NCBI GenBank assembly: GCA_002840095.1
Contig: PGZL01000007.1
Location: 252,109 to 316,108, forward strand
Direction: 5' to 3'
DNA: 64,000 bases
Source: Gammaproteobacteria bacterium HGW-Gammaproteobacteria-1
Lineage (GTDB): Bacteria > Pseudomonadota > Gammaproteobacteria > Thiohalomonadales > Thiohalomonadaceae
In this document: in pieces, positions 1 to 64,000 of the stretch
How the letters are laid out: every line of letters begins with the position of its first letter
Numbering within the stretch: position 1 is the first letter of the stretch
Made by a program: the position numbers and the translations under genes
The notes under the pieces: model-generated
Told to the model about the DNA's origin: nothing
What the model saw: the letters and a program-made list of their open reading frames with translations, nothing else
The model's database searches: none

Positions 1-13
1 GCCAGCAGACTCC

Positions 14-93
14 GTAGGATGGGTAGAGCGGAGCGAAACCCATCATGTTTGCCTCGGCAGGTGATGGGTTTCGTTGCACTCTACCCATCCTAC
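14..93. repeat. Inverted repeat, GATGGGTAGAGC family
   Basis: The left arm GGATGGGTAGAGCGGAGCG is answered about 30 bases later by its near reverse complement ending in CTCTACCCATCC. The same arms occur in the tandem array at 11721-12345, so this is a dispersed family. It lies beyond the 3' end of the HAD phosphatase gene. Short frames read through it are repeat translations and not genes. Confidence 0.85.
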
Positions 94-110
94 ATGCTGA
101 AACATATTTC

Positions 111-185
111 CCAGGCGCAGAGACGCAGAGTTTTTTCCGCTCATTCACACGAACAAGCTCTGCGTCTCTGCGCCTCTGCGCCAGG
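111..185. repeat. Arm-spacer-arm element, 8-nt CGCAGAGA words
   Basis: The left arm repeats an 8-nt word (GCGCAGAG, ACGCAGAG) and the right arm repeats CTCTGCGT/CTCTGCGC. About 27 bases of A/T-richer spacer separate them. It begins with CCAGG and ends with CCAGG. It lies 10 bases past the stop of the minus-strand HAD gene, so it could also act as a 3' hairpin. The same word family recurs at 4859, 26158, 42203 and 44652. Confidence 0.85.
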
Positions 186-194
186 TTGTTTTTC

Positions 195-815
195 TCAGTT
201 GCCCTCATGCGGCATGTCCCGATACCAGGCGTGGTCGGCCAGCGCCAGCAGTTCGCGGTCGCCGCGGCTGTCGCCATAGGCGTAGATTTCGAAATCCTCG
301 CGTGCGCCGAGCAGGGCACGCAGGCGGCGCTCCTTTTCCGCACCGTAGCAATTCTCACCGGCATAGTGTCCGGTCACCCGGCCGTCGCCGTCCAGCGCCA
401 GACACGTGGCGATGACGTCGTCGAAACCGGCGGCGTATGCCCACGGCGCCACATAGTGTTCGATGGAGGCGGAGATCACCACGCAGCGGTGTCCCTGCCG
501 GCGGTGCCACTCCAGCCGCGCCAGCGCAGCCGGGCGCACCATCCGCGGCAGATGCTCGCGGGCGTAGCGCTCACCGGCACAGCGCAGTTCCTCCTCGCCC
601 ATGCCGGCGAGAAAGCGGCGCAGCACCCTTTCCTTGGCGACGCTGTTGGGCAGCAGCCGCAAGCCGTAGCCCAGCAGGGTCGGCAGCAGGAACAACGTGC
701 CGCGCAGCAGACCGCCCCACCCCGCCAGCCGCAGCAGAAACGGCAACAGCGTGTCGCGGTAAGTGAGGGTGCCGTCGAAATCGAAGGCGGCGACGACGGG
801 GCGCTTGTCGTTCAT
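195..815 (-). CDS. HAD-IB family phosphatase
   Basis: A 206-residue soluble protein of the haloacid dehalogenase superfamily, subclass IB (the SerB-like group). The nucleophile motif DFDGT lies at residues 12-16 (Asp12 and Asp14), a Ser motif (VVISAS) is near residue 115, and the Mg-binding motif GDSRGD is near 181-186, so all three catalytic motifs are present. The ATG at 815 follows a repeat element and no strong Shine-Dalgarno is visible. It is the last gene of a minus-strand run after the DprE2-like and DprE1-like genes. Such HAD-IB domains often accompany UbiA-type prenyltransferases in polyprenyl-phosphate sugar clusters; a UbiA gene, if present, would be beyond the left edge. The substrate is unknown. 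Confidence 0.85.
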   Translation of the reverse strand: MNDKRPVVAAFDFDGTLTYRDTLLPFLLRLAGWGGLLRGTLFLLPTLLGYGLRLLPNSVAKERVLRRFLAGMGEEELRCAGERYAREHLPRMVRPAALARLEWHRRQGHRCVVISASIEHYVAPWAYAAGFDDVIATCLALDGDGRVTGHYAGENCYGAEKERRLRALLGAREDFEIYAYGDSRGDRELLALADHAWYRDMPHEGN

Positions 816-822
816 GAAACAT

Positions 823-952
823 GAGTCCGCAAATGAACGCGAATGGACGCAAATGAAACCGGATAAGCAGGCACGTCATGCAAACCCATATCCGATCTGC
901 GCGATCGAACAAATATTTTCCATTTGCGTGTATTCGCGTTCATTTGCGGACT
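823..952. repeat. Arm-spacer-arm element, 10-nt words
   Basis: The left arm, GAGTCCGC then AAATGAACGC, GAATGGACGC and AAATG, is a 10-nt direct repeat. The right arm CATTTGCG...TTCATTTGCGGACT is its reverse complement. Roughly 75 bases of spacer lie between. It fills the whole gap between the SDR stop and the HAD start. The same family occurs at 22870-22968 and 51200-51347. Confidence 0.9.
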
Positions 953-960
953 GATTCCTG

Positions 961-1701
961 TCACAGCTTCAGTCGTTTGAACAGGCGCTCGGGAATGCTC
1001 GTAATGATGAGCATGATCCAGCGCCAGAACCACGGCACGTAGATCACGTCGCGGCCGCGCTCCACGGCGGCCACGATGCGCTCGCCCACGTAGGCCGGCG
1101 TGGCCACCAGGAACAGGCCGGGCATGCCGAAGGTCATGGCGGTGTCGACGAAGCCGGGCTTGACGGTCAGCACCCGCACCCCGGCCGGGAACAGGCGGTT
1201 GCGCAGCCCCTGCAAATAAAGCGCGAGGGCGCCCTTGGCGGCACCGTAGGTGTAGTTGCTCTGGCGGCCGCGATCGCCGGCCACCGAGGCGATGCCGGCG
1301 ATGAAGCCGCGGCCGCGCTGCTCGAGGTGATCGGCGCAGAGATTGAGGATGGACACGGCGTCGACGAAATTGCGGTTGATGATGGTGAGGGTTTCCTCGA
1401 AATCGCCGGCGGCCTTCTGCTGGCTGCCGAGATAGCCGAAGGCCAGCACCACGCCTTCCAGTTCGCCCATTTCCTCGCTCACCCGTTGCAGGAATGCCGC
1501 GTGGGTATCGTGGGCATCGGCACTGAACAGGCCGAAGTTCACCTGCACACCGTAACGTATCGCAAGATCGGCGGCATCGCGCCGCAGCGATTCCACGTCG
1601 CGCCCGGCCAGGTACAGGCGATGGCCGCGCCGCGCCAGCGCCGCCGCCGTGCCGCGGGCGATGGCCGAGGTCGCACCCAGGATCAGTACCGCGCCGCTCA
1701 T
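961..1701 (-). CDS. SDR-family reductase, DprE2-like
   Basis: A 246-residue short-chain dehydrogenase/reductase. The nucleotide-binding turn is GATSAIARG at residues 9-17, a variant of TGxxxGxG. The catalytic set is Ser139, Tyr152 and Lys156 (YGAAK). It lies directly downstream of a DprE1-like FAD oxidase. That pairing is the hallmark of the two-enzyme epimerase that converts decaprenylphosphoryl-ribose to -arabinose in mycobacteria, with DprE2 reducing the 2-keto intermediate. By analogy this enzyme would reduce a polyprenyl-phosphate keto-sugar at the inner membrane face. AGGG precedes the ATG. The SDR call is firm; the substrate is inferred from context. Confidence 0.8.
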   Translation of the reverse strand: MSGAVLILGATSAIARGTAAALARRGHRLYLAGRDVESLRRDAADLAIRYGVQVNFGLFSADAHDTHAAFLQRVSEEMGELEGVVLAFGYLGSQQKAAGDFEETLTIINRNFVDAVSILNLCADHLEQRGRGFIAGIASVAGDRGRQSNYTYGAAKGALALYLQGLRNRLFPAGVRVLTVKPGFVDTAMTFGMPGLFLVATPAYVGERIVAAVERGRDVIYVPWFWRWIMLIITSIPERLFKRLKL

Positions 1702-1828
1702 CTGACGCCCTCACGTTGCACAGCCGACGCACGAAGAGCGCGGAGGTTTGTATATGACAGGAAAGCCCGCCCTACGCTACCGCTCGGCGGCGCGACGGAA
1801 CAACACTCATGGAATAAACCATTTGTGA

Positions 1829-1955
1829 TCTCGCCAAGACGCCAAGTGCGCCAAGAAAAACAAGGCCCAATATCCATGGGCTGGGTTGCCCGTCGGCCGG
1901 TACGCAGCCCGCGCTGCCGTTTCTGCCTTCTCTGCGGGCTTGGCGTCTTGGCGAG
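1829..1955. repeat. Arm-spacer-arm element, CGCCAAGA words
   Basis: The left arm TCTCGCCAAGACGCCAAG, followed by a partial copy TGCGCCAAG, matches the right arm CTTGGCGTCTTGGCGAGA. About 80 bases of spacer separate them. It lies between the SDR start and the 3' end of the FAD oxidase gene. The rest of that 271-base gap (1702-1828 and 1956-1972) shows no recognisable gene. Confidence 0.85.
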
Positions 1956-1972
1956 AGTAATGGCCATCAGTT

Positions 1973-3328
1973 TCATTCCTCCTCTCCCATACCCAGACGG
2001 CGTGACAGGCTGGAGCCGAACACGCCCTGCGGGTCCAGTTCGCGTCGCACGCGGCGCCAGGCCTCCAGCTGCGGATACATGGCGCGGAAACTGTCCGCGG
2101 CCAGCCGCGCGTCCTTGGCCAGATACACGCGCCCGCCGTGCTGCAGCACGATGGCGTCGAAGGCGTCGAGCAGGGCCAGGGTGGCCACGCCCTTCATGGG
2201 CAGGTCCATGGCCAGGGTATAGCCCTCCATGGGGAAGGACAGGTAGCCCTCACCCGCCGCCCCCATGCGCTTGAGCACGCCGAGGAAGGCCGGATGGACG
2301 CTGTCGGCCAGGCGTTGCAGCAGTTGTTGCATCGCCTCCAGTGCCGTCGCCGTCGGCACCACACACTGGTACTGCACAAAGCCGCGCTTGCCGTACAGGC
2401 GGTTCCAGTTGTCCAGGGTGTCGAGGGGATAGAAGAAAGTGTCGTAATCCACCAGGAAGGAGCCGCTGCGGCCGCCCTCGCGGCGGAAGTACTGCGCATT
2501 GAAGGCACGGATGGACAGGCCGTTGAGCAGCCAGCCCGGCATGTCGAAGGGAATGTTGCGCACCTTGGCCGGGGCCAGGCGCAGCGGCGTCAGGCGCCGG
2601 CCGCCGGACAGCTCGTCGCGCGCGGCGTGATCGCCGTTCATCACCACGCCGCGTCCCAGCCCGGCGCCGCGGCTCATCAGGTCGAGCCAGGCCACGCTGT
2701 AGCGCGCGTCGTTGTCGGTGTCCTGCAACAGGGCAAACACCTGTTCCAGGTTGGCCGCGCCCTGGTGGCGCGCGCGGATGTACACGCTCTCGATGGGCTG
2801 CAATTGCAGCTCCACCTCGCCGATGATGCCGGTCAATCCCATGCCGCCCACGGTGGCGCGGAAGGCCTCACCGTTTTCTCGCGCCGAGCAGCACAGACGG
2901 CGGCCGTCGGCGGTGATCAGTTCTAGTTCGCGCACGCTGCGCGAGAAGGCGCCGTCGTGATGATGATTCTTGCCGTGTACGTCGGCGGCCACGCAGCCGC
3001 CGAGGGACACATGCTTGGTGCCCGGCGTCACCAGGGGAAACCAGCCTCGCGGCACGGTCAGCGTCAGCAGTTCGGCCAGGGTGACCCCGGCCTCGGCGCG
3101 GATGACGCCCTGGTCGCGATCGAAGGCGAGAAAGCGGTTGACCCGCTCGGTGAGCACCACGCGGCGGTTCTCGTTGAGGGCGGCGTCGCCGTAGCTGCGG
3201 CCCTGGCCGCGCGCCAGCAACGACGGCGCCTCGGACAGCAGATCGGCGTGACGCTCCGGCCGCACCAGCTCGCAGCGCTGCACCGGGTAGCGGCCCCAGC
3301 CGGCAATTTCCTTATTCAGTGTGTTCAT
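1973..3328 (-). CDS. FAD-binding oxidase, DprE1-like
   Basis: A 451-residue FAD-dependent oxidoreductase of the PCMH/VAO fold. The FAD-binding segment GQGRSYGDAAL is at residues 41-51, and GGCVAADVHGKNHH at 110-123 matches the DprE1 flavin-binding signature, with His118 at the place of the conserved DprE1 histidine. DprE1 oxidises the 2'-hydroxyl of a polyprenylphosphoryl pentose; the downstream SDR would complete the epimerisation. I chose the ATG at 3328 because it overlaps the stop of the upstream GT39 gene as ATGA, which indicates translational coupling. A longer frame to 3406 exists but lies inside that gene. Family confidence is high; the exact sugar is not determined. Confidence 0.82.
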   Translation of the reverse strand: MNTLNKEIAGWGRYPVQRCELVRPERHADLLSEAPSLLARGQGRSYGDAALNENRRVVLTERVNRFLAFDRDQGVIRAEAGVTLAELLTLTVPRGWFPLVTPGTKHVSLGGCVAADVHGKNHHHDGAFSRSVRELELITADGRRLCCSARENGEAFRATVGGMGLTGIIGEVELQLQPIESVYIRARHQGAANLEQVFALLQDTDNDARYSVAWLDLMSRGAGLGRGVVMNGDHAARDELSGGRRLTPLRLAPAKVRNIPFDMPGWLLNGLSIRAFNAQYFRREGGRSGSFLVDYDTFFYPLDTLDNWNRLYGKRGFVQYQCVVPTATALEAMQQLLQRLADSVHPAFLGVLKRMGAAGEGYLSFPMEGYTLAMDLPMKGVATLALLDAFDAIVLQHGGRVYLAKDARLAADSFRAMYPQLEAWRRVRRELDPQGVFGSSLSRRLGMGEEE

Positions 3329-4845
3329 CCGCGTGGCAACCGTTGCACGTCTTCGTCGGGGAAATACTTGTCGTAAAAATAACACGCGCCGGCCGGCAGG
3401 AACCACGGCAGGCGGTAAAACTGTTGCTGCGTGCGCCGCAGCACCTCGTCCCGGTACAGCGTATAGCGGAAGCCGCGGCCGAGCAGCAGATAGTCGGTGA
3501 CGCCGCGCACGGTGATCTCCTGCACTTCATGACTTTCGAAATAACGCGCGTGCACCGCCGGTGACTTTGCGGCATACAGCAGCACGGCGATGTCCTTGCC
3601 GTCGAGGGCACGGTAGTCGGTCAGCATGTCGTCCTGGCGGCCGTACTTGGAGGCGTCGCCGAACACATGGAAGCGCCGGCCGGAGCGGTGCTCGAGGATG
3701 GCCGAGTAGACGTAGCTTTCGGTGGCCAGGGCGTGGCCGTCCAGCTGCGGCTCGATCTGCTGCCAGAACTCGCCGCTGTAGCGGCCGAACACCATGTCGT
3801 GGTGCAGCACCGGCCGCCCCTGCCAGGCGTCTGTGGGCAGGGCCAGCAGCACGGCAATGGCCGCCACGTGCAGCAGCGAGAACCAGGCCATGAAGCGCAC
3901 GCTGCGGCGCAGCTGCGCCGCATCGAGCACGGACGGCAGGAACAGGAACAGGAAGGGATAGAAGGCCAGCACCCAGTGCAACCCGATGCGCGCGGTAAAG
4001 GACAGCAGGGCGAACAGCGCCATGGGCAGCAGCCACAGCCACAGGAACAGGCCGCGCCCGCGCAGCGCATCGAGTACCGCCCCGCGGCGGCGCCAGGCCT
4101 GCCACAGCAGCGGCGGCGTCACCAGGTACACCAGCATCAGCAGGTACAGCGCCGGATGGGTCCAGTCGAAGCTGCTGCCGCTGTGGCGGCTGTAGACGTT
4201 GAACAGCACGTTGTCCCAGCAGTGACAGTAGTTCCACCACAGGTTGAGCGCGGCGAAGGGGAGCACAGCGAGGAACAACAGCAGCAGGCCGACGGCGTTG
4301 CGCCGGGACGGCCGCACCAGCAGCAGATAGGCGCCGTAGGCCAAGCCCAACAGTACGGCGAAATACTTGGCCAGGAAGGCCAGGCCGAGCAGCGCGCCGG
4401 AATAGGCGAACCAGCGCCAGCCGTCCCGTTGCAGCGCGCGCTGCAGGGCCAGCGCCGAGAGGAAGGACAACAGGATCAGCGGCGTGTCGGTGCTGATCAG
4501 CACGTTGATCACGTTTACCGGCGCCAGCAGGTAGAGCAGTCCGGCCAGCGCCGCGCGCTCCTCGCCCAGGCCGTCGCGCAACAGGCGGTAGATGGCCCAG
4601 GCGATGAAGCTGGTCATGGCATAGGCCGGCAGGCGCAGCCACCATTCCGCCTGGCCGAGATAGAGCAACGCGTGCAGCCACCAGCCCACCATGGGCGGAT
4701 GATCGTAATAGCCCAGGCCCGGATGCCTGCCCCAGACGAAGAAGTAGGCCTCGTCGCCGGTCAGCGGCAGCCACGCCGCCAGCAGCAGCTTGAGCAGCGT
4801 GATGCCGCCCAGGGTGAGATAAAAATTGCGGCGCAGGTCGGTCAT
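3325..4845 (-). CDS. GT39-family membrane glycosyltransferase (1)
   Basis: A 506-residue multi-spanning protein of the ArnT/PMT (GT39) type. These GT-C enzymes take a sugar from a polyprenyl-phosphate carrier and transfer it to an acceptor on the outer face of the inner membrane. The catalytic Asp-Glu pair lies in the first periplasmic loop (GDEAYFFVW, residues 30-38), followed by YYDHPPMVGW at 46-55, the usual GT39 signature. About a dozen hydrophobic segments follow and the C-terminal 150 residues are soluble. The ATG at 4845 opens MTDLRR before the first membrane helix. Its stop overlaps the DprE1-like start. Two paralogues lie at 7791 and 9325. Confidence 0.85.
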   Translation of the reverse strand: MTDLRRNFYLTLGGITLLKLLLAAWLPLTGDEAYFFVWGRHPGLGYYDHPPMVGWWLHALLYLGQAEWWLRLPAYAMTSFIAWAIYRLLRDGLGEERAALAGLLYLLAPVNVINVLISTDTPLILLSFLSALALQRALQRDGWRWFAYSGALLGLAFLAKYFAVLLGLAYGAYLLLVRPSRRNAVGLLLLFLAVLPFAALNLWWNYCHCWDNVLFNVYSRHSGSSFDWTHPALYLLMLVYLVTPPLLWQAWRRRGAVLDALRGRGLFLWLWLLPMALFALLSFTARIGLHWVLAFYPFLFLFLPSVLDAAQLRRSVRFMAWFSLLHVAAIAVLLALPTDAWQGRPVLHHDMVFGRYSGEFWQQIEPQLDGHALATESYVYSAILEHRSGRRFHVFGDASKYGRQDDMLTDYRALDGKDIAVLLYAAKSPAVHARYFESHEVQEITVRGVTDYLLLGRGFRYTLYRDEVLRRTQQQFYRLPWFLPAGACYFYDKYFPDEDVQRLPRG

Positions 4846-4858
4846 GCGCGATCTCTTG

Positions 4859-4982
4859 CCGCAGATGCACAGAGGACGCAGAGAATACCAGCCCAAATGT
4901 AAGCCAGGCCTACCCGGAGCACCCGTGGCACGTCGAATTCCAGGCGGTATACCGCATTCACTCTGCGTCTCTGCGACAGAAG
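4859..4982. repeat. Arm-spacer-arm element, CGCAGAGA words
   Basis: The left arm GCAGATGCACAGAGGACGCAGAG is a degenerate 8-nt repeat and the right arm CTCTGCGTCTCTGCG is its complement. About 90 bases of spacer lie between. It fills the gap between the GT39 start and the flippase-like gene stop. Confidence 0.8.
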
Positions 4983-4996
4983 GTTTGTTTTCATGG

Positions 4997-5926
4997 TCAC
5001 AGGTGATGCTTGCCGGTGAGGTAGGCGTAGAGACCGGGCAGGCTGCTGACGATGAGGATCACACCGTAGAGGATGGACATGGACAGCACCAGGGTCTGGT
5101 CGGCGCCGATGAGCGCGAACAGGCCGATCATGCCGCCCTCGCGCACGCCCCAGCCGGCCAGCGACACCGGCACCAGGGTGAGCAGGATCACCGGCGGCAC
5201 GATCACCATGTAGGTCCACACGCCGAACGGCAGACCGACGCTCTGGCCGATGAAGTAGATGCACAGCAGCGAAAGCAGATGGATCAGCAACGACAGCGAA
5301 AACTGCACGGCAAACGGGCGCGCGCCATGCAGCACCTGGCCCAGACAGCGGGATATGCGCAGAAATACCGTCAGCAGCGGTACCCGTTCCAACCAGCGCA
5401 ACTTGTGCAACAGGATCAACACCGCAAACCCGGCGATGCCCAGTGACACCAGGCCATTGATGGCAAGAAACACCTGATGCGGCAGCAGGTCCGGGTTGGC
5501 CTGCAAGGCCAACAGATTGAACACCAGCAGGCCGGCCAGGCCCAGGCCGCGATCGGCGGCCACGCCATAGAAGGCGTCGCGCTTGCGGTGGCCGGTACGC
5601 GCCACGTCGAGCACGCGCAAGGCGTCGCCGCCGATGCTGGTGGGCAGCCCCTGATTGAAGAAGCTGCCCTTGAAGTAGCTGCGCAGATAGAAGACGAAGT
5701 CCTGGCCGAAGCCAAGCCGCTGCATCACCAGCTTCCAGCGCCAGGAGGCCAGCAGGGTACTGGCCAGCTGGAACAGCAGGCCCAGCAGCAGCAGGCCGGG
5801 CTCCGCCCCCAGCATGGTCTGCAACACTCCATCCAGATTGATGTTGCGGAAGATGAGCCAGAACACCAGCAGCGTCACTGCCACGCGCAGCAGCAAGGTC
5901 AGGGTGCGCTTGAGATGATGGTTCAT
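4997..5926 (-). CDS. Flippase-like membrane protein (LPG synthase TM / YbhN family)
   Basis: A 309-residue integral membrane protein with about eight hydrophobic helices. It matches the lysylphosphatidylglycerol-synthase transmembrane (UPF0104) family: the segment YFKGSFFNQGLPTSIGGD (residues about 88-105) is the diagnostic loop, and ADRGLGLAGLL follows. The soluble aminoacyl-transferase domain of MprF is absent, so this is the stand-alone membrane module, which is often linked to glycolipid or polyprenyl-lipid clusters and suspected of lipid transport. Its ATG overlaps the PAP2 gene stop as ATGA, so the two are probably translated together. Its role in moving the lipid-linked sugar is an inference from context. 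Confidence 0.82.
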   Translation of the reverse strand: MNHHLKRTLTLLLRVAVTLLVFWLIFRNINLDGVLQTMLGAEPGLLLLGLLFQLASTLLASWRWKLVMQRLGFGQDFVFYLRSYFKGSFFNQGLPTSIGGDALRVLDVARTGHRKRDAFYGVAADRGLGLAGLLVFNLLALQANPDLLPHQVFLAINGLVSLGIAGFAVLILLHKLRWLERVPLLTVFLRISRCLGQVLHGARPFAVQFSLSLLIHLLSLLCIYFIGQSVGLPFGVWTYMVIVPPVILLTLVPVSLAGWGVREGGMIGLFALIGADQTLVLSMSILYGVILIVSSLPGLYAYLTGKHHL

Positions 5927-6714
5927 GCCGCCCTCCGCGGGAACAGGGTACGCAACCCCGGCAGGGCCAGCGCCAGCATCGCCAGCGGCAACACCACCAG
6001 CAGGGGACGGGCCAAGGGGTAGCCGCCGTCATAGCCCCAGATGGTAAACAGGGCCGCGACGACCAGCAGCAGGGCAAGGGTGCGCTGCACATTCAGGCGC
6101 AGCCCCAGGGGCCAGCGCCGCCCCAGCCACACGCTGAGCATCACGCCGAGCCACCCCGCCAGCGCCCCACCCACCACGTCCAGCGGCCAGTGGATGCCCA
6201 CCGCAACGCGCGACACGCCCACGGCGGCGGCCAGCAGCAGCACGGTCACCTTGGCATCGACGGGAAAACGCATCACGCAAATGGCGCCGGCAAAGGCAAA
6301 GGCGGCCGCACTATGGCCGGAGGGGAAGGCGCCGGAGACGGCCCTGAAACCGATGACACGGATGTCGTCGCCGCTCAGCAGGTAGGGCGGACGCGGCATG
6401 TCGAACACCATCTTTGCACCATGGATCAGCAGCGACACCACCACCACAGCCACCATGATGCTCCACACCAGATCGGGGCGGCGGCCGACGAAGGGCAGCA
6501 ACAGGCACAACAGGGTCATGGTGTCGCCCAGCACGGTGATGTTGGACCACACCCATGCCCCCGCCGGCCACGGCGCGCCGTTGATCAGCCGGAACAGTGC
6601 GACGTTGCCGTCGCTCGCTAATAGCAGCAACAGCAACCCGGCCAGCACGGCGGCGACGCCGTAGCCCCAACGTGGCCAGGCGTGCGGATCGGCGAAATGG
6701 GTATCAGACGGCAT
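5923..6714 (-). CDS. PAP2-family membrane phosphatase
   Basis: A 263-residue membrane protein with the three type 2 phosphatidic acid phosphatase motifs: KMVFDMPRP (KxxxxxxRP), FPSGHSAAAF (PSGH) and SRVAVGIHWPLD (SRxxxxxHxxxD). Members dephosphorylate lipid phosphates such as undecaprenyl pyrophosphate or phosphorylated polyprenyl sugars on the outer side of the inner membrane. The ATG at 6714 is preferred; an immediately upstream GTG at 6717 is possible. The gene overlaps the methyltransferase gene upstream and the flippase-like gene downstream. In the mycobacterial arabinose-donor pathway a PAP2 protein is proposed as the decaprenylphosphoryl-ribose-5-phosphate phosphatase, so this one is a candidate for the same step. 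Confidence 0.88.
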   Translation of the reverse strand: MPSDTHFADPHAWPRWGYGVAAVLAGLLLLLLASDGNVALFRLINGAPWPAGAWVWSNITVLGDTMTLLCLLLPFVGRRPDLVWSIMVAVVVVSLLIHGAKMVFDMPRPPYLLSGDDIRVIGFRAVSGAFPSGHSAAAFAFAGAICVMRFPVDAKVTVLLLAAAVGVSRVAVGIHWPLDVVGGALAGWLGVMLSVWLGRRWPLGLRLNVQRTLALLLVVAALFTIWGYDGGYPLARPLLVVLPLAMLALALPGLRTLFPRRAA

Positions 6715-7582
6715 CACGCTTGGTCAGCACCACGAGGCGATAGTTCTTGTAGCGGGCAAAAGTGGCGCCGGTGCGCAGGCCGGAGAAATATTTCTTTTTC
6801 ACCTTGGGCATGCGCTTGCGCAGGAAGAAACCCAACAGCCACGCCACGAACGGGCGGCTGCCGCGCAGGTATTCCCAAATCGCCTCGCCCGAGGGTTTGA
6901 GCTTCTGCATCAGCAGGTCATCGAGGATGTCCAGGTTGGGCGCCACCAGGGCGGTGATGTCCTCGTCACGCAGCACGTCGAAGGGTGCCGCCGCCAGGGC
7001 GGCGCGGAAATCGCTCAGGTGGTGGCCGCCGCCGATGACACCGTCGCCGGGCTGGCCGTCGCCGGCCGCCGGGGTTTTGAAGAAATCGCAGATCACCACC
7101 CGGCCGTGCGGCTTGAGCAGGCGCGCGCAATGGCCGAGCACGGTGTTGAGATCGATGTACTGGAAGCTCTCGCTGAACAGGATGGCGTCGTACTGCCCTT
7201 CCACCTCCGCCACCGGCATGCCTTCGAAGGTGGTCTCGAATACCCGTGCCTGGTTGCCGGGCAGCTCAGCCAGCCGTGCGTGCACCATGCGCGCCAGCGA
7301 TGGCGAGGGAATGACGCCGTCGACGCGGTAGCCACGCTCGGTCAGCTGCTTGAGGATGTGGCCGGTGCCGCAGCCCACGTCCAGCACGCGCACCTCGCCG
7401 TCGAGCGGCGGCAGCGCCTGGGCCAGGTGTTCGGTATAGCGCTGCTGCGCCAGCGGCAGATTGGTCAGCGACGGCACCAGGTCCGGCTCCCACAGGCCGT
7501 AGTGCAGATCCTCCACCCCCAGCAGCTGCTTGCCCAGCACCAGCCCCAGTTCGCGGCTGTCCATCTTGTGTGTCGTCGTCAT
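6704..7582 (-). CDS. Class I SAM-dependent methyltransferase
   Basis: A 292-residue soluble protein with SAM motif I VLDVGCGTGHIL at about residues 68-79, followed by a Rossmann-type methyltransferase domain and a basic C-terminal part (FFLRKRMPKVKKKYFSG) that may contact membrane or lipid. The ATG at 7582 has an AGG 7 bases upstream; the longer frame to 7657 lacks support. It overlaps the PAP2 gene start by 11 bases, so it belongs to the same minus-strand operon. A sugar or lipid intermediate of the glycan pathway is the likely substrate, but the sequence does not identify it. Confidence 0.8.
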   Translation of the reverse strand: MTTTHKMDSRELGLVLGKQLLGVEDLHYGLWEPDLVPSLTNLPLAQQRYTEHLAQALPPLDGEVRVLDVGCGTGHILKQLTERGYRVDGVIPSPSLARMVHARLAELPGNQARVFETTFEGMPVAEVEGQYDAILFSESFQYIDLNTVLGHCARLLKPHGRVVICDFFKTPAAGDGQPGDGVIGGGHHLSDFRAALAAAPFDVLRDEDITALVAPNLDILDDLLMQKLKPSGEAIWEYLRGSRPFVAWLLGFFLRKRMPKVKKKYFSGLRTGATFARYKNYRLVVLTKRDAV

Positions 7583-7699
7583 AGCTGTACCTTGTAAACA
7601 AAACAATCTGCCGCAGACGATTACATGGATGTAATCGGTTGGAAATGTCTGGAACATATTTCCCAGCCGCGGAGGCGCCGAGAAAATCGTTGGTTTTTT

Positions 7700-7763
7700 G
7701 TAGGGTGCGCACTGCGCACCGTGCCGTGCCGAACCCCGCCATGGTGCGCGGTGCGCACCCTAC
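7700..7763. repeat. Palindromic element, GTAGGGTGCGCAC arms
   Basis: GTAGGGTGCGCACTGCGCAC on the left is mirrored by GGTGCGCGGTGCGCACCCTAC on the right with about 25 bases between. Arms of this kind are common dispersed intergenic repeats in proteobacteria. The surrounding gap, 7583-7790, holds no convincing gene; a small palindrome GATTACATGGATGTAATC sits at 7618-7635. Confidence 0.8.
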
Positions 7764-7790
7764 ACGAGTATCGGTCGCGGCGACAGCGCC

Positions 7791-9239
7791 TCACCCGCGA
7801 TAGCCGGCGCAACGATAAAGGGTGTAACTCACCGCCACCGTGCCCCGCAGCACAACGCTCACCACGTCCGCCTGCGCGCACTGCTCGAAGCGCTGCTGCC
7901 AGCGCGCCGCATCGTTGCGGAACTGCCACGGCACCACCAGCACGCCGCGGGCCCCCGCCTGCGGCGTGCCGAACCAAAGGTCGTTCTGATCGTAACGTTC
8001 ATCGGCCACCTGCACCGGGCGCGGCCGTGCCGGCCAGGCGAGATGGCTGGCATAGGACCAGTTGCCGGCGAACAGCACCGGGGCCGGCCCCGGTTCCTGC
8101 GCCATGGCCTCGCGCACCTCCTCGGCCCGCTGCACCGCCTGCTCCCAGCCGTACAGATCGCCGAAGGGATACTGATTTTCGGCAAAAGGCAGCCAGGGCG
8201 CGAACAGTTCGCTGTGCAGCACCAGGGCCAGCAGCAGCGAATAGGCCGCGCCGCTCCAGGCGATGATGCGCACCGGGCGCCGCGGCCAATGCTGCAGCAG
8301 CCAGCGGGCGGTAAGCGGCGTCAGCAGCGCCCAGCCCAGCAGGGTCCAGTGCGGCAGGGTGGGCTCGAAACCGCTGCTCCAGCCGAACAGCAGCAGGGGC
8401 GGCAGGGCCAGCACCAGGACGTGGCGTTTTACCGGCTCGCGCCGGCGGCGCAGTCCGTCGATCACTGCGACGATGCCGAGCAGGTAGAGCGCCGGACCGT
8501 AGGCCAGCAGCTGCCCCGCCTGCGACAGCAGGAAGCGCGCCGGTTCCCAGGCACGGCCCGGCACGCCGTGGCCGAGCTGGTAGTCAAATGAGAGCCAGTC
8601 GTGCTGCCAGTTCCAGCCCAGCACCGGCACAATGAGCAGCAGGGCGAGACCCACCGCCAGCCAGGGCCAGGGTCGGCGCAGCTGCGCCCAGTGCCCGCCC
8701 AGGGCCAGCAGCAGCACGGCGCTCAGCGCCAGCGTCACCGCCGTGTACTTGGCCAGGCCGGCCAGGCCGAACAGCGCACCCAGCACCAGCCAGTCGCACG
8801 CCTCGCCCCGCGCCAGGGCCCGGTGCAGAAACAGTGCCGCCGCCAGCCCCAGCGGCAGCAGCGGGGAATCCGGCAGCATGGCCAGCGACAGCACCTGGAA
8901 GGCCAGGGCCGAATGCAGCAGGGCCACGGCGGCGAAGGCCGTCCAGGGCGAGGCCTCCGGATACAGCTCGCGCGTCAGGCGGAACAGCGCCAGGCTGGCC
9001 AGGGCGCCGAGCAGCACCGGCCACAGACGCAGGGCGAATTCGCCGGAAGAGAACAGCAGGACCAGGGCCTGCAACCAGCCCACCAGGGGCGGGTGATCGA
9101 AATAGCTCCAGTCGAGGTGATAACCGTACAGGGCGTAATGCGCCTCGTCGCCGGACAGCCCGGCGCCGCCGCCGGCCGCCAGCAGGTGCAGCAGGGAGCT
9201 GAACGCCACGAGCAGCAGCGCCGCCCGCCCGGGGGTCAT
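7791..9239 (-). CDS. GT39-family membrane glycosyltransferase (2)
   Basis: A 482-residue multi-spanning GT-C enzyme, paralogous to the genes at 3325 and 9325. The catalytic pair is in LSGDEAHYALYGY (residues about 28-40), followed by YFDHPPLVGW. Hydrophobic helices continue to about residue 360, after which there is a short periplasmic tail. I prefer the ATG at 9239; a TTG at 9266 would add nine residues and neither has a good Shine-Dalgarno. The donor should be a polyprenyl-phosphate sugar, as for ArnT; the acceptor is unknown. Confidence 0.83.
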   Translation of the reverse strand: MTPGRAALLLVAFSSLLHLLAAGGGAGLSGDEAHYALYGYHLDWSYFDHPPLVGWLQALVLLFSSGEFALRLWPVLLGALASLALFRLTRELYPEASPWTAFAAVALLHSALAFQVLSLAMLPDSPLLPLGLAAALFLHRALARGEACDWLVLGALFGLAGLAKYTAVTLALSAVLLLALGGHWAQLRRPWPWLAVGLALLLIVPVLGWNWQHDWLSFDYQLGHGVPGRAWEPARFLLSQAGQLLAYGPALYLLGIVAVIDGLRRRREPVKRHVLVLALPPLLLFGWSSGFEPTLPHWTLLGWALLTPLTARWLLQHWPRRPVRIIAWSGAAYSLLLALVLHSELFAPWLPFAENQYPFGDLYGWEQAVQRAEEVREAMAQEPGPAPVLFAGNWSYASHLAWPARPRPVQVADERYDQNDLWFGTPQAGARGVLVVPWQFRNDAARWQQRFEQCAQADVVSVVLRGTVAVSYTLYRCAGYRG

Positions 9240-9324
9240 CGCGGCGGATGCTGGAACAAGACTCAATGAAGACTACCCGTGGCGTCGGTAAAGGGGCGGA
9301 TTATACCCAAAGGCACAGTGGGCA

Positions 9325-10929
9325 TCACTCGGCATCCGCATCCGGCTCAGCCGCATCGGCCCCCTGCGCTGCCCCTGCCGGCTCCTCCTGCGTCACCGGC
9401 ACATAGAACACATACCAGCGCAGCGACAGGTCCGGGTTTTTCGCCTCCACCACACTGAGCTGGCGCCACTCGCCTTCCGGCAGGCTCAGCCGGCCCGGGA
9501 TGTCGTCGCGCTCGCGGTCTTCGCGGTCGTATTTCTCGATGAACAGGCACAGCCGCTCCGGTACCGCCGCCTCCCGGGCCCACAGGTGGTACTGGCTCAT
9601 GCGCGCCTGCATGGTCACACCGACGCGTTGCGGCGCGTCGAGCAGCCAGGCGACCATACCGGCGCTGGCGTGGTTGCCGACGATGATGCCGCAGTCCGCG
9701 CCGCGGGGATGGGTGGCCTCCACTTCCGGCAGCAGGCGGCGCAGCTCGGCGTCCACCTGGTCCCAGCCGTAGGCCTGGCTCAGCTGGGTGCGCTTGGGCG
9801 TCATGTCTTCCCCCGCCACCTGTTGCAGCCAGTGGGGGAAGCGCAGCAGGTTCACCAGCAGCACGCCGGTGAGCACCGCCAGCACCACCAGCCCCAACAG
9901 CAGCGGACGGGCGCGGCCACGGGCGCGCGCCGGCGGGTAGAGCCAGCGGTTGAGCGCCCCGGCGAGCAGGATGGTGCCCGGCACGTAGGCGGTCTCCGGC
10001 CAGTTGGGCCCGCTGTCGGCGGTGAGACCGGCGGCGCCGAACACCAGCAGCGGCAGCCAGAAGCCGGTGGCAAACAGGGCGCGGCCGTAGCCGCTCAGGG
10101 CGCGCGGCCCGCCGCGGCCGAAGCTGGCCCCTGCCATGGCGAGGAAGGTCCACGGCATGGCAACCGCCATCTGGCCGCCCACAAACATGAGCAGCATCGT
10201 CCAGGGATCGGCGGCGACGCTGCGCTGGACGCCGTGGCCCAGCTGGAAGGCGAAGGAGATCCAGTCGTGGCGCCAGTTCCAGGCCAGCACCGGGATGAAG
10301 GTCACCAGCGCCAGCAGGGCGCCGAACCAGGGCCAGGGGCCGGCCAGCTGGCGCCGCCCGGCGCGGGACATGAGCAGGGCGAGAAAGAGGCCGCCCAGGA
10401 TCAGCACCGCCGGGTACTTGCCCAGCAGCGCCAGCCCGGCGCAGATGCCGGTGAGGCCCCACAGCGCGGGCCGGTGTTCCTCCACCGCACGCCAGGCCAG
10501 GTAATAGGTGCACCAGGTGAAAATGATGAGGGCGCTGTCGGGGGTGACGATGTGAAAACCCGCCTGCACCAGGGGCAGCGTGGTCCACACCAGCACCGCC
10601 AGGCCGCCGGCCCGCGGCTGGCCGTAGGCGCGGCGCGCCAGGTCGTAGGCCAGCACGGCCCCCACCAGCCAGGACAGCACCGCCGGCAGGCGGATCACCG
10701 CCGCGCCGTCGCCGAACAGGTCCGTGAACGGCCGCATCAGCCAGGCCACCAGCGGCGGGTGGTCGAAGTAGCTCAGCTCCAGTCGCTGCGACCAGACCCA
10801 GTAATAGGCCTCGTCCGGCAGCAGGCCGAGACCGAGCCAGGCCAGCACGTTGCCGGCCAGGGTCAGGGCCAGCAACAGCAGCAGCCAGGGCGGGAAGGCG
10901 CGCCGTTCGCGGGAGGGTTCGAGAAACAT
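9325..10929 (-). CDS. GT39-family membrane glycosyltransferase (3)
   Basis: A 534-residue GT-C enzyme with the signature LPDEAYYWVW (residues 37-46) and YFDHPPLVAW near residue 53, followed by about eleven hydrophobic segments. The acidic C-terminus (about 20 residues rich in Ala, Asp and Glu) is unusual. The start at 10929 places MFLEPSRERR directly before the first helix; the open frame continues far upstream only because it runs antisense to the DUF3108 gene. It diverges from the DUF3108 gene, with 84 bases between the starts that must hold both promoters. This is the third GT39 copy within 8 kb. Confidence 0.84.
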   Translation of the reverse strand: MFLEPSRERRAFPPWLLLLLALTLAGNVLAWLGLGLLPDEAYYWVWSQRLELSYFDHPPLVAWLMRPFTDLFGDGAAVIRLPAVLSWLVGAVLAYDLARRAYGQPRAGGLAVLVWTTLPLVQAGFHIVTPDSALIIFTWCTYYLAWRAVEEHRPALWGLTGICAGLALLGKYPAVLILGGLFLALLMSRAGRRQLAGPWPWFGALLALVTFIPVLAWNWRHDWISFAFQLGHGVQRSVAADPWTMLLMFVGGQMAVAMPWTFLAMAGASFGRGGPRALSGYGRALFATGFWLPLLVFGAAGLTADSGPNWPETAYVPGTILLAGALNRWLYPPARARGRARPLLLGLVVLAVLTGVLLVNLLRFPHWLQQVAGEDMTPKRTQLSQAYGWDQVDAELRRLLPEVEATHPRGADCGIIVGNHASAGMVAWLLDAPQRVGVTMQARMSQYHLWAREAAVPERLCLFIEKYDREDRERDDIPGRLSLPEGEWRQLSVVEAKNPDLSLRWYVFYVPVTQEEPAGAAQGADAAEPDADAE

Positions 10930-11013
10930 GGAATTCCGTTCAGAATCAGGACAGCGGGGGAGTATACCAGCCTTGTGTGTCGCCACCGCGGCCTGCTTTG
11001 CTACACTGCCGCC

Positions 11014-11706
11014 ATGTCCCGTCCTGCCCTCCTGCTGCTGTCCCTGTGCCTCCTGCTGCTGTCCGGCATGGCCGGCGCCGACGGCTATCGGCCGCAGCCG
11101 TTCCACGCCCGTTACTCGGTCCACGTCAACGGCCTCAAGGTGGGCGAAATCGACCGCAACCTGCGTATCGAGGCCGACGGCCGCTACGTGCTGGAAAACC
11201 TCGCCTACACCACCGGTCTGGTGGCGCTGTTCAAGAAGGATCGCGCGCTGGAGCGCAGTACCTGGGTGTACAACGACGACCACGTCAAGCCCATCGAGTA
11301 TTTCGCCCACTACACCGGCCGCGCCAAGGACGTGATCGAGCGGCTCGACTTCGACTGGCAGCGCAACATCGTGTCCTCGCTGCGCGACGGCAAGATCACC
11401 GAGGTGACGCTGGTGCCCGGCGCGATGGACAAGCTCATGCACCAGGCCGTCCTGCGCGGCGACGTCGCCGCCGGCATGCAGCACATCGAATACCCGATCG
11501 CCGATCGCGACGACATCAAGCCCTATGTCTACGACGTGCTCGACAGCGAAGAGGTGGTCACCGGGCGCGGCACCGTGCGTGCGATCAAGGTACGCAAGGG
11601 CACCACCACCTTCTGGCTGGCGCCGGAGTGGGATTACCTGCTGGTCAAACTGGTCCAGGAAAACGACGACAGCACCTACGCCAGCTATCTGCAGGCGGAG
11701 AAATAG
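11014..11706 (+). CDS. Exported DUF3108 protein
   Basis: A 230-residue protein with a signal peptide (Leu-rich core, cleavage probably after GMAGA near residue 23) and a DUF3108 domain: an N-terminal strand pattern FHARYSVHVNGLKVGEI and a C-terminal FWLAPEWDYLLVKLVQ. Proteins of this family are periplasmic beta-rich proteins of unclear function, possibly lipid-binding by resemblance to LolA-like folds. It is the only plus-strand gene in the envelope region and diverges from GT39 gene 3. The 644 bases after its stop are a tandem repeat array. Confidence 0.82.
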   Translation: MSRPALLLLSLCLLLLSGMAGADGYRPQPFHARYSVHVNGLKVGEIDRNLRIEADGRYVLENLAYTTGLVALFKKDRALERSTWVYNDDHVKPIEYFAHYTGRAKDVIERLDFDWQRNIVSSLRDGKITEVTLVPGAMDKLMHQAVLRGDVAAGMQHIEYPIADRDDIKPYVYDVLDSEEVVTGRGTVRAIKVRKGTTTFWLAPEWDYLLVKLVQENDDSTYASYLQAEK

Positions 11707-11720
11707 CGGCGCCGCCAGGC

Positions 11721-12345
11721 GCCACTTGATGGGTTTCGCTGTGCTCTACCCATCCTACCTAGGGCGGGTCTTGGCGCAGAAACACCACCGACAAGATTCA
11801 CAAGATGTTCAGGATGAACAAGATTTCTCATCTTGTTCATCTTGAACAATCGTGTTCATCCTGTCAGGGAAGTTGTCTTTACAGGAACCCCAGACAAAGC
11901 ACGGACGCAGGATGGGTAGAGCAACGCGAAACCCATCGCCTTCGGGCACGCCGCTTGATGGGTTTCGCTGCGCTCTACCCATCCTACCTAGGGCGGGTCT
12001 TGGCGCAGAAACACCACCGACAAGAATCACAAGATGTTTCAGGATGAACAAGATTTCCCCATCTTGTCCATCTTGAAACATCTTGTTCATCCTGTCAGGG
12101 AGGTTGTCTTTGCAGGAACCCCAGACAAAGCACGGATGCAGGATGGGTAGAGCAACGCGAAACCCATCGCCTTTCGGGCGCGCCACTTGATGGGTTTCGC
12201 TGCGCTCTACCCATCCTACCTAGGGCGGGTCTTGGCGCAGAAACACCACCGACAAGATTCACAAGATGTTTCAGGATGAACAAGATTTCCCCATCTTGTC
12301 CATCTTGAAACATCTTGTTCATCCTGTCAGGGACGTGGTCTTTTG
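11721..12345. repeat. Tandem array of a ~230-bp composite unit (2.7 copies)
   Basis: The word GATGGGTTTCGCT recurs at 11728, 11957 and 12189, giving periods of 229 and 232 bases. Each unit holds the right arm of the GATGGGTAGAGC family, a linker (CTAGGGCGGGTCTTGGCGC), a second hairpin built from CAGGATGAACAAGAT and ATCTTGTTCATCCTG, another linker (CAGACAAAGCACGGA) and the left arm GGATGGGTAGAGCAACGCG. The third copy breaks off after the second hairpin. Differences between copies are few, so duplication looks recent. This array fills the gap 11707-12350; no gene is visible in it, and the short frames on both strands are translations of the repeat. Confidence 0.92.
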
Positions 12346-12350
12346 ACGGC

Positions 12351-13796
12351 TCACCCCCGGCGCGCGACGAAGCGGCGCCACTCCCCCACCGCCAGCACCA
12401 GCGCCGCCAGCAGCAGCGGCAGGCCCACGTACATGGCCATGGCGCCCAGTTCGCCGGTGACGTCGCTCAGCACCACGTCGCCCTGGGCCCGGGTGGCGTA
12501 GATCTCCACGCCGCGCCAGAACAATGCGCCGCCCACGCCGCCCAGCCAGGCGATCCCCAGCAGGCGGGCGGTGCTCAGGCCACGCCGTGCTGCGATGGGT
12601 GCGGCGACGATCAGCAGCACGCCCCACAGCCACCAGCCGGCTACGCGCGGCCAGGACAGTTCGGCGCCGTAGCGCAGTGTTTCCACCAGCGGGGTAAAGG
12701 CGAGGCGCAGGGTGGACGGCGGGCCGAGATAGCCCGCCACCACCGGAGTGATTGCCGCACCGTTCCGCTCGCGCAACACGCGCACCACCGCCGCGGCGCG
12801 CTCATCCGCCGTCATGCGGGCGGCGCCGGGTATGCGCAACGCGGTCCAGGTGCGGGTAAAGCCGCCCCAGCCGTGCCAGTCGGTGGACGATACCAGCACC
12901 ACCCTGCCGGTCCGCTCCAGCTCCAGCATCGCGGTGCGCACGTCGGCAGGAATGTCGGGATGACCATTGTTGGCGATCTCGAAGCCGTCGACGCCGGCGT
13001 CGGCCAGCGCGTAGATCGCCGGGGCATCGAGGCGCCAGGCCATGGAGATCACCGCGCCCTCGTGTTGGTTGCGTACCGCATCGATGAAGCGGCGGGCGTA
13101 ATCGGTGCGGTCGGCCCAGAAGTCGGGCAGCGCCGCGCCCTCGCGCAGGCCGAGACCGAGCAGGAAGCCGCCGTACTCGCTGCCCACCTCGATGCCCGGT
13201 ATCACCGCCAGGGTGGAAAACTGCCGCGCCGCCAGGGCGCGAGTGTAAAACGAGCCGGCGGGATCATCGTGTTCGGTGATGGCGGCGACGTCATACCCCC
13301 GCGCCCCATGCCAGGCGAGATTGACCGGCGCGCGCACCAGGCCGTCGTGGGAACCGAGGGTGTGGCTCTGCAGATCGGCGACGACCACATCGGGATCGTC
13401 GACAGCGAGAGCCCAGCCAGGAAAATGCACATGGGACACGAACAGCACGTAGGCGGCGAGACACCACACCGCCGCCAGCGGCGCCAGCGTCATGCGCAGG
13501 ATGCGCAGCCACCACAGGCCGCCGCGCCACCAGCCCCACGCCAAGGCGCCCAGCGCCAGCCAGGCGGCAAGGGCGCCAAAGGCGAGGCGGAAATCGGGCG
13601 CGCCGAGCAGCAGGTGCCCCGGCGCCAGCAACGGCTCGAGCAGACCCGCCGCGGCGGGATACTCCAGGCTCATGCCGGGCACCGCCGCATAGTCGCGCGC
13701 ATCGAAGGGCCCGGCCGGATCCCACGGCAGCAGGGCCGCCGCGGTCAGGACCAGCAATAGGGTCAGAATGAGAGTGCGCAGGCGCTCGGGTTTCAT
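12351..13796 (-). CDS. Membrane protein with PHP-like metal-dependent hydrolase domain
   Basis: A 481-residue protein in three parts. The N-terminus (1-125) has about four hydrophobic helices. The middle (135-360) resembles a PHP phosphoesterase: DLQSHTLGSHDG (141-152) in place of the usual HxHT/SxxSDG, TEHDDP (174-179), PGIEVG (200-205) and STDWHG further on. The C-terminus has two to three more helices. PHP domains bind two or three metals and cleave phosphoesters. The ATG at 13796 has no clear Shine-Dalgarno and follows a repeat element. A fused membrane-PHP arrangement is uncommon; it may be a membrane-lipid or polyprenyl-phosphate phosphoesterase, but the substrate is unknown. Confidence 0.75.
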   Translation of the reverse strand: MKPERLRTLILTLLLVLTAAALLPWDPAGPFDARDYAAVPGMSLEYPAAAGLLEPLLAPGHLLLGAPDFRLAFGALAAWLALGALAWGWWRGGLWWLRILRMTLAPLAAVWCLAAYVLFVSHVHFPGWALAVDDPDVVVADLQSHTLGSHDGLVRAPVNLAWHGARGYDVAAITEHDDPAGSFYTRALAARQFSTLAVIPGIEVGSEYGGFLLGLGLREGAALPDFWADRTDYARRFIDAVRNQHEGAVISMAWRLDAPAIYALADAGVDGFEIANNGHPDIPADVRTAMLELERTGRVVLVSSTDWHGWGGFTRTWTALRIPGAARMTADERAAAVVRVLRERNGAAITPVVAGYLGPPSTLRLAFTPLVETLRYGAELSWPRVAGWWLWGVLLIVAAPIAARRGLSTARLLGIAWLGGVGGALFWRGVEIYATRAQGDVVLSDVTGELGAMAMYVGLPLLLAALVLAVGEWRRFVARRG

Positions 13797-13810
13797 GGTT
13801 TGATTAGTCG

Positions 13811-13879
13811 CAAGTGACAAGTAACAAGTTCCAAGTAAAAACAAGGTTCTTTTAACTTGTCACTTGTCACTTGTATCTG
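13811..13879. repeat. Arm-spacer-arm element, 7-nt CAAGTGA words
   Basis: The left arm reads CAAGTGACAAGTAACAAG and the right arm ACTTGTCACTTGTCACTTG, with about 20 bases between. It fills the gap between the PHP protein start and the LtaS-like stop, which lies only 3 bases away. Confidence 0.87.
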
Positions 13880-13881
13880 CC

Positions 13882-15741
13882 TCACCGCGCCCACCGGTTG
13901 TCGCGCAGCAGTTCGTAGCTGAGCTGGTCGCGCGCCAGCAGTTGCCGTTCCAACTGCATGAACCCGGCCTCGGAGAGTCCTTCGCCCGCCGTCTCCAGGC
14001 GTTCGTGCAGATTGTGCTTGAGGTGGGCGCGGTCGGTGATCAGCGCGATGCTCTGGCCACCCTCGGTGACGAAGGCCTGGCCCTGCGTCTTCCTGAACAC
14101 CGACTGCCCCAGGGCGGCGAACTCGTCGGGGAAGCCGAGCAGGTCGATGATGGTCGGCATCACATCCAGCTGCGAGGACACGTTGTGATTGGTGCCGGCC
14201 GGCACGATGCCCGGCGCGTAGACCAGGAACGGTGTGTGAAACAGCTGGCGTAATCCGCCCTGCTGGAAGTGAGTCGCGTGATCGGCGGTGAAGATGAAAA
14301 TGGTGTTGGCGAACCAGGGCTGCTGCCGCGCCGCATTGATGAATTCGCCCACGCTCCAATCGGAGTAGTGCAACGCATTGATGTAACCGTTTTCGTCCAC
14401 CAGGCCGTGGGGGGTACGGATCACGTGGCCGTCCAGCTCCGGATACGGTGTGTGGGTGGTGCCGGTGAAGGCATAGGCCAGGAACGGCTTGCCCGCCTGG
14501 TCCAGCTTGCCCTTGAGGAACATCAGCATGTCGTAATCCCAGCCGAAGGTCGCCAGCGTCGGGTCGGGGTAATTCAACAGCAGCGGGATGTCTTCCTTGC
14601 CGTAAAACTCCTTGAACCCTGCCGAACGGGCCACGCCCTGGATCTTGAAGGAATCGCGGTCGGAGCTCTGCACGAACACCGTGTGGTAGCCGTGACGCTC
14701 GGCCATGGCGCCGAGGCGGGTGAAGTTGGACACGCCGATGCCGGCGTCGATGCGCGGCAGGCCCTTCAATGCCGGAATGCCGGTCAGCGTCGCCTGCACC
14801 CCCTCGATGCTGCGCTGCCCGGCGGCATAGAAGCGGCTGAACTTGAGACCGTCGCGCGCCAGCGCATCGAAATTGGGCGTGGCGCCGATGCTGCCGCCGC
14901 TGAAGCTGTCGACGTAATCGAAGTTCCAGCTCTCCAACAGCACGAACACCAGATTGTGGCCGGTGGGTTCAACATCGTAGCGCTGCAGCATCGGGTAAGC
15001 CGGGTCGATAATCGCTTGCTGCTCGCCCATGATGGCGACGGCCTGTTCCTGCGGATAAAAATGATGATCGACCGGATCGAGGTTGAGCGAGAACACCATG
15101 GTGGTAAAGACGCCGTTCAGACTCAAATGGCCGTAGGCCGAATCGCCGTTGTCGTAGGCGTCGATGATTTCGATCACCTTGCCGCCCACGCCGCCGCGGC
15201 CGACGATGGCCAGGGCCAGGAACAGCGCGACGTATTGCAGTGCCGCCCAACGCATAGTCCGCAGTTCGCCGCGCAGGACGCGTTGCCACAGCCAGCCCAA
15301 GGCCAGGGCGAACAGCGCGAACAACAGCAGGGCCCACCAGTACACGCCGAAGGCATAGTGGAGCATGAAGCCCCAGTCGTCACGCAGCAGCAGCAGTTCG
15401 TACGACACGTGACGGCGCACCTGCTCGAAATAGAACACGTCGCCCACCAGCAGCAGCACCATGCCCAGGGTCAGCGCATAGGCCAGCCATGCCAGCGGGT
15501 CGAACCAGCCGCGCCGATCGAACCAGCGCAGCGGCAGGTTCATCAGCAGGAAGGGAATGGCGAATACCCGCGCAATCACCGCGCCGTCAAAACGCAGGCC
15601 GTTGCCGAAGGCCGCCAGCACCTGACCGAAGCCGAGCTGGGCGAACTGCAGCGGATAGAGCACGTAGAGCAGCGCCCGCCCCAGGGTGAACAAACCCAGG
15701 GCAATGGCGAACAGGAGCAGGCTCTTGTGCAGGCGGGTCAT
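13882..15741 (-). CDS. LtaS-like sulfatase-family membrane transferase
   Basis: A 619-residue protein with about five N-terminal helices (1-185) and a periplasmic sulfatase-fold domain. Metal and nucleophile motifs are visible: LLESWNFDYV (Glu270), GQRSIEG (a probable Ser311 nucleophile where Gram-positive LtaS has Thr) and FTADHATHF with the second metal site. The architecture is that of lipoteichoic acid synthase and of the proteobacterial OpgB/EptA group, which move phosphoglycerol or phosphoethanolamine from phospholipid onto glycans. In this Gram-negative setting it probably decorates a periplasmic or surface glycan. It is followed closely by the PHP protein and preceded by the dCMP deaminase. 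Confidence 0.85.
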   Translation of the reverse strand: MTRLHKSLLLFAIALGLFTLGRALLYVLYPLQFAQLGFGQVLAAFGNGLRFDGAVIARVFAIPFLLMNLPLRWFDRRGWFDPLAWLAYALTLGMVLLLVGDVFYFEQVRRHVSYELLLLRDDWGFMLHYAFGVYWWALLLFALFALALGWLWQRVLRGELRTMRWAALQYVALFLALAIVGRGGVGGKVIEIIDAYDNGDSAYGHLSLNGVFTTMVFSLNLDPVDHHFYPQEQAVAIMGEQQAIIDPAYPMLQRYDVEPTGHNLVFVLLESWNFDYVDSFSGGSIGATPNFDALARDGLKFSRFYAAGQRSIEGVQATLTGIPALKGLPRIDAGIGVSNFTRLGAMAERHGYHTVFVQSSDRDSFKIQGVARSAGFKEFYGKEDIPLLLNYPDPTLATFGWDYDMLMFLKGKLDQAGKPFLAYAFTGTTHTPYPELDGHVIRTPHGLVDENGYINALHYSDWSVGEFINAARQQPWFANTIFIFTADHATHFQQGGLRQLFHTPFLVYAPGIVPAGTNHNVSSQLDVMPTIIDLLGFPDEFAALGQSVFRKTQGQAFVTEGGQSIALITDRAHLKHNLHERLETAGEGLSEAGFMQLERQLLARDQLSYELLRDNRWAR

Positions 15742-15755
15742 GGTCAGGGCTTCGG

Positions 15756-16310
15756 TCAGAACTTCTGCAGCAGGCGTTCCAGTATCTTCTTGAAGAAACC
15801 GCCGGGGGCGATGGTGATCTGCGCGTTGTCGACACTGATCTCGTCCAGCGCATAACTGCTCACCGCAATATCCGCCTCGCGATACATCTGGTAGGACAGC
15901 TCCAGATCGGCGGCCCAGCGCGACAGGAAGTCCTCGCTCGGGGCGATGAACACCACCCGGCCGATTTCGTCCTGAATCAGCTTGGAGGCGCAGCGCGGAC
16001 AGGGCGGATGGGTGACGTAGACGGTGCAGCCGCGCAGATCGCGCTTGGCGAAGATCATCGCGTTCTCTTCGGCATGGATGGTCAGGTTCAGCTTGGTGGC
16101 ACGATCCACCAGCCGTTCCGTGGTGTCGGCGACGCCGGCGGCAAAGCCGTTATAACCCAGCGAGACGATGCGGTTGCCGTCGGTGATCACCGCGCCCACC
16201 TGCGATGAGGGGTCCTTGCTCCAGGCGGAAATGTGCGCCGCCAGGCTGAGAAAGCGGGTGTCCCATTTTTTCGTGGCGGTCGAAACTGCCGTGGATTCGT
16301 TTGTGGTCAT
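15756..16310 (-). CDS. dCMP deaminase-family zinc deaminase
   Basis: A 184-residue cytidine/deoxycytidylate deaminase-fold protein. The zinc site is complete: HAEENA (His79, catalytic Glu81) and PPCPRC (Cys104, Cys107). The N-terminal KDPSSQVGAVI and LGYNGF motifs are typical of dCMP deaminase, which makes dUMP for thymidylate synthesis. The C-terminal 60 residues are longer than in small dCMP deaminases. The ATG at 16310 gives the best family start; an in-frame ATG at 16334 directly abuts the repeat arm upstream. Neither has a good Shine-Dalgarno. Possibly co-transcribed with the LtaS-like gene 14 bases downstream, although functionally unrelated. Confidence 0.82.
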   Translation of the reverse strand: MTTNESTAVSTATKKWDTRFLSLAAHISAWSKDPSSQVGAVITDGNRIVSLGYNGFAAGVADTTERLVDRATKLNLTIHAEENAMIFAKRDLRGCTVYVTHPPCPRCASKLIQDEIGRVVFIAPSEDFLSRWAADLELSYQMYREADIAVSSYALDEISVDNAQITIAPGGFFKKILERLLQKF

Positions 16311-16334
16311 GGGCGTATGCGGGCTGGGTGGCAT

Positions 16335-16460
16335 TGCAAGATACAAGTTACAAGATGCAAGTTACAAGTAACCCCAAAAGAAACGGGGCGGTCAGCCCGC
16401 CCCGTCGCTCTCGATCATTCCTTGCATCTTTCCTCTTGTATCTTGTATCTGCTTTTATCT
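16335..16460. repeat. Arm-spacer-arm element, 7-nt ACAAGATA words, enclosing a terminator
   Basis: The left arm GCAAGATACAAGTTACAAG and further copies face the right arm CTTGTATCTTGTATCTGC. The spacer contains a strong GC hairpin (16383-16405). It lies between the deaminase start and the mrp stop, ending 3 bases before the latter. Confidence 0.85.
16372..16405 (-). terminator. Intrinsic terminator after mrp
   Basis: A 9-bp perfect stem ACGGGGCGG/CCGCCCCGT with a 5-base loop is followed, reading the minus strand, by TTTCTTTTGG. It lies about 60 bases beyond the mrp stop, inside a repeat spacer. Confidence 0.7.
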
Positions 16461-16463
16461 GCC

Positions 16464-17552
16464 TTACTGAATGACAATCTTCGGGAACTTGGTGCTGTAG
16501 TCCTTGGCCTTCAGCGCCAGCTTGGCGGCGACACGGCGGGCGATGTCGCGGTAGATCTGGGAGATGCGGCTGTCGGGCTCGGCAATCACGGTGGGCTTGC
16601 CGTTGTCCGCTTCCTCGCGGATGCGGATGTCCAGCGGCAGTGCGCCCAGGAACGGGATGCTGTACTGCTCGGCCATGCTCTGGCCGCCGCCCTGGCCGAA
16701 GATGTGCTCTTCGTGGCCGCACTTGGAGCAGATGTGGATGGACATGTTCTCCACCACGCCCAGCACCGGCACCTCCACCTTCTCGAACATCTTGTAGGCC
16801 TTGCGGGCGTCGAGCAGGGCGATGTCCTGCGGGGTGGTGACGATGACGGCGCCGGACACCGGCACCTTCTGCGCCAGGGTCAGCTGGGTGTCGCCGGTGC
16901 CGGGCGGCAGGTCGATGACCAGGTAGTCCACCTCGCGCCACTGGGTGTCGTTGAGCAGCTGCTCCAGGGCCTGGGTGACCATGGGGCCGCGCCAGATCAT
17001 CGGGGTGTCCTCGTCGATGAGGTAGCCGATGGACATGGACTGCAGGCCGTGGCTCAACACCGGGTTGAGGGTCTGGCCGTCGCTGGACTCGGGACGGGTA
17101 CCGGCCACGCCCAGCATGCGCGGCTGGCTCGGGCCGTAGATGTCGGCGTCGAGGATGCCCACGGTGGCGCCTTCGGCGGCCAGGGCCAGGGCCAGGTTGA
17201 CCGAGGTGGTGGACTTGCCGACGCCGCCCTTGCCGGAGGCCACGGCGATGATGTTCTTCACGCCCTTGATGTGCTTGACGCCCTTTTGGGCGGCATGGGA
17301 GGCGACCTGGGTCTTGACGCTGACGGCGGCGCTGCCGACGCCGGCCACGGCAGTCACCTTGCCCTGGATGGCGGCGGCCAGCTCGTCGGCATAGCCCTGG
17401 GCCGGGAAACCGAGGATCACATCGACGGTCACCTTGTCGCCGTCGATGGCGATGTTCTTGATGCAGCCGGCGGAGACCAGGTCCTTCTCCATATAAGGAT
17501 CGACATACTGCTTGATTGCGTTCTCGACCTGCGCTTGGGTCACATTGGACAT
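16464..17552 (-). CDS. mrp: Mrp/ApbC iron-sulfur cluster carrier ATPase
   Basis: A 362-residue cytosolic P-loop ATPase that carries and delivers [4Fe-4S] clusters to apoproteins. Residues 1-80 form a MIP18/DUF59 domain; the deviant Walker A motif GKGGVGKST is at 108-116; DLPPGTGD (about 214-221) belongs to the nucleotide-binding core; and the cluster-bridging CSKC is at Cys275-Cys278. GGAG precedes the ATG at 17552 by 8 bases. It diverges from metG, as in many Gammaproteobacteria. An iron-sulfur carrier beside the cluster-rich Rsx complex is fitting, though this synteny is widespread. Confidence 0.95.
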   Translation of the reverse strand: MSNVTQAQVENAIKQYVDPYMEKDLVSAGCIKNIAIDGDKVTVDVILGFPAQGYADELAAAIQGKVTAVAGVGSAAVSVKTQVASHAAQKGVKHIKGVKNIIAVASGKGGVGKSTTSVNLALALAAEGATVGILDADIYGPSQPRMLGVAGTRPESSDGQTLNPVLSHGLQSMSIGYLIDEDTPMIWRGPMVTQALEQLLNDTQWREVDYLVIDLPPGTGDTQLTLAQKVPVSGAVIVTTPQDIALLDARKAYKMFEKVEVPVLGVVENMSIHICSKCGHEEHIFGQGGGQSMAEQYSIPFLGALPLDIRIREEADNGKPTVIAEPDSRISQIYRDIARRVAAKLALKAKDYSTKFPKIVIQ

Positions 17553-17619
17553 CTTGAGCACTCCGTAAAAAAGTCGCGCCGGCAGGCGGCGGCAAAATGG
17601 CTTAGTAATCGAATCAGGT

Positions 17620-17647
17620 ATTATACGGGCCACAGGGCCTTATACAA
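17620..17647 (-). promoter_or_regulatory. Candidate sigma-70 promoter for mrp
   Basis: On the minus strand a perfect -10 TATAAT (17620-17625) is preceded, with a 16-base spacer, by TTGTAT (17642-17647) as a weak -35. This would give a leader of about 60 bases to the mrp ATG at 17552. Seen by eye only. Confidence 0.5.
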
Positions 17648-17771
17648 AGGCCCGCCATGATACCAGAGTATTTCCCTGCCCCCCGCATCGGGGTTCGGTG
17701 GCAAGTCCCTTCCATAATTGGTACTGTATGCCCCTTTTTCAAACCCCCGTAAGATACTGATAATTCCCGCC

Positions 17772-19847
17772 ATGACGGATACCCCCCGCAAGATTCTGGT
17801 CACCAGCGCCCTGCCCTATGCCAACGGGCCGATCCACCTCGGCCACCTGGTGGAATACATCCAGACCGACATCTGGGTGCGCTACCAGAAGCTGCGCGGC
17901 CACCAGTGCCACTACGTCTGCGCCGACGACACCCACGGCACGCCCATCATGCTGCGCGCCGAAAAGGAAGGCATCACCCCGGAACAACTCATCGCCCGCG
18001 TCTGGGCCGAGCACAAGGCCGACTTCGACGGCTTCCTGGTGGAGTTCGACAACTATTACTCCACCAACACCCCGGAAACCCGCCGTTACGCCGACGACAT
18101 CTACACCAAGCTCAAGGCTGCCGGCCTCATCGAGGTACGCGCCATCGAGCAGTACTACGACCCGGTGAAGGAGATGTTCCTGCCGGATCGCTTCATCAAG
18201 GGCGAGTGCCCCAAGTGCCATGCCAAGGACCAGTACGGCGATTCCTGCGAGTCCTGCGGCACCACCTACTCGCCCACCGACCTGATCAATCCCTACTCCG
18301 CGGTATCCGGCGCCACGCCCATCAGAAAGCAGTCCGACCACCATTTCTTCAAACTGGGTGCCTGCGCCGACTTCCTGCGCGACTGGATCAAGCCGCCCCA
18401 GGTGCAGGCCGAATCCGCCAACAAGCTGGCCGAGTGGCTGGATGCGGGCCTGTCCGACTGGGACATCTCCCGCGACGCCCCCTACTTCGGCTTCGAAATC
18501 CCCGGCGCCCCCGGCAAGTACTACTACGTCTGGCTCGATGCCCCCATCGGCTACATGGGCAGCTTCCGCAACTACTGCGACAGGAAGGGCCTCGACTTCG
18601 ACGCGTTCTGGGACAAGCAGAAGGCGGCGCAGGCGGGCACCGAGCTGTACCACTTCATCGGCAAGGACATCCTCTATTTCCACGCCCTGTTCTGGCCCGC
18701 CGAGCTGGAAAGCGCCGGCTACCGCACGCCCAGCGGCGTGTTCGCCCACGGCTTCCTCACCGTCAACGGCACCAAGATGTCCAAGTCGCGCGGCACCTTC
18801 ATCACCGCGTCCAGCTTCCTCCAGCACCTCAACCCGGAATGGCTGCGCTACTACTTCGCCGCCAAGCTGGGCAGCGGCGTCGACGACATCGATCTCAACC
18901 TGGAAGACTTTGTCGCCCGCGTAAACTCGGACCTCATCGGCAAGTACGTCAACATCGCTGCGCGCACCGCCAGCTTCATCGGCAAGCGCTTCGGCGGCAA
19001 GCTGGGCGCGCACGACGACTCCACCACGCTGGAAACCGAGATCAGCGCCGCCGCCGGCACCATAGCCGAGGCCTACGAGCAGCGCGAATACGGCAAGGCG
19101 GTGCGCGAGATCATGCGCCTGGCCGACCTCGCCAATCAGTACGTGGACGGCAACAAGCCGTGGGAACTGGCGAAGGATCCGGTCAACGACGCGCGCCTGC
19201 ATGCCATCTGCACCACCACCCTGCAGGTATTCCGCGACCTGTCCATCTATCTCAAGCCGATCCTGCCCAAGGTGGCGGCGCAGGTGGAACAGTTCCTCGG
19301 CACCGGCGCGCTGTCCTGGGCCGACATCGCCGCACGCCTGCCGCAGGGCCACGCGGTCAACGCCTACAGTCACCTGATGACCCGCATCGACGCCAAGCAG
19401 ATCGACGCCCTCATCGCCGCCAACACCGCCAGCATGACGCCGGTACCTGACACTCACTCCCAGGTGCGCCACGCCGAACATCAACAGCACGAGACCCAGC
19501 CGACCATGGAACCCATCGCCGAGACCATCACCATCGACGACTTCGCCAAGGTGGACCTGCGCGTGGCGCGCATCGCCGCCGCGGCCTACGTGGAAGGGGC
19601 CGACAAGCTGCTGCAGCTCACCCTGGACCTGGGCGGCGAAACCCGCAACGTCTTCGCGGGAATCCGTTCCGCCTACGAGCCGAAAGACCTGGAAGGCCGC
19701 CTCACCGTGATGGTCGCCAACCTGGCCCCGCGCAAGATGAAGTTCGGCCTGTCCGAGGGTATGGTCCTGGCGGCCGGCCCGGGCGGCAAGGACCTGTTCA
19801 TCCTGAGCCCCGACGACGGCGCGCAGCCCGGCATGCGGATCAAATAA
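17772..19847 (+). CDS. metG: Methionyl-tRNA synthetase
   Basis: A 691-residue class I aminoacyl-tRNA synthetase that charges tRNA-Met. The HIGH-type motif is HLGH at 23-26, the zinc knuckle CPKC...CESC has the x2-x9-x2 spacing of the E. coli type, and KMSKS is near 335-339. The C-terminal 100 residues form the tRNA-binding OB-fold dimerisation domain ([13 protein letters not shown] onward). A Gln/His-rich linker of about 30 residues precedes it. The ATG at 17772 begins [19 protein letters not shown], matching family starts. It diverges from mrp and is followed by the rsx operon. Confidence 0.97.
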
Positions 19848-19849
19848 GG

Positions 19850-19950
19850 CAGATACAAGATACAAGTGCAAAGATACAAGGGGATTGCGAATGATCATTC
19901 TTGCCCACCCGCCGCTTCTGCTATCTTTGCACTAACTATTTAATGTACTT
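19850..19950. repeat. Arm-spacer-arm element, 7-nt GATACAA words
   Basis: The left arm CAGATACAAGATACAAG, then CAAAGATACAAG, is answered by CTATCTTTGCAC and TACTTGTATCTTT. It occupies most of the metG-rsxA gap. The following bases (TTTTTCCTCCCATATCCGAC) include TCCTCC but no AGGAGG-type site for rsxA. Confidence 0.8.
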
Positions 19951-19983
19951 GTATCTTTTATTTTTCCTCCCATATCCGACTAA

Positions 19984-20565
19984 ATGACCGAATACGCCCT
20001 CATCCTCGTCAGCACGGTGCTGGTCAACAACTTCGTCCTGGTGAAGTTTCTCGGCCTGTGTCCGTTCATGGGCGTGTCGCGCAAGCTGGAAACGGCGCTG
20101 GGCATGGGCCTGGCCACCACCTTCGTGCTTACCCTGTCCTCGGTCTGTGCCTACCTCACCAACGAATTCCTGCTCGCCCCCCTCGGCATCGAGTACCTGC
20201 GCACCATCGCCTTCATCCTGGTGATCGCCGTGGTGGTGCAGTTCACCGAAATGGTGGTGCACAAGACCTCGCCGGTGCTGTACCAGGTGCTGGGCATCTT
20301 CCTGCCGCTGATCACCACCAACTGCGCCGTGCTCGGCGTCGCCCTGCTCAACACCCAGGCACAGCACAGCTTCCTCGAATCGGCGGTGTACGGCTTCGGC
20401 GCCGCGGTCGGCTTCTCCCTGGTGCTGGTGCTGTTCGCCGCCATGCGCGAGCGCATCACCGTCAGCGACGTCCCCGCCGTGTTCCGCGGACCCGCCATCG
20501 CCCTGATCACCGCCGGCCTGATGTCGATGGCCTTTATGGGCTTCTCCGGCCTGGTGAAGGGGTAA
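19984..20565 (+). CDS. rsxA: Rsx/Rnf electron transport complex subunit A
   Basis: A 193-residue membrane subunit with six helices, full length for the RnfA/RsxA family; [18 protein letters not shown] near residues 16-33 is the conserved loop. It is paralogous to RsxE at 24709. The pair forms a pseudo-symmetric channel core of the Rnf complex, which couples NADH:ferredoxin electron transfer to ion movement, or in the Rsx role keeps SoxR reduced. First gene of rsxABCDGE. Confidence 0.95.
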
Positions 20566-20585
20566 GTCGGAATGGCGAGCTTTCT

Positions 20586-20678
20586 GTTGAGGAATAAGTT
20601 CCAAGTGACAAGTTCCAAGTGGCAAGAAAAAGCCTTCTTTTCTTTTCACTTGCAACTTGCAACTTGCAACTTGCAACT
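20586..20678. repeat. Arm-spacer-arm element abutting the rsxB start codon
   Basis: The left arm is AAGTTCCAAGTGACAAG with a further copy; the right arm is four copies of CAACTTG on a 7-nt period ending CTTGCAACT immediately before the rsxB ATG. It occupies the whole rsxA-rsxB gap apart from about 20 bases. There is no Shine-Dalgarno between arm and start. Confidence 0.92.
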
Positions 20679-21230
20679 ATGTTAACAGCCATCCTCGCCC
20701 TCGCCCTGCTCGCGCTGGCCTTCGGCCTGCTGCTCGGCTACGCATCCGTGCGCTTCAAGGTGGACAGCGATCCCATCGTCGACAAGGTCGATGCGATCCT
20801 GCCGCAGACCCAGTGCGGCCAGTGCGGCTTCCCCGGCTGCCATCCCTACGCCGAGGCCATCGCCAAGGGCGAGGCGGACATCAATCTGTGCCCGCCCGGC
20901 GGCGAGACGGTAGTGATGGCGCTGGCGGATCTGCTGGGGCGCGATCCCAAGCCGGTGGAAGGCGGCGTGAAGGAAAAGCGCGTCGCCTACATCGACGAAC
21001 AGATCTGCATCGGCTGCACCCTGTGCCTGCAGGCTTGCCCGGTGGACGCCATCCTCGGCGCCGCCAAGCACATGCACACCATCATCGTCAGCGAGTGCAC
21101 CGGCTGCGAGCTGTGCGTGGAGCCCTGCCCGGTGGACTGCATCAGCATGGTCCCGGTGAAAGTGGAACCGGCCACCTGGACCTGGCCCTACCCGGCCGCA
21201 GCCGCCAAGCCGGAAGCGAATCATGGATAA
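20679..21230 (+). CDS. rsxB: Rsx/Rnf electron transport complex subunit B
   Basis: A 183-residue ferredoxin-like subunit anchored by one N-terminal helix ([20 protein letters not shown]). Cluster motifs are CGQCGFPGC near residues 47-55 plus a further Cys, and two 2[4Fe-4S] ferredoxin motifs, [12 protein letters not shown] and [12 protein letters not shown]. It passes electrons between RsxC and the membrane core. The ATG at 20679 aligns with family N-termini but has no Shine-Dalgarno, because a heptad repeat runs right up to it. It overlaps rsxC by 8 bases. Confidence 0.95.
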
Positions 21231-22896
21231 TCAAGCCAACCCCGGCACCACGCGCCAGCTGTGGCGCTTTCACGGCGGCCTGCACCTGCCCGATCACAAG
21301 GCGCTGTCCAGCGGCCGGCCCATCACGCCCGCCACCCTGCCCAAGCGCCTGGTGCTGCCCTTGCAGCAGCACATCGGCGCGCCGGCCAAGGCGCTGGTGG
21401 AAGTGGGCGAGCGCGTACTCAAGGGACAGATGATCGCCCAGGCCGACGGCTTCGTCAGCGCACCGCTGCACGCCCCCACCTCGGGCACCATCGTCGCCAT
21501 CGAGGAACGGCCGGTGCCGCATCCGTCGGGACTGTCCGCGCCCTGCATCGTCATCGACAGCGACGGCGAGGAACGCTGGACCGAACTGCATCCCCACGCC
21601 CACTGGGCGGCGCTCGACGCCGGCGAACTGCGCAACGTCATCCGCGAGGCCGGCATCGTCGGCCTGGGCGGCGCCGGCTTCCCCAGCTTCATCAAGCTCA
21701 ATCCCGGCGCGCGCACCGAGGTCGACACCCTGGTGCTCAACGGCGCCGAATGCGAACCCTACATCACCTGCGACGATCGCCTGATGCGCGAGCGCGCCGG
21801 CGAAGTCATTGCGGGTGCGCGCATCATGCGCCACGCGCTGCACGCGCGCCGTGTGGTGATCGGCATCGAGGACAACAAGCCCGAGGCCCACGCCGCGCTG
21901 CGCGATGCGCTGGCCCGCGTCGATCGCCACGACATCGAACTGGTGCAGGTGCCGACCCTCTACCCCACCGGCGGCGAGAAGCAGCTGATCAAGATCCTCA
22001 CCGGCAAGGAAGTGCCGTCGCAGGGTCTCCCCATCGACATCAACATCGTCTGTCACAACGTCGCCACCGCCGCCGCCGTGCACCGCGCGGTGGAACGGGG
22101 CGAGCCGCTGATTTCGCGCATCGTCACCGTCACCGGCGGCGGCGTGGCGCAACCGCACAACCTGGAGGTGCTCATCGGCACTTCGGTGGACGACCTGCTG
22201 GCGCAATGCGGCGGCACCACCCCGACCCTGTCGCGCCTGGTGCTGGGCGGCCCGCTGATGGGCATCACCCTGCAGCACCGCGGCCTGCCCGTCACCAAGA
22301 CCGGCAACTGCGTCCTGGCCCTGACGCCGGGCGAGTTTGGCCAGCATGGTCCGGTGCGCAACTGCATCCGCTGCGGCGAATGCGCCCGCGTCTGTCCCGC
22401 CAACCTATTGCCGCAGCAGTTGTACTGGCATGCCCGCGCCAAGGACTTCGATCACGCCCAGGACTACAACCTGTTCGACTGCATCGAATGCGGCTGCTGT
22501 GCCTACGTCTGCCCCGCCAACCTGCCGCTGGTGCAGTATTACCGCTACGCCAAGACGGAGATCTGGGCGCAGGCGCGCGACAAGAAGAAATCCGAGCTGG
22601 CGCGCGAGCGCCACGACTTCCGCACCGAGCGCCAGGAACGCGACAAGGCCGAGCGCGCCGCCAAGCTGGCGAAGAAAAAAGCCGCGCTGGAAGAGTCGCC
22701 GGCCGCCGACAGCGAAGAGGCCAAGAAGGTCGCCATCAAGGCCGCCATGGAGCGGGCCAAGGCCAAGCGCGAGGCCGCCGGCGTCGAGCCGAAGAACACC
22801 GACAACCTCACCGCCGATCAGCAGCGCCAGATCGACGAGGCCGAGGCACGGCGCGCGACGGAAAAAAAGAATGAGTCCGCGAATGAACGCGAATAA
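21223..22896 (+). CDS. rsxC: Rsx/Rnf electron transport complex subunit C
   Basis: A 557-residue peripheral subunit that binds NADH, FMN and two [4Fe-4S] clusters. The N-terminal barrel and the NQR-type flavin/NADH domain ([12 protein letters not shown] near 148) are followed by two ferredoxin motifs, [12 protein letters not shown] and [12 protein letters not shown], then an Ala/Lys/Glu-rich helical tail from about 450. The last eight or so residues (NESANERE) are encoded by the left arm of the 10-nt repeat element at 22870, so the stop codon itself lies in the repeat. Confidence 0.95.
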
Positions 22897-22968
22897 ACGC
22901 AAATGCAAAGTCATCAGCGAGACTGGACTGTCATTTATTCGCGTTCATTCGCGTTCATTCGCGGATAG
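22870..22968. repeat. Arm-spacer-arm element, 10-nt words, overlapping rsxC 3' end
   Basis: The left arm GAGTCCGCGAATGAACGCG with AATAAACGCAAATG continues out of rsxC. The right arm is TTATTCGCGTTCATTCGCG with a third copy TTCATTCGCGGA. The spacer is about 35 bases. It ends 12 bases before the rsxD ATG. Confidence 0.9.
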
Positions 22969-22980
22969 AGATCGATAACC

Positions 22981-24015
22981 ATGACCAATCCAGTGATCAG
23001 CTCACCCCACGTCCACGGCCCGGCCAACGTCAGCGGCGTGATGCTGCGCGTGGTCTACGCGCTGCTGCCCGCCATCGCCGGCTGCGTCTGGCTGTTCGGC
23101 TGGGGCGTGGTGGTCAACCTGCTGGTCGCCATCACCGCCGCGCTGGTCTTCGAGGCTGCCTTCCTCGCCCTGCGCCGCCGCCCGATCATCATCACCCTGC
23201 GCGACGGCAGCGCCCTGGTAACCGCCGTGCTGCTCGCCGTCGCCCTGCCGCCGCTGGCGCCGTGGTGGCTGGTGACCGTCGGTGTGCTGTTCGCCATCGT
23301 CTTCGCCAAGCAGCTGTACGGCGGACTCGGCTTCAATCCGTTCAACCCGGCCATGGCCGGCTACGTGCTGCTGCTGGTGTCCTTCCCGCAGGAGATGACC
23401 AACTGGGCCGCGCCCGCCGCCCTGCGCAGCGGCGATCTCGGCCTGGTGCAGGTGCTGCTGCACAGCCTCACCGGCGCACTGCCCACCGGCACCACCATGG
23501 ACGCGCTCAGCTCGGCCACGGCCCTCGACACCCTCAAGGTGCAATTGGGCATGGCGCACACGGTGAGCGAAATCCGCGGCGGCCCCATCTTCGGCCTGTT
23601 CGGCGGCCGCGGCTGGGAAATCGTCAACGGCCTGATCCTGCTCGGCGGCCTGTGGCTGCTGTGGCGCCGCGTCATCACCTGGCATGTGCCGGCGGCGGTG
23701 CTGGGCAGCCTGGCGCTGATCGCCACGCTGTTTCATCTCATCAATCCCGAGCTGTACGCCGGCCCGCTGTTCCACCTCGCCAGTGGCGGCGCCATGCTCG
23801 GCGCCTTCTTCATCGCCACCGACCCGGTGAGCGGTGCCACCAGCCCGCGCGGCCAGCTGGTGTTCGGCGCCGGCATGGGCGTGCTCATCTACGTCATCCG
23901 CACCTGGGGCGGCTTTCCCGACGGCGTCGCCTTCGCAGTGCTGCTGATGAACATGGCCGCCCCCGCCATCGACTACTACACCCAGCCGCGGGTGTACGGC
24001 CACAACAGGGGTTGA
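22981..24015 (+). CDS. rsxD: Rsx/Rnf electron transport complex subunit D
   Basis: A 344-residue membrane subunit with about ten helices. The covalent flavin motif SGATS (TDPVSGATSPRGQL, around residues 280-293) carries FMN on Thr in this family, and GGLGFNPFNPAMAGY near residue 120 is a conserved loop. It forms part of the membrane electron path of the complex with RsxG. The rsxG ATG follows after 2 bases. Confidence 0.95.
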   Translation: MTNPVISSPHVHGPANVSGVMLRVVYALLPAIAGCVWLFGWGVVVNLLVAITAALVFEAAFLALRRRPIIITLRDGSALVTAVLLAVALPPLAPWWLVTVGVLFAIVFAKQLYGGLGFNPFNPAMAGYVLLLVSFPQEMTNWAAPAALRSGDLGLVQVLLHSLTGALPTGTTMDALSSATALDTLKVQLGMAHTVSEIRGGPIFGLFGGRGWEIVNGLILLGGLWLLWRRVITWHVPAAVLGSLALIATLFHLINPELYAGPLFHLASGGAMLGAFFIATDPVSGATSPRGQLVFGAGMGVLIYVIRTWGGFPDGVAFAVLLMNMAAPAIDYYTQPRVYGHNRG

Positions 24016-24017
24016 CG

Positions 24018-24716
24018 ATGCCGCTCAAGAAGATGCTGCTCAGCGCCGCCCTGCTCGGGCTGTTCGCCGTGCTCGGCACCGCGCTGGTCGCCTTCACCTA
24101 TGAGAACACGCGCGAGCGCATCGCCCAGAACGAGCGCGACAACCTGCTGCAAAGCCTGCACGCCCTGATTCCCCCTGAGCTGCACGACAACGACCCGGTC
24201 GCCGATCGCATCGAGGTAAGCGACAGTGCCCTGCTCGGCAGCCGCATGCCGCAACAGGTGTACCGCGCGCGCAAGGACGGCACCCCCGTGGCCCTCGCGC
24301 TCACCGCCGTCGCCCCCGACGGCTACAGCGGCGACATCAACCTGCTCATCGCCATCAATCACGACGGCACTTTGGCCGGCGTGCGCGTCACCGGTCACCA
24401 CGAAACACCGGGGCTGGGCGACCGGATCGAGGTGGCACGCACCGACTGGGTGCTGGGATTCAGCGGCCGCTCACTGGCCAATCCGGCACCGGAAAAGTGG
24501 AAGGTCAAGAAGGACGGCGGCGTGTTCGACCAGTTCACCGGCGCCACCGTCACCCCGCGCGCCGTGGTGGGTGCGGTGCGCAACGCCCTGCTCTACTATC
24601 AAGAGCATCAGGAACAGCTGTTCGGCTACGCGCCCGACGCCGCCGCTCCCGCCGTACCGGCGCCGGAACAGCCCGGCGAGGGCAAACCGATGACCCCGGA
24701 GAATACCCATGGCTGA
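24018..24716 (+). CDS. rsxG: Rsx/Rnf electron transport complex subunit G
   Basis: A 232-residue subunit with one N-terminal membrane helix and a periplasmic FMN-binding domain. The flavinylation motif TGATVTP lies near residues 174-180, and the upstream [12 protein letters not shown] is typical of the family. The C-terminal 30 residues (Ala/Pro-rich) extend past the usual domain. It overlaps rsxE by 8 bases, which indicates translational coupling. Confidence 0.94.
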
Positions 24717-25398
24717 CAAAACCCTGGGCCAGATCGCCGGCGACGGCCTGTGGAGCAACAACGTCGCCTTCGTGCAGATCCTCGGCCTGTGCCCGCTGCT
24801 GGCGGTCACCTCCAGCGTGGTCAACGGCCTCGGCCTCGGCCTCGCCACCCTGCTCACCCTGGTGCTGTCCAACGTCACCGTGTCGGCGATCCGCAACATC
24901 ATCCGCCCGGACATCCGCATCCCGGTATTCGTCCTGCTCATTGCCGCCATCGTCACCGCCATCGAACTGGCGATGAACGCCTGGTTTCACGAATTGCACA
25001 CCATCCTCGGCATCTTCATCCCGCTCATCGTCACCAACTGCTCCATCCTCGGCCGCGCCGAGGCCTTCGCCTCCAAGAACAACATCGGCCGCTCCTTCGT
25101 CGACGGCCTCACCATGGGCCTGGGCTTCGCCGCCGCCCTGGTGCTGCTCGGCGCCATGCGCGAAGTGCTCGGCAGCGGCACCCTGTTCGCCCAGTCCCAC
25201 CTGATGTTCGGCGAGGCCGCCCGCGCCCTCACCGTCACCGTGTTCGCCGACTACAAGGGCTTTCTCCTCGCCATCCTGCCGCCCGGCGCCTTCATCGGCC
25301 TGGGCCTGCTCATCGCACTGAAGAACGTCATCGACCAGCGCCGCGCCCGCGCGCCGCAGCCGGCACCGGCCGCCGCAGGAGAGCTGGCAGCTGAGTAA
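24709..25398 (+). CDS. rsxE: Rsx/Rnf electron transport complex subunit E
   Basis: A 229-residue six-helix membrane subunit, paralogous to RsxA ([18 protein letters not shown] near residues 26-43). The C-terminus is an Arg/Ala/Pro-rich tail after about residue 208. It completes the rsxABCDGE operon, and nth follows after a repeat element, the same order as in E. coli. Confidence 0.95.
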
Positions 25399-25496
25399 GT
25401 GACAAGTGACAAGTGACAAGTGACAAGTGACAAGTGACAAGCAGGAGTTTTTTGTTCTTTATTTTTACTTGCAACTTGAAACTTGTGACTTGAAAC
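25398..25496. repeat. Heptad array element, CAAGTGA x6 / ACTTGNAACTTG
   Basis: Directly after the rsxE stop, GTGACAA is repeated six times without change. Then come AGCAGGAG, a T-rich stretch (TTTTTTGTTCTTTATTTTT) and a right arm of CAACTTG, AAACTTG, TGACTTG and AAACTG. The left repeats are homogeneous and the right ones are not. The hairpin plus T-rich loop could work as an mRNA 3' structure. Confidence 0.93.
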
Positions 25497-25506
25497 TGTT
25501 TTTCCC

Positions 25507-26202
25507 ATGAATCCTGCCAAACGCCACGAAATCTTCACCCGTCTGCGCGCGGAAAATCCCGCCCCCACCACCGAGCTGCACTACCGCACGCCGTTCGAGC
25601 TGCTGGTGGCCGTGGTGCTGTCGGCGCAGGCCACCGACAAGGGCGTGAACAAGGCGACGGCGAAACTGTTTCCCGTGGCCAACACGCCGCAGGCTATCCT
25701 CGATCTCGGCCTCGACGGCCTGAAGGAGTACGTCAGGACCATCGGCCTGTACAACAGCAAGGCGGAGAACATCATCAAGACCTGCCGCCTTCTGCTGGAG
25801 CAGCACGGCGGCGAGGTGCCCGCCGAACGCGAGGCGCTGGAGGCCCTGCCCGGCGTCGGCCGCAAGACCGCCAACGTGGTGCTCAACACCGCCTTCGGCC
25901 AGCCCACCATCGCCGTCGACACCCACATCTTCCGCGTCAGCAACCGCACCGGCATCGCCCCGGGCAAGACCGTGCTGGAGGTGGAGAAGAAACTGGAAAA
26001 GGTGGTGCCCACCGAGTTCAAGCAGGACGCCCACCACTGGCTGATCCTGCACGGCCGCTACATCTGCGTGGCGCGCAAGCCCAAGTGCCCGGCCTGCATC
26101 ATCGAAGACCTGTGCGAGTACAAGCACAAGACCATCGATGAAACGGAAGGACAAAATCCAACGCAGAGGCGCAGAGGCGCAGAGAAAACCCGGAGAACAT
26201 GA
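25507..26202 (+). CDS. nth: Endonuclease III
   Basis: A 231-residue bifunctional DNA glycosylase/AP lyase that removes oxidised pyrimidines. The helix-hairpin-helix is LPGVGRKTANVVL, with catalytic Lys120 and Asp138 (AVDTH). The [4Fe-4S] ligands are Cys187, Cys194, Cys197 and Cys203; all six residues fall at the E. coli numbering. The E. coli enzyme has 211 residues. Here about 20 more follow, and the last 14 (PTQRRRGAEKTRRT) are translated from the left arm of the repeat at 26158. The tail is probably dispensable. Confidence 0.96.
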   Translation: MNPAKRHEIFTRLRAENPAPTTELHYRTPFELLVAVVLSAQATDKGVNKATAKLFPVANTPQAILDLGLDGLKEYVRTIGLYNSKAENIIKTCRLLLEQHGGEVPAEREALEALPGVGRKTANVVLNTAFGQPTIAVDTHIFRVSNRTGIAPGKTVLEVEKKLEKVVPTEFKQDAHHWLILHGRYICVARKPKCPACIIEDLCEYKHKTIDETEGQNPTQRRRGAEKTRRT

Positions 26203-26270
26203 TTGTGACTCGTTACTGCATTGTCTTGTACATCTCTGCGTCCTCCGCGCCTCTGCGCCTCTGCGTTGGG
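26158..26270. repeat. Arm-spacer-arm element, 8-nt words, overlapping nth 3' end
   Basis: The left arm CCAACGCAGAGGCGCAGAGG plus GCGCAGAG is matched by CTCTGCGCCTCTGCGTTGG, a near-perfect stem. About 60 bases of spacer contain the nth stop codon. It ends about 10 bases before the GTG start of the DUF1841 gene. Confidence 0.92.
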
Positions 26271-26280
26271 TGTTAACGCC

Positions 26281-26712
26281 GTGCTTTTCGGCAACGACAG
26301 AACCGCGCTGCGCCGCTTCTACCTGGAGGCCTGGCGCAAGCTGCGCGAGAACCAGCCGCTGGAGCCGCTGGAGCGGCTGGTGGCCGAAGTGGTCGCCGAG
26401 CATCCGGAATATCATGCCCTGTTGGAGAACAGCGTTGCGCTGGAACGGGACTACACGCCGGAGATGGGACAGAGCAACCCCTTCCTCCATATGGGTATGC
26501 ACCTCGCGCTGCATGAACAGCTTGCCAGCGACCGGCCATCGGGTATAGTTTCAGCTTACCAGCGGCTGCTGCTGCGCCACGGCGATGCCCATCAGGTGGA
26601 ACACCGCATGATGGAATGTCTCGGCAACGCGCTGTGGCAGGCGCAACGCGACGGTCGCGAACCCGACGAGGCATCCTACCTGGACTGCCTGTGCAAGGCG
26701 GCGGAACTCTGA
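26281..26712 (+). CDS. DUF1841 family protein
   Basis: A 143-residue soluble protein matching DUF1841: it opens LFGNDRTALRRFYLEAW and contains NPFLHMGMHLALHEQ near residues 75-89 and a conserved HRMMECL later. The function of the family is unknown. I chose the GTG at 26281 because the family begins at the FGNDR motif and the frame upstream to 26221 is only repeat translation. It is often found near nth or rnf genes in Gammaproteobacteria. Possibly co-transcribed with nth. Confidence 0.82.
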   Translation: MLFGNDRTALRRFYLEAWRKLRENQPLEPLERLVAEVVAEHPEYHALLENSVALERDYTPEMGQSNPFLHMGMHLALHEQLASDRPSGIVSAYQRLLLRHGDAHQVEHRMMECLGNALWQAQRDGREPDEASYLDCLCKAAEL

Positions 26713-26756
26713 GCGGATTCGGCAGTCTGGAAGACAGGCACACACCCATCGACATC

Positions 26757-27161
26757 ATGCTACGTTGGCGCAACATCACCGTCTGGCTCCTGGCACTGTG
26801 GCTGCCGGTGCAGGTATTTGCCGCCGGTCAGATGCCGCTCAAGTCCCCGCAGCAGGCCACTGCCCCAGCCGCCGCAATGCATCAGCACGGCCATCACGCC
26901 GCCGCGCAGGATCATCACGCTCACCACCCGTCGATGCAGCATCATCACGACCACGCTGCCGCGCCGGACGACGGCGCCGATCACCATCTCGCCTCCGGCG
27001 ATTGCACCGACTGCGTGTACTGTCACGCGGTCACACTGGTCGGCGGAATGGCCGTCACCGCCAACGACCTGACCCACTTCCTGCCGCCTGCACTGGCGGC
27101 CCGCTTCACCTCCTTCATCCCGCAACAGCAGCAACGTCCACCCCGCACGTTCCGCGCCTGA
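26757..27161 (+). CDS. Small exported His-rich metal-associated protein
   Basis: A 134-residue protein with a signal peptide (cleavage near VFAAG, residue 22). A stretch with about 17 His (residues about 42-78) is followed by a Cys/His motif DCTDCVYCHAV (about 81-91). The basic, Gln/Pro-rich C-terminus resembles DUF2946-type proteins, often found next to copper or other metal efflux genes. It directly precedes the RND efflux operon, so a periplasmic metal-binding or sensing role is likely. The family assignment is tentative. Confidence 0.7.
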   Translation: MLRWRNITVWLLALWLPVQVFAAGQMPLKSPQQATAPAAAMHQHGHHAAAQDHHAHHPSMQHHHDHAAAPDDGADHHLASGDCTDCVYCHAVTLVGGMAVTANDLTHFLPPALAARFTSFIPQQQQRPPRTFRA

Positions 27162-27255
27162 CGCGGAAACACCGTCCGCCTGCCGTCTGAGCGTCCGCTG
27201 ACGCCCGGCTGCGCGCGTGTTCCCGCATCCCGTCACGGAAACATGCGAGGAAATC

Positions 27256-28464
27256 ATGGGACTAGCGTTTCTCTCGCCAGGGCGTGGGCTGTGCCTGCTC
27301 GCCGCCCTGGCCAGCACCACCACACATGCGACGCCGCTCGGCGACGCACTCGAACAGGCCCTGGCACGCCAGCCCGAAGCCCAGGCCCTGCACGCGCGCC
27401 AGGACGAACAGGCGGCGCTGCGCAGCGCCGCCGGGGGCTGGCTGGCCGACGCGCCCGCCCTGGCGGTGGGCTACCGCAGCGATCAATGGACCGACGACCA
27501 GGGCCAGCGCGAATGGGAGGCCGAACTGGCCCTGCCGCTGTGGCTGCCCGGCGAGCGCGGCGCCCGCACGGCCCTGGCCACAGCCGAAGGCGAGGTCGTC
27601 GCGGCGCGACTGGCGGCCTTGCGTCTGGAACTGGCCGGCACGCTGCGCGACGCGCTGTGGGACCACGCCACGGCCCGCGCCGCCCTGGATCTGGCCGACC
27701 AACGTCTGGCCACTGCCGAGCAATTGGAGGCGGACGTCGCACGGCGCGTGGCCGTCGGCGAGCTGGCCCGTGCCGACCTGCTGCTGGCGCAACAGGAGAC
27801 CCTCACCGCCCGTGCCGCCCGCCTGGAACGGCAGACCGTTCTGGAGCAGAAGCGGCGCCGCTTTTCCCTCCTCACCGCCGGCACCGAACCACCCGCCGCC
27901 ACCCCCGAATCCGTCGCCGCGGCCCTGTCGCTGGAACAACACCCGCAACTGGAGTCGGCGCGACACGAGGTGGCGGCTGCGCAGGGCGCAGTGCAGGTGG
28001 CCACTGCGGTGCGCCGCCCCGGCCCGGAGCTGTCCGTATTCGGCCGGCGCGAACGCGGTAACGCCGTCGAGCCCTATCACGACAGCCTCGGCCTGCGCCT
28101 GAGCCTGCCCTTCTCCAGCACACCCCGCGCCCGCGCGGCCGATGCCGCCGCCCAGGCCGCGCTCACCGCCGCCCTGGCGCGCTACGACCAGGTGCGGCGC
28201 CAGCTCGGCGAAGAGCAGGCCCAGGCCGTCGCCGCCCACACCACCGCTGCCACCCGCCTGACCCTGCTGGAACAGGCCCGCGACCTGGCGCAACAGCGGC
28301 TGGCCCTGGCCGAAAAGGCCTTCGCTCTGGGCGAGCACAGCCTGCTGGAACTGTTGCGCACCCGCAGTGCCGCCTTCGACACCGCAGCGGCCCTGCACGA
28401 ACAGCAAATCGCCCTGGCCCGCGCCGCCGCGCACCTCAACCAATCCCACGGAGTGTTGCCATGA
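27256..28464 (+). CDS. TolC-family outer membrane efflux protein (CzcC-like)
   Basis: A 402-residue outer membrane factor with a signal peptide and long amphipathic, Ala/Leu/Glu/Arg-rich coiled-coil helices, the TolC/CzcC pattern in two repeats (about 30-215 and 225-400). It forms the exit duct of the tripartite pump encoded with the next two genes. GAGGA precedes the ATG at 27256; the longer frame to 27217 has none. Its stop overlaps the adaptor start as ATGA. The length is typical of the short heavy-metal branch. Confidence 0.85.
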   Translation: MGLAFLSPGRGLCLLAALASTTTHATPLGDALEQALARQPEAQALHARQDEQAALRSAAGGWLADAPALAVGYRSDQWTDDQGQREWEAELALPLWLPGERGARTALATAEGEVVAARLAALRLELAGTLRDALWDHATARAALDLADQRLATAEQLEADVARRVAVGELARADLLLAQQETLTARAARLERQTVLEQKRRRFSLLTAGTEPPAATPESVAAALSLEQHPQLESARHEVAAAQGAVQVATAVRRPGPELSVFGRRERGNAVEPYHDSLGLRLSLPFSSTPRARAADAAAQAALTAALARYDQVRRQLGEEQAQAVAAHTTAATRLTLLEQARDLAQQRLALAEKAFALGEHSLLELLRTRSAAFDTAAALHEQQIALARAAAHLNQSHGVLP

Positions 28465-30077
28465 TCCGCCCCCTGCTGCCCCTCCTCGTCCTGCTTCCCG
28501 CCCTGGCCTTCGGCCACGGCGGCGAGGACCACAGCCACGAAGCGGCGCCCGCGCCGGCCACGCCGCTCTTGCCGCGCTTCGAGGCCGTCTCACCCGATCT
28601 GGAACTGCTCGGCGTTCTGCAGGGACACACCCTGACCCTGTATCTGGACCGCTGGGCCAGCAACGAACCGCTGCCCGGCGCGGTCATCGAGATCGAGGGG
28701 GGCGAGCGCCTCCTGACCGCCGCGGCCGCCGGCGAACCGGGTACCTACCGCGCCGAAGCGGACTGGCTGGACACGCCGGGCAGCCACAACCTCACCGTGA
28801 CGGTGCGCACCGGGAGCCTGGACGATCTGTTGATCGGCACCCTGGAGGTGCCGGCCGGCGAGGGGATGTCCGCCGACGCGCCGCGCGATGTACGCCTGTG
28901 GTGGATGGCCGGCGGCGGTGCCTTGCTCATCATTGCCGCCGCGGCCCTGTTCATCGGCCGGCGCCGCCACGGCATCCCGGCCCTGCTGCTGCTGGTCTTC
29001 GTCGCCGGCCCCGGCGCCGACCTGTACGCCCACGAGGGCGAGGTGCATGACGAGGCGCCGCCGCCGCCCGCCGCGGCGGGCAGCGCCCCCAGCCGCCTGG
29101 CCGATGGCAGCCTGTTCGTGCCCAAGCCGAGTCAGCGCCTGCTCAACCTGCGCACCGTGCTGACGGCGACCGCCCCGCTGGTGCAGAGCGTCGAACTGGC
29201 CGGCCACGTCATCCCCGACCCCAACGCCAGCGGCACCCTGCAGGCCGGCCGCGCCGGTCGCATCGTCGCCGGACCCAAGGGCCTGCCCCATCTGGGCCAG
29301 GCCGTGCGCCGCGGCGACACACTGGCCTCGCTGGAGGCCGTGGCGGAAACCCTCGACCGCAGCGGCCAGGAGGCGCAACTGGCCGAACTGGAAGGCCAGC
29401 TGGCCATCGCCCGCGCCCGCCTCGAACGCCTGCGCCAACTGGAAGGCAGCGTGCCGCAAAAGGAGATCGACGCCGCGGCGGTGGAAGTGACCAGCATCGA
29501 ACGGCGTCACGACGCCCTCCACGCCGGCCTGCACCGGGCCGAACGCCTGACCGCACCGGCCGGCGGCGTGATCAGCGCCAGCTTCGTGCGCGTCGGCCAG
29601 GTGGTGGCGGCGGGCGAAACCCTGTTCGAGATCGTCGACCCGCAACGGCTGTGGGTCGAGGCCGTGGCCTACCAGGCCGAACTGCCGGCACAGATCCGCG
29701 GCGCCAGCGTGCGCCTGCCCGACGGCAGCGGCGTCGCCGCCCGCTACCTCGGAGCCGGCACCCGCCTGCAACAGCAGGCCATCCCGCTGCAGTTCGCCTT
29801 GCAGGCGCCGCTGCCGCCGCTGGCGGTGGACGCCAAGGTCGTCGTCTACGCCCAGACCGGCGCCGGCTTCGACGGCCTCGCCCTGCCCCGCAGCGCCGTG
29901 GTGAAAAGCGACAGCGGCGAAGAGATCGTCTGGATCAAAGCCGCCGCCGAACGCTACGTCCCGCGCCCGGTCACCACCCAACCCCTCGACGGCGCCCGCG
30001 TCGCAGTCACCCGCGGCCTCCAACCGGGCGAGCGCGTCGTCGTGCAGGGCGCCGCCCTGCTGGCGCAGATCCGCTGA
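28461..30077 (+). CDS. RND efflux adaptor (CzcB-like) with extra N-terminal domain
   Basis: A 538-residue membrane fusion protein. Residues 1-20 are a signal peptide followed by HGGEDHSHE. Residues 35-135 look like a beta-sandwich domain (TLTLYLDRWASNEPLPGAV). A transmembrane segment is at about 150-168, and a second signal-like hydrophobic stretch follows (PALLLLVFVAGPGADLYAHE). From 220 onward the standard adaptor begins: barrel-sandwich halves around a helical hairpin (about 300-350), then beta-barrel and membrane-proximal domains. The internal signal-like stretch suggests that two exported proteins were fused. It links the outer duct to the RND permease; His-rich ends suggest metal handling. 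Confidence 0.85.
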   Translation: MIRPLLPLLVLLPALAFGHGGEDHSHEAAPAPATPLLPRFEAVSPDLELLGVLQGHTLTLYLDRWASNEPLPGAVIEIEGGERLLTAAAAGEPGTYRAEADWLDTPGSHNLTVTVRTGSLDDLLIGTLEVPAGEGMSADAPRDVRLWWMAGGGALLIIAAAALFIGRRRHGIPALLLLVFVAGPGADLYAHEGEVHDEAPPPPAAAGSAPSRLADGSLFVPKPSQRLLNLRTVLTATAPLVQSVELAGHVIPDPNASGTLQAGRAGRIVAGPKGLPHLGQAVRRGDTLASLEAVAETLDRSGQEAQLAELEGQLAIARARLERLRQLEGSVPQKEIDAAAVEVTSIERRHDALHAGLHRAERLTAPAGGVISASFVRVGQVVAAGETLFEIVDPQRLWVEAVAYQAELPAQIRGASVRLPDGSGVAARYLGAGTRLQQQAIPLQFALQAPLPPLAVDAKVVVYAQTGAGFDGLALPRSAVVKSDSGEEIVWIKAAAERYVPRPVTTQPLDGARVAVTRGLQPGERVVVQGAALLAQIR

Positions 30078-30103
30078 GGTGACCGCGTGAAAACCAGACA
30101 TCC

Positions 30104-30137
30104 GACGCAGAGACGCAAAGGCGCAGAAGACACAAAG
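30104..30137. repeat. Half-element, 8-nt CGCAGAGA words
   Basis: GACGCAGAGACGCAAAGGCG followed by CAGAAGACAC is a left arm without a recognisable right arm before the permease start at 30182. An AGGAG lies 9 bases before that ATG. Confidence 0.65.
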
Positions 30138-30181
30138 GTCTTCAATTCGTTCGGCCTGAGCGCAACCAGGAGCATGTACCC

Positions 30182-33100
30182 ATGTTCGATCATCTAATCA
30201 CCGCCAGCCTGCGCCAGCGCCTCCTGGTCCTCGCCGCCAGCGCGCTGCTGATGATCTACGGCGTATTGAGCCTGGAACACGTCGCCATCGACGTGTTCCC
30301 CAACCTCAACAAACCCACCGTCACGCTGATGACCGAGGCCGAGGGCATGGCGCCGGAAGAGGTGGAGCAACTGGTCACCTTCCCGGTGGAGGCGGCCATG
30401 AACGGCATGCCCGGCGTGACGCGGGTACGCTCGGTCTCCGGCGTCGGCCTGTCGGTGGTCTACATCGAGTTCGACTGGGGCACCGAGGTATACCGCAACC
30501 GGCAACAGGTAACCGAACGGCTGGCGCTGGTGCAGGAGCAGTTGCCGGCGGGCGTGCTACCGCAGATGGGACCGATCAGTTCCATCATGGGCGAGATCAT
30601 GCTGGTGGCGCTGCCGGTCAGCGCCACGGCTTCGCCGATGGAGGTGCGCGAGATTGCCGACTGGGTGATCCGGCCACGCCTGCTCACCATTCCCGGCGTG
30701 GCCCAGGTGATCGCCATCGGCGGCGAGGTGCGCCAATACCAGGTGATGCCGGAACCGCTGCGCATGGAAGACCTCGGCATCGAACTGGACGACATCGAAC
30801 AGGCCTTGCGCGGCTTCGCCGTCAACACCAGCGGCGGCTTTCTCGAACAGGCCGCGCGCGAATACCTGATCCGCCATATCGGCCGCACCACGCGGCTGGC
30901 CGATCTGGAAAACCTGGTGGTCGGCGAGGCCAAGGGACGCCCGATCCTGCTGCGCCAGGTGGCGCAGGTGGGCTACGGCGCGCGCGTCAAGCGGGGCGAC
31001 GCCGGCTACAACGCCGCGCCGGCGGTGATCATGTCGGTGCAGAAACAGCCGGACGCCGACACCGTACCGCTCACCGCGGCGGTGGAACAGGCGCTGGCGG
31101 AATTGGGCCGCTCCCTGCCGCCGGGCATGGAAAAGCCGCAGGTGCTGTTCCGCCAGGCCGACTTCATCGAATCATCCATCGGCAACGTGGGCGAGGCGCT
31201 GCGCGACGGTGCGCTGATGGTGGCGATCATCCTGTTCCTGTTCCTGCTCAACGTGCGCACCACGCTGATTTCTCTCGCCGCGATCCCGGTGTCGATCCTG
31301 ATGACCGTGCTGGTATTCCGCTGGTTCGACCTGTCCATCAACACCATGACCCTGGGCGGCCTGGCCATCGCCATCGGCGAACTGGTGGACGACGCGGTGG
31401 TCGGCGTGGAAAACGTCTATCGCCGTCTGCGCCAGGCGCGCGCCACGGGCGAACCGTTCGACGCGCTGGGCGTGATCGCCCACGCCACCGCCGAAGTGCG
31501 TTCCGGCATCGTCTACGCCACGCTGATCATCGTGCTGGTGTTCGTGCCGCTGTTCGCCCTGCCCGGCATCGAGGGCCGCCTGTTCAGTCCCCTCGGCGTC
31601 GCCTACATCGCATCGATACTCGCCAGCATGGTGGTGTCGATCACCCTGACGCCGGTCCTGTGCTATCTGCTGCTGCCGCGCATGAAGCAGCTGCGTGAAC
31701 ACGACTCGCCGCTGGTGGCGCGGCTCAAGCAGTGGGATACGCGCCTGCTGCACTGGTCGTTCGATCAGCCGCGTCTGCTGCTGGGCGGCGCCCTGGCGCT
31801 GGTGCTGCTCGCCGGCGCCGCGGTGCCGTTTCTGCCGCGCGCCTTCCTGCCCGCCTTCAACGAGGGCACCCTGACCATCAATCTGCTGCTCAATCCCGGC
31901 GCCAGCCTGACCGAGTCCAACCGCATCGGCACCCTGGCCGAACAACGCATCCTGCAGGTGCCGGAGGTGATCAAGGTGGGGCGGCGCACCGGCCGCGCCG
32001 AGCTGGACGAACACGCCGAGGGCGTCCATTACACCGAAATGGACGTGGACTTGAAGCCGTCGGCGCGCGGCCGCGAAGAAATCATGGCGGACATCCGCGC
32101 CCAACTGGCACCGCTGCCGGCGGTGGTCGGCATCGGCCAGCCGATCTCCCACCGCCTCGATCACCTGCTGTCCGGCGTGCGCGCCCAGATCGCGGTCAAG
32201 ATCTTCGGCGACGACCTCGATACCCTGCGCGGCCTCGCCGCCGATCTGCACCGGCGCCTCGGTGCCATCCCCGGCCTGGTCGACCTGCAGATCGAAAAAC
32301 AGGTGCTGATCCCGCAACAGGTGGTGCGCCTCGACTACGCCCAGGCCGCCGCCTACGGCGCCAATCCGGCCGAGGTGCTGCGTGCGCTGGAAACGCTGGT
32401 GGCCGGCGACGTCGTCGCCCAGGTGATCGACGGCAACCGCCGCTTCGACGTGGTACTGCGCCTGCCCGAATCACAGCGCAGTGCGGAAAAACTGGAGCAA
32501 CTGCTCATCGATACACCGGGCGGCCACGTCCCGTTGCGCCTCCTCGCCAGCGTCGATACCGCCGAAGGTCCGAACCAGATCAGCCGCGACAACGGCCGCC
32601 GCCGCATCGTCATCTCTGCCAACAGCGACGGCCGCGACCTCTCCGGGCTGGTCGCGGCGATCCGTGCCGAACTGGCGGCGCGGCCGCTGCCCACCGGCTA
32701 CTTCACCACCCTGGAAGGCCAGTTCCAGGCACAGGAAGAGGCGACGCAGCTCATCGCCTGGCTGGCGCTGATCTCGCTGGCGCTGATCGTGCTGGTGCTG
32801 TACAGCCGCTACCGCTCCTGGCGCCTGACCGCGATCATCCTCGGCAACATCCCGCTGGCCCTGGTCGGCAGCGTCACCGCACTGTGGCTCACCGGCAATG
32901 TGCTGTCGGTGGCGACGCTGATCGGTTTCATCACCCTGGCCGGCATCAGCACCCGCAACGGCATCCTCAAGATCAGCCACTACATCAACCTGGCCACGCG
33001 CGAAGGCGAACAGTTCGGCCGGCCGCTGATCGTGCGCGGTTCGCTGGAACGCCTGACGCCGGTACTGATGACCGCCCTGGTCGCAGCCTTCGCCCTCACC

Positions 33101-33283
33101 CCGCTGCTGCTCGCCGCCGGCGAGCCCGGCAAGGAAATCCTGCACCCGGTTGCCGTGGTGATCTTCGGCGGCCTGATCAGCTCCACCGTGCTCGACACCA
33201 TTCTCACCCCGGTGATGTTCTGGCTGTGGGGCGAAAAGCCGCTGCGGAAACTGCTGACCGAGCGCGCAGAAGAAACGTACTAA
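30182..33283 (+). CDS. Heavy-metal RND efflux permease (CzcA-like)
   Basis: A 1033-residue proton-driven inner membrane transporter with twelve helices and two large periplasmic loops. The TM4 signature region GELVDDAVVGVENVYRR (about 399-415) carries two adjacent Asp residues, as expected for proton relay in the HME-RND group. The start FDHLITASLRQRLLVL and GVSRNG-like second-half motif (AGISTRNGILK near residue 920) are typical. With the adaptor and TolC-like protein it forms a tripartite CzcCBA-type pump that exports divalent or monovalent metals from the periplasm. The metal cannot be read from the sequence. Confidence 0.92.
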   Translation: MFDHLITASLRQRLLVLAASALLMIYGVLSLEHVAIDVFPNLNKPTVTLMTEAEGMAPEEVEQLVTFPVEAAMNGMPGVTRVRSVSGVGLSVVYIEFDWGTEVYRNRQQVTERLALVQEQLPAGVLPQMGPISSIMGEIMLVALPVSATASPMEVREIADWVIRPRLLTIPGVAQVIAIGGEVRQYQVMPEPLRMEDLGIELDDIEQALRGFAVNTSGGFLEQAAREYLIRHIGRTTRLADLENLVVGEAKGRPILLRQVAQVGYGARVKRGDAGYNAAPAVIMSVQKQPDADTVPLTAAVEQALAELGRSLPPGMEKPQVLFRQADFIESSIGNVGEALRDGALMVAIILFLFLLNVRTTLISLAAIPVSILMTVLVFRWFDLSINTMTLGGLAIAIGELVDDAVVGVENVYRRLRQARATGEPFDALGVIAHATAEVRSGIVYATLIIVLVFVPLFALPGIEGRLFSPLGVAYIASILASMVVSITLTPVLCYLLLPRMKQLREHDSPLVARLKQWDTRLLHWSFDQPRLLLGGALALVLLAGAAVPFLPRAFLPAFNEGTLTINLLLNPGASLTESNRIGTLAEQRILQVPEVIKVGRRTGRAELDEHAEGVHYTEMDVDLKPSARGREEIMADIRAQLAPLPAVVGIGQPISHRLDHLLSGVRAQIAVKIFGDDLDTLRGLAADLHRRLGAIPGLVDLQIEKQVLIPQQVVRLDYAQAAAYGANPAEVLRALETLVAGDVVAQVIDGNRRFDVVLRLPESQRSAEKLEQLLIDTPGGHVPLRLLASVDTAEGPNQISRDNGRRRIVISANSDGRDLSGLVAAIRAELAARPLPTGYFTTLEGQFQAQEEATQLIAWLALISLALIVLVLYSRYRSWRLTAIILGNIPLALVGSVTALWLTGNVLSVATLIGFITLAGISTRNGILKISHYINLATREGEQFGRPLIVRGSLERLTPVLMTALVAAFALTPLLLAAGEPGKEILHPVAVVIFGGLISSTVLDTILTPVMFWLWGEKPLRKLLTERAEETY

Positions 33284-33374
33284 AGAATTTGCCGCAGATA
33301 CATGGAGAACATTTCGAGTTTGTCGACCTCTGTGCCTCGGTGGCAATGTTTGTCAACCCGTAACCTGGAGAACC

Positions 33375-33833
33375 ATGATGAAGCTAGTGATTACTTTTCT
33401 TGCCGTCCTGTCCTTCGCCATCGCGGCGCCTTCGTTCGCCCACAGCGATGAATACCTCGACACCATCGCCACGCCCCACGGCGGCCAGATGCGCATGGCC
33501 GGCGCCTACCACTTCGAGCTGGTGGTGAGCGCGGACGCACTCACCGTCTACGTCACCGATCACGCGGGCATGCCGGTCGCCACCACCGGCGCCGCCGGCA
33601 CCGCCACCGTGCTGGCGGGCGGCGAGCGCGCATCCGTCACCCTGCAGCCGGCGGGCGACGATCAGCTGCGCGGCAGCGGCCAGTTCGTCCTGGACCCCGC
33701 CATGCGCGTGGTGCTCAACATCACCCTGCCGGGCCAGAGCGCACAGCAGGCCCGCTTCACCCCGCTGGCGCCGCGCCCCGCCGCCATGCCCGTCGCCGCC
33801 GAACAGAGCCAGAACGAGCATCATCACCATTAA
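33375..33833 (+). CDS. Small exported protein with His tail, metal efflux-linked
   Basis: A 152-residue protein with a signal peptide (cleavage after PSFAHS, near residue 23). A beta-rich core (about 30-125) is followed by a low-complexity Pro/Ala segment and the C-terminal tail NEHHHH. GGAG precedes the ATG-ATG start by 4-7 bases. It follows the RND permease, and with the protein at 26757 it brackets the pump genes. A periplasmic metal-binding role is likely. I do not recognise the family. Confidence 0.72.
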   Translation: MMKLVITFLAVLSFAIAAPSFAHSDEYLDTIATPHGGQMRMAGAYHFELVVSADALTVYVTDHAGMPVATTGAAGTATVLAGGERASVTLQPAGDDQLRGSGQFVLDPAMRVVLNITLPGQSAQQARFTPLAPRPAAMPVAAEQSQNEHHHH

Positions 33834-33840
33834 AATCAGA

Positions 33841-33957
33841 TGCAAGTGACAAGTGACAAGTGACAAGTGACAAGTGACAAGTGACAAGTGACAAGCAGGA
33901 TTGTCAGCCTTCTCTTGCAACTTGCAACTTGCAACTTGCAACTTGTAACTTGTATCT
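33841..33957. repeat. Heptad array element, CAAGTGA x7 / CAACTTG x4-5
   Basis: The left arm is seven consecutive copies of CAAGTGA. The spacer is about 20 bases (CAGGATTGTCAGCCTTC). The right arm is four copies of CAACTTG, then TAACTTG and TATCTGC. The words in the two arms differ (TCACTTG versus CAACTTG), so each arm seems to have been homogenised separately. It lies after the metal operon and before the thioesterase gene. Confidence 0.95.
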
Positions 33958-34001
33958 GCTTTATGTGGGAAAATGGCGGCCTTCAATCCAGGAGTGCCGC
34001 C

Positions 34002-34364
34002 ATGAACCAATACAAGCTGGTCCTGCCCGAACACCTGAACCATTACGGCTATCTGTTCGGCGGCAACATGCTCAAGTGGACCGACGAATATTCCTGGATT
34101 GCAGCCAGCCTGGATTATCCCGGCTGCAAGTTCGTCACCATCGGCATGGATCGGGTGGAGTTCCGCCAGGGCGTGAACAAGGGCGCCATCCTGCGCTTCG
34201 ACGTGCAGCGTGCGCACCAGGGCACGACCTCGGTGCGCTACGCCGTCAAAGTCTACGCCGACAACATCGAGACGGGGAGCGAAGAGCTGGTGTTTTCCAC
34301 CCAGGTCAGCTTCGTCTGCCTGGACGAGCACGGCAACAAGCGCCCTCTCCCCAGGGAGGAATAG
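34002..34364 (+). CDS. Hotdog-fold acyl-CoA thioesterase
   Basis: A 120-residue protein of the YciA/BFIT (4HBT) hotdog type: [18 protein letters not shown] (residues 12-29) contains the conserved motif with the catalytic acidic residue, followed by a typical beta pattern ending in [16 protein letters not shown]. It hydrolyses acyl-CoA thioesters in the cytoplasm. AGGAG precedes the ATG at 34002 by 8 bases. It is convergent with the cytochrome gene. Substrate chain length is not evident. Confidence 0.87.
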
Positions 34365-34370
34365 AAGCAA

Positions 34371-34403
34371 CTGGATGGCGTGCGCACGGCGCACGCCATC
34401 CAG
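34371..34403. terminator. Bidirectional hairpin between convergent genes
   Basis: CTGGATGGCGTGCGC and GCGCACGCCATCCAG form a perfect 15-bp stem with a 3-base loop. It lies between the convergent thioesterase and cytochrome stops; CCTCTTTGCTCC follows on the plus strand. Intrinsic termination is likely, although the T-run is poor. Confidence 0.65.
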
Positions 34404-34433
34404 CCTCTTTGCTCCCGTATCTTTCCCCTGCCG

Positions 34434-34925
34434 TCAACGGGGCAGATTGAGGATCACGCTGGGTGCGCTGACCGGGTGTTCCGGCGGAATGATGAAGCCG
34501 TGGTCGTTTTTCTCGTGGCAGGCAAGGCACTGGGCGCGCATGCTGCGGAAGGCATGCAGAAAGGTATCCCAGTCTTTCTTCTCGTAGGCCGCATCGAACT
34601 CTCCCATGGCATGGTCCAGAAACACCTGGGCGGTGGCGGCACGCTTGGGACTGCTGATCTGCAGAAGTTCCACGAGCTTGACGATCTCCTCCCCCTGATA
34701 GGCGGCAAACTCCCATTGCCCCAGCTTGCCCGCCCAGTACAGATTCTGATACCGCTGACCCATTTCGTTCATGATGTGTGCGGCAGACGGCAGCGTGCGC
34801 ATGACCTGCGCCAGCTTGTCCTCGCTGCTGCCGCGGCTGCGCCAGTCCTGTTCCTGCTCCGCCACGGCGAGGCCGGCCAGACACAGCAGTGCAGCCGCCA
34901 GCAACGGCTGTGCTCTTTTACCCAT
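34434..34925 (-). CDS. Exported mono-heme c-type cytochrome
   Basis: A 163-residue protein with a signal peptide (cleavage near GLAVA, residue 22), a mostly helical body and a single heme-binding motif CLACH near residues 132-136, close to the C-terminus. A C-terminal CxxCH in a four-helix-like body recalls cytochrome c' proteins, but the sequence does not settle this. The heme would be attached in the periplasm. It lies downstream of gloA in the same direction. Confidence 0.75.
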   Translation of the reverse strand: MGKRAQPLLAAALLCLAGLAVAEQEQDWRSRGSSEDKLAQVMRTLPSAAHIMNEMGQRYQNLYWAGKLGQWEFAAYQGEEIVKLVELLQISSPKRAATAQVFLDHAMGEFDAAYEKKDWDTFLHAFRSMRAQCLACHEKNDHGFIIPPEHPVSAPSVILNLPR

Positions 34926-34988
34926 AACCCTGCTCCCGAAACACGAATTTAGACTTATTCTAAACCAAGTCGTATTCCGGGTAAATGG

Positions 34989-35375
34989 CTAGGTTTTGCG
35001 TCCGATGAGTTCGATGGGGTAGCCGTCCGGATCGGCCACGAAGGCGATGAGGGTGGTGCCGGCATTCATCGGTCCCGGTTCGCGCAGGATCTTGCCGCCA
35101 CGGGCGCGGATATCCTCCGCCGCCCGGTAGACGTCCTCCACCTCCAGCGCCAGGTGGCCGAAGCCGCTGCCCAGGTCGTAACTGTCGACGCCCCAGTTGC
35201 AGGTCAGCTCGATCACGCTGTGCTGGGCCTCGTCGCCGTAGCCGACAAAGGCCAGGGTGAACTTTCCCTCCGGGTAATCCTTGCGCCGCAGCAGCTTCAT
35301 ACCCAGCACTTCGGTATAGAACTGGATGGAACGGTCCAGATCGCCGACCCGGATCATGGTGTGCAGAATACGCAT
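34989..35375 (-). CDS. gloA: Lactoylglutathione lyase (glyoxalase I)
   Basis: A 128-residue cytosolic enzyme that isomerises the methylglyoxal-glutathione hemithioacetal to S-lactoylglutathione. The metal ligands His5, Glu56, His74 and Glu122 fall at exactly the positions known for the nickel-dependent E. coli enzyme. Length and start ([16 protein letters not shown]) match the family. AGGAGG-like sequence (reading GGAGGGAATTC) precedes the ATG. Confidence 0.95.
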
Positions 35376-35393
35376 GAATTCCCTCCTCCTTAC

Positions 35394-35533
35394 AAAGGCA
35401 GATACAAGTTACAAGAGTAAAGACACAAGTGAACGAACTCGCTGCGCTCATGCCATTATTGAATTCAAATCACCGTGCGCGTAGCGCACTCATCCACTTG
35501 TATCTTGTAACTTGTAACTTGTATCTGCCTTTT
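35394..35533. repeat. Arm-spacer-arm element with 22-bp perfect arms
   Basis: The left arm AAAGGCAGATACAAGTTACA(AG) and the right arm (CT)TGTAACTTGTATCTGCCTTT are perfect complements over 22 bases, with extra heptads inside. The spacer contains GAACTCGCTGCGCTC and CCGTGCGCGTAGCGCAC, words also present in the spacer at 54961-55086. The right arm covers the last codons and stop of the GGDEF-EAL gene. Confidence 0.92.
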
Positions 35534-38500
35534 CATGCTGCCGCGTTTCCAGCGCGAGTATTTCGCTGAACGGGCTGGGATTGGCGATGCCGCTGCCCTG
35601 AGCATAGTCGACGCCGGCCTTTTCCAGCGCCATCAGCACCGCCTCGCTCTCGGCAAACTCGGCGATGGTCTTGAGACCGAGCACGTGGCCCACCTGGTTG
35701 ATGGACTCGACCATGGCGCGGTCCACCTTGTCGACCACCATGTCGCGCACGAAGCCGCCGTCGATCTTGAGATAGTCCACCGGCAGTGTCTTGAGGTAGC
35801 CGAAGGAGCTGAGGCCTGAGCCGAAATCGTCCAGGGCGAAACTGCAGCCCATGCCGCGCAGCACGGTCATGAAGCGGGTGGCGCGCGTCAGGTTGGCGAT
35901 GGCGGAGGTTTCCGTCACCTCGAAGCAGATGCTCTCGCAGGGGATGCCGGTGCGCTCGAACAGGTCGATGACGTATTCGAGGAAGTGCTCGTCGCACAGC
36001 GACTGGCCCGACAGGTTGATGGCGCACTCCACCGGCGGGAATGCCAGGTCGCCCTGCGCCTGACGCAGCTGGGCGAAGGTTTCGCGGATCACCCAGCGAT
36101 CGATGGTCGGCATCAGGTTGTAGCGCTCCGCCGCCGGAATGAAGGCGCCGGGCGGCACCACCCGTCCGCCTTCGTCCACCATGCGCAGCAGCACCTCGTA
36201 GTGCGACACCACGCGGTCGCCGGCGATATGTGCCACCGGCTGGGCATACAGCACGAAGCGTTCGTTGTCGAAGGCGGATGACAGGCGGTGTACCCATTCC
36301 ATTTCGCCGTGGCGCTGCGCCACCGCCAGATCGTCGGGCTGGTAGACGTGGATGCGGTTGCGGCCATGGTCCTTGGCCACGTAGCAGGCGGCGTCGGCGG
36401 CGGCCAGCACGTCGGCCAGGTTGCCGCTGTCCGAGGCTATGGGCACCACGCCGATGGATACGCCGATATCGAAACTCTTGTCGTCCCAGGCAAAGCGGTA
36501 GTCGCGCACCGAGGCACGGATGCCCTCGGCGATGAGGCAGGCCTTGTCCAGCGGGCAATGTTCCAGCAGCACGCCGAACTCGTCGCCGCCGAGGCGTGCC
36601 AGCACGTCGGTCTCGCGCACCCGTTGCTGCATCAGCTGTGCGATCTGCTCCAGCAGTTCGTCGCCGGCCTTGTGGCCGCAGGTGTCGTTGACCACCTTGA
36701 ACTGATCCAGGTCCATATAGAACAGCACGCTGCTGCCGCCGCCGGCCTGGGCCTCGCGGATTTTCTCCTCGGTACGCTTTTCGAACACGCGCCGGTTGTA
36801 CAGTCCGGTGAGCATGTCGTGCGTCGCCTGGTAGCTGAGCTGGCGCGCCATGCCCATCACCTCGGTGATGTCGTGCAGCGCCAGCACCGCACCCACCACG
36901 TGGCCGAAGTGGTCACGCATCGGCGCCGCCGTCACCTTGAGGTGGTAGCGGCTGCCGTCGGACTGGATCAGCAGCCCCTCGTCCGCATGCACGGTGCCGG
37001 CATCCAGGGTCAGACAGATGCGTACCAGATCGCCGAGCGATTCGCCGGTGGCCTCGTCCACCAGCCGCAGCACGTCGCGATGGTGCTGGCCGACGGCCTT
37101 GGCCGCGGTCACCCGCAGCAGCCGTTCGGCCGTGGGGTTTAGATAGTCCACCTTGCCGAATTCGTCGGTGGTCACCACGCCGTCGCCGATGGACTGCAGG
37201 GTCACCAGCGCCCGCTCCTTCTCGTGGTGCAGCGCCTGTTGCGCCTGTTTCAGCTCGTCGATGTCGCGGATGGTACCTTCCAGCCCCACCACCCGGCCCT
37301 TGTCGTCATGGATGAACTGCGCGTTGACCGATACCCACACCCGCTGGCCGTTCTTGTGCCGCATGTGGATTTCGTAATTGCGCAGCACGCCGCCGCGGGC
37401 ATGGAGGTCGTCGAGGAAGGTCTTGCCGTAACCGGCCACCGCGTACAGCTCGGCGATGCGTTTGCCGATGCACTCTTCCGGCAGATAGCCCAGCAGGCTG
37501 AGCATCGAGCGTGACACCGAACTGATGCGTCCCACCGGATCGGCGCGGTAATAGGTGTCCTGCATGTGATTGAGGATGCGGTTCAGTTCCTGCAAGGTGC
37601 TGCGCGTCTTCTGCTCCGCGGTGACGCGCTCGGTGATGTCGCTCATCACCCCCAGCAGCAGCGCCGGCCGGCCGTTGCCGTCGCGCACCACCTCGCCGGC
37701 ATCGCGCAGCACGCGGATACGGCCGTCGCGCAGTTCGACGCGGAACTCGCGACTGAACAAGCCGCCGCTGCGCACCGCCTGCTCGACGCTGTACTGGAAG
37801 GTGGCGCGATCTTCCCAGTGGATTACGCCGAGCAGCGTCTGCGGCGTGAGTCGGCCGCAGTCCTCCAGGCCGAGCAGGGCGCAGGCCGCGGCGGAACAGC
37901 GTATCTCGCTGCTGTTCAGGTCCCATTCCCACTCGCCCAGCTCCGCCACGCGGCGCGCATGCACGAAATTGCTGCGGTAGCGTTGCAGCGCCTGTTCCAG
38001 ATCCGCACCGTGCGCCGCGGCGGCCAGGCCCGCGGCGACGATGCCGTGCGTGTAGTGCAGCAGTGCCAGCAAGGCGGCGGCATACAGCAGCACGATCAGG
38101 CCCAGCGCCTGGTGCGCTTCGTCACCCAGATAGAAACAGCGTGCGGCCAGCGGCAGCAGCACCGCGGCAATGAACAGGGAACCGCTCCAGCGCAGCGCAG
38201 TGTGCGAGAGCAGCGCCGCCGACGCCACCAGGGCCGGCACCAGCAGCAGCAGCGGCTGTGCCATGGGCGCAAGCGGCGCAAACAGCAGCGAAGTGCTGCC
38301 CCACACCATGCCGGTGAGTCCGCCCGCGAAGGCGATCGGCAGTACATCGGCGGGGTCGCGGCGCAGCAGCAGCACCACACCCCACACCAGATAGGAAAAC
38401 AGCAGCAGGGTCAGCCAGCCGTACAGCCGCAGCGGCAGCACCGCGTCGCGCAGCAACCAGGCCAGCAGCAGTGCCGCCAGCATGCCGCCGGCGAGTACCG

Positions 38501-38555
38501 GCACAGCATTGTCGGTGGCGCGTGTCATCAGCCCCCGCGTCACGTCCGCTGTCAT
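35490..38555 (-). CDS. Membrane PAS-GGDEF-EAL cyclic-di-GMP protein (long)
   Basis: A 1021-residue signalling protein. About five N-terminal helices (15-190) precede three PAS regions (about 200-320, 330-450 and 455-570), then a GGDEF domain with intact RLGGDEF and an RETD inhibitory site five residues upstream, then an EAL domain. The EAL signature reads EVLLR, and the other catalytic motifs (INLSG, FEVTET, DDFGSG, YLKIDG, the later Glu and DYAQGSG) are present, so both synthesis and breakdown of c-di-GMP are plausible. AGGA precedes the ATG at 38555; 38591 is an alternative. The last 13 or so residues ([12 protein letters not shown]) come from a repeat arm. Paralogue of the next gene upstream. 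Confidence 0.9.
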   Translation of the reverse strand: MTADVTRGLMTRATDNAVPVLAGGMLAALLLAWLLRDAVLPLRLYGWLTLLLFSYLVWGVVLLLRRDPADVLPIAFAGGLTGMVWGSTSLLFAPLAPMAQPLLLLVPALVASAALLSHTALRWSGSLFIAAVLLPLAARCFYLGDEAHQALGLIVLLYAAALLALLHYTHGIVAAGLAAAAHGADLEQALQRYRSNFVHARRVAELGEWEWDLNSSEIRCSAAACALLGLEDCGRLTPQTLLGVIHWEDRATFQYSVEQAVRSGGLFSREFRVELRDGRIRVLRDAGEVVRDGNGRPALLLGVMSDITERVTAEQKTRSTLQELNRILNHMQDTYYRADPVGRISSVSRSMLSLLGYLPEECIGKRIAELYAVAGYGKTFLDDLHARGGVLRNYEIHMRHKNGQRVWVSVNAQFIHDDKGRVVGLEGTIRDIDELKQAQQALHHEKERALVTLQSIGDGVVTTDEFGKVDYLNPTAERLLRVTAAKAVGQHHRDVLRLVDEATGESLGDLVRICLTLDAGTVHADEGLLIQSDGSRYHLKVTAAPMRDHFGHVVGAVLALHDITEVMGMARQLSYQATHDMLTGLYNRRVFEKRTEEKIREAQAGGGSSVLFYMDLDQFKVVNDTCGHKAGDELLEQIAQLMQQRVRETDVLARLGGDEFGVLLEHCPLDKACLIAEGIRASVRDYRFAWDDKSFDIGVSIGVVPIASDSGNLADVLAAADAACYVAKDHGRNRIHVYQPDDLAVAQRHGEMEWVHRLSSAFDNERFVLYAQPVAHIAGDRVVSHYEVLLRMVDEGGRVVPPGAFIPAAERYNLMPTIDRWVIRETFAQLRQAQGDLAFPPVECAINLSGQSLCDEHFLEYVIDLFERTGIPCESICFEVTETSAIANLTRATRFMTVLRGMGCSFALDDFGSGLSSFGYLKTLPVDYLKIDGGFVRDMVVDKVDRAMVESINQVGHVLGLKTIAEFAESEAVLMALEKAGVDYAQGSGIANPSPFSEILALETRQHEKADTSYKLQDTSG

Positions 38556-38595
38556 CGTCACATCCTGTTTCACGACACCTCCGACGGCCATGGGC

Positions 38596-40764
38596 CTAGC
38601 GCCCCGCCGTGCTGCTGTGTTTGTTTCCCGTCGCGGCCGCGGCCAGCACTTCATGCAGCGGCAGCGGCGTGCCGATGGCATAGCCCTGCGCATAATCCAC
38701 GCCCAGGCCACGCAAGGCAGCGATGATGGCATGACTCTCGGCGAATTCCGCAATGGTCTTCAGGCCCATGACGTGGCCGATCTGGTTGATGGATTCCACC
38801 ATGGCGAAGTCCACCGTATCACGCACCATGTCCCGGACGAAACTGCCGTCGATCTTGAGGTAGTCGACGTGCAGGTTCTTGAGGTAGGCAAAGGAGCTTA
38901 CCCCGCTGCCGAAATCGTCCAGAGCGAAGCTGCAGCCCATGCCGCGCAGCACGTCGATGAAGTGCATGGCCCGGTTGAGATTGGAGATGGCGGCGGTCTC
39001 GGTGATTTCGAAACAGACGCACTCGGGCAGGATATCGGATTCATGCAGTTGTTCGATGACGAAATCGAGGAAATGATCGTCACCCAGCGACTGGCCGGAG
39101 AGATTGATGGTGCAACTGATGGGCGGACGCTCGTGCGGCCCCTGGGCCTGGCGCAGTTGACCCAGGGTCATCCGCACCACCCAGCGGTCGATGGTCGGCA
39201 TCAGATTGTAGCGCTCCGCCGCCGGGATGAAGGCCATGGGCGGTATCAGCTCCCCATCGTTGCCCACCATCCGCATCAGTATCTCGTAGTGGGTCGGCGC
39301 CGCGCTCAGCGCCGCCACGGGGATAATGGCCTGGGCATAGAGGGTCAGCCGTTCGTCCTCGAAGGCCTGGGTAATGCGGTGCACCCAGGCCATCTCGCCG
39401 TGATGGTGCACCACCTCGCGATCATCGGGCGTATAGACGTGCAGGCGGTTGCGTCCCATGTCCTTGGACACATAGCAGGCGGTATCCGCCGCGCTCAGCA
39501 CCTCGGCCATGCGGCCGCAGTCGCGGCGGATCGGCACGATGCCGATGCTGGCGCCGATTTCGAAGGTCTTGCCCTGCCACACGAAGCGGAACTCCCGCAC
39601 CACCTGGCGCAACTCCTCGGCGATGGCGACGGCGTTGTCCAGGGTGCAGCCTTCCAGCAGCACGCCGAATTCGTCGCCGCCCAGTCGCGCCAGGGTGTCG
39701 GCCTCGCGCACGTGGCGCTGCAACAGGGTGGCGAGCAGCGCCAGCAGTTCGTCACCGGCGCGGTGGCCGCAGGTGTCGTTGACCAGCTTGAACTGATCCA
39801 GGTCGATATAGAACAGCACATGCTCGCCTTCCCCGACGCGGGCACTCTTGATGGCGCGCTCCAGCAGGCGCTCGAATTCCCGCCGGTTGACCAGGCCGGT
39901 GAGCATGTCGTGGCTGGCCTGATAGCCGAGCTGGCGCGCGATGCCCATCACCTCGGTGATGTCATGCAACACCAGCACCGCGCCGATCACTTCGCCGTCG
40001 CTGCCGCGCATGGGGGCGGCGCTGACGTTGATGTTGTATTCGGTGCCGTCGGCGTGGGTCAGCACGCCGTCGTCGGCGTGGACCAGGGCGCCGTCCTGGC
40101 TCAGGCACAGCGCCACCAGGTCCGCCAGCGCTTCGCCGGTGGCCTCGTCCACCAGGCTGAGCACGTCCAGGTAGTGGCAACCGATCGCGCTGTTGTCGTC
40201 GCAACCGGTGAGCCGCTCGCCCACCGGGTTGATGTAGTCGATAATGCCGCGGGTGTCGGTGGTGATGACGCCGTCGCCGATGGACTCCAGGGTGACCAGT
40301 TGGCGTTCCATTTCCTGCTGCAGCCGGCGTTCCACATGTTCACGCCGGCGCACCTCCTGTTCCAGGCGCGCATTGATCAGCTGCAGTTCGCTGGCGCGTG
40401 CGGGAACAGTGCATTCCTGCGCGTCGTCGCCGCACAGCTGCTGGTGCATGCGCGTCAGCGTGGCGACGCTGGGCATCCAGCGCCAGAAACCCCAGGCCAG
40501 CAGCACGGTGCCGCCCAGGTAGCCGACGACCTTTTCCAGAAAGGCCTCGGCCGGGGTATCGCCGATCAGGATGAAGCGGTCGAGGACGGGAAAGTTGTCG
40601 GTGATGTCGAACAGGCTGCCGCAGAGGATCAGCAGGAAGCCGGCCCAGATGATGCGCCAGCCCGGCTGCCGCCCGAGGCCGTGACGATGCCCGACGCGCC
40701 ATAGCCAGACGACGATCAGGCCCATGACCAGGGCGCGCAGGATTTCCAGTACGACGTCCGTCAT
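38596..40764 (-). CDS. Membrane PAS-GGDEF-EAL cyclic-di-GMP protein (short)
   Basis: A 722-residue protein with two to three N-terminal helices (1-100), a coiled-coil (about 125-155), one PAS region (155-280), a GGDEF domain (RLGGDEF intact, READ inhibitory site) and an EAL domain whose signature reads EILMR, with INLSG, FEITET, DDFGSG and YLKIDG intact. It is strongly similar to the adjacent downstream gene from the last PAS onward, which indicates tandem duplication followed by change in the sensor part. Both catalytic domains look functional. The inputs are unknown. Confidence 0.9.
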
Positions 40765-40801
40765 CGATTCACCAGCTGCTCCTCCAGCAGTACCAGTGCC
40801 G

Positions 40802-40825
40802 GCGGGCGGCTACGTGGCCGCCCGC
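40802..40825 (-). terminator. GC hairpin downstream of argG
   Basis: A 9-bp stem GCGGGCGGC/GCCGCCCGC with a 6-base loop lies 17 bases past the argG stop. No T-run follows on the minus strand, so intrinsic termination is uncertain. Confidence 0.4.
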
Positions 40826-40841
40826 TCATTGTCGTTACGTA

Positions 40842-42056
<1,215 letters not shown>

Positions 42057-42160
42057 GAGAGACTCCCCAAAGATGAATGCCGCACGCCGCCGCCCGGCGG
42101 CGCAAAGGGAGGGATTATACCCGAGATGGCGCGCGGCCAGCTCTTGCCGCGTTAAACCCC

Positions 42161-42305
42161 CTTAAACGCAAAGACGCATAGGACACCGAGAACTTCAAAC
42201 AATTAACGCAGAGGCGCGGAGTTCGCAGAGGGCAAAGCATGCGAAATCTCTGCGTTCTCTGCGCCTCAGCGTTGGATTTTTGTTCTTGCGTCTTATGCGC
42301 TTAAG
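42161..42305. repeat. Nested pair of arm-spacer-arm elements
   Basis: The outer arms are CTTAAACGCAAAGACGCATA and GCGTCTTATGCGCTTAAG. Inside the outer spacer sits a second complete element (about 42203-42275) with arms TTAACGCAGAGGCGCGGAG, a further GCAGAG, and CTCTGCGTTCTCTGCGCC ending GCGTTGG. The inner element belongs to the family at 111 and 26158. The argG-motY gap (42057-42331) holds nothing else recognisable. Confidence 0.9.
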
Positions 42306-42331
42306 CCTTTGAAATATAAGGTCTTGCGGGA

Positions 42332-43189
42332 TTACTTGGTCAGCAGGACGATGACGCGGCGGTTGGCGGCGCGGCCCTGTTCGGTGCGGTTGCTGGCGAC
42401 GGGCTTGGTTTCGCCGTAGGCGCGGATGACGAACTTGTTCCTGGCCACGCCCTTGCCCACCAGGTAGTCGCGCACCAGCTCGCTGCGCTGGCGGCTCAGG
42501 GTTTCGTTGTAGCGGCGGAAGCCGACGTTGTCGGTATAGCCTTCGATCTCCACCCGGCCGACGCTGCCGTCGGCCAACAGGTACTCGGCCACCCGATCCA
42601 GCGCCTCCCTGGCGTCAGGACTCAGGACGTTGCCGCCGTGGGCGAAGCTGATGAGTGTCCTTTGCACCGCGCCGAAACCGTAGGGCAGCAGGTCGTCGAG
42701 ACAGCGCTGGAACTCCCCCAGCGCTGCCTTCACCTTGACCGGCGAAATGGTCACGGTCACCTGATCGCGGCCGTCGGCCCAGTCCCGGTAGGTGAAGGTG
42801 GGAAACATGCCTTTTTCCAGCTCCGCCAGCAGCCGCCGCGCCAGGGGGCGCTCGAAGCGGAACGGCTCGCTGCTGCCGGACACGGGCACCTCGCCCAGCT
42901 CCAGGGTGGGCGTGTCGTGTTTCCAGGCGGGCGCCAGGGAGGCCAGCTGCGCCACGCCGGAACTGCCCGGCTGGGCGCGCACCTGGACGGCGAAATCGAG
43001 CTGGCCGCCGCTGCGCCCCTCGAAGCGGACGGTGCCATACAGTGGAATGGTCTGGCTCAGGGTGCACACCAAGCGGCTGGAGGCGACCTCCCACTTGGCC
43101 TCATGCAGGGCGGCGCCGTAATGCTGCATGCCGGCCAGCACCCAGCCGGCCGGCACCAGTCCGACGCACAACACCATCCAATACCGCAT
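42332..43189 (-). CDS. motY: Flagellar T-ring protein MotY
   Basis: A 285-residue periplasmic protein with a signal peptide (cleavage near WVLAG, residue 20), an N-terminal MotY-specific beta domain opening HYGAALHEAKWEV, and a C-terminal OmpA-like peptidoglycan-binding domain (about 165-285) with the motif GYTDNVGFRRYNETLSRQR. In Vibrio and Pseudomonas MotY anchors the stator units to the cell wall around the motor. The ATG at 43189 is preferred; GTG at 43201 is possible. No other flagellar gene is in the window, which is usual for motY. Confidence 0.88.
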   Translation of the reverse strand: MRYWMVLCVGLVPAGWVLAGMQHYGAALHEAKWEVASSRLVCTLSQTIPLYGTVRFEGRSGGQLDFAVQVRAQPGSSGVAQLASLAPAWKHDTPTLELGEVPVSGSSEPFRFERPLARRLLAELEKGMFPTFTYRDWADGRDQVTVTISPVKVKAALGEFQRCLDDLLPYGFGAVQRTLISFAHGGNVLSPDAREALDRVAEYLLADGSVGRVEIEGYTDNVGFRRYNETLSRQRSELVRDYLVGKGVARNKFVIRAYGETKPVASNRTEQGRAANRRVIVLLTK

Positions 43190-43282
43190 TGATGAGGCCA
43201 CCCGAATTCCCGCCTTTTACCGGTTTACCCGCTATGTCGGCGGCGGCGGGGGAAACTTGAACCTTGTAAACCCCATAACCCT

Positions 43283-43433
43283 GTTAAACGCAAAGACGCA
43301 AAGCCCGCAAAGAGCGCAAAGGATTGTATCGATGTTCTACACAGGCTGAACGAGCGCAGCGCATTCACCCCACCAACCACATTAGATTTTCACTTTGCGG
43401 TCCTCTGCGACCTTTGCGTCTTTGCGTTTAAGC
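43283..43433. repeat. Arm-spacer-arm element, 8-nt ACGCAAAG words
   Basis: The left arm TTAAACGCAAAGACGCAAAG with CCCGCAAAGAGCGCAAAG faces CTTTGCGTCTTTGCGTTTAA. The spacer of about 100 bases contains GAACGAGCGCAGCGCATTC, related to spacer words elsewhere. It fills the gap between motY and the sugar dehydrogenase gene. Confidence 0.9.
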
Positions 43434-43440
43434 CTTTGAT

Positions 43441-44562
43441 TTACCCCGCCACATCCAGGCGCAGCAGCTGGCCGGGGTCGTGGTCGGTGAGCAGCCAGAG
43501 GCGACCGTCGGGTCCCATGCGCACGTCGCGGATGCGCCGGCCCAGACTGGTAAGCAGCTTCTCCTCGGCCGTCACCTTCTCGCCGTCCAGGGTGAGGCGC
43601 GCCAGGTGCTCGCCGGCGAGGGCGCCGACGAACAGGTTGCCGCGCCAACCCGGGAACAGGTCGCCGCTGTAGAACGCCATGCCGGAGGGCGCGATGGACG
43701 GGGTCCAGTGATGCAGCGGCTGCTCCATGCCCTCCTTGTGGGTACCAATGCCGATGGGCAGGTAGGTGTAATCGACGCCGTGGGTGATCACCGGCCAGCC
43801 GTAGTTGCGGCCGGGACGCACGATGTTGATCTCGTCACCGCCGCGTGCGCCGTGCTCGTGCAGCCACACCGCGCCGCTGTCCGGGTGCAGGGTCATGCCC
43901 TGGGGATTGCGGTGGCCGTAGCTGTAGATTTCGGGGCGGGCATCGCTCCGCCCGACCCAGGGGTTGTCCGCCGGCACGCGGCCGTCGTCGTGCAGGCGGA
44001 TCACCGAACCGGCGTGGTCGTCCAGCTGCTGGGCACGGTCCTTGTCGCCGCGTTCGCCCACGGTGATGTAGAGATAGCCCTGGCGATCGAACACCAGGCG
44101 CGAACCGAAGTGATGGGTGCGGCGCGAGCGCGGCAGGGCCTCGAACAGCGGCTGCACGTCGTCGAGGGCGAGGCGTGCCCCATCGAAACGGCCACGGGCG
44201 ACACGGGTGGTGTAACCGCCCTCGCCTGCGGCGGCGTAGGAGAAATAGAGGAGCTTGTTGCGAGCGAACTGCGGATGGGGCACCACGTCGAGCAGGCCAC
44301 CCTGGCCGCGCGCGGCGATCTCCGGCAGCCCCGTCACCGCCTGCGGCAACAGGCGACCGTCACGCACCACCCGCAACCGCCCCGGCCGCTCGGTGATCAG
44401 CAAGGTGCCGTCGGGCAGAAAGGCCAGTGACCAGGGATGCTCCAGTCCGTCCACCACGGTCTGCACGCGAAAGCGCTGCTGCGCCGACTCGAACACAGGC
44501 TGCGCGGGGGCCGACATGCTGGTCAGCAGCGGCAACAGGACGAGAAGGATTCGCTTCAGCAT
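43441..44562 (-). CDS. PQQ-dependent aldose sugar dehydrogenase (YliI type)
   Basis: A 373-residue periplasmic protein with a signal peptide (cleavage near SAPAQ, residue 21) and a six-bladed beta-propeller of the soluble glucose dehydrogenase/Asd family. LEHPWSLAFLPDG, RTHHFGSRLVFD and YSYGHRNPQG are the usual propeller and active-site segments, including the catalytic His. It oxidises free aldoses using PQQ and calcium. GGAGG lies 7 bases before the ATG at 44562, which decides the start over the GTG at 44568. Whether the host makes PQQ is not visible here. Confidence 0.9.
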   Translation of the reverse strand: MLKRILLVLLPLLTSMSAPAQPVFESAQQRFRVQTVVDGLEHPWSLAFLPDGTLLITERPGRLRVVRDGRLLPQAVTGLPEIAARGQGGLLDVVPHPQFARNKLLYFSYAAAGEGGYTTRVARGRFDGARLALDDVQPLFEALPRSRRTHHFGSRLVFDRQGYLYITVGERGDKDRAQQLDDHAGSVIRLHDDGRVPADNPWVGRSDARPEIYSYGHRNPQGMTLHPDSGAVWLHEHGARGGDEINIVRPGRNYGWPVITHGVDYTYLPIGIGTHKEGMEQPLHHWTPSIAPSGMAFYSGDLFPGWRGNLFVGALAGEHLARLTLDGEKVTAEEKLLTSLGRRIRDVRMGPDGRLWLLTDHDPGQLLRLDVAG

Positions 44563-44651
44563 GGACACGCCTCCGGCTTGGGGTTACCCAAGCTTAGACG
44601 GTGATGCGGCAGGAAAGGGAAAGTCGTTAAGTCACAGGATAAAACACTTTT

Positions 44652-44729
44652 GCCGCAGAGACGCTGAGACGCAGAGAACACCGAAGGTAAATTTCTCCGT
44701 GCCTCTGCGTCTCAGCGTCTCTGCGACAA
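44652..44729. repeat. Arm-spacer-arm element, CGCAGAGA words
   Basis: The left arm TGCCGCAGAGACGCTGAGAC with GCAGAG is complementary to CTCTGCGTCTCAGCGTCTC with TGCG, a stem of over 20 bases. The spacer is about 25 bases. It is followed by CGTTCCCACACGGAGCGTGG (44738-44757), which resembles another common dispersed repeat. Confidence 0.88.
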
Positions 44730-44761
44730 GGGTTATCGTTCCCACACGGAGCGTGGCTCAA

Positions 44762-44823
44762 AAAACAGCACGAGCGCAGCGAGTTCATTCCCTTGTATCT
44801 TGCAACTTGTAACTTGTATCTCG
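44762..44823. repeat. Half-element: shared spacer word plus right arm
   Basis: GAGCGCAGCGAGTTCATTCC is the reverse complement of spacer sequence at 54990-55011. A right arm of CTTGTATCTTGCAACTTG with further heptads follows. No left arm is seen. It ends at the purL stop codon, whose last bases overlap the repeat edge. Confidence 0.75.
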
Positions 44824-44824
44824 A

Positions 44825-47800
44825 TTAACCCACCCACACCCGCGCGTTGCGGAACATGCGCATCCACGGGCCGTCCTCGCCCCAGGTGTCCAGGCCCCAG
44901 GAATGCTGCACGGCACGGAACACGCGTTCCGGGTGCGGCATCATGATGGTGACGCGGCCGTCGGCGGTGGTCAGGCCGGTGATGCCCAGCGGCGAGCCAT
45001 TGGGGTTGTAGGGATAGATCTCGGTGGGATCGCCGTAGTTGTTGACCCAGCGCATGGCCACGCGGTGGTCGCGCAGGGCCAGGGCCGGCCCCATGTCGGC
45101 GTCGGCGAACTCGGCACGGCCTTCGCCGTGGGCCACGGCGATGGGCATGCGCGAACCTTCCATGCCGGTGAGGAACAGCGAAGGCGACTTGAGCACCTCT
45201 ACCATGGCCACGCGCGCCTCGAACTGCTCCGATTCGTTGCGCACGAAACGCGGCCAGTTGTCGGCGCCGGGGATCAGCTCGTGCAGGTTGGACATCATCT
45301 GGCAGCCGTTGCACACGCCGAGGCTGAAGCTGTCGCCGCGCTCGAAGAAGGCGGCGAACTGATCGCGCGCCTGCGGGTTGAACAGGATGGACTTGGCCCA
45401 GCCCTCGCCGGCGCCGAGTACGTCGCCGTAGGAAAAACCGCCGCAGGCGACCAGGCCGGTGAAATCCTTGAGGCTGACGCGGCCGCTGATGATGTCGCTC
45501 ATGTGCACGTCCACCGCGGCGAAACCGGCACGGTCGAAGGCCGCGGCCATTTCCACCTGGCCGTTGACGCCCTGCTCGCGCAGCACGGCGACGCGCGGGC
45601 GCTTGCCGCTGGCGATGAAAGGCGCGGCCACGTCCTTGTCGATGTCGAAGCTGAGCTCGGCGTGCAGGCCCGGATCCTCGGCGTCGAGCAGGATGTCGAA
45701 CTCCTCCTGTGCGCACTCCGGATTGTCGCGCAGCGCCTGCATGCGGTAGCTGGTCTCGGCCCAGGCGCGCTGCAGATCGGTGCGGGTTTCGTTGAGCAGT
45801 TCGATGCGATCATGGGTGACGATGAGGCGGTCGTCATCGTTGAGCGTGCCGATGACGAAGCTGTGCTTGCCGAGGCCGGCGTCGTGCAGCCAGGCCAGCA
45901 CGTCGTCGGTGTCCACATGGCGCACCTGGATCACCGCGCCCAGTTCCTCGTTGAACAGCACTGCGGCGGCGTCGCTGCCCAGTTCGTCCAACTGCACGCT
46001 GACGCCGGTGCGGCCGGCGAAGGCCATCTCCGCCAGGGTGGTGAACAGGCCGCCGTCGGAGCGATCGTGATAGGCCAGCAGCAGGCCCTTGGCATTGAGG
46101 TCCTGGATGCAGGCGAAGAAGGCCTTGAACTGCTGCGGGTCGTCCAGGTCCGGCGCGTGGTGGCCGATCTGCTTGTACACCTGGGCCAGGCAGGAGCCGC
46201 CCAGGCGGTTGCGGCCCTTGCCCAGGTCGATGAGGATCAGATCGGTATCGCCCTGGTCGGAACGCAGTTCCGGCGTCAGGCTCTTGCGCACGTCGGACAC
46301 CGGCGCGAAGGCGGTGACGATGAGGGACAGCGGCGCGGTGACGCTCATCGAAGCGCCGTCCTGCTCCCACACCGTCTTCATGGACATGGAATCCTTGCCC
46401 ACCGGGATGGCTATATCCAGCGCCGGGCACAGCTCCATGCCCACCGCCTGCACCGCCGCGTACAGCCCGGCATCCTCGCCGGGATGACCGGCCGGGGCCA
46501 TCCAGTTGGCGGACAGTACGATGCGGGAGATGTCGTCGATGCGCGCGGCGGCGATGTTGGTCAGCGCCTCGCCCACCGCCATGCGCGCCGAGGCGGCGTG
46601 ATCGATCAGGGCCACCGGGGTGCGCTCGCCCATGGCCATGGCCTCGCCGGTGTAGACGTCAAAAGAGGTGGCGGTGACGCCGCAGTCGGCCACCGGCACC
46701 TGCCACGGGCCGACCATCTGATCGCGGCACACCAGGCCGGTGACGGTACGGTCGCCGATGGTGATGAGGAAGTTCTTGCCCGCCACCGTGGGCAGGCGCA
46801 GCAGGCGGTAGGCGGCGTCCTTCAGATCGATGTGTTTGGTGTGGAGGTCGCTCTTGTGGAAGGGCTTGTGCTGCGTCTCACGCAGCATCTTGGGCGGCTT
46901 GCCCAGCAGCACCTCCAGCGGCAGGTCGATGGGCGTGTTGTCGAAGTGGCCGTCGCCCAGCACCAGGCGCTGCTCCTCGGTGGCTTCGCCGATCACCGCA
47001 TAGGGCGCGCGCTCGCGCTCGCAGATTTTGGCAAAGCGCTCCATGTCCTCCGGGCGCACGGCGAGGACATAGCGCTCCTGCGCCTCGTTGCACCAGATCT
47101 CCATCGGCGCCATGCCCGGTTCGTCGTTGGGGATGGCGCGCAACTCGAAGCGCGCGCCGCGCCCGGCGTCGTTGACCAGTTCCGGCATGGCGTTGGACAG
47201 GCCGCCGGCGCCGACGTCATGGATGGAGACGATGGGATTCTGCTCGCCCAGCTGCCAGCAGCGGTCGATGACCTCCTGGCAGCGGCGCTCGATCTCCGGG
47301 TTGCCGCGCTGCACGGAGGCAAAATCCAGGTCCTCGTGGGACTGGCCGGTGCTCATGCTCGATGCCGCGCCGCCGCCCAGGCCGATGAGCATGGCCGGAC
47401 CGCCCAGCACCACCAGTTGTGCGCCGGGGGGGATGCGGTTCTTCTCCACGTGGTCGACACGGATGTTGCCGAGGCCGCCGGCCAGCATGATGGGCTTGTG
47501 GTAGCCGCGCACTTCCTCGCCGTTGGGACCGGACACGGTTTCCTCGTAGGTGCGGAAGTAGCCGTTGATGGCCGGGCGGCCGAATTCGTTGTTGAAGGCG
47601 GCGGCGCCCAGGGGGCCGTCGATCATGATCTGCAGGGCGGAGACGATGCGGCCGGGCTTGCCGTGGTCGTGTTCCCAGGGCTGCTCGAAACCGGGGATGC
47701 GCAGGTTGGACACCGAGAAGCCGGACAGGCCGGCCTTGGGCTTGGAGCCGCGGCCGGTGGCGCCCTCATCGCGGATCTCGCCGCCGGAACCGGTGGCCGC

Positions 47801-48727
47801 GCCGGGGAAGGGAGAGATGGCCGTGGGGTGGTTGTGGGTCTCCACCTTCATCAGAATCGCCACCGACTCCGGATGGGCGGCGTACTCGCCGCTGTCCGGC
47901 CGCGGGTAGAAGCGGCCCGCCGGGTAGCCCTCGATCACCGCGGCGTTGTCCTTGTAGGCGGACAGGATGCCCTTGGAATTGTGGTGATAGGTGTTGCGGA
48001 TCATGCCGAACAGGGATTTGTCCTGCGCCTGGCCGTCGATGACCCAGTCGGCGTTGAAGATCTTGTGGCGGCAGTGCTCGGAGTTGGCCTGGGCGAACAT
48101 CATCAGCTCGACGTCGGTCGGATTGCGGCCCAGGGCGGCGAAATTCTCCACCAGATAATCGATTTCGTCGGCAGCCAGGGCCAGGCCCCAGTCCCTGTTG
48201 GCCTGCTCCAGCGCGGCGCGGCCGCCGGCGAGCACGTCCACCGTGCGCAGCGGGGCCGGCTCCTGGGCGCGGAACAGCCCGGCCGCCTCCTCCAGCGCGT
48301 CCAACACGCTCTCGGTCATGCGGTCGTGCAGCAGCGCCGCCACCTGGGCCGCCTCCTCCCCGCTGAACGGGGCATCACCAGCCTTGGCGGCGTAATAGGC
48401 CACACCGCGCTCCAGCCGGTGCACCATGGACAGGCCGCAGTTGTGGGCGATGTCGGTGGCCTTGGAGGCCCAGGGGGAGATGGTGCCCAGGCGCGGCACC
48501 ACGAAGAACAGCCGGCCGTGGGGCGCCTCGACGCTCAGGCGCGGCCCGTAGGACAGCAGGCGCTCCAGCACCACCTGCTCCGCCTCGTCCAGGCTGCGCT
48601 CCAGATCGGCGAAGTGGACGAACTCGGCATACAGGTGATCCACCGCCGGCGCCGCCCGACGCACCCGCGCCAGCAGCTTTTCCAGACGAAACGGGGACAG
48701 AGCCGGACTTCCGCGCAACAGCAGCAT
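44825..48727 (-). CDS. purL: Phosphoribosylformylglycinamidine synthase, large single-chain form
   Basis: A 1300-residue enzyme that converts FGAR to FGAM with glutamine and ATP in purine synthesis. It is the large single-chain form typical of Gammaproteobacteria: an N-terminal PurS-like domain and linker (1-220), two AIRS-type synthetase halves (about 220-1000) and a C-terminal glutaminase (about 1030-1300) with nucleophile Cys near 1139 in GVCNGCQMM and the partner His/Glu in AHGEGRAEF. The ATG at 48727 opens [14 protein letters not shown], typical of the family. No other pur gene lies nearby. Confidence 0.97.
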
Positions 48728-48797
48728 GACAGGGCAGGCCTTTCGGTGAGAATTCGGAGAGGCGCCAATGATACTGGAAAGGGCGCCGGGGTTTAAG

Positions 48798-48886
48798 GTT
48801 GACGTTCAAAGTTCAAGGTTCAAAGTTCAAGGGAAAACAGGTAAGGTGGCGCCCGACCTCGAACCTTGAACCTTGAACCTTGAGCC
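48798..48886. repeat. Arm-spacer-arm element, 7-nt GTTCAAG words
   Basis: The left arm GTTCAAAGTTCAAGGTTCAA with further copies faces CGAACCTTGAACCTTGAAC and CTTGAG. The spacer is about 30 bases (GGGAAAACAGGTAAGGTGGC). The only available start codon (TTG) for the RDD gene lies inside the right arm. Confidence 0.9.
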
Positions 48887-49320
48887 CTGACCTCCCCCCC
48901 TGCCCCCTGCCGCGCCGCCTGGTGGCCGCCGTATACGACACCGTGCTGCTGCTCGGCGTGGAGCTGTTCGCCTTCGTGCCCTACACCCTGCTGCGCCGCG
49001 GCGCCGGGGACGGCAGTTTTGACCCGCTGGCCCTGCTCTGGCTGCTGATCGTGGCGTTTCTGTTCTTCGGCTGGTTCTGGACCCATGGCGGCCAGACCCT
49101 GGGGATGCGCACCTGGCGCATCCGGCTGCAGAACCGCGACGGCGGCGTCGTGAGCTGGGCCCAGGCGCTGCGGCGCTATCTCGCCGCGCTGGTGTCCTGG
49201 GCCGTCTTCGGCCTGGGTTTCTGGTGGTCGCTGTGGGACAAGGAAAAAATGACCTGGCACGACCGCTGGTCGGACAGCGTGCTGGTGAAGGCGGATACAA
49301 GAGAAAAAAACAAAGAGTAG
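48880..49320 (+). CDS. RDD-family membrane protein
   Basis: A 146-residue protein with three hydrophobic segments (about 18-38, 48-68 and 105-120). The Arg of PRRLVAAVYD and the Asp residues of YD and WHDRWSDSVLV give the RDD signature. RDD proteins are small inner membrane proteins, some proposed as ion or osmolyte transporters. The TTG at 48880 is the only start codon upstream of the conserved region and lies in a repeat arm without Shine-Dalgarno. The last ten residues (KADTREKNKE) look like translation of a GATACAAG-type word, so both ends touch repeat sequence. Confidence 0.75.
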   Translation: MSPDLPPCPLPRRLVAAVYDTVLLLGVELFAFVPYTLLRRGAGDGSFDPLALLWLLIVAFLFFGWFWTHGGQTLGMRTWRIRLQNRDGGVVSWAQALRRYLAALVSWAVFGLGFWWSLWDKEKMTWHDRWSDSVLVKADTREKNKE

Positions 49321-49378
49321 GAGCCCACTCCGCGGGCGAATGGTCGCGCCCGCACCTCCCGCGGCACGGGCAGTTTTT
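49321..49378. terminator. Hairpin region between convergent RDD and carbonic anhydrase genes
   Basis: GCGGGCG (49332-49338) pairs with CGCCCGC (49347-49353), and CCGCGG-type words surround it. TTTTT follows at 49374-49378 on the plus strand. The opening words GGAGCCCACTCCGCGGGCGA resemble the element at 57922, so this may also be a dispersed repeat used as a terminator. Confidence 0.5.
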
Positions 49379-49386
49379 CCCCGCCC

Positions 49387-50022
49387 CTATCCTTCCAGGA
49401 TGCGGTATATCGGCGCCAGCTGTTCCGGCCCGGTGACCTGCACCCCCAAGTCGCGCAGGATGCCGTCGTTGATACTGTAGATGCAGCCGTGCACCGACAG
49501 CTTCTGGCCCTGGTGCCAGGCGCGCTGCACGATGGTGGTGTAGCAGACGTTGGCCACCTGCTGCACCACGTTCAGTTCGCACAGGCGATCGATACGCGCC
49601 TCTTCCCCCAGCAGCTCCAGCCGCGTGCGGTTGCGGTCGTAGATGTCGCGCACGTCGCGCAGCCAGTTGTCGATCAGCCCCATCTCGCGGTTCTGCAACG
49701 CGGCGCGCACGCCGCCGCAACCGTAGTGGCCGGTGACGATGATGTGCTTCACCCGCAGCACCTCGATGGCGTACTGCAGCACCGACATGCAGTTGAAGTC
49801 GGTGTGGTAGACCAGGTTGCCGACGTTGCGGTGCACGAACAGCTCGCCCGGCGCCAGGCCGACGATGTCGTTGGCCGGCACGCGGCTGTCGGAGCAGCCG
49901 ATCCACAGGTATTCCGGGTTTTGCTGCTGGGACAGGCGGCGGAAGAATTCCGGGTCCCGGGCGAGGTGCTGTGCGGCCCAGACACGGTTGTTTTGAATCA
50001 GCGCGGAAAGCTCGTCGGCCAT
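49387..50022 (-). CDS. can: Beta-class carbonic anhydrase
   Basis: A 211-residue zinc enzyme that interconverts CO2 and bicarbonate. The zinc ligands Cys43, His99 and Cys102 and the Asp45/Arg47 dyad are present in CSDSRVPAN and HYGCGG. Length and sequence match the E. coli Can type. It supplies bicarbonate for carboxylation reactions. It is convergent with the RDD gene and lies downstream of lptG in the same direction. Confidence 0.94.
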   Translation of the reverse strand: MADELSALIQNNRVWAAQHLARDPEFFRRLSQQQNPEYLWIGCSDSRVPANDIVGLAPGELFVHRNVGNLVYHTDFNCMSVLQYAIEVLRVKHIIVTGHYGCGGVRAALQNREMGLIDNWLRDVRDIYDRNRTRLELLGEEARIDRLCELNVVQQVANVCYTTIVQRAWHQGQKLSVHGCIYSINDGILRDLGVQVTGPEQLAPIYRILEG

Positions 50023-50119
50023 GGCGGGTATCGAATTGTTTAAGGTCGGGCATTCTAACCCAGTCCGGCGGAAAGGATAAAACCTCCTGCGGGGGCCCCG
50101 TCGCCAAGCCCGCCGCGGG

Positions 50120-51184
50120 CTATTGCACGCGCCGCATCAGGCCCCACCACAGGGCGTACACCATCAGGGTGGGGATGACGGCGCTGAGCATGGGCGACAG
50201 GTCGTAGACCAGGGCGATGCGGCCGAACACGCCGTTGAACAGGTAGAAGCCGATGCCGAGCAGGCCGCCGACGGTAATACGCAGGCCGATGCCGACGCTG
50301 CGCAGCGAGCCGAAGATGAAGGGCACGGCCAGCAGCATCATACCGCCGGTGGCCAGGGGCGCCAGCAGGCGGGTCCACAGCGCCAGTTCGTAGACGCTGG
50401 CATCCAGATTGTTGTCGCGGGTATAGCCCACGTAGCCGGTCAACTCCCAGATGGCCAGCTTGTCCGGCGGCAGGGCCGCCACGTTGATTACCTCGGGCGT
50501 CAGCGAGGTGTTCCAGCGCTGCTCCTCCACCCGGGAGGACTGTACGCCCGCGGCGTCGATGCGGCTGCGCGCCGCCTTGCGCAGCACCCAGCCGCCGTCC
50601 CGATACACCGCCTCCTTCGCCCGCACCATTTCCTGCAGGCGTAGCCCGGTGTCGAAAATATAGAGGGACACGTCGTGCGCCAGGCCGCCGGGCAGCAGGC
50701 GGCGGATGTTGATGTAGGTGTCGCCGTCGCGCGCCCACAGCCCTTCCTTCACGTTGAGGCTGACGTTCTGGCTCAGGGCCTGGGCCCGCACCACCCGCGC
50801 CAGCTGCTCCAGCCGCGGCGCCGCCATCTCGCCGATGAGCGCCACCGCCAGCATCAGCAGCAGGGCCATCTTCATCACCGCCAGCATGATGCGCCGCACC
50901 GACACGCCGGCGGCGCGGATCACCGTCAGTTCGTTGCTGCTGGCCAGGGTGCCCAGGCCGAGCATGCCGCCGAGCAGGGCCACCATGGGAAACAGCTCGT
51001 AGGCCTGGCGCGGCAGCAGCATCAGGCCGTATTGCAGCGCCACCAGGGTGGTGTAGCGGCCCTGGCCGACGTAATCCAGCTCGTCCACCAGGGTGCTGAA
51101 GAAGTACATGGACAGGAGCACCAGCATCACCACCAGGGTGTGGCTGAGCACGGTGCGGCCGATGTAGCGGTCGAGGATCTTCAT
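50120..51184 (-). CDS. lptG: LPS export permease LptG
   Basis: A 354-residue inner membrane component of the LptB2FG ABC exporter, which extracts LPS from the inner membrane and feeds it to LptC-LptA. Two blocks of three helices (about 12-120 and 265-350) flank a periplasmic jellyroll domain (130-260). The start MKILDRYIGRTVL is typical. It follows lptF in the same direction, but a 178-base gap with a repeat element separates them; in many relatives the two genes nearly overlap. Confidence 0.95.
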   Translation of the reverse strand: MKILDRYIGRTVLSHTLVVMLVLLSMYFFSTLVDELDYVGQGRYTTLVALQYGLMLLPRQAYELFPMVALLGGMLGLGTLASSNELTVIRAAGVSVRRIMLAVMKMALLLMLAVALIGEMAAPRLEQLARVVRAQALSQNVSLNVKEGLWARDGDTYINIRRLLPGGLAHDVSLYIFDTGLRLQEMVRAKEAVYRDGGWVLRKAARSRIDAAGVQSSRVEEQRWNTSLTPEVINVAALPPDKLAIWELTGYVGYTRDNNLDASVYELALWTRLLAPLATGGMMLLAVPFIFGSLRSVGIGLRITVGGLLGIGFYLFNGVFGRIALVYDLSPMLSAVIPTLMVYALWWGLMRRVQ

Positions 51185-51199
51185 TGAGAAAAGGCAGTT

Positions 51200-51347
51200 G
51201 CGTCCGCGAATGAACGCGAATGGGCGCAAATCACGCTGAAGGATCCAGACCGTGAAACGGCCGCGCCGCTTTCACCCACCGGGCGGATAGGTCGCTGCTG
51301 GTGGCGCCAGGAATATTCGCGTCCATTTGCGTTCATTTGCGGACTGA
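51200..51347. repeat. Arm-spacer-arm element, 10-nt words, between lptF and lptG
   Basis: The left arm GCGTCCGCGAATGAACGCGA plus ATGGGCGCAAAT faces ATTCGCGTCCATTTGCGTTC plus ATTTGCGGAC. The spacer is about 90 bases and includes a GC-rich palindrome (GTGAAACGGCCGCGCCGCTTTCAC). It separates two genes that are otherwise an operon. Confidence 0.92.
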
Positions 51348-51362
51348 TTTGGGTTTTAAGGT

Positions 51363-52442
51363 TCATGCCGCGCTGCGCCGCGGCCCCGGCAGGCGCTGCT
51401 GCCGCCAGACGATGAAGGCCAGCAGGGCGATGATGATGGCGTGCACCCACCACAGGCCGAGCAGCGGACTCACCTCACCCTTGGCCAGGGACGACTTGGC
51501 CACGGTCAGCAGGTTGTTGTAGACGATGTACACCAGGATGCCGACGAACAGCCGGCCGTAGCGCCCCTCACGCGGCGAACTGCGGCTCAACGGCACCGCC
51601 AGCAGGCCGAGCAGGATGGTGGTGATGGGCACGGCAATGCGCCACTGCAGCTCGGACAGCTCTCCGGGGCTGCCGCCGCGCCACAGATCCAGGCTGGGCA
51701 CCGCATGGCGCGGCCGCTCCCGCGCCACCACCTCGCGGTCCACCAGGCGGATGCCGTGCTCACGGAATTCGATGATGCGGAAATCCGGCGCCCCCGGCAG
51801 CCCTTCGTAGCGATAGCCGTCGAGGAACACCAGGAAGCGCTCGCCGTCCGGCTCTGTCTGCTGGCGCGCGCGCGCCGCCGTCAGCAGCTGCTGCCGCCCC
51901 TCCACCAGTCCCTGAGCGAACACCTTGCCCAGTTCACTGCGGTCGGCGGACATGCTCTCCACATAGACCTGCACGCCATCGGCACCGGTCTGGTTGAAGC
52001 GTCCCGCCGCCAGCCCTTCTATCTCCGAACGCGCCCCGGCCTCGTCCAGCAGGCGGTAACTGCGCTCTTCGGCCCAGGGGGCGAAATACAGCGCCAGGAA
52101 GGCCAGCAGGGCGGCCACCGCCAGCGCCAGGGTGCCGACGCTGCGGTAGATGCGCTCGGGCCCGATGCCGCAGGCATACAGCACGGTCATCTCGCTGTCG
52201 CGGTACAGGCGGCCCAGGGCCAGCAGGATGGACAGAAAAAAGGCCAGCGGCAGGATGAAAACCAGGTTCCCCACGCCCTTGAGGGCGAACAGCTTGAGCA
52301 CCACCGTCGCCGGATAGGTGCCCGCCACCGCCTCGGACAGGATGCGCACGAAGGTGCCGCTGAGAAAGATCAGCGACAGCAGCAGCGCCACCCCGGCGAA
52401 GGTGGCCACGATCTCGCGCAACAGGTAGCGTTGGATAATCAA
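51363..52442 (-). CDS. lptF: LPS export permease LptF
   Basis: A 359-residue partner of LptG with the same fold: six helices and a periplasmic jellyroll domain (about 130-255). The first residues IIQRYLLREIVATFAGV align with the start of E. coli LptF, and the codon at that place is TTG (52442); no ATG or GTG nearby fits better, so a TTG start is inferred. It diverges from pepA across about 100 bases, an arrangement conserved in Gammaproteobacteria. Confidence 0.93.
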   Translation of the reverse strand: MIIQRYLLREIVATFAGVALLLSLIFLSGTFVRILSEAVAGTYPATVVLKLFALKGVGNLVFILPLAFFLSILLALGRLYRDSEMTVLYACGIGPERIYRSVGTLALAVAALLAFLALYFAPWAEERSYRLLDEAGARSEIEGLAAGRFNQTGADGVQVYVESMSADRSELGKVFAQGLVEGRQQLLTAARARQQTEPDGERFLVFLDGYRYEGLPGAPDFRIIEFREHGIRLVDREVVARERPRHAVPSLDLWRGGSPGELSELQWRIAVPITTILLGLLAVPLSRSSPREGRYGRLFVGILVYIVYNNLLTVAKSSLAKGEVSPLLGLWWVHAIIIALLAFIVWRQQRLPGPRRSAA

Positions 52443-52544
52443 GAAACTGTAGGCCTGTGGTGGTGGTCAGGGGCAGACAAGTTTACGCTATAGCCATAGC
52501 CGGCAACACCGCCGCCCGTACGCACACTTATTCAGGAGCCTTTC

Positions 52545-54047
52545 ATGGAGTTTTCCGTCAAGCACGGCCCCGTCGAGAACCAGCGCAGCGCCTGCATCGT
52601 CGTCGGCGTGCATGAAAAGCATAAGCTCGGCACCGCCGCCGCCGCCCTCGACACCGCCTGCGGCGGCCTCCTCAGCCGCACCCTCAAGGGCAACGACATC
52701 AAGGGCAAGACCGGCGACACCCTGCTGCTGCACCACGTCGGCGAGCATGTGGAGCGCGTGCTGCTGGTGGGCTGCGGCAAGGCCGGCGAGGCGCTGTCCG
52801 CCGCCGATTACCGCAAGGTGCTGGGCGCCGCCCTGGCCGCGCTCAAGGGCACCGGGGCGAAGGACGCCCTGCTCACCCTCACCGACCTGGACGTCAAGGA
52901 GCGCGACCTGGCCTGGAAGGCGCGCCAGGCGGTGGAACTGGCCGGCGGGGTGATCTACCAGTTCGACCAGCTGAAGAGCAAAAAGGAAGACAAGGAAAAG
53001 CCGCCCATCAAGAAGGTGTCCCTGCTGGTGGCCGACGCCGCGGCGGACAAGGTGGCCAAAGAGGCCGTGCGCCAGGGCCAGGCCATCCAGGCCGCCATGA
53101 GGCTGGCGAAGGATCTGGCCAACCTGCCCGGCAACCTCTGCACCCCGCGCTACCTGGCCGAGCAGGCCGAGACCCTGGCCAAGGGCAGCAAGAAGCTCAA
53201 GGCCACCATTCTCGACGAGCAGGAAATGGAGAAGCTGGGCATGGGCGCCCTGCTCTCCGTGGCCAAGGGCAGCCGCCAGCCGCCGCGCCTCATCGTGCTG
53301 GAATACCAGGGCGGCAAAAAGAAGGACAAGCCGGTGGTACTGGTGGGCAAGGGCCTCACCTTCGACGCCGGCGGCATCTCCCTGAAGCCCGCCGCCGCCA
53401 TGGACGAGATGAAGTACGACATGTGCGGCGGCGCCACCGTGCTGGGCGTGATGCAGGCGGTGGCGGAGCTGGAACTGCCCCTCAACGTGGTGGGCGTGGT
53501 GCCCTCCTCGGAGAACCTGCCCGATGGCGCCGCCAACAAGCCCGGCGACATCGTCACCTCCATGTCGGGCCAAACCATCGAGATCCTCAACACCGACGCC
53601 GAAGGCCGCCTGATCCTGTGCGACGCCCTCACCTACTCCAAACGCTTCGACCCGGCGGTGGTCATCGACATCGCCACCCTCACCGGCGCCTGCGTCGTGG
53701 CCCTGGGCTCCCATGCCTCCGGCCTGCTGGGCAACGACCAGGCCCTGGTGGACGCCCTCCTTGCCGCCGGCCAGGCCAGCGGCGACCGCGCCTGGCAGAT
53801 GCCGCTGTGGCCCGAATACGACGAACAGCTCAAGAGCCCCTTCGCCGACATGGCCAACATCGGCGGCAAGGAGGCAGGCACCGTCACCGCCGCCTGCTTC
53901 CTGGCCCGCTACACCAAGGACTACACCTGGGCCCACCTGGACATCGCCGGCACCGCCTGGAAAAGCGGCAACGGCAAGGGCGCGACCGGCAGGCCAGTGC
54001 CGCTGCTGATGCAGTATTTGCTCGATAGAGTGACCAGCGACAAGTAA
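52545..54047 (+). CDS. pepA: Leucyl aminopeptidase (cytosol aminopeptidase)
   Basis: A 500-residue M17 metallopeptidase with an N-terminal macro-like domain (1-170) and a C-terminal catalytic domain. The signature NTDAEGRL is near residues 347-354, and [16 protein letters not shown] (about 266-281) supplies metal ligands and the catalytic Lys. Members form hexamers, remove N-terminal residues from peptides, and in E. coli also bind DNA (XerA). GGAG lies 7 bases before the ATG. The last residues VTSDK lie on a heptad-like word (GTGACCAGCGACAAGTAA). Confidence 0.96.
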
Positions 54048-54060
54048 CGGGAGTGTTTTA

Positions 54061-54092
54061 CTTGTATCTTGTAACTTGCAACTTGTATCTGC
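54061..54092. repeat. Half-element, right arm only, before holC
   Basis: ACTTGTATCTTGTAACTTGC with AACTTGTATCTGC ends four bases before the holC ATG. A short left arm may be the GACAAGTAAC at the end of pepA. No Shine-Dalgarno is present between arm and start. Confidence 0.8.
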
Positions 54093-54096
54093 CCCT

Positions 54097-54543
54097 ATGA
54101 CCCGCATCGACTTCTATATCCTCGAAGGTGAACAGGGCGGCCAGACCGACGGCCGCCTGGTGGCCTGCCGCGTGGCGGAAAAGGCCTACCTGGCCGGCCA
54201 CCGGGTCTACATCCATGCCGGCGACGCGCGCGAGGCGGAGCGGCTGGACGAGTTGCTGTGGACCTTCCGCCAGGGCAGCTTCGTGCCACACCAGAAGCTG
54301 GAGGCCGGTACGGCCGCCGATGCGCTGACGCCGATCCATATCGGCTGGGGCAGCGAACCGGAGGTGCACGACGAGGTGCTGATCAACCTGGCCGCCGAGG
54401 TGCCGCTGTTCTTCAGCCGCTTCCAGCGCGTGGCCGAAATCGTCCCGGCCGACGATCAGGGCAAACAACAGGGCCGTGCCCGCTACAAGTTCTACCGCGA
54501 CCGCGGCTACCAACTGGAAACACATACCCTCGCTCAGGGATGA
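54097..54543 (+). CDS. holC: DNA polymerase III chi subunit
   Basis: A 148-residue subunit of the clamp loader assembly, linking it to single-strand-binding protein. It opens MTRIDFYILE and contains the conserved LLWTFRQGSFVPHQ (near 50-63) and FFSRFQRVAEIVP (near 106-118), typical of HolC. The order pepA-holC-(small gene)-valS matches that of Pseudomonas and relatives. The start at 54097 has no Shine-Dalgarno because repeat words run up to it. Confidence 0.93.
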   Translation: MTRIDFYILEGEQGGQTDGRLVACRVAEKAYLAGHRVYIHAGDAREAERLDELLWTFRQGSFVPHQKLEAGTAADALTPIHIGWGSEPEVHDEVLINLAAEVPLFFSRFQRVAEIVPADDQGKQQGRARYKFYRDRGYQLETHTLAQG

Positions 54544-54547
54544 GACG

Positions 54548-54913
54548 ATGACCGACAGCAAGAAAAAATCCGCCTCCGAACTGCTGGCCGAACTGAACCG
54601 GGTCCGCGCCCTGCTGGCCACCAGGGCACCGGCCAAAAAGGACGATGACATCCCCCTGCTGGACGACGTGGTCGGGACCGACGCGGAACCGGAGCCCGCG
54701 ACTCGCGCCGGAGGCGGGGAGGAAGTGGCCGCCGCCCCCGACACGACCGCTGCCCCCGCGCCCGGCCCCATTCCCGACGCCGCTCCCCTCCCTTCCGAGG
54801 AGGAGTTGCAGGGCCTCATCGACCAAATAATCGACCGGGAAATGCCCCGTATCCGCCTGGAACTGAAACGCGTCCTGCGCGACGAGCTGCGCATGCGCGA
54901 CCTGCTGAAATAG
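54548..54913 (+). CDS. Small conserved protein between holC and valS
   Basis: A 121-residue acidic protein. The N-terminal helix KSASELLAELNRVRALL is followed by a low-complexity Ala/Pro/Glu linker (about 35-85) and a C-terminal helical region EEELQGLIDQIIDREMPRI with LRDELR. I do not recognise a function. A conserved hypothetical gene sits at this place in Pseudomonas-like genomes too. It begins 4 bases after the holC stop, so it is probably co-translated. It may be an adaptor or partner of the clamp loader chi subunit, which is conjecture. Confidence 0.75.
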   Translation: MTDSKKKSASELLAELNRVRALLATRAPAKKDDDIPLLDDVVGTDAEPEPATRAGGGEEVAAAPDTTAAPAPGPIPDAAPLPSEEELQGLIDQIIDREMPRIRLELKRVLRDELRMRDLLK

Positions 54914-54960
54914 GCCTAATCCGCACCCTTCGGGTATAATCCCCGCCCTCCGGCTCAAAC

Positions 54961-55086
54961 CAGATACAAGATACAAGAGGAAAGATACAAGGGAATGAAC
55001 TCGCTGCGCTCGTGATGCTTTTGAATCTGAATAACCGTGCGCGCAGCACACCTCCCCTTGTATCTTGTCTCTTTGCTCTTGTATCT
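54961..55086. repeat. Arm-spacer-arm element, GATACAA words, before valS
   Basis: The left arm CAGATACAAGATACAAG with AAAGATACAAG faces CTTGTATCTTGTCTC with CTCTTGTATCT. The spacer contains GAATGAACTCGCTGCGCTCG and ACCGTGCGCGCAGCACAC and is clearly related to the spacer at 35394-35533. The rest of the 54914-55142 gap holds no gene. Confidence 0.9.
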
Positions 55087-55142
55087 ATTTTGAGCCCGGG
55101 GCGCTGCGCCAATCCACCCCACAACTCGTTAAGAACATCGTC

Positions 55143-57920
55143 ATGGACAAGAGCTACGAACCCCATTCCATTGAGCAGCGCTGGTACCAGACCTGGGAAG
55201 AGCAGGGCTACTTCGCCCCCGCCAGCGACAGCGGCGCCAACAGCGATGCCTACTGCATCATGATCCCGCCGCCCAACGTCACCGGCTCGCTGCACATGGG
55301 GCACGCCTTCCAGGACACCATCATGGATGCCCTGATCCGCTACAACCGCATGCGCGGCAGGAACACCCTGTGGCAGCCGGGCACCGACCATGCCGGCATC
55401 GCCACCCAGATGGTGGTGGAGCGCCGCCTGCTGGCCCAGGGCAAGACCCGCCACGATCTCGGGCGCGAGAACTTCCTCGATGAGGTGTGGCAGTGGAAGG
55501 CCGAATCCGGCGGCACCATCACCCGCCAGCTGCGCCGCATGGGCGCCTCGCCGGACTGGAGCCGCGAGCGCTTCACCATGGACGAGGGCCTGTCCGACGC
55601 GGTGAAGGAAGTGTTCGTCCGCCTCCACAGTGAAGGCCTCATCTACCGCGGCAAGCGCCTGGTCAACTGGGACCCGGTGCTGCATACCGCCGTATCCGAT
55701 CTGGAAGTGATCTCGGAAGAGGAAAACGGCTATATGTGGCACTTCCGCTACCCGCTGTCCGACGGCAGCGGCCACCTGGTGGTCGCCACCACCCGCCCGG
55801 AAACCATGCTGGGCGACAGCGCCGTCGCCGTGAACCCGGAGGACGAGCGCTATAAGCACCTCATCGGCAAGACCGTCACCCTGCCGCTGGTGGGCCGCGA
55901 GATCCCCATCATCGCCGACGACTACGTCGATGCCGAGTTCGGCACCGGCTGCGTCAAGATCACCCCGGCCCACGACTTCAACGACTATGCAGTAGGAAGC
56001 AGACACAACCTGCCGCAGATCAACGTCTTCACCATCGACGCGAAGATCAACGACAACGCACCGGAGCAATACCGCGGCCTGGACCGCTACGAGGCGCGCG
56101 ATCAGATCGTGCGCGACCTGAAGGAGATGGAACTGGTCGAGAAGATCGACGACCACAAGCTGATGGTGCCGCGCGGCGACCGCTCGCACTCGGTCATCGA
56201 GCCGCTGCTCACCGACCAGTGGTACGTCAAGGTCGCGCCGCTGGCCGAAGAGGCCATCAAGGTGGTGGAAGACGGCCGCATCCGCTTCGTGCCCGACAAC
56301 TGGAAGAACACCTACTTCGACTGGATGCACAAGATCGAGGACTGGTGCATCTCCCGCCAGATCTGGTGGGGCCACCGCATCCCGGCCTGGTATGACGAGC
56401 AGGGCAATGTCTACGTCGGCCGTAGCGAGGCCGAGGTGCGCGACGCGCACAAGCTGGGCTTCGACGTCGCGCTGCGCCAGGATGAGGACGTGCTCGACAC
56501 CTGGTTCTCCTCCGCCCTGTGGCCCTACTCCACCCTGGGCTGGCCGCAGCAGACCGAGGCGCTGAAGACCTTCTACCCAACCTCGGTGCTGGTCACCGGC
56601 TTCGACATCATCTTCTTCTGGGTCGCCCGCATGATCATGATGGGCCTGAAGTTCATGGACGACGTGCCGTTCCGCGAGGTCTACATCCACGGCCTGGTGC
56701 GCGACGCCCACGGCCAGAAGATGTCCAAGTCCAAGGGCAACGTGCTCGACCCGATTGATTTGATCGACGGCATCGATCTGGAGCCCCTGGTCACGAAGCG
56801 CACCTCCGGCCTGATGCAGCCGGAGATGGCCAAGAAGATCGAAAAGCAGACCCGCGCCGAGTTCCCCGACGGCATCAAACCTTACGGTACGGATGCTTTG
56901 AGATTCACCTTCGCCGCCCTGGCCTCCACCGGCCGCGACATCAACTTCGATACCGGCCGCATCGAAGGCTACCGCAACTTCTGCAACAAGCTGTGGAACG
57001 CCGCGCGCTACGTGCTGATGAATACCGAAGACAAGGACTGCGGCCAGAGCGGCGGCGCCTGCGAACTGTCGCTGGCCGACCGCTGGATCCTGTCGCGCCT
57101 GCAACGCACCGTGGCCACCGTCAACGAGGCCGTCGCCGGCTACCGCTTCGACCTCGCCGCCCAGGCCATTTACGACTTCACCTGGAACGAATACTGCGAC
57201 TGGTACCTGGAGCTGTCCAAGCCGGTGCTCACCAGCGGCGAGGCCAGCGAGGCACAGGAGCGCGGCACCCGCCAGACCCTGGTGCGCGCGCTGGAGACGC
57301 TGCTGCGCCTGGCCCATCCGATCATGCCGTACATCACCGAGGAAATCTGGCAGCGCGTCGCGCCGCTGGCCGGCGTCACCGGCGCGACCGTCATGCGCCA
57401 GCCCTATCCGCAGGCCGGCGATATCGCCCTGGATGCCGCGGCCGAAGTGGAAATGCAGTGGGTGATGGATTTCATCGTCGGCGTGCGCAAGATCCGCTCC
57501 GGCATGAACATCGCCCCGAGCAAGGCCCTGCCGGTGCTGCTGCACAACGGCTCCGCCGAGGATCAGGCCCGCCTGGAGCGCAACGCCCTGTTCCTGCAAC
57601 GCCTAGCACGTACCGAATCCATCACCTGGCTCAACGCCGGTGACAACGCACCGGAATCGGCGACTTCACTGGTGGGCGAGATGCAGCTGCTGGTGCCCAT
57701 GGCCGGCCTCATCGACAAGGAGGCGGAACTGGCGCGTCTTGCCAAGGAGATGGGCAAGCTGGAGAAAGACATCGAGCGCGTGCAGGCCAAGCTGTCCAAC
57801 GAGGCCTTCACCGCCAAGGCGCCCGCCGAACTGGTGGAAAAGGAACGCACGCGCCTGGCCGAGGTGCAGACCGCACTGGCGCAGCTGGGCGAGCAGCAGG
57901 CGCGCATCGCCCGCCTGTAA
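55143..57920 (+). CDS. valS: Valyl-tRNA synthetase
   Basis: A 925-residue class I synthetase. The HIGH-type motif is HMGH (about 51-54, in [14 protein letters not shown]), the editing domain (about 200-340) contains [13 protein letters not shown] and [12 protein letters not shown], and KMSKSKGN is near 525. An anticodon-binding helical domain and a C-terminal coiled-coil (about 855-925) complete the protein. The ATG at 55143 begins [16 protein letters not shown], the usual start. Last gene of the pepA-holC-valS run. Confidence 0.97.
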
Positions 57921-57921
57921 T

Positions 57922-57994
57922 TGGTGGGAGCCCGATTTATCGGGCGATGGCGGCGCTCGATGGGCCGCTGCCACCCGACATCACCGGCTCCCAC
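57922..57994. repeat. Inverted repeat, GTGGGAGCC arms, after valS
   Basis: GGTGGGAGCCCGATTTATCG on the left and CACCGGCTCCCAC on the right flank a GC-rich middle with an inner GCCCGATTTATCGGGC palindrome. It may double as a transcription terminator for valS. The words resemble 49321-49341. Confidence 0.7.
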
Positions 57995-58113
57995 GGCGCC
58001 ACCCATTTGCCTCGAATGTCTATTTGCGGCAAATTAGCCTGCGGATGTGTCCAGGGAGGACACCGTCCGGTACCGAACATCGGTATCGGCAATCGTGAAT
58101 CAACGGAGGATGC

Positions 58114-58539
58114 ATGGCGGATTTGATCGAATGGCAATCCCATCTCAACCTCGGCATTGCGCCGCTGGACTACCAGCATCGCGAGCTGGCGGGCATGCTC
58201 AACCTGCTGGGCAATGCACTGGCCGATCCCGGCCACGATCACGCCGAACTGCTGCAGCGCATACACCGCCACGCCCGCGCCCACTTCCTGTATGAAGAGA
58301 AACTGATGCTGTCCATCGGCTTCCGTGACAGCGTCGGTCATCAGCGCGAGCACACCATGCTGCTCGCCGAACTGACGTCCCTCACCCGCGCCGTTGTCGC
58401 CGGCCAGGCCCCGCTCGATCACGAGTTTATGTCGTCCCTGCGCCACTGGTTCCTCGCCCACCTCGTCACCAGCGACCGCGAGTTCGCCGCCTGCTATCTG
58501 CTGGCCAACCCCGTAGACGACACCGCCCCCGAACACTGA
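58114..58539 (+). CDS. Bacteriohemerythrin
   Basis: A 141-residue four-helix di-iron protein. The ligand pattern is visible: DYQHRELAGML (first His), HARAHFLYEEKLM (HxxxE), HQREH (His), and HWFLAHLVTSDREF (HxxxxHxxxxD type). These proteins bind O2 reversibly and may store it, deliver it or sense it. GGAGG lies 5 bases before the ATG. It is convergent with the Tat-exported protein gene, 15 bases away. Confidence 0.88.
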   Translation: MADLIEWQSHLNLGIAPLDYQHRELAGMLNLLGNALADPGHDHAELLQRIHRHARAHFLYEEKLMLSIGFRDSVGHQREHTMLLAELTSLTRAVVAGQAPLDHEFMSSLRHWFLAHLVTSDREFAACYLLANPVDDTAPEH

Positions 58540-58554
58540 ATCCGCGGCGCAAAC

Positions 58555-60159
58555 TCAGGCGATGGTGCCGTTGCAGATGGGCTGGAAGGCGGTGAGGCTG
58601 TCGCGCAGGGCGACGTTGCCCAGACCGTGAGTTGGAAACGCCGTGGCGAAATTGCCCTGCTCGCCGTGCAGCGCCATGTAGTTGAGGACCACGGTTTCCA
58701 CCAGCAGGTTGACGTTGTTGGACGCCGGGGTGGCCGAGGTCTCCACCGAGCCGTCGGTGCGCATGTAGCCGATCTGCTGATGTATGGCCTGCTCCTGCAC
58801 GGTGCCGCCCATGAGCTGCGGCCGGCCCGCCGGGTTGTAGACCAGGAAGAACGACGCGGCGGTGGAGGAATTGTCGCCGGTCCACACACCCTTGCCGCGC
58901 CCCGCCACGGTATTGTCGATGGCGCCGTTGCTGTCGATGGAACCGTCGCTGCACACGTAGATCATCAGAGGATTGCCTACACGCGCGGCATATTCCAGGC
59001 AGGCCCCTATGCAGCGGCCGATCTTTTCGTCGCGCAGCTCGCCGACAGAACGGTTGCCGGTGTGGTAGTCGCAGCCGCCGAAGGTGACGGTGCCGGCACC
59101 GGCATAGCCGTTGACCACCAGTTTCATCACCGAGGCGGTCATGCGGTATTCGCTGTCGTTGTCGTATTCGGCCTGGCTGAAAATGCCGGCCGCGCCGACG
59201 ATCTGCGGATCGATGGAGGGGTTGAGGGCAGTGGGATCACCAAAACGGTCCGCCAGATCGGCGCTCTTCACATAGCCGCAGCGCACCAAGTCCTTGATCA
59301 CCGCATCAGTGGTCACCTTGGTGTCCAGAGTGCCCAAGCGGGCGTCGCTGATGCGGTAGATGGATTCCATCACCGCCACCGCATCGCTCTGCGACAGCAG
59401 GCCGACCAGCTTGCCGGTGTCCACTAGGCCGGTCACGTCCGACGGCCGATCCACCTTGGTCGGACGCACCGCCGGATCCACCATCGCCACCGGCGCGATG
59501 GAGTTGCCGCCGGAGTCGGTACTGCGCGATCCGATCAGCGTCAGCAGGGCACCGTCAGCGCCGGCGCGGTGAATGCCGTACATGGGGTTGTGCGGATTGT
59601 TCGCCGTGTCGTTGTCCGAGCGGGCGGGGATAACGGCGCCGTTGATGTTGGCGATGGTGCCCAGCGCAGCCTTGTTCATGATGCCGCGGAGGAAGGCGCT
59701 GTCGGAGTGGAAGGCCAGTCCCAGGGAGGTGTCGGTGTGATCGCCGTTGCTGGTCGCGCTCGGCGCCGCCTCGGTGAGTCCGGGTACCATGTCGCCCGGC
59801 AGGCCCTGCCGATTGTAGCCGGCGGTACTGAGGAAATTCATCTGCCCGCCCTGGCCGCCGACCAGCACGTTGGAACCGGTCATGCTGGCGCCGCCGGCCA
59901 GATCGAAGCAGATGAAGGGGATCTTGCCCGCGCCCTGGATGGCGATGCCGCAGGAGGATTTCAGCGCCTCCAGATCCGAGGACAGCGCCGCCTGCGCGGC
60001 ACGCGGGTCGGCGAACAGGCCGAACAGCGTCGGCCCGAGAAGGGTGGCGCTGCCCGCGACGAACCCCTGGGCGAGAAACTCGCGCCGCGTCACCGGCCGC
60101 TTGTGGTCGGCATGCCGCAGGGCCTGCGGCGCGCCCAATCCCTTGTCTTGTTTACTCAT
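58555..60159 (-). CDS. Tat-exported protein, DUF1501-like
   Basis: A 534-residue protein with a twin-arginine signal (TRREFLAQGF, residues 24-33, then a hydrophobic stretch to about 55). The mature part begins with a conserved FICFDLAGGASMTGSNVLVG block and contains FGGCDYHTG near residue 355. It resembles DUF1501-type proteins (alkaline phosphatase/sulfatase fold), but I assign this only tentatively. The Tat signal suggests folding or cofactor loading in the cytoplasm before export. It is the last gene of a three-gene operon with two exported heme proteins, so it may act with them in an extracytoplasmic redox or degradative process. Confidence 0.65.
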   Translation of the reverse strand: MSKQDKGLGAPQALRHADHKRPVTRREFLAQGFVAGSATLLGPTLFGLFADPRAAQAALSSDLEALKSSCGIAIQGAGKIPFICFDLAGGASMTGSNVLVGGQGGQMNFLSTAGYNRQGLPGDMVPGLTEAAPSATSNGDHTDTSLGLAFHSDSAFLRGIMNKAALGTIANINGAVIPARSDNDTANNPHNPMYGIHRAGADGALLTLIGSRSTDSGGNSIAPVAMVDPAVRPTKVDRPSDVTGLVDTGKLVGLLSQSDAVAVMESIYRISDARLGTLDTKVTTDAVIKDLVRCGYVKSADLADRFGDPTALNPSIDPQIVGAAGIFSQAEYDNDSEYRMTASVMKLVVNGYAGAGTVTFGGCDYHTGNRSVGELRDEKIGRCIGACLEYAARVGNPLMIYVCSDGSIDSNGAIDNTVAGRGKGVWTGDNSSTAASFFLVYNPAGRPQLMGGTVQEQAIHQQIGYMRTDGSVETSATPASNNVNLLVETVVLNYMALHGEQGNFATAFPTHGLGNVALRDSLTAFQPICNGTIA

Positions 60160-60182
60160 CGCTTTTCATCCCGGATTCGATT

Positions 60183-62663
60183 CTATTGGATCAGCATTGC
60201 GGCGCTGCCCAGCACCGCGGCGCAACTGGCCTTGACCACGGTACGCGTACGGTCGGCCGCGCAACTGGCGCCGCAGGCGGTGAGCGTGTCCACCAGGCTG
60301 TTGAGTTCCGTCTTGACCGTGGCCACGTCAGGCTGCGTCGCCAGGCCGGTGTTCATGACATGGATGAGCAGCGGATCGAACACCAGATCGCGCGCCGCCG
60401 TACTGCCGAAGGCCGTGGTGACGGCGGCATCGAAATTCACGCCGGGGAAATAGGCGGCGCGCAGGACCACATCTTCCACCAGGCTGTTGCAGTACTCGAT
60501 GGCCAGCTGGGAAACGGCCACCTGATGGGCTGAGAGGAAGCCTTCGATGTCCTCCGCCGCCGGCAGCTGCTGCTCGATGGCCGCATAGGTGGCGCTCACA
60601 TTGGCGCTGGTGGCGCTCACGCCGGTAACCGCCGCCATGGTGGCGTTGATTTCGGAGAACAGGCGCAGACCGATATCCGGTGCCGGCGGCGAATCGGCCG
60701 GCGGCGCCGGGGTGGCGGGCACCGGTTCGGTGACCACGTTGCTGTGGCTGCCCAGCAGCTCGAAGGAGAGGAAGAACTCGTCGGAGTCCGGCCCCTTCTC
60801 CAGCGCGATCACCGTGCCGAGATCCGACAGCGGCTGGCCGCTGCCCACGACATAGTCCGAAGACGTAATCGCGGTGTCCATGAAACGGTAGGCCTGGCCC
60901 ACCGTCGCCTCGCGGCCGTTGATGCCGATGCGCAGGCCGCGCACCGCGATGCCGTCGGGCGCCGCCGCCGGATCGAGGCTGATGAAGAACGGCTTGTTGA
61001 ACAGGTAGCTGTAGCTGTCGAACTGGCTCACCTCGAACACGATGTAGCTGTCGGGAATATTGACCAGGTGAGTGACGCTGAACAGCAGATAGTATTTCTG
61101 GCCGACGCCCACCCTGAAATTCTGCTCCACCTGCTGTGCCGTCAGGGCGCGGTTGTGTATCGCCACCATGCGGATGGCACCCTGCCACTGGCGTCCGCCG
61201 GACACTTCGTTGCCGAGCACGAAGGCAAAGCTGTCGTCCCAGTCGGAGAGCACGTCGCCGGCCACCGGATCGGTGTCGCCGGTAAACACGCCGTTGACAT
61301 AGATTCTGCGTCCCGCCGCCGGGTCATAGGTCACCACCACATGCTGCAACGCCGCCTGCAGGCGCCGATCCGCATCGGCAGTGGACAGCAGCGGCTCGCC
61401 GTTGGCGTCGCTGTTGCCGCTGCGGTTGAACGCATCGTAGCTGTACAGGGTCTGGCCGAGGGTGAAATTGCGCGTCGTCGCACCGGCTGAGTAACTGACG
61501 ATGTTGGCATCCTGCTGCGTCACGTTGCCCGGATTGACCCAGGCCTCGATGCTGTACTCGCCGGTGGGGACGATCAGGTCGTGGAGTTTCTTGCTGCTGG
61601 CGGTGGTGCCCTGCGCCTTGCCGCTGGTGACCTGGATACCCCAGCCGCCGACCCAGGTGACGTCGCCGCTCAGGGTCAGGTTGATCGCCGGATCGACGCC
61701 GCTGGTGTCGTACGCAATGCTGCCGGTACCGGACTTGAACTGCCACAGCGCGATCTGGTTGGCTTCCTGGCGTCCGCCGCTGCTGGCGATGATGCCGTCG
61801 GCCATGGTCAAGGCCTTGCTCAGCACCAGCGCCGGATCGGGCTGGGTCGGCGTGATGCCGTCGGCCATGCTGGTAATGGCGGCCTGCATGGCGTCTGCGT
61901 CGCTGTCGCAGTTGCTCCAGCAATTGTGGAACTCGTTGCGCATGCGCACCACTAGGCGCGAGTCGCCCGGCAGGTCCAGGTTGATTTTCGACTTGGCCGC
62001 GTCATAGGCCGAGGCCACGTCGCTGTTGGCGAAGAACGGCGCCTGCGGCACCGTGGCGGTTTCCGCATGACAGCTCACGCAGTTCGCAGTCAGCAGCGGA
62101 TGGACGTAGGTCTGGAACAGGGTCGGATCAACGGGGAAATTCTTGCTCGCACCGGGATCCGTGAGCGGCGGCGGGGTCAGCACCACCTGGGTGCCGCTGG
62201 AGGCCAGCGAGGCATTGGCCCAGGCGGTGATCAGGTTGGTGATGATGTCGGCGCACACCGAGTCCTGCGCCACCCAGCAGTGATGGCCGCCGGCCACCTT
62301 GGTGACCAGGATCGAGGCGGACGGATTGTGCAGATCGGTGACGGTGACTGCGGCGTTATAAGCCAGGTTGACGTCATCCTGGCGCACGAACTCCGGCGTC
62401 TGTACGCCGGCCACATGGCAGGTACCGCAGCGGCTGGTGGATTTGAGATTGTCCCAGACGTTGAGACGGAAGGCCTGCACGTCGGCAGTGGCCGGGGCCG
62501 GTCCGGAATAGGAGGACGCCGCCGGCGCGTTGGTAATCGGATTGGCCTCTGTTGCCGGACCGCCTTCGCCGCAGGCCGTGAGCAACAGACTCAACAACAG
62601 CACGCCTGCCGCGGCCATGCCGCGCCCCGTATTCCGGCGGTGCTGCGCCTGCCGTGGATTCAT
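60183..62663 (-). CDS. LamG-domain di-heme lipoprotein
   Basis: An 826-residue protein with a lipobox LLTAC (lipidated Cys31). Two heme-binding motifs are near the N-terminus (CGTCH, about 79-83; CVSCH, about 195-199). A LamG/concanavalin-like domain (about 320-510) has EYSIEAWVNPGNV, VVTYDPAAGRRIYVNGVF and GAIRMVAIHNRALT. A C-terminal region with several Cys follows. LamG domains bind glycans or proteins. ATGs at 62675 and 62708 are alternative starts. It would sit on a membrane surface and combine electron transfer with ligand binding. The overall architecture is not one I can name. Confidence 0.75.
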   Translation of the reverse strand: MNPRQAQHRRNTGRGMAAAGVLLLSLLLTACGEGGPATEANPITNAPAASSYSGPAPATADVQAFRLNVWDNLKSTSRCGTCHVAGVQTPEFVRQDDVNLAYNAAVTVTDLHNPSASILVTKVAGGHHCWVAQDSVCADIITNLITAWANASLASSGTQVVLTPPPLTDPGASKNFPVDPTLFQTYVHPLLTANCVSCHAETATVPQAPFFANSDVASAYDAAKSKINLDLPGDSRLVVRMRNEFHNCWSNCDSDADAMQAAITSMADGITPTQPDPALVLSKALTMADGIIASSGGRQEANQIALWQFKSGTGSIAYDTSGVDPAINLTLSGDVTWVGGWGIQVTSGKAQGTTASSKKLHDLIVPTGEYSIEAWVNPGNVTQQDANIVSYSAGATTRNFTLGQTLYSYDAFNRSGNSDANGEPLLSTADADRRLQAALQHVVVTYDPAAGRRIYVNGVFTGDTDPVAGDVLSDWDDSFAFVLGNEVSGGRQWQGAIRMVAIHNRALTAQQVEQNFRVGVGQKYYLLFSVTHLVNIPDSYIVFEVSQFDSYSYLFNKPFFISLDPAAAPDGIAVRGLRIGINGREATVGQAYRFMDTAITSSDYVVGSGQPLSDLGTVIALEKGPDSDEFFLSFELLGSHSNVVTEPVPATPAPPADSPPAPDIGLRLFSEINATMAAVTGVSATSANVSATYAAIEQQLPAAEDIEGFLSAHQVAVSQLAIEYCNSLVEDVVLRAAYFPGVNFDAAVTTAFGSTAARDLVFDPLLIHVMNTGLATQPDVATVKTELNSLVDTLTACGASCAADRTRTVVKASCAAVLGSAAMLIQ

Positions 62664-62737
62664 CGCACTATCCATCTGCCCGTGGTCCCTTGCTGAATTT
62701 TGTGTCATGCCGTCGATCCGGCGCCGCGGCATCACGC

Positions 62738-63943
62738 TCAATCGCCCATGCAATACGTGGCCGCATCGGCGAACACGCGCTTGAGCTGATGACCGCTGCT
62801 GCGGAACGCGTCCACCATCGTCGCCACCTGGCTACGATCGGCACTGTCGCCCGGCGCGCGCAGGCACACCGCCTTGAACACCTTCTGCACCTGGCACTGG
62901 GCGAAGGCGTCGGAGTGCGCCAGTTCCTCACCCATGGACTTGGCGCCGTATCCTCCGCCCGGCAGCGCGCCGTCCCAGCCCAGCACGGCATTGCTGCCCT
63001 GACGCCAGTAGTTGTCCCAGCGATCATCCGGGGTGACATAGCCGTACTTGAAGTTGTCGGCGTTTTGCAGGTACTTGTACTGCACCACGTCCGGCGTATA
63101 CGCCAGCTGCCCGTTGGCACCATCCGGATCCGTGGCGCTGTCATAGGCGTAGCCGTAATAGGCGAAACTCTGGATCAGGGGATCCATGCCGGCATGACAG
63201 CCGGCGCAGTTGTTGAGATAGATGCGGCTGTCGCCGCCGGGGCTGCGTGCCACGTCCTGGCGGATGCGATGCGGCGCGCGGGTGATGTCCATCACCTGCT
63301 CGAGGTCGCGGCAGAGATAATTCAACATGGTGAAACGCAGCATGGCGCGATTGGTCCCGTCCATCAGGAAGGCCTTGGCCGAGGCACGGGTGGTCAGCAC
63401 GCCCGCCGTGGCGGACAACGACAGGCCGGTCTGCGTCGATTGCGCGGTCTGCACCAATACCGTCTTGAGATCGGCCCCCTGGGCCTGCAGCGTCTCGTAG
63501 TGGGCGTTGCTGCTGTTGGAATAGGCCGGCACGCCGGCGCCCGAACCGATGTAGAGGATGTCGCCGGACAGTACCAGGCGGAAATCGATGTCGTCGCGCA
63601 CCATGCCGATGACGGTGGCGCTGTAGTCGTTGAGCGGAGCAAACATCGTCTGCTCCTCGTTGGTCCACGGCGTAACGAAATTTTTCAGCGTTACGTTGTA
63701 GAACGCGCTGTTTTCCATGGCGGTATAGGCCGCGGCCCGGGCATCATTGGCGGCGATATCCGCCTCCATGTCCGCCAGCACCGACTCGGTGGGGGGCACG
63801 CCCGCCAGGCGATCGTGCATGCGCCGGGCCTGCTCGCGCGCCCCGGCCCAGGCCGTACCGCTGCCGGCCAGGAGCAGCAGCCATGCCGCCAGACTGGCCG
63901 TCACCGCCGTGCGCAAGGGCGCAGCATCCAAGCGTCTTTCCAT
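62738..63943 (-). CDS. Exported CxxCH protein (DUF1588-like heme motif)
   Basis: A 401-residue protein with a signal peptide (cleavage near GTAWAG, residue 34) and one heme motif in NNCAGCHAGMDPL (Cys246-His250). That context, CxxCHxxxDPL, is the hallmark of the planctomycete-type heme domains (DUF1588 group). The rest is not recognised. AAGGA lies 7 bases before the ATG. First gene of the operon that continues with the LamG lipoprotein and the Tat-exported protein. The 57 bases upstream to the window edge would hold the promoter, if it is not further out. Confidence 0.72.
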   Translation of the reverse strand: MERRLDAAPLRTAVTASLAAWLLLLAGSGTAWAGAREQARRMHDRLAGVPPTESVLADMEADIAANDARAAAYTAMENSAFYNVTLKNFVTPWTNEEQTMFAPLNDYSATVIGMVRDDIDFRLVLSGDILYIGSGAGVPAYSNSSNAHYETLQAQGADLKTVLVQTAQSTQTGLSLSATAGVLTTRASAKAFLMDGTNRAMLRFTMLNYLCRDLEQVMDITRAPHRIRQDVARSPGGDSRIYLNNCAGCHAGMDPLIQSFAYYGYAYDSATDPDGANGQLAYTPDVVQYKYLQNADNFKYGYVTPDDRWDNYWRQGSNAVLGWDGALPGGGYGAKSMGEELAHSDAFAQCQVQKVFKAVCLRAPGDSADRSQVATMVDAFRSSGHQLKRVFADAATYCMGD

Positions 63944-64000
63944 CGTCTGTCCTTATGCTTCCGCGTCTTTGCACATGACCAACAGGCCGCCCCCAAGGGT

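Follow-up and report, generated by a model that had tools for sequence, protein, structure and literature searches.

A predicted polyprenyl-phosphate D-arabinofuranose cassette with a candidate PF03706 flippase in a gammaproteobacterium

The decaprenyl-phosphoryl-arabinose pathway of mycobacteria comprises Rv3806c, DprE1, DprE2, Rv3807c and Rv3789. ArnT (GT83) transfers Ara4N from undecaprenyl-P-Ara4N to lipid A, and its donor is an undecaprenyl-P pentose. Polyprenyl-phosphate pentofuranose systems were described by Kelly et al. 2024 (PMC11127046), including that of Citrobacter youngae O1/O2 (ORF12-15), and DprE1/E2 homologues were proposed for arabinofuranose (Araf). In the passages of PMC11127046 that deal with D-Araf glycosylation of the Pseudomonas aeruginosa pilin (Harvey et al. 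2011), the enzymes that make the donor are orthologues of the mycobacterial ones.

In this study, a stretch of 64,000 nt (the window; its base 1 is base 252109 of contig C3) and the genes to its left were analysed. As originally predicted, the oxidase, reductase, PAP2, HAD, flippase-like and PMT_2/GT39-type proteins lie together on the minus strand at 195-10929, and position 10929 is the start of PMTc. The features are as follows, in window coordinates unless marked C3:

195-815, minus: HAD-IB phosphatase (PF12710 5e-40; TIGR01490 over cut-off)
961-1701, minus: DprE2-like SDR reductase (NF053786 7.7e-51, below cut-off; 21gq_C 2.9e-28)
1973-3328, minus: DprE1-like FAD oxidase (NF053785 1.5e-130, below cut-off; 4aut 6.2e-88)
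3325-4845, minus: PMTa, PMT_2 GT-C glycosyltransferase, candidate pentofuranosyltransferase (PF13231 1.7e-26)
4997-5926, minus: FlipA, second PF03706 (LPG_synthase_TM) flippase-like protein (PF03706 4.7e-33)
5923-6714, minus: PAP2 phosphatase (PF01569 8.1e-21)
6704-7582, minus: SAM methyltransferase, accessory segment (PF13489 1.6e-13)
7791-9239, minus: PMTb, PMT_2 GT-C glycosyltransferase (PF13231 1.4e-28)
9325-10929, minus: PMTc, PMT_2 GT-C glycosyltransferase (PF13231 1.4e-34; ArnT model 4.6e-7, below cut-off)
C3:250935-251804, minus, outside the window, left of HAD: UbiA (NF008977 over cut-off; 8j8j 3.3e-37)
C3:249982-250938, minus, outside the window: FlipB, PF03706 protein (PF03706 5.6e-45)
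C3:248653-249876, minus, outside the window: GT9, heptosyltransferase-like (PF01075 8e-20)

The start of DprE1 and the stop of PMTa overlap by 4 bases. An ORF at 3527-4870, considered as the PMT_2 gene between oxidase and flippase, has no Pfam match, and the real gene is 3325-4845. A 92-aa ORF between DprE1 and DprE2 (1698-1976) was also rejected as a gene: the stretch has genome-wide repeats, and relatives, for example locus L044, show a 4-base overlap at that place. The methyltransferase is a further member of the gene run.

Every enzyme of the route is encoded in this single co-directional cluster. The order PMTa-DprE1-DprE2-HAD-UbiA-FlipB is kept in 7 of 17 relatives with a strong DprE1 match (all four same-genus genomes, G011, G017 and G033), and chance clustering is thereby ruled out. 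In a wider collection, DprE1, DprE2, HAD and a cassette-type UbiA occurred together, always on one strand, in 33 of 92 non-duplicate loci; these 92 exclude five duplicate records and L020, come mostly from a cassette-type DprE1 query rather than from a random sample, and were counted partly with HMMs built from few sequences, which can miss distant relatives. The core DprE1-DprE2-HAD-UbiA-FlipB is found mainly in beta- and gammaproteobacterial MAGs, and the ArnT-like PMTa joins it in 20 of the 33 loci. Loci with the full order include MAG records.

A UbiA-family phosphoribosyltransferase had been expected just left of the window, and one was found, its gene starting 304 bases away and its product scoring 288.6 bits against NF008977 (cut-off 234). 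The protein matches Rv3806c, with 12 of 16 printed positions identical, and keeps K28, N73, D77, Y138, K143 and K208, six of the seven residues assigned roles in the passages of PMC10994848 on the PRPP site. The genome has three more UbiA-family genes, and all of these scored under the phosphoribosyltransferase cut-offs. Judged by its sequence, this protein is a UbiA-family PRPP phosphoribosyltransferase.

The oxidase scored 436.4 bits against NF053785, below the equivalog cut-off of 500 bits, which none of the 56 genomes in the search for relatives reached. Its nearest solved structure is DprE1 itself (4aut), and in a tree that also included 12 other FAD oxidases it falls with the DprE1 homologues and separately from those twelve (support 99). 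On the 4aut match and the tree we reject an unrelated alditol or lactone oxidase, the identity that would have undone the original prediction. The oxidase is thus assigned to the DprE1 type by homology, tree and active-site residues. The reductase reached 173.1 bits with NF053786 (equivalog cut-off 250 bits) and fits the general SDR model PRK07102 better (303.7 bits, over its cut-off of 267); its best PDB match is a DprE2 chain, 21gq_C, and its gene adjoins DprE1. By this homology and position, the reductase is of the DprE2 type. The lipid might instead carry another pentofuranose, made by a DprE1 or DprE2 of changed specificity: both proteins fall under their equivalog cut-offs, and 7 of 29 checked DprE1 positions differ from the mycobacterial enzyme, including 314 (Tyr to Phe) and 387 (Cys to Ala). 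However, the other 22 are identical, and His132, Lys134, Lys418, Gln334, Gln336 and Tyr60 are all kept, and we give this possibility only a slim chance. A lipid-carried D-arabinose made by the mycobacterial route is very likely from the sequences.

The original prediction of a mycobacterial-type pathway is therefore supported as to the route, but the surprise attached to it was overstated: of 370 genomes sampled from the class, 69 have a DprE1 homologue, and both Araf-type systems and the pilin pathway of P. aeruginosa are already described in PMC11127046. Gene context was examined for 26 of these 69 matches, in addition to those taken earlier.

The original prediction had also placed the PAP2 phosphatase within the pathway, and this was not supported. 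PAP2 was found in 4 of the 33 cassettes and in none of 26 further loci, counted with an HMM derived from the window, by which distant PAP2 proteins could be overlooked, and on these counts PAP2 was rejected as the likely 5'-phosphatase. A part in donor synthesis is unlikely for it; a carrier-lipid phosphatase is more likely, and undecaprenyl-diphosphatase models matched at 7e-13 to 4e-11, below cut-off. The cassette points instead to the HAD protein for removal of the 5'-phosphate here. Its residues D12, D14, S115, K161 and D182, which we take to play the usual roles of HAD motif residues, are invariant in an alignment of eight, and the protein is a candidate 5'-phosphatase of lipid-P-ribose-5-P. 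At loci with a UbiA of at least 300 bits, HAD was present in 33 of 37 in one set, whose 33 cassettes were chosen on having HAD, and in none of 7 in the class sample, so HAD is tied to this cassette and not to every such locus. In BLASTP, HAD and the HAD part of the fusion protein at L047 matched at E 0.11.

The route is an established and widespread one; what is new here is the protein that may flip the lipid. FlipB lies after UbiA in 31 of the 33 cassettes, and the remaining two stop at contig edges there; its frame is close to or overlaps those of its neighbours, as measured between stop-to-stop frames, for which a negative value is not a gene overlap. In the window genome PF03706 is found only in FlipA and FlipB, both encoded in this cluster, and there is no match to GtrA (PF04138), for which the control was positive in 7 of 14. 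The one-contig genome G001 likewise has one PF03706 gene, within its cassette, and no GtrA; in G002 GtrA is present too, unlinked. Within 9 kb of DprE1 on either strand, 118 loci (117 distinct, as L169 and L093 are the same record) comprised 36 with PF03706 only, 26 with GtrA only, one with both and 55 with neither. Some of these 55 are cut short, and the locus with both types, L180, has them on opposite strands. Fisher tests of the alternation without L169 gave p values of 2.5e-4 and 1.1e-5 with kinship ignored; on the DprE1 tree only 2 label changes are needed, and phylogenetically independent pairs, being too few, gave no significance.

FlipB could nevertheless move another lipid, as MprF does, in which case a protein encoded elsewhere, such as one of the MATE family, would flip the donor. 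The six best Foldseek matches of the FlipB model are all MprF structures, a GlcN-PG flippase model matched at 2.3e-12 (below cut-off), and a MATE protein was assigned in Citrobacter by Kelly et al. 2024 (PMC11127046). Against this stand the position of FlipB in the cassettes, its close or overlapping frames and its near-exclusion with GtrA; we consider such a division of labour unlikely, though worth keeping in view. Pfam scans of the cluster proteins found PF03706 and no MATE family. The FlipB profile had no match among PDB sequences up to E 1, and the titles and abstract openings of the open-licence papers listed by literature searches yielded no link of PF03706 to this pathway. As a constant partner seldom found with GtrA, PF03706 offers a specific, testable candidate family for flipping.

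The original prediction that a GT-C enzyme beside the donor genes consumes the product gains support from the conserved gene order and from a fold resembling that of ArnT. Of the 25 loci that have PMTa, 24 carry it immediately upstream of DprE1 (stop-to-stop gap no larger than 150 bp); PMTa is missing from 13 of the 33 cassettes, only three of which begin at DprE1. Its predicted structure (pLDDT 82) best matched ArnT 5ezm in Foldseek (6.6e-7), and aligned with ArnT 5f15 at Z 24.4 over 421 residues (rmsd 4.4, 15% identity) and with Pmt4 at Z 25.1 over 326 residues, the fold being common to other GT-C families. PMTa matched no NCBIfam model and, as single protein or profile, no PDB sequence up to E 1. 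An Emb-type consumer (PF04602) was not found, the window genome giving no match where the control in C. glutamicum was positive.

LPS is proposed as the acceptor on three points, namely GT9 as a neighbour, the resemblance in fold to ArnT, and arabinose in Rhodocyclus LPS, as stated in the relevant part of PMC8954225. Alternatively, the epimerised donor could serve O-glycosylation of type IV pilin, for which P. aeruginosa provides the Gram-negative precedent (PMC11127046); scans of the cluster proteins found no pilin family, the heptosyltransferase-like GT9 and PMT-type enzymes are among the neighbours, and this acceptor seems improbable.

Our preferred reading, which we hold to be reasonably probable, is a complete polyprenyl-phosphate D-Araf cassette of the three-component type, with flipping by FlipB and transfer by PMTa, probably to LPS. 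UbiA would join PRPP and polyprenyl-P to give lipid-P-ribose-5-P, from which HAD would take off the 5'-phosphate. From homology, DprE1 would then oxidise C2 and DprE2 reduce it, giving polyprenyl-P-D-Araf. Synteny, fold and alternation with GtrA suggest that FlipB, a PF03706/MprF-like protein, carries this lipid across to the periplasmic side. There, in the weakest step, the ArnT-like PMTa may pass the pentose on to an acceptor in the envelope, for which LPS is the likeliest candidate. FlipA, PAP2, GT9, PMTb and PMTc make up an accessory segment specific to the lineage, which probably assembles the same glycan or adds further decoration to it. The constant donor-plus-flippase module, separate from an exchangeable GT-C, helps to predict pentofuranose glycans in uncultured bacteria. 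A broader proposal is tentative and somewhat doubtful: that PF03706/MprF-fold proteins replace GtrA/Rv3789 as the polyprenyl-P-D-Araf flippase in a large proteobacterial group, and that an ArnT-like GT-C puts D-Araf on lipid A or the LPS core. If true, this would parallel the Ara4N modification, with D-arabinose as the sugar.

Compared with known systems, the locus shares with the mycobacterial pathway the UbiA phosphoribosyltransferase, DprE1 and DprE2, down to six of the seven PRPP-site residues named in the relevant passages of PMC10994848 and 22 of the 29 positions checked in DprE1. It differs in that HAD, not PAP2, is the probable 5'-phosphatase, PF03706 stands in place of GtrA/Rv3789, the genome has no Emb-type arabinosyltransferase, and Cys387 of DprE1 is Ala. 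With the three-component system of Citrobacter it shares a donor synthase with a HAD phosphatase, a membrane flippase, a GT-C and the optional epimerases, and by family and fold the three components are encoded together here; however, two genes encode HAD and UbiA here, PF03706 rather than MATE supplies the candidate flippase, and the GT-C, of family GT136 in the prototype, is PMT_2/ArnT-like. The P. aeruginosa pilin pathway shares the Gram-negative polyprenyl-P-Araf donor and differs in phosphatase and pilin acceptor, according to the passages on it in PMC11127046. The PMTa model has the fold of ArnT but only the low identity given above. FlipB resembles the flippase domain of MprF (PF03706) in fold at 17-18% identity, whereas it has 318 aa against about 800 in MprF, lacks a synthase-domain match and is a constant neighbour of UbiA.

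The minus-strand operon crossing the left end of the window (G000:C3:252109-316108, in an assembly of 4.23 Mb) very probably carries the donor pathway of a mycobacterial-type polyprenyl-phosphate pentose system, in which each reaction and the identity of the sugar are predicted from the genes. What the data show directly is which genes are present and in what order, how far they and their key residues are conserved, which folds the models match and how the flippase types are distributed. Coding frames were selected from GC content at codon position 3 and protein family matches, and the starts at 10929, 9239, 7582, 6714, 4845 and 3328 were placed by inspection. The genes are as follows, in window coordinates or, outside the window, in positions on contig C3.

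9325-10929, minus: PMTc, PMT_2 GT-C protein
7791-9239, minus: PMTb, PMT_2 GT-C protein
6704-7582, minus: methyltransferase
5923-6714, minus: PAP2 phosphatase
4997-5926, minus: FlipA, PF03706 flippase-like protein
3325-4845, minus: PMTa, PMT_2 GT-C protein
1973-3328, minus: DprE1
961-1701, minus: DprE2
195-815, minus: HAD-IB phosphatase (HAD)
C3:250935-251804, minus, outside the window: UbiA-type phosphoribosyltransferase candidate
C3:249982-250938, minus, outside the window: FlipB, PF03706 flippase-like protein
C3:248653-249876, minus, outside the window: GT9, heptosyltransferase-like
Beyond GT9 in right-to-left order, minus, outside the window: RlmM

Four-base overlaps join PAP2 to FlipA and PMTa to DprE1, and locus L044 (genome G002) has overlaps of the same type at PMTa/DprE1, DprE1/DprE2, DprE2/HAD and UbiA/FlipB. 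Junctions that bear repeats in the window operon are overlapping genes in relatives. These short interspersed, partly palindromic repeats occupy 816-960 (145 bases, containing an inverted repeat), 1702-1972 (271 bases; 55 listed matches in the genome, itself counted) and C3:251805-252302, which straddles the left edge of the window (498 bases; 88 listed matches, itself counted). At 11712-12343, between PMTc and a PHP-like gene, a 171-base unit with inverted repeats occurs three times at a spacing of about 230 bases. Two proteins are encoded upstream of the operon. That at 12351-13844 has a weak, below-cut-off CehA/McbA metallohydrolase match and is upstream also in L045 and L046; that at 13882-15741 belongs to the sulfatase family and matches the LtaS and OpgB models weakly.

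The oxidase matched the DprE1 model with E 1.5e-130, yet fell below the equivalog cut-off, which was reached in none of the 56 genomes of the relatives search. Phylogeny had been named as a test of its identity, and it upheld the assignment: in a FastTree analysis of 106 rows (93 DprE1-like), which gave a long-branch warning on several rows, 4aut included, the oxidase fell among the DprE1-like rows together with 4aut, and a split with support 99 separated it from the 12 other FAD oxidases. In mycobacterial numbering, fixed by setting the aligned Cys as 387, 22 of the 29 positions checked were identical, including Tyr60, His132, Lys134, Gln334, Gln336 and Lys418, which have catalytic roles. The seven changed positions were 122, 129, 228, 314 (Tyr to Phe), 321, 385 and 387 (Cys to Ala). 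Cys387 is the benzothiazinone target; Ala at this position (A373 in the alignment) was invariant among eight cassette oxidases. DprE2 scored higher against the general SDR model PRK07102 (304 bits, above cut-off) than against the DprE2 model (173 bits; cut-off 250); its top PDB match was DprE2.

A UbiA gene was expected left of the window and was found there. Its 289-aa product scored 288.6 bits against the decaprenyl-phosphate phosphoribosyltransferase model NF008977 (cut-off 234) and matched the Rv3806c structure with E 3.3e-37. Among seven residues given a role in the available text of PMC10994848, K28, N73, D77, Y138, K143 and K208 are kept and Gln135 is replaced by Asn; 12 of the 16 positions printed there are identical. 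None of the three other UbiA-family genes of the genome reached a phosphoribosyltransferase cut-off: one exceeded that for 4-hydroxybenzoate octaprenyltransferase, one that for MenA, and the third matched UbiA models below cut-off. Long genes with an additional N-terminal part ahead of UbiA occur in L047 (full-length match to PRK08238, E 1.5e-177), L050 and L055. HAD and UbiA are separate genes in the window; BLASTP found no clear relationship between the window HAD and the HAD part of the L047 gene.

DprE1, DprE2, HAD and cassette-type UbiA, assigned by our own score thresholds, occurred together in 33 of 92 non-duplicate loci, always co-directionally. Those with a named record came mainly from MAGs of beta- and gammaproteobacteria; L063 is labelled Zixibacteria and L083 Parachlamydiales. 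FlipB was present in 31 of these cassettes; L061 has a FlipB fragment where its contig stops, and the contig of L083 already runs out at UbiA. PMTa was present in 20 of the 33, and lay directly upstream of DprE1 in 24 of 25 loci having it. Thirteen cassettes lack PMTa: L060, L061 and L072 start near DprE1, and each of the remaining ten extends 4 kb or more upstream. L064 and L068 carry other long proteins around HAD and UbiA, with similar genes in L066; one from L064 has TPR repeats above the Pfam cut-off, and the other scanned long proteins of L064 and L068 gave no family above cut-off. Our guess is that they are TMTC-type GT-C transferases. Where UbiA scored at least 300 bits, HAD was present at 33 of 37 loci in the first set and at none of 7 from the class sample. 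FlipA and GT9 occurred in the same 7 cassettes, and PAP2 in 4, in 0 of the other 59 loci and in 0 of 26 later loci.

FlipB is probably a flippase, the direction of flipping being inferred. The six best PDB matches of its AlphaFold model (pLDDT 84) were MprF structures (E 7e-6 to 1.6e-3). On the DprE1 strand, 34 of the 92 loci had PF03706-like proteins, 16 had GtrA (the Rv3789-type flippase), none had both and 42 had neither; Pfam confirmed four GtrA proteins, a GtrA domain ending a larger Duganella protein, and PF03706 in L050 and L055. With 26 class-sample loci added (118, either strand), the counts were 36 PF03706 only, 26 GtrA only, 55 neither and one both (L180, its PF03706 opposite DprE1). 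With descent ignored, this alternation gave Fisher p 2.5e-4 on either strand and 2e-5 on the same strand; on the DprE1 tree, two label changes suffice, and independent pairs were without significance. In the window's genome the only two PF03706 genes are those of this operon, and GtrA is missing. GtrA was also absent from six of seven cassette-bearing relatives. All PF03706 matches of G001, G003, G004, G011 and G017 lie within the cassette region. G002 additionally encodes one GtrA and one PF03706 protein at unlinked sites, and in G033 there are three more PF03706 matches, one below cut-off.

PMTa is a likely candidate for the transferase. Sequence searches of the PDB with PMTa gave no match. 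Its model (pLDDT 82) has a GT-C fold, with ArnT as top Foldseek match (6.6e-7). VIA-align gave Z 25.1 over 326 residues for Pmt4, 24.4 over 421 residues for ArnT and about 21 for the best oligosaccharyltransferases; the mycobacterial arabinosyltransferases scored 16.7 (AftA), 14.5 (EmbA-EmbB), 14.3 (AftD) and 14.0 (AftB). The fold as modelled does not show the donor; given gene position and ArnT likeness, pentose transfer is the simplest reading. Rhodocyclus lipid A may bear D-arabinofuranose, for which a literature search found no paper. LPS is tentatively put forward as the acceptor, because the heptosyltransferase-like GT9 adjoins and arabinose is reported in Rhodocyclus tenuis LPS, in all eight isolates studied according to the available part of PMC8954225.

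Some DprE1 homologues (L048, L092, L098, L170, L171 and L174) had no DprE2 or UbiA detected nearby; these include small genomes, Aquirickettsiella (L092) and Rickettsiella (L098, contig ends downstream). Two Chlamydiae-labelled loci, L083 and L085, carry a DprE1-DprE2-UbiA cluster, with HAD too in L083, and these suggest lipid-linked pentose synthesis in Chlamydiae.

The pathway is no oddity in a gammaproteobacterium, since DprE1 homologues (E <= 1e-60) occurred in 69 of 370 genomes sampled from the class, own genome counted, and the named-genome scan (136 stretches confirmed, 80 loci kept) ranged over beta- and gammaproteobacteria, Chlamydiae, Latescibacterota, Gemmatimonadota, Thermosynechococcus, Roseovarius and others. 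Three-component pentofuranose systems are described in the accessible portion of PMC11127046, which refers to the D-Araf pathway for pilin in P. aeruginosa and reports DprE1/E2 homologues in candidate systems for Araf-containing glycans.
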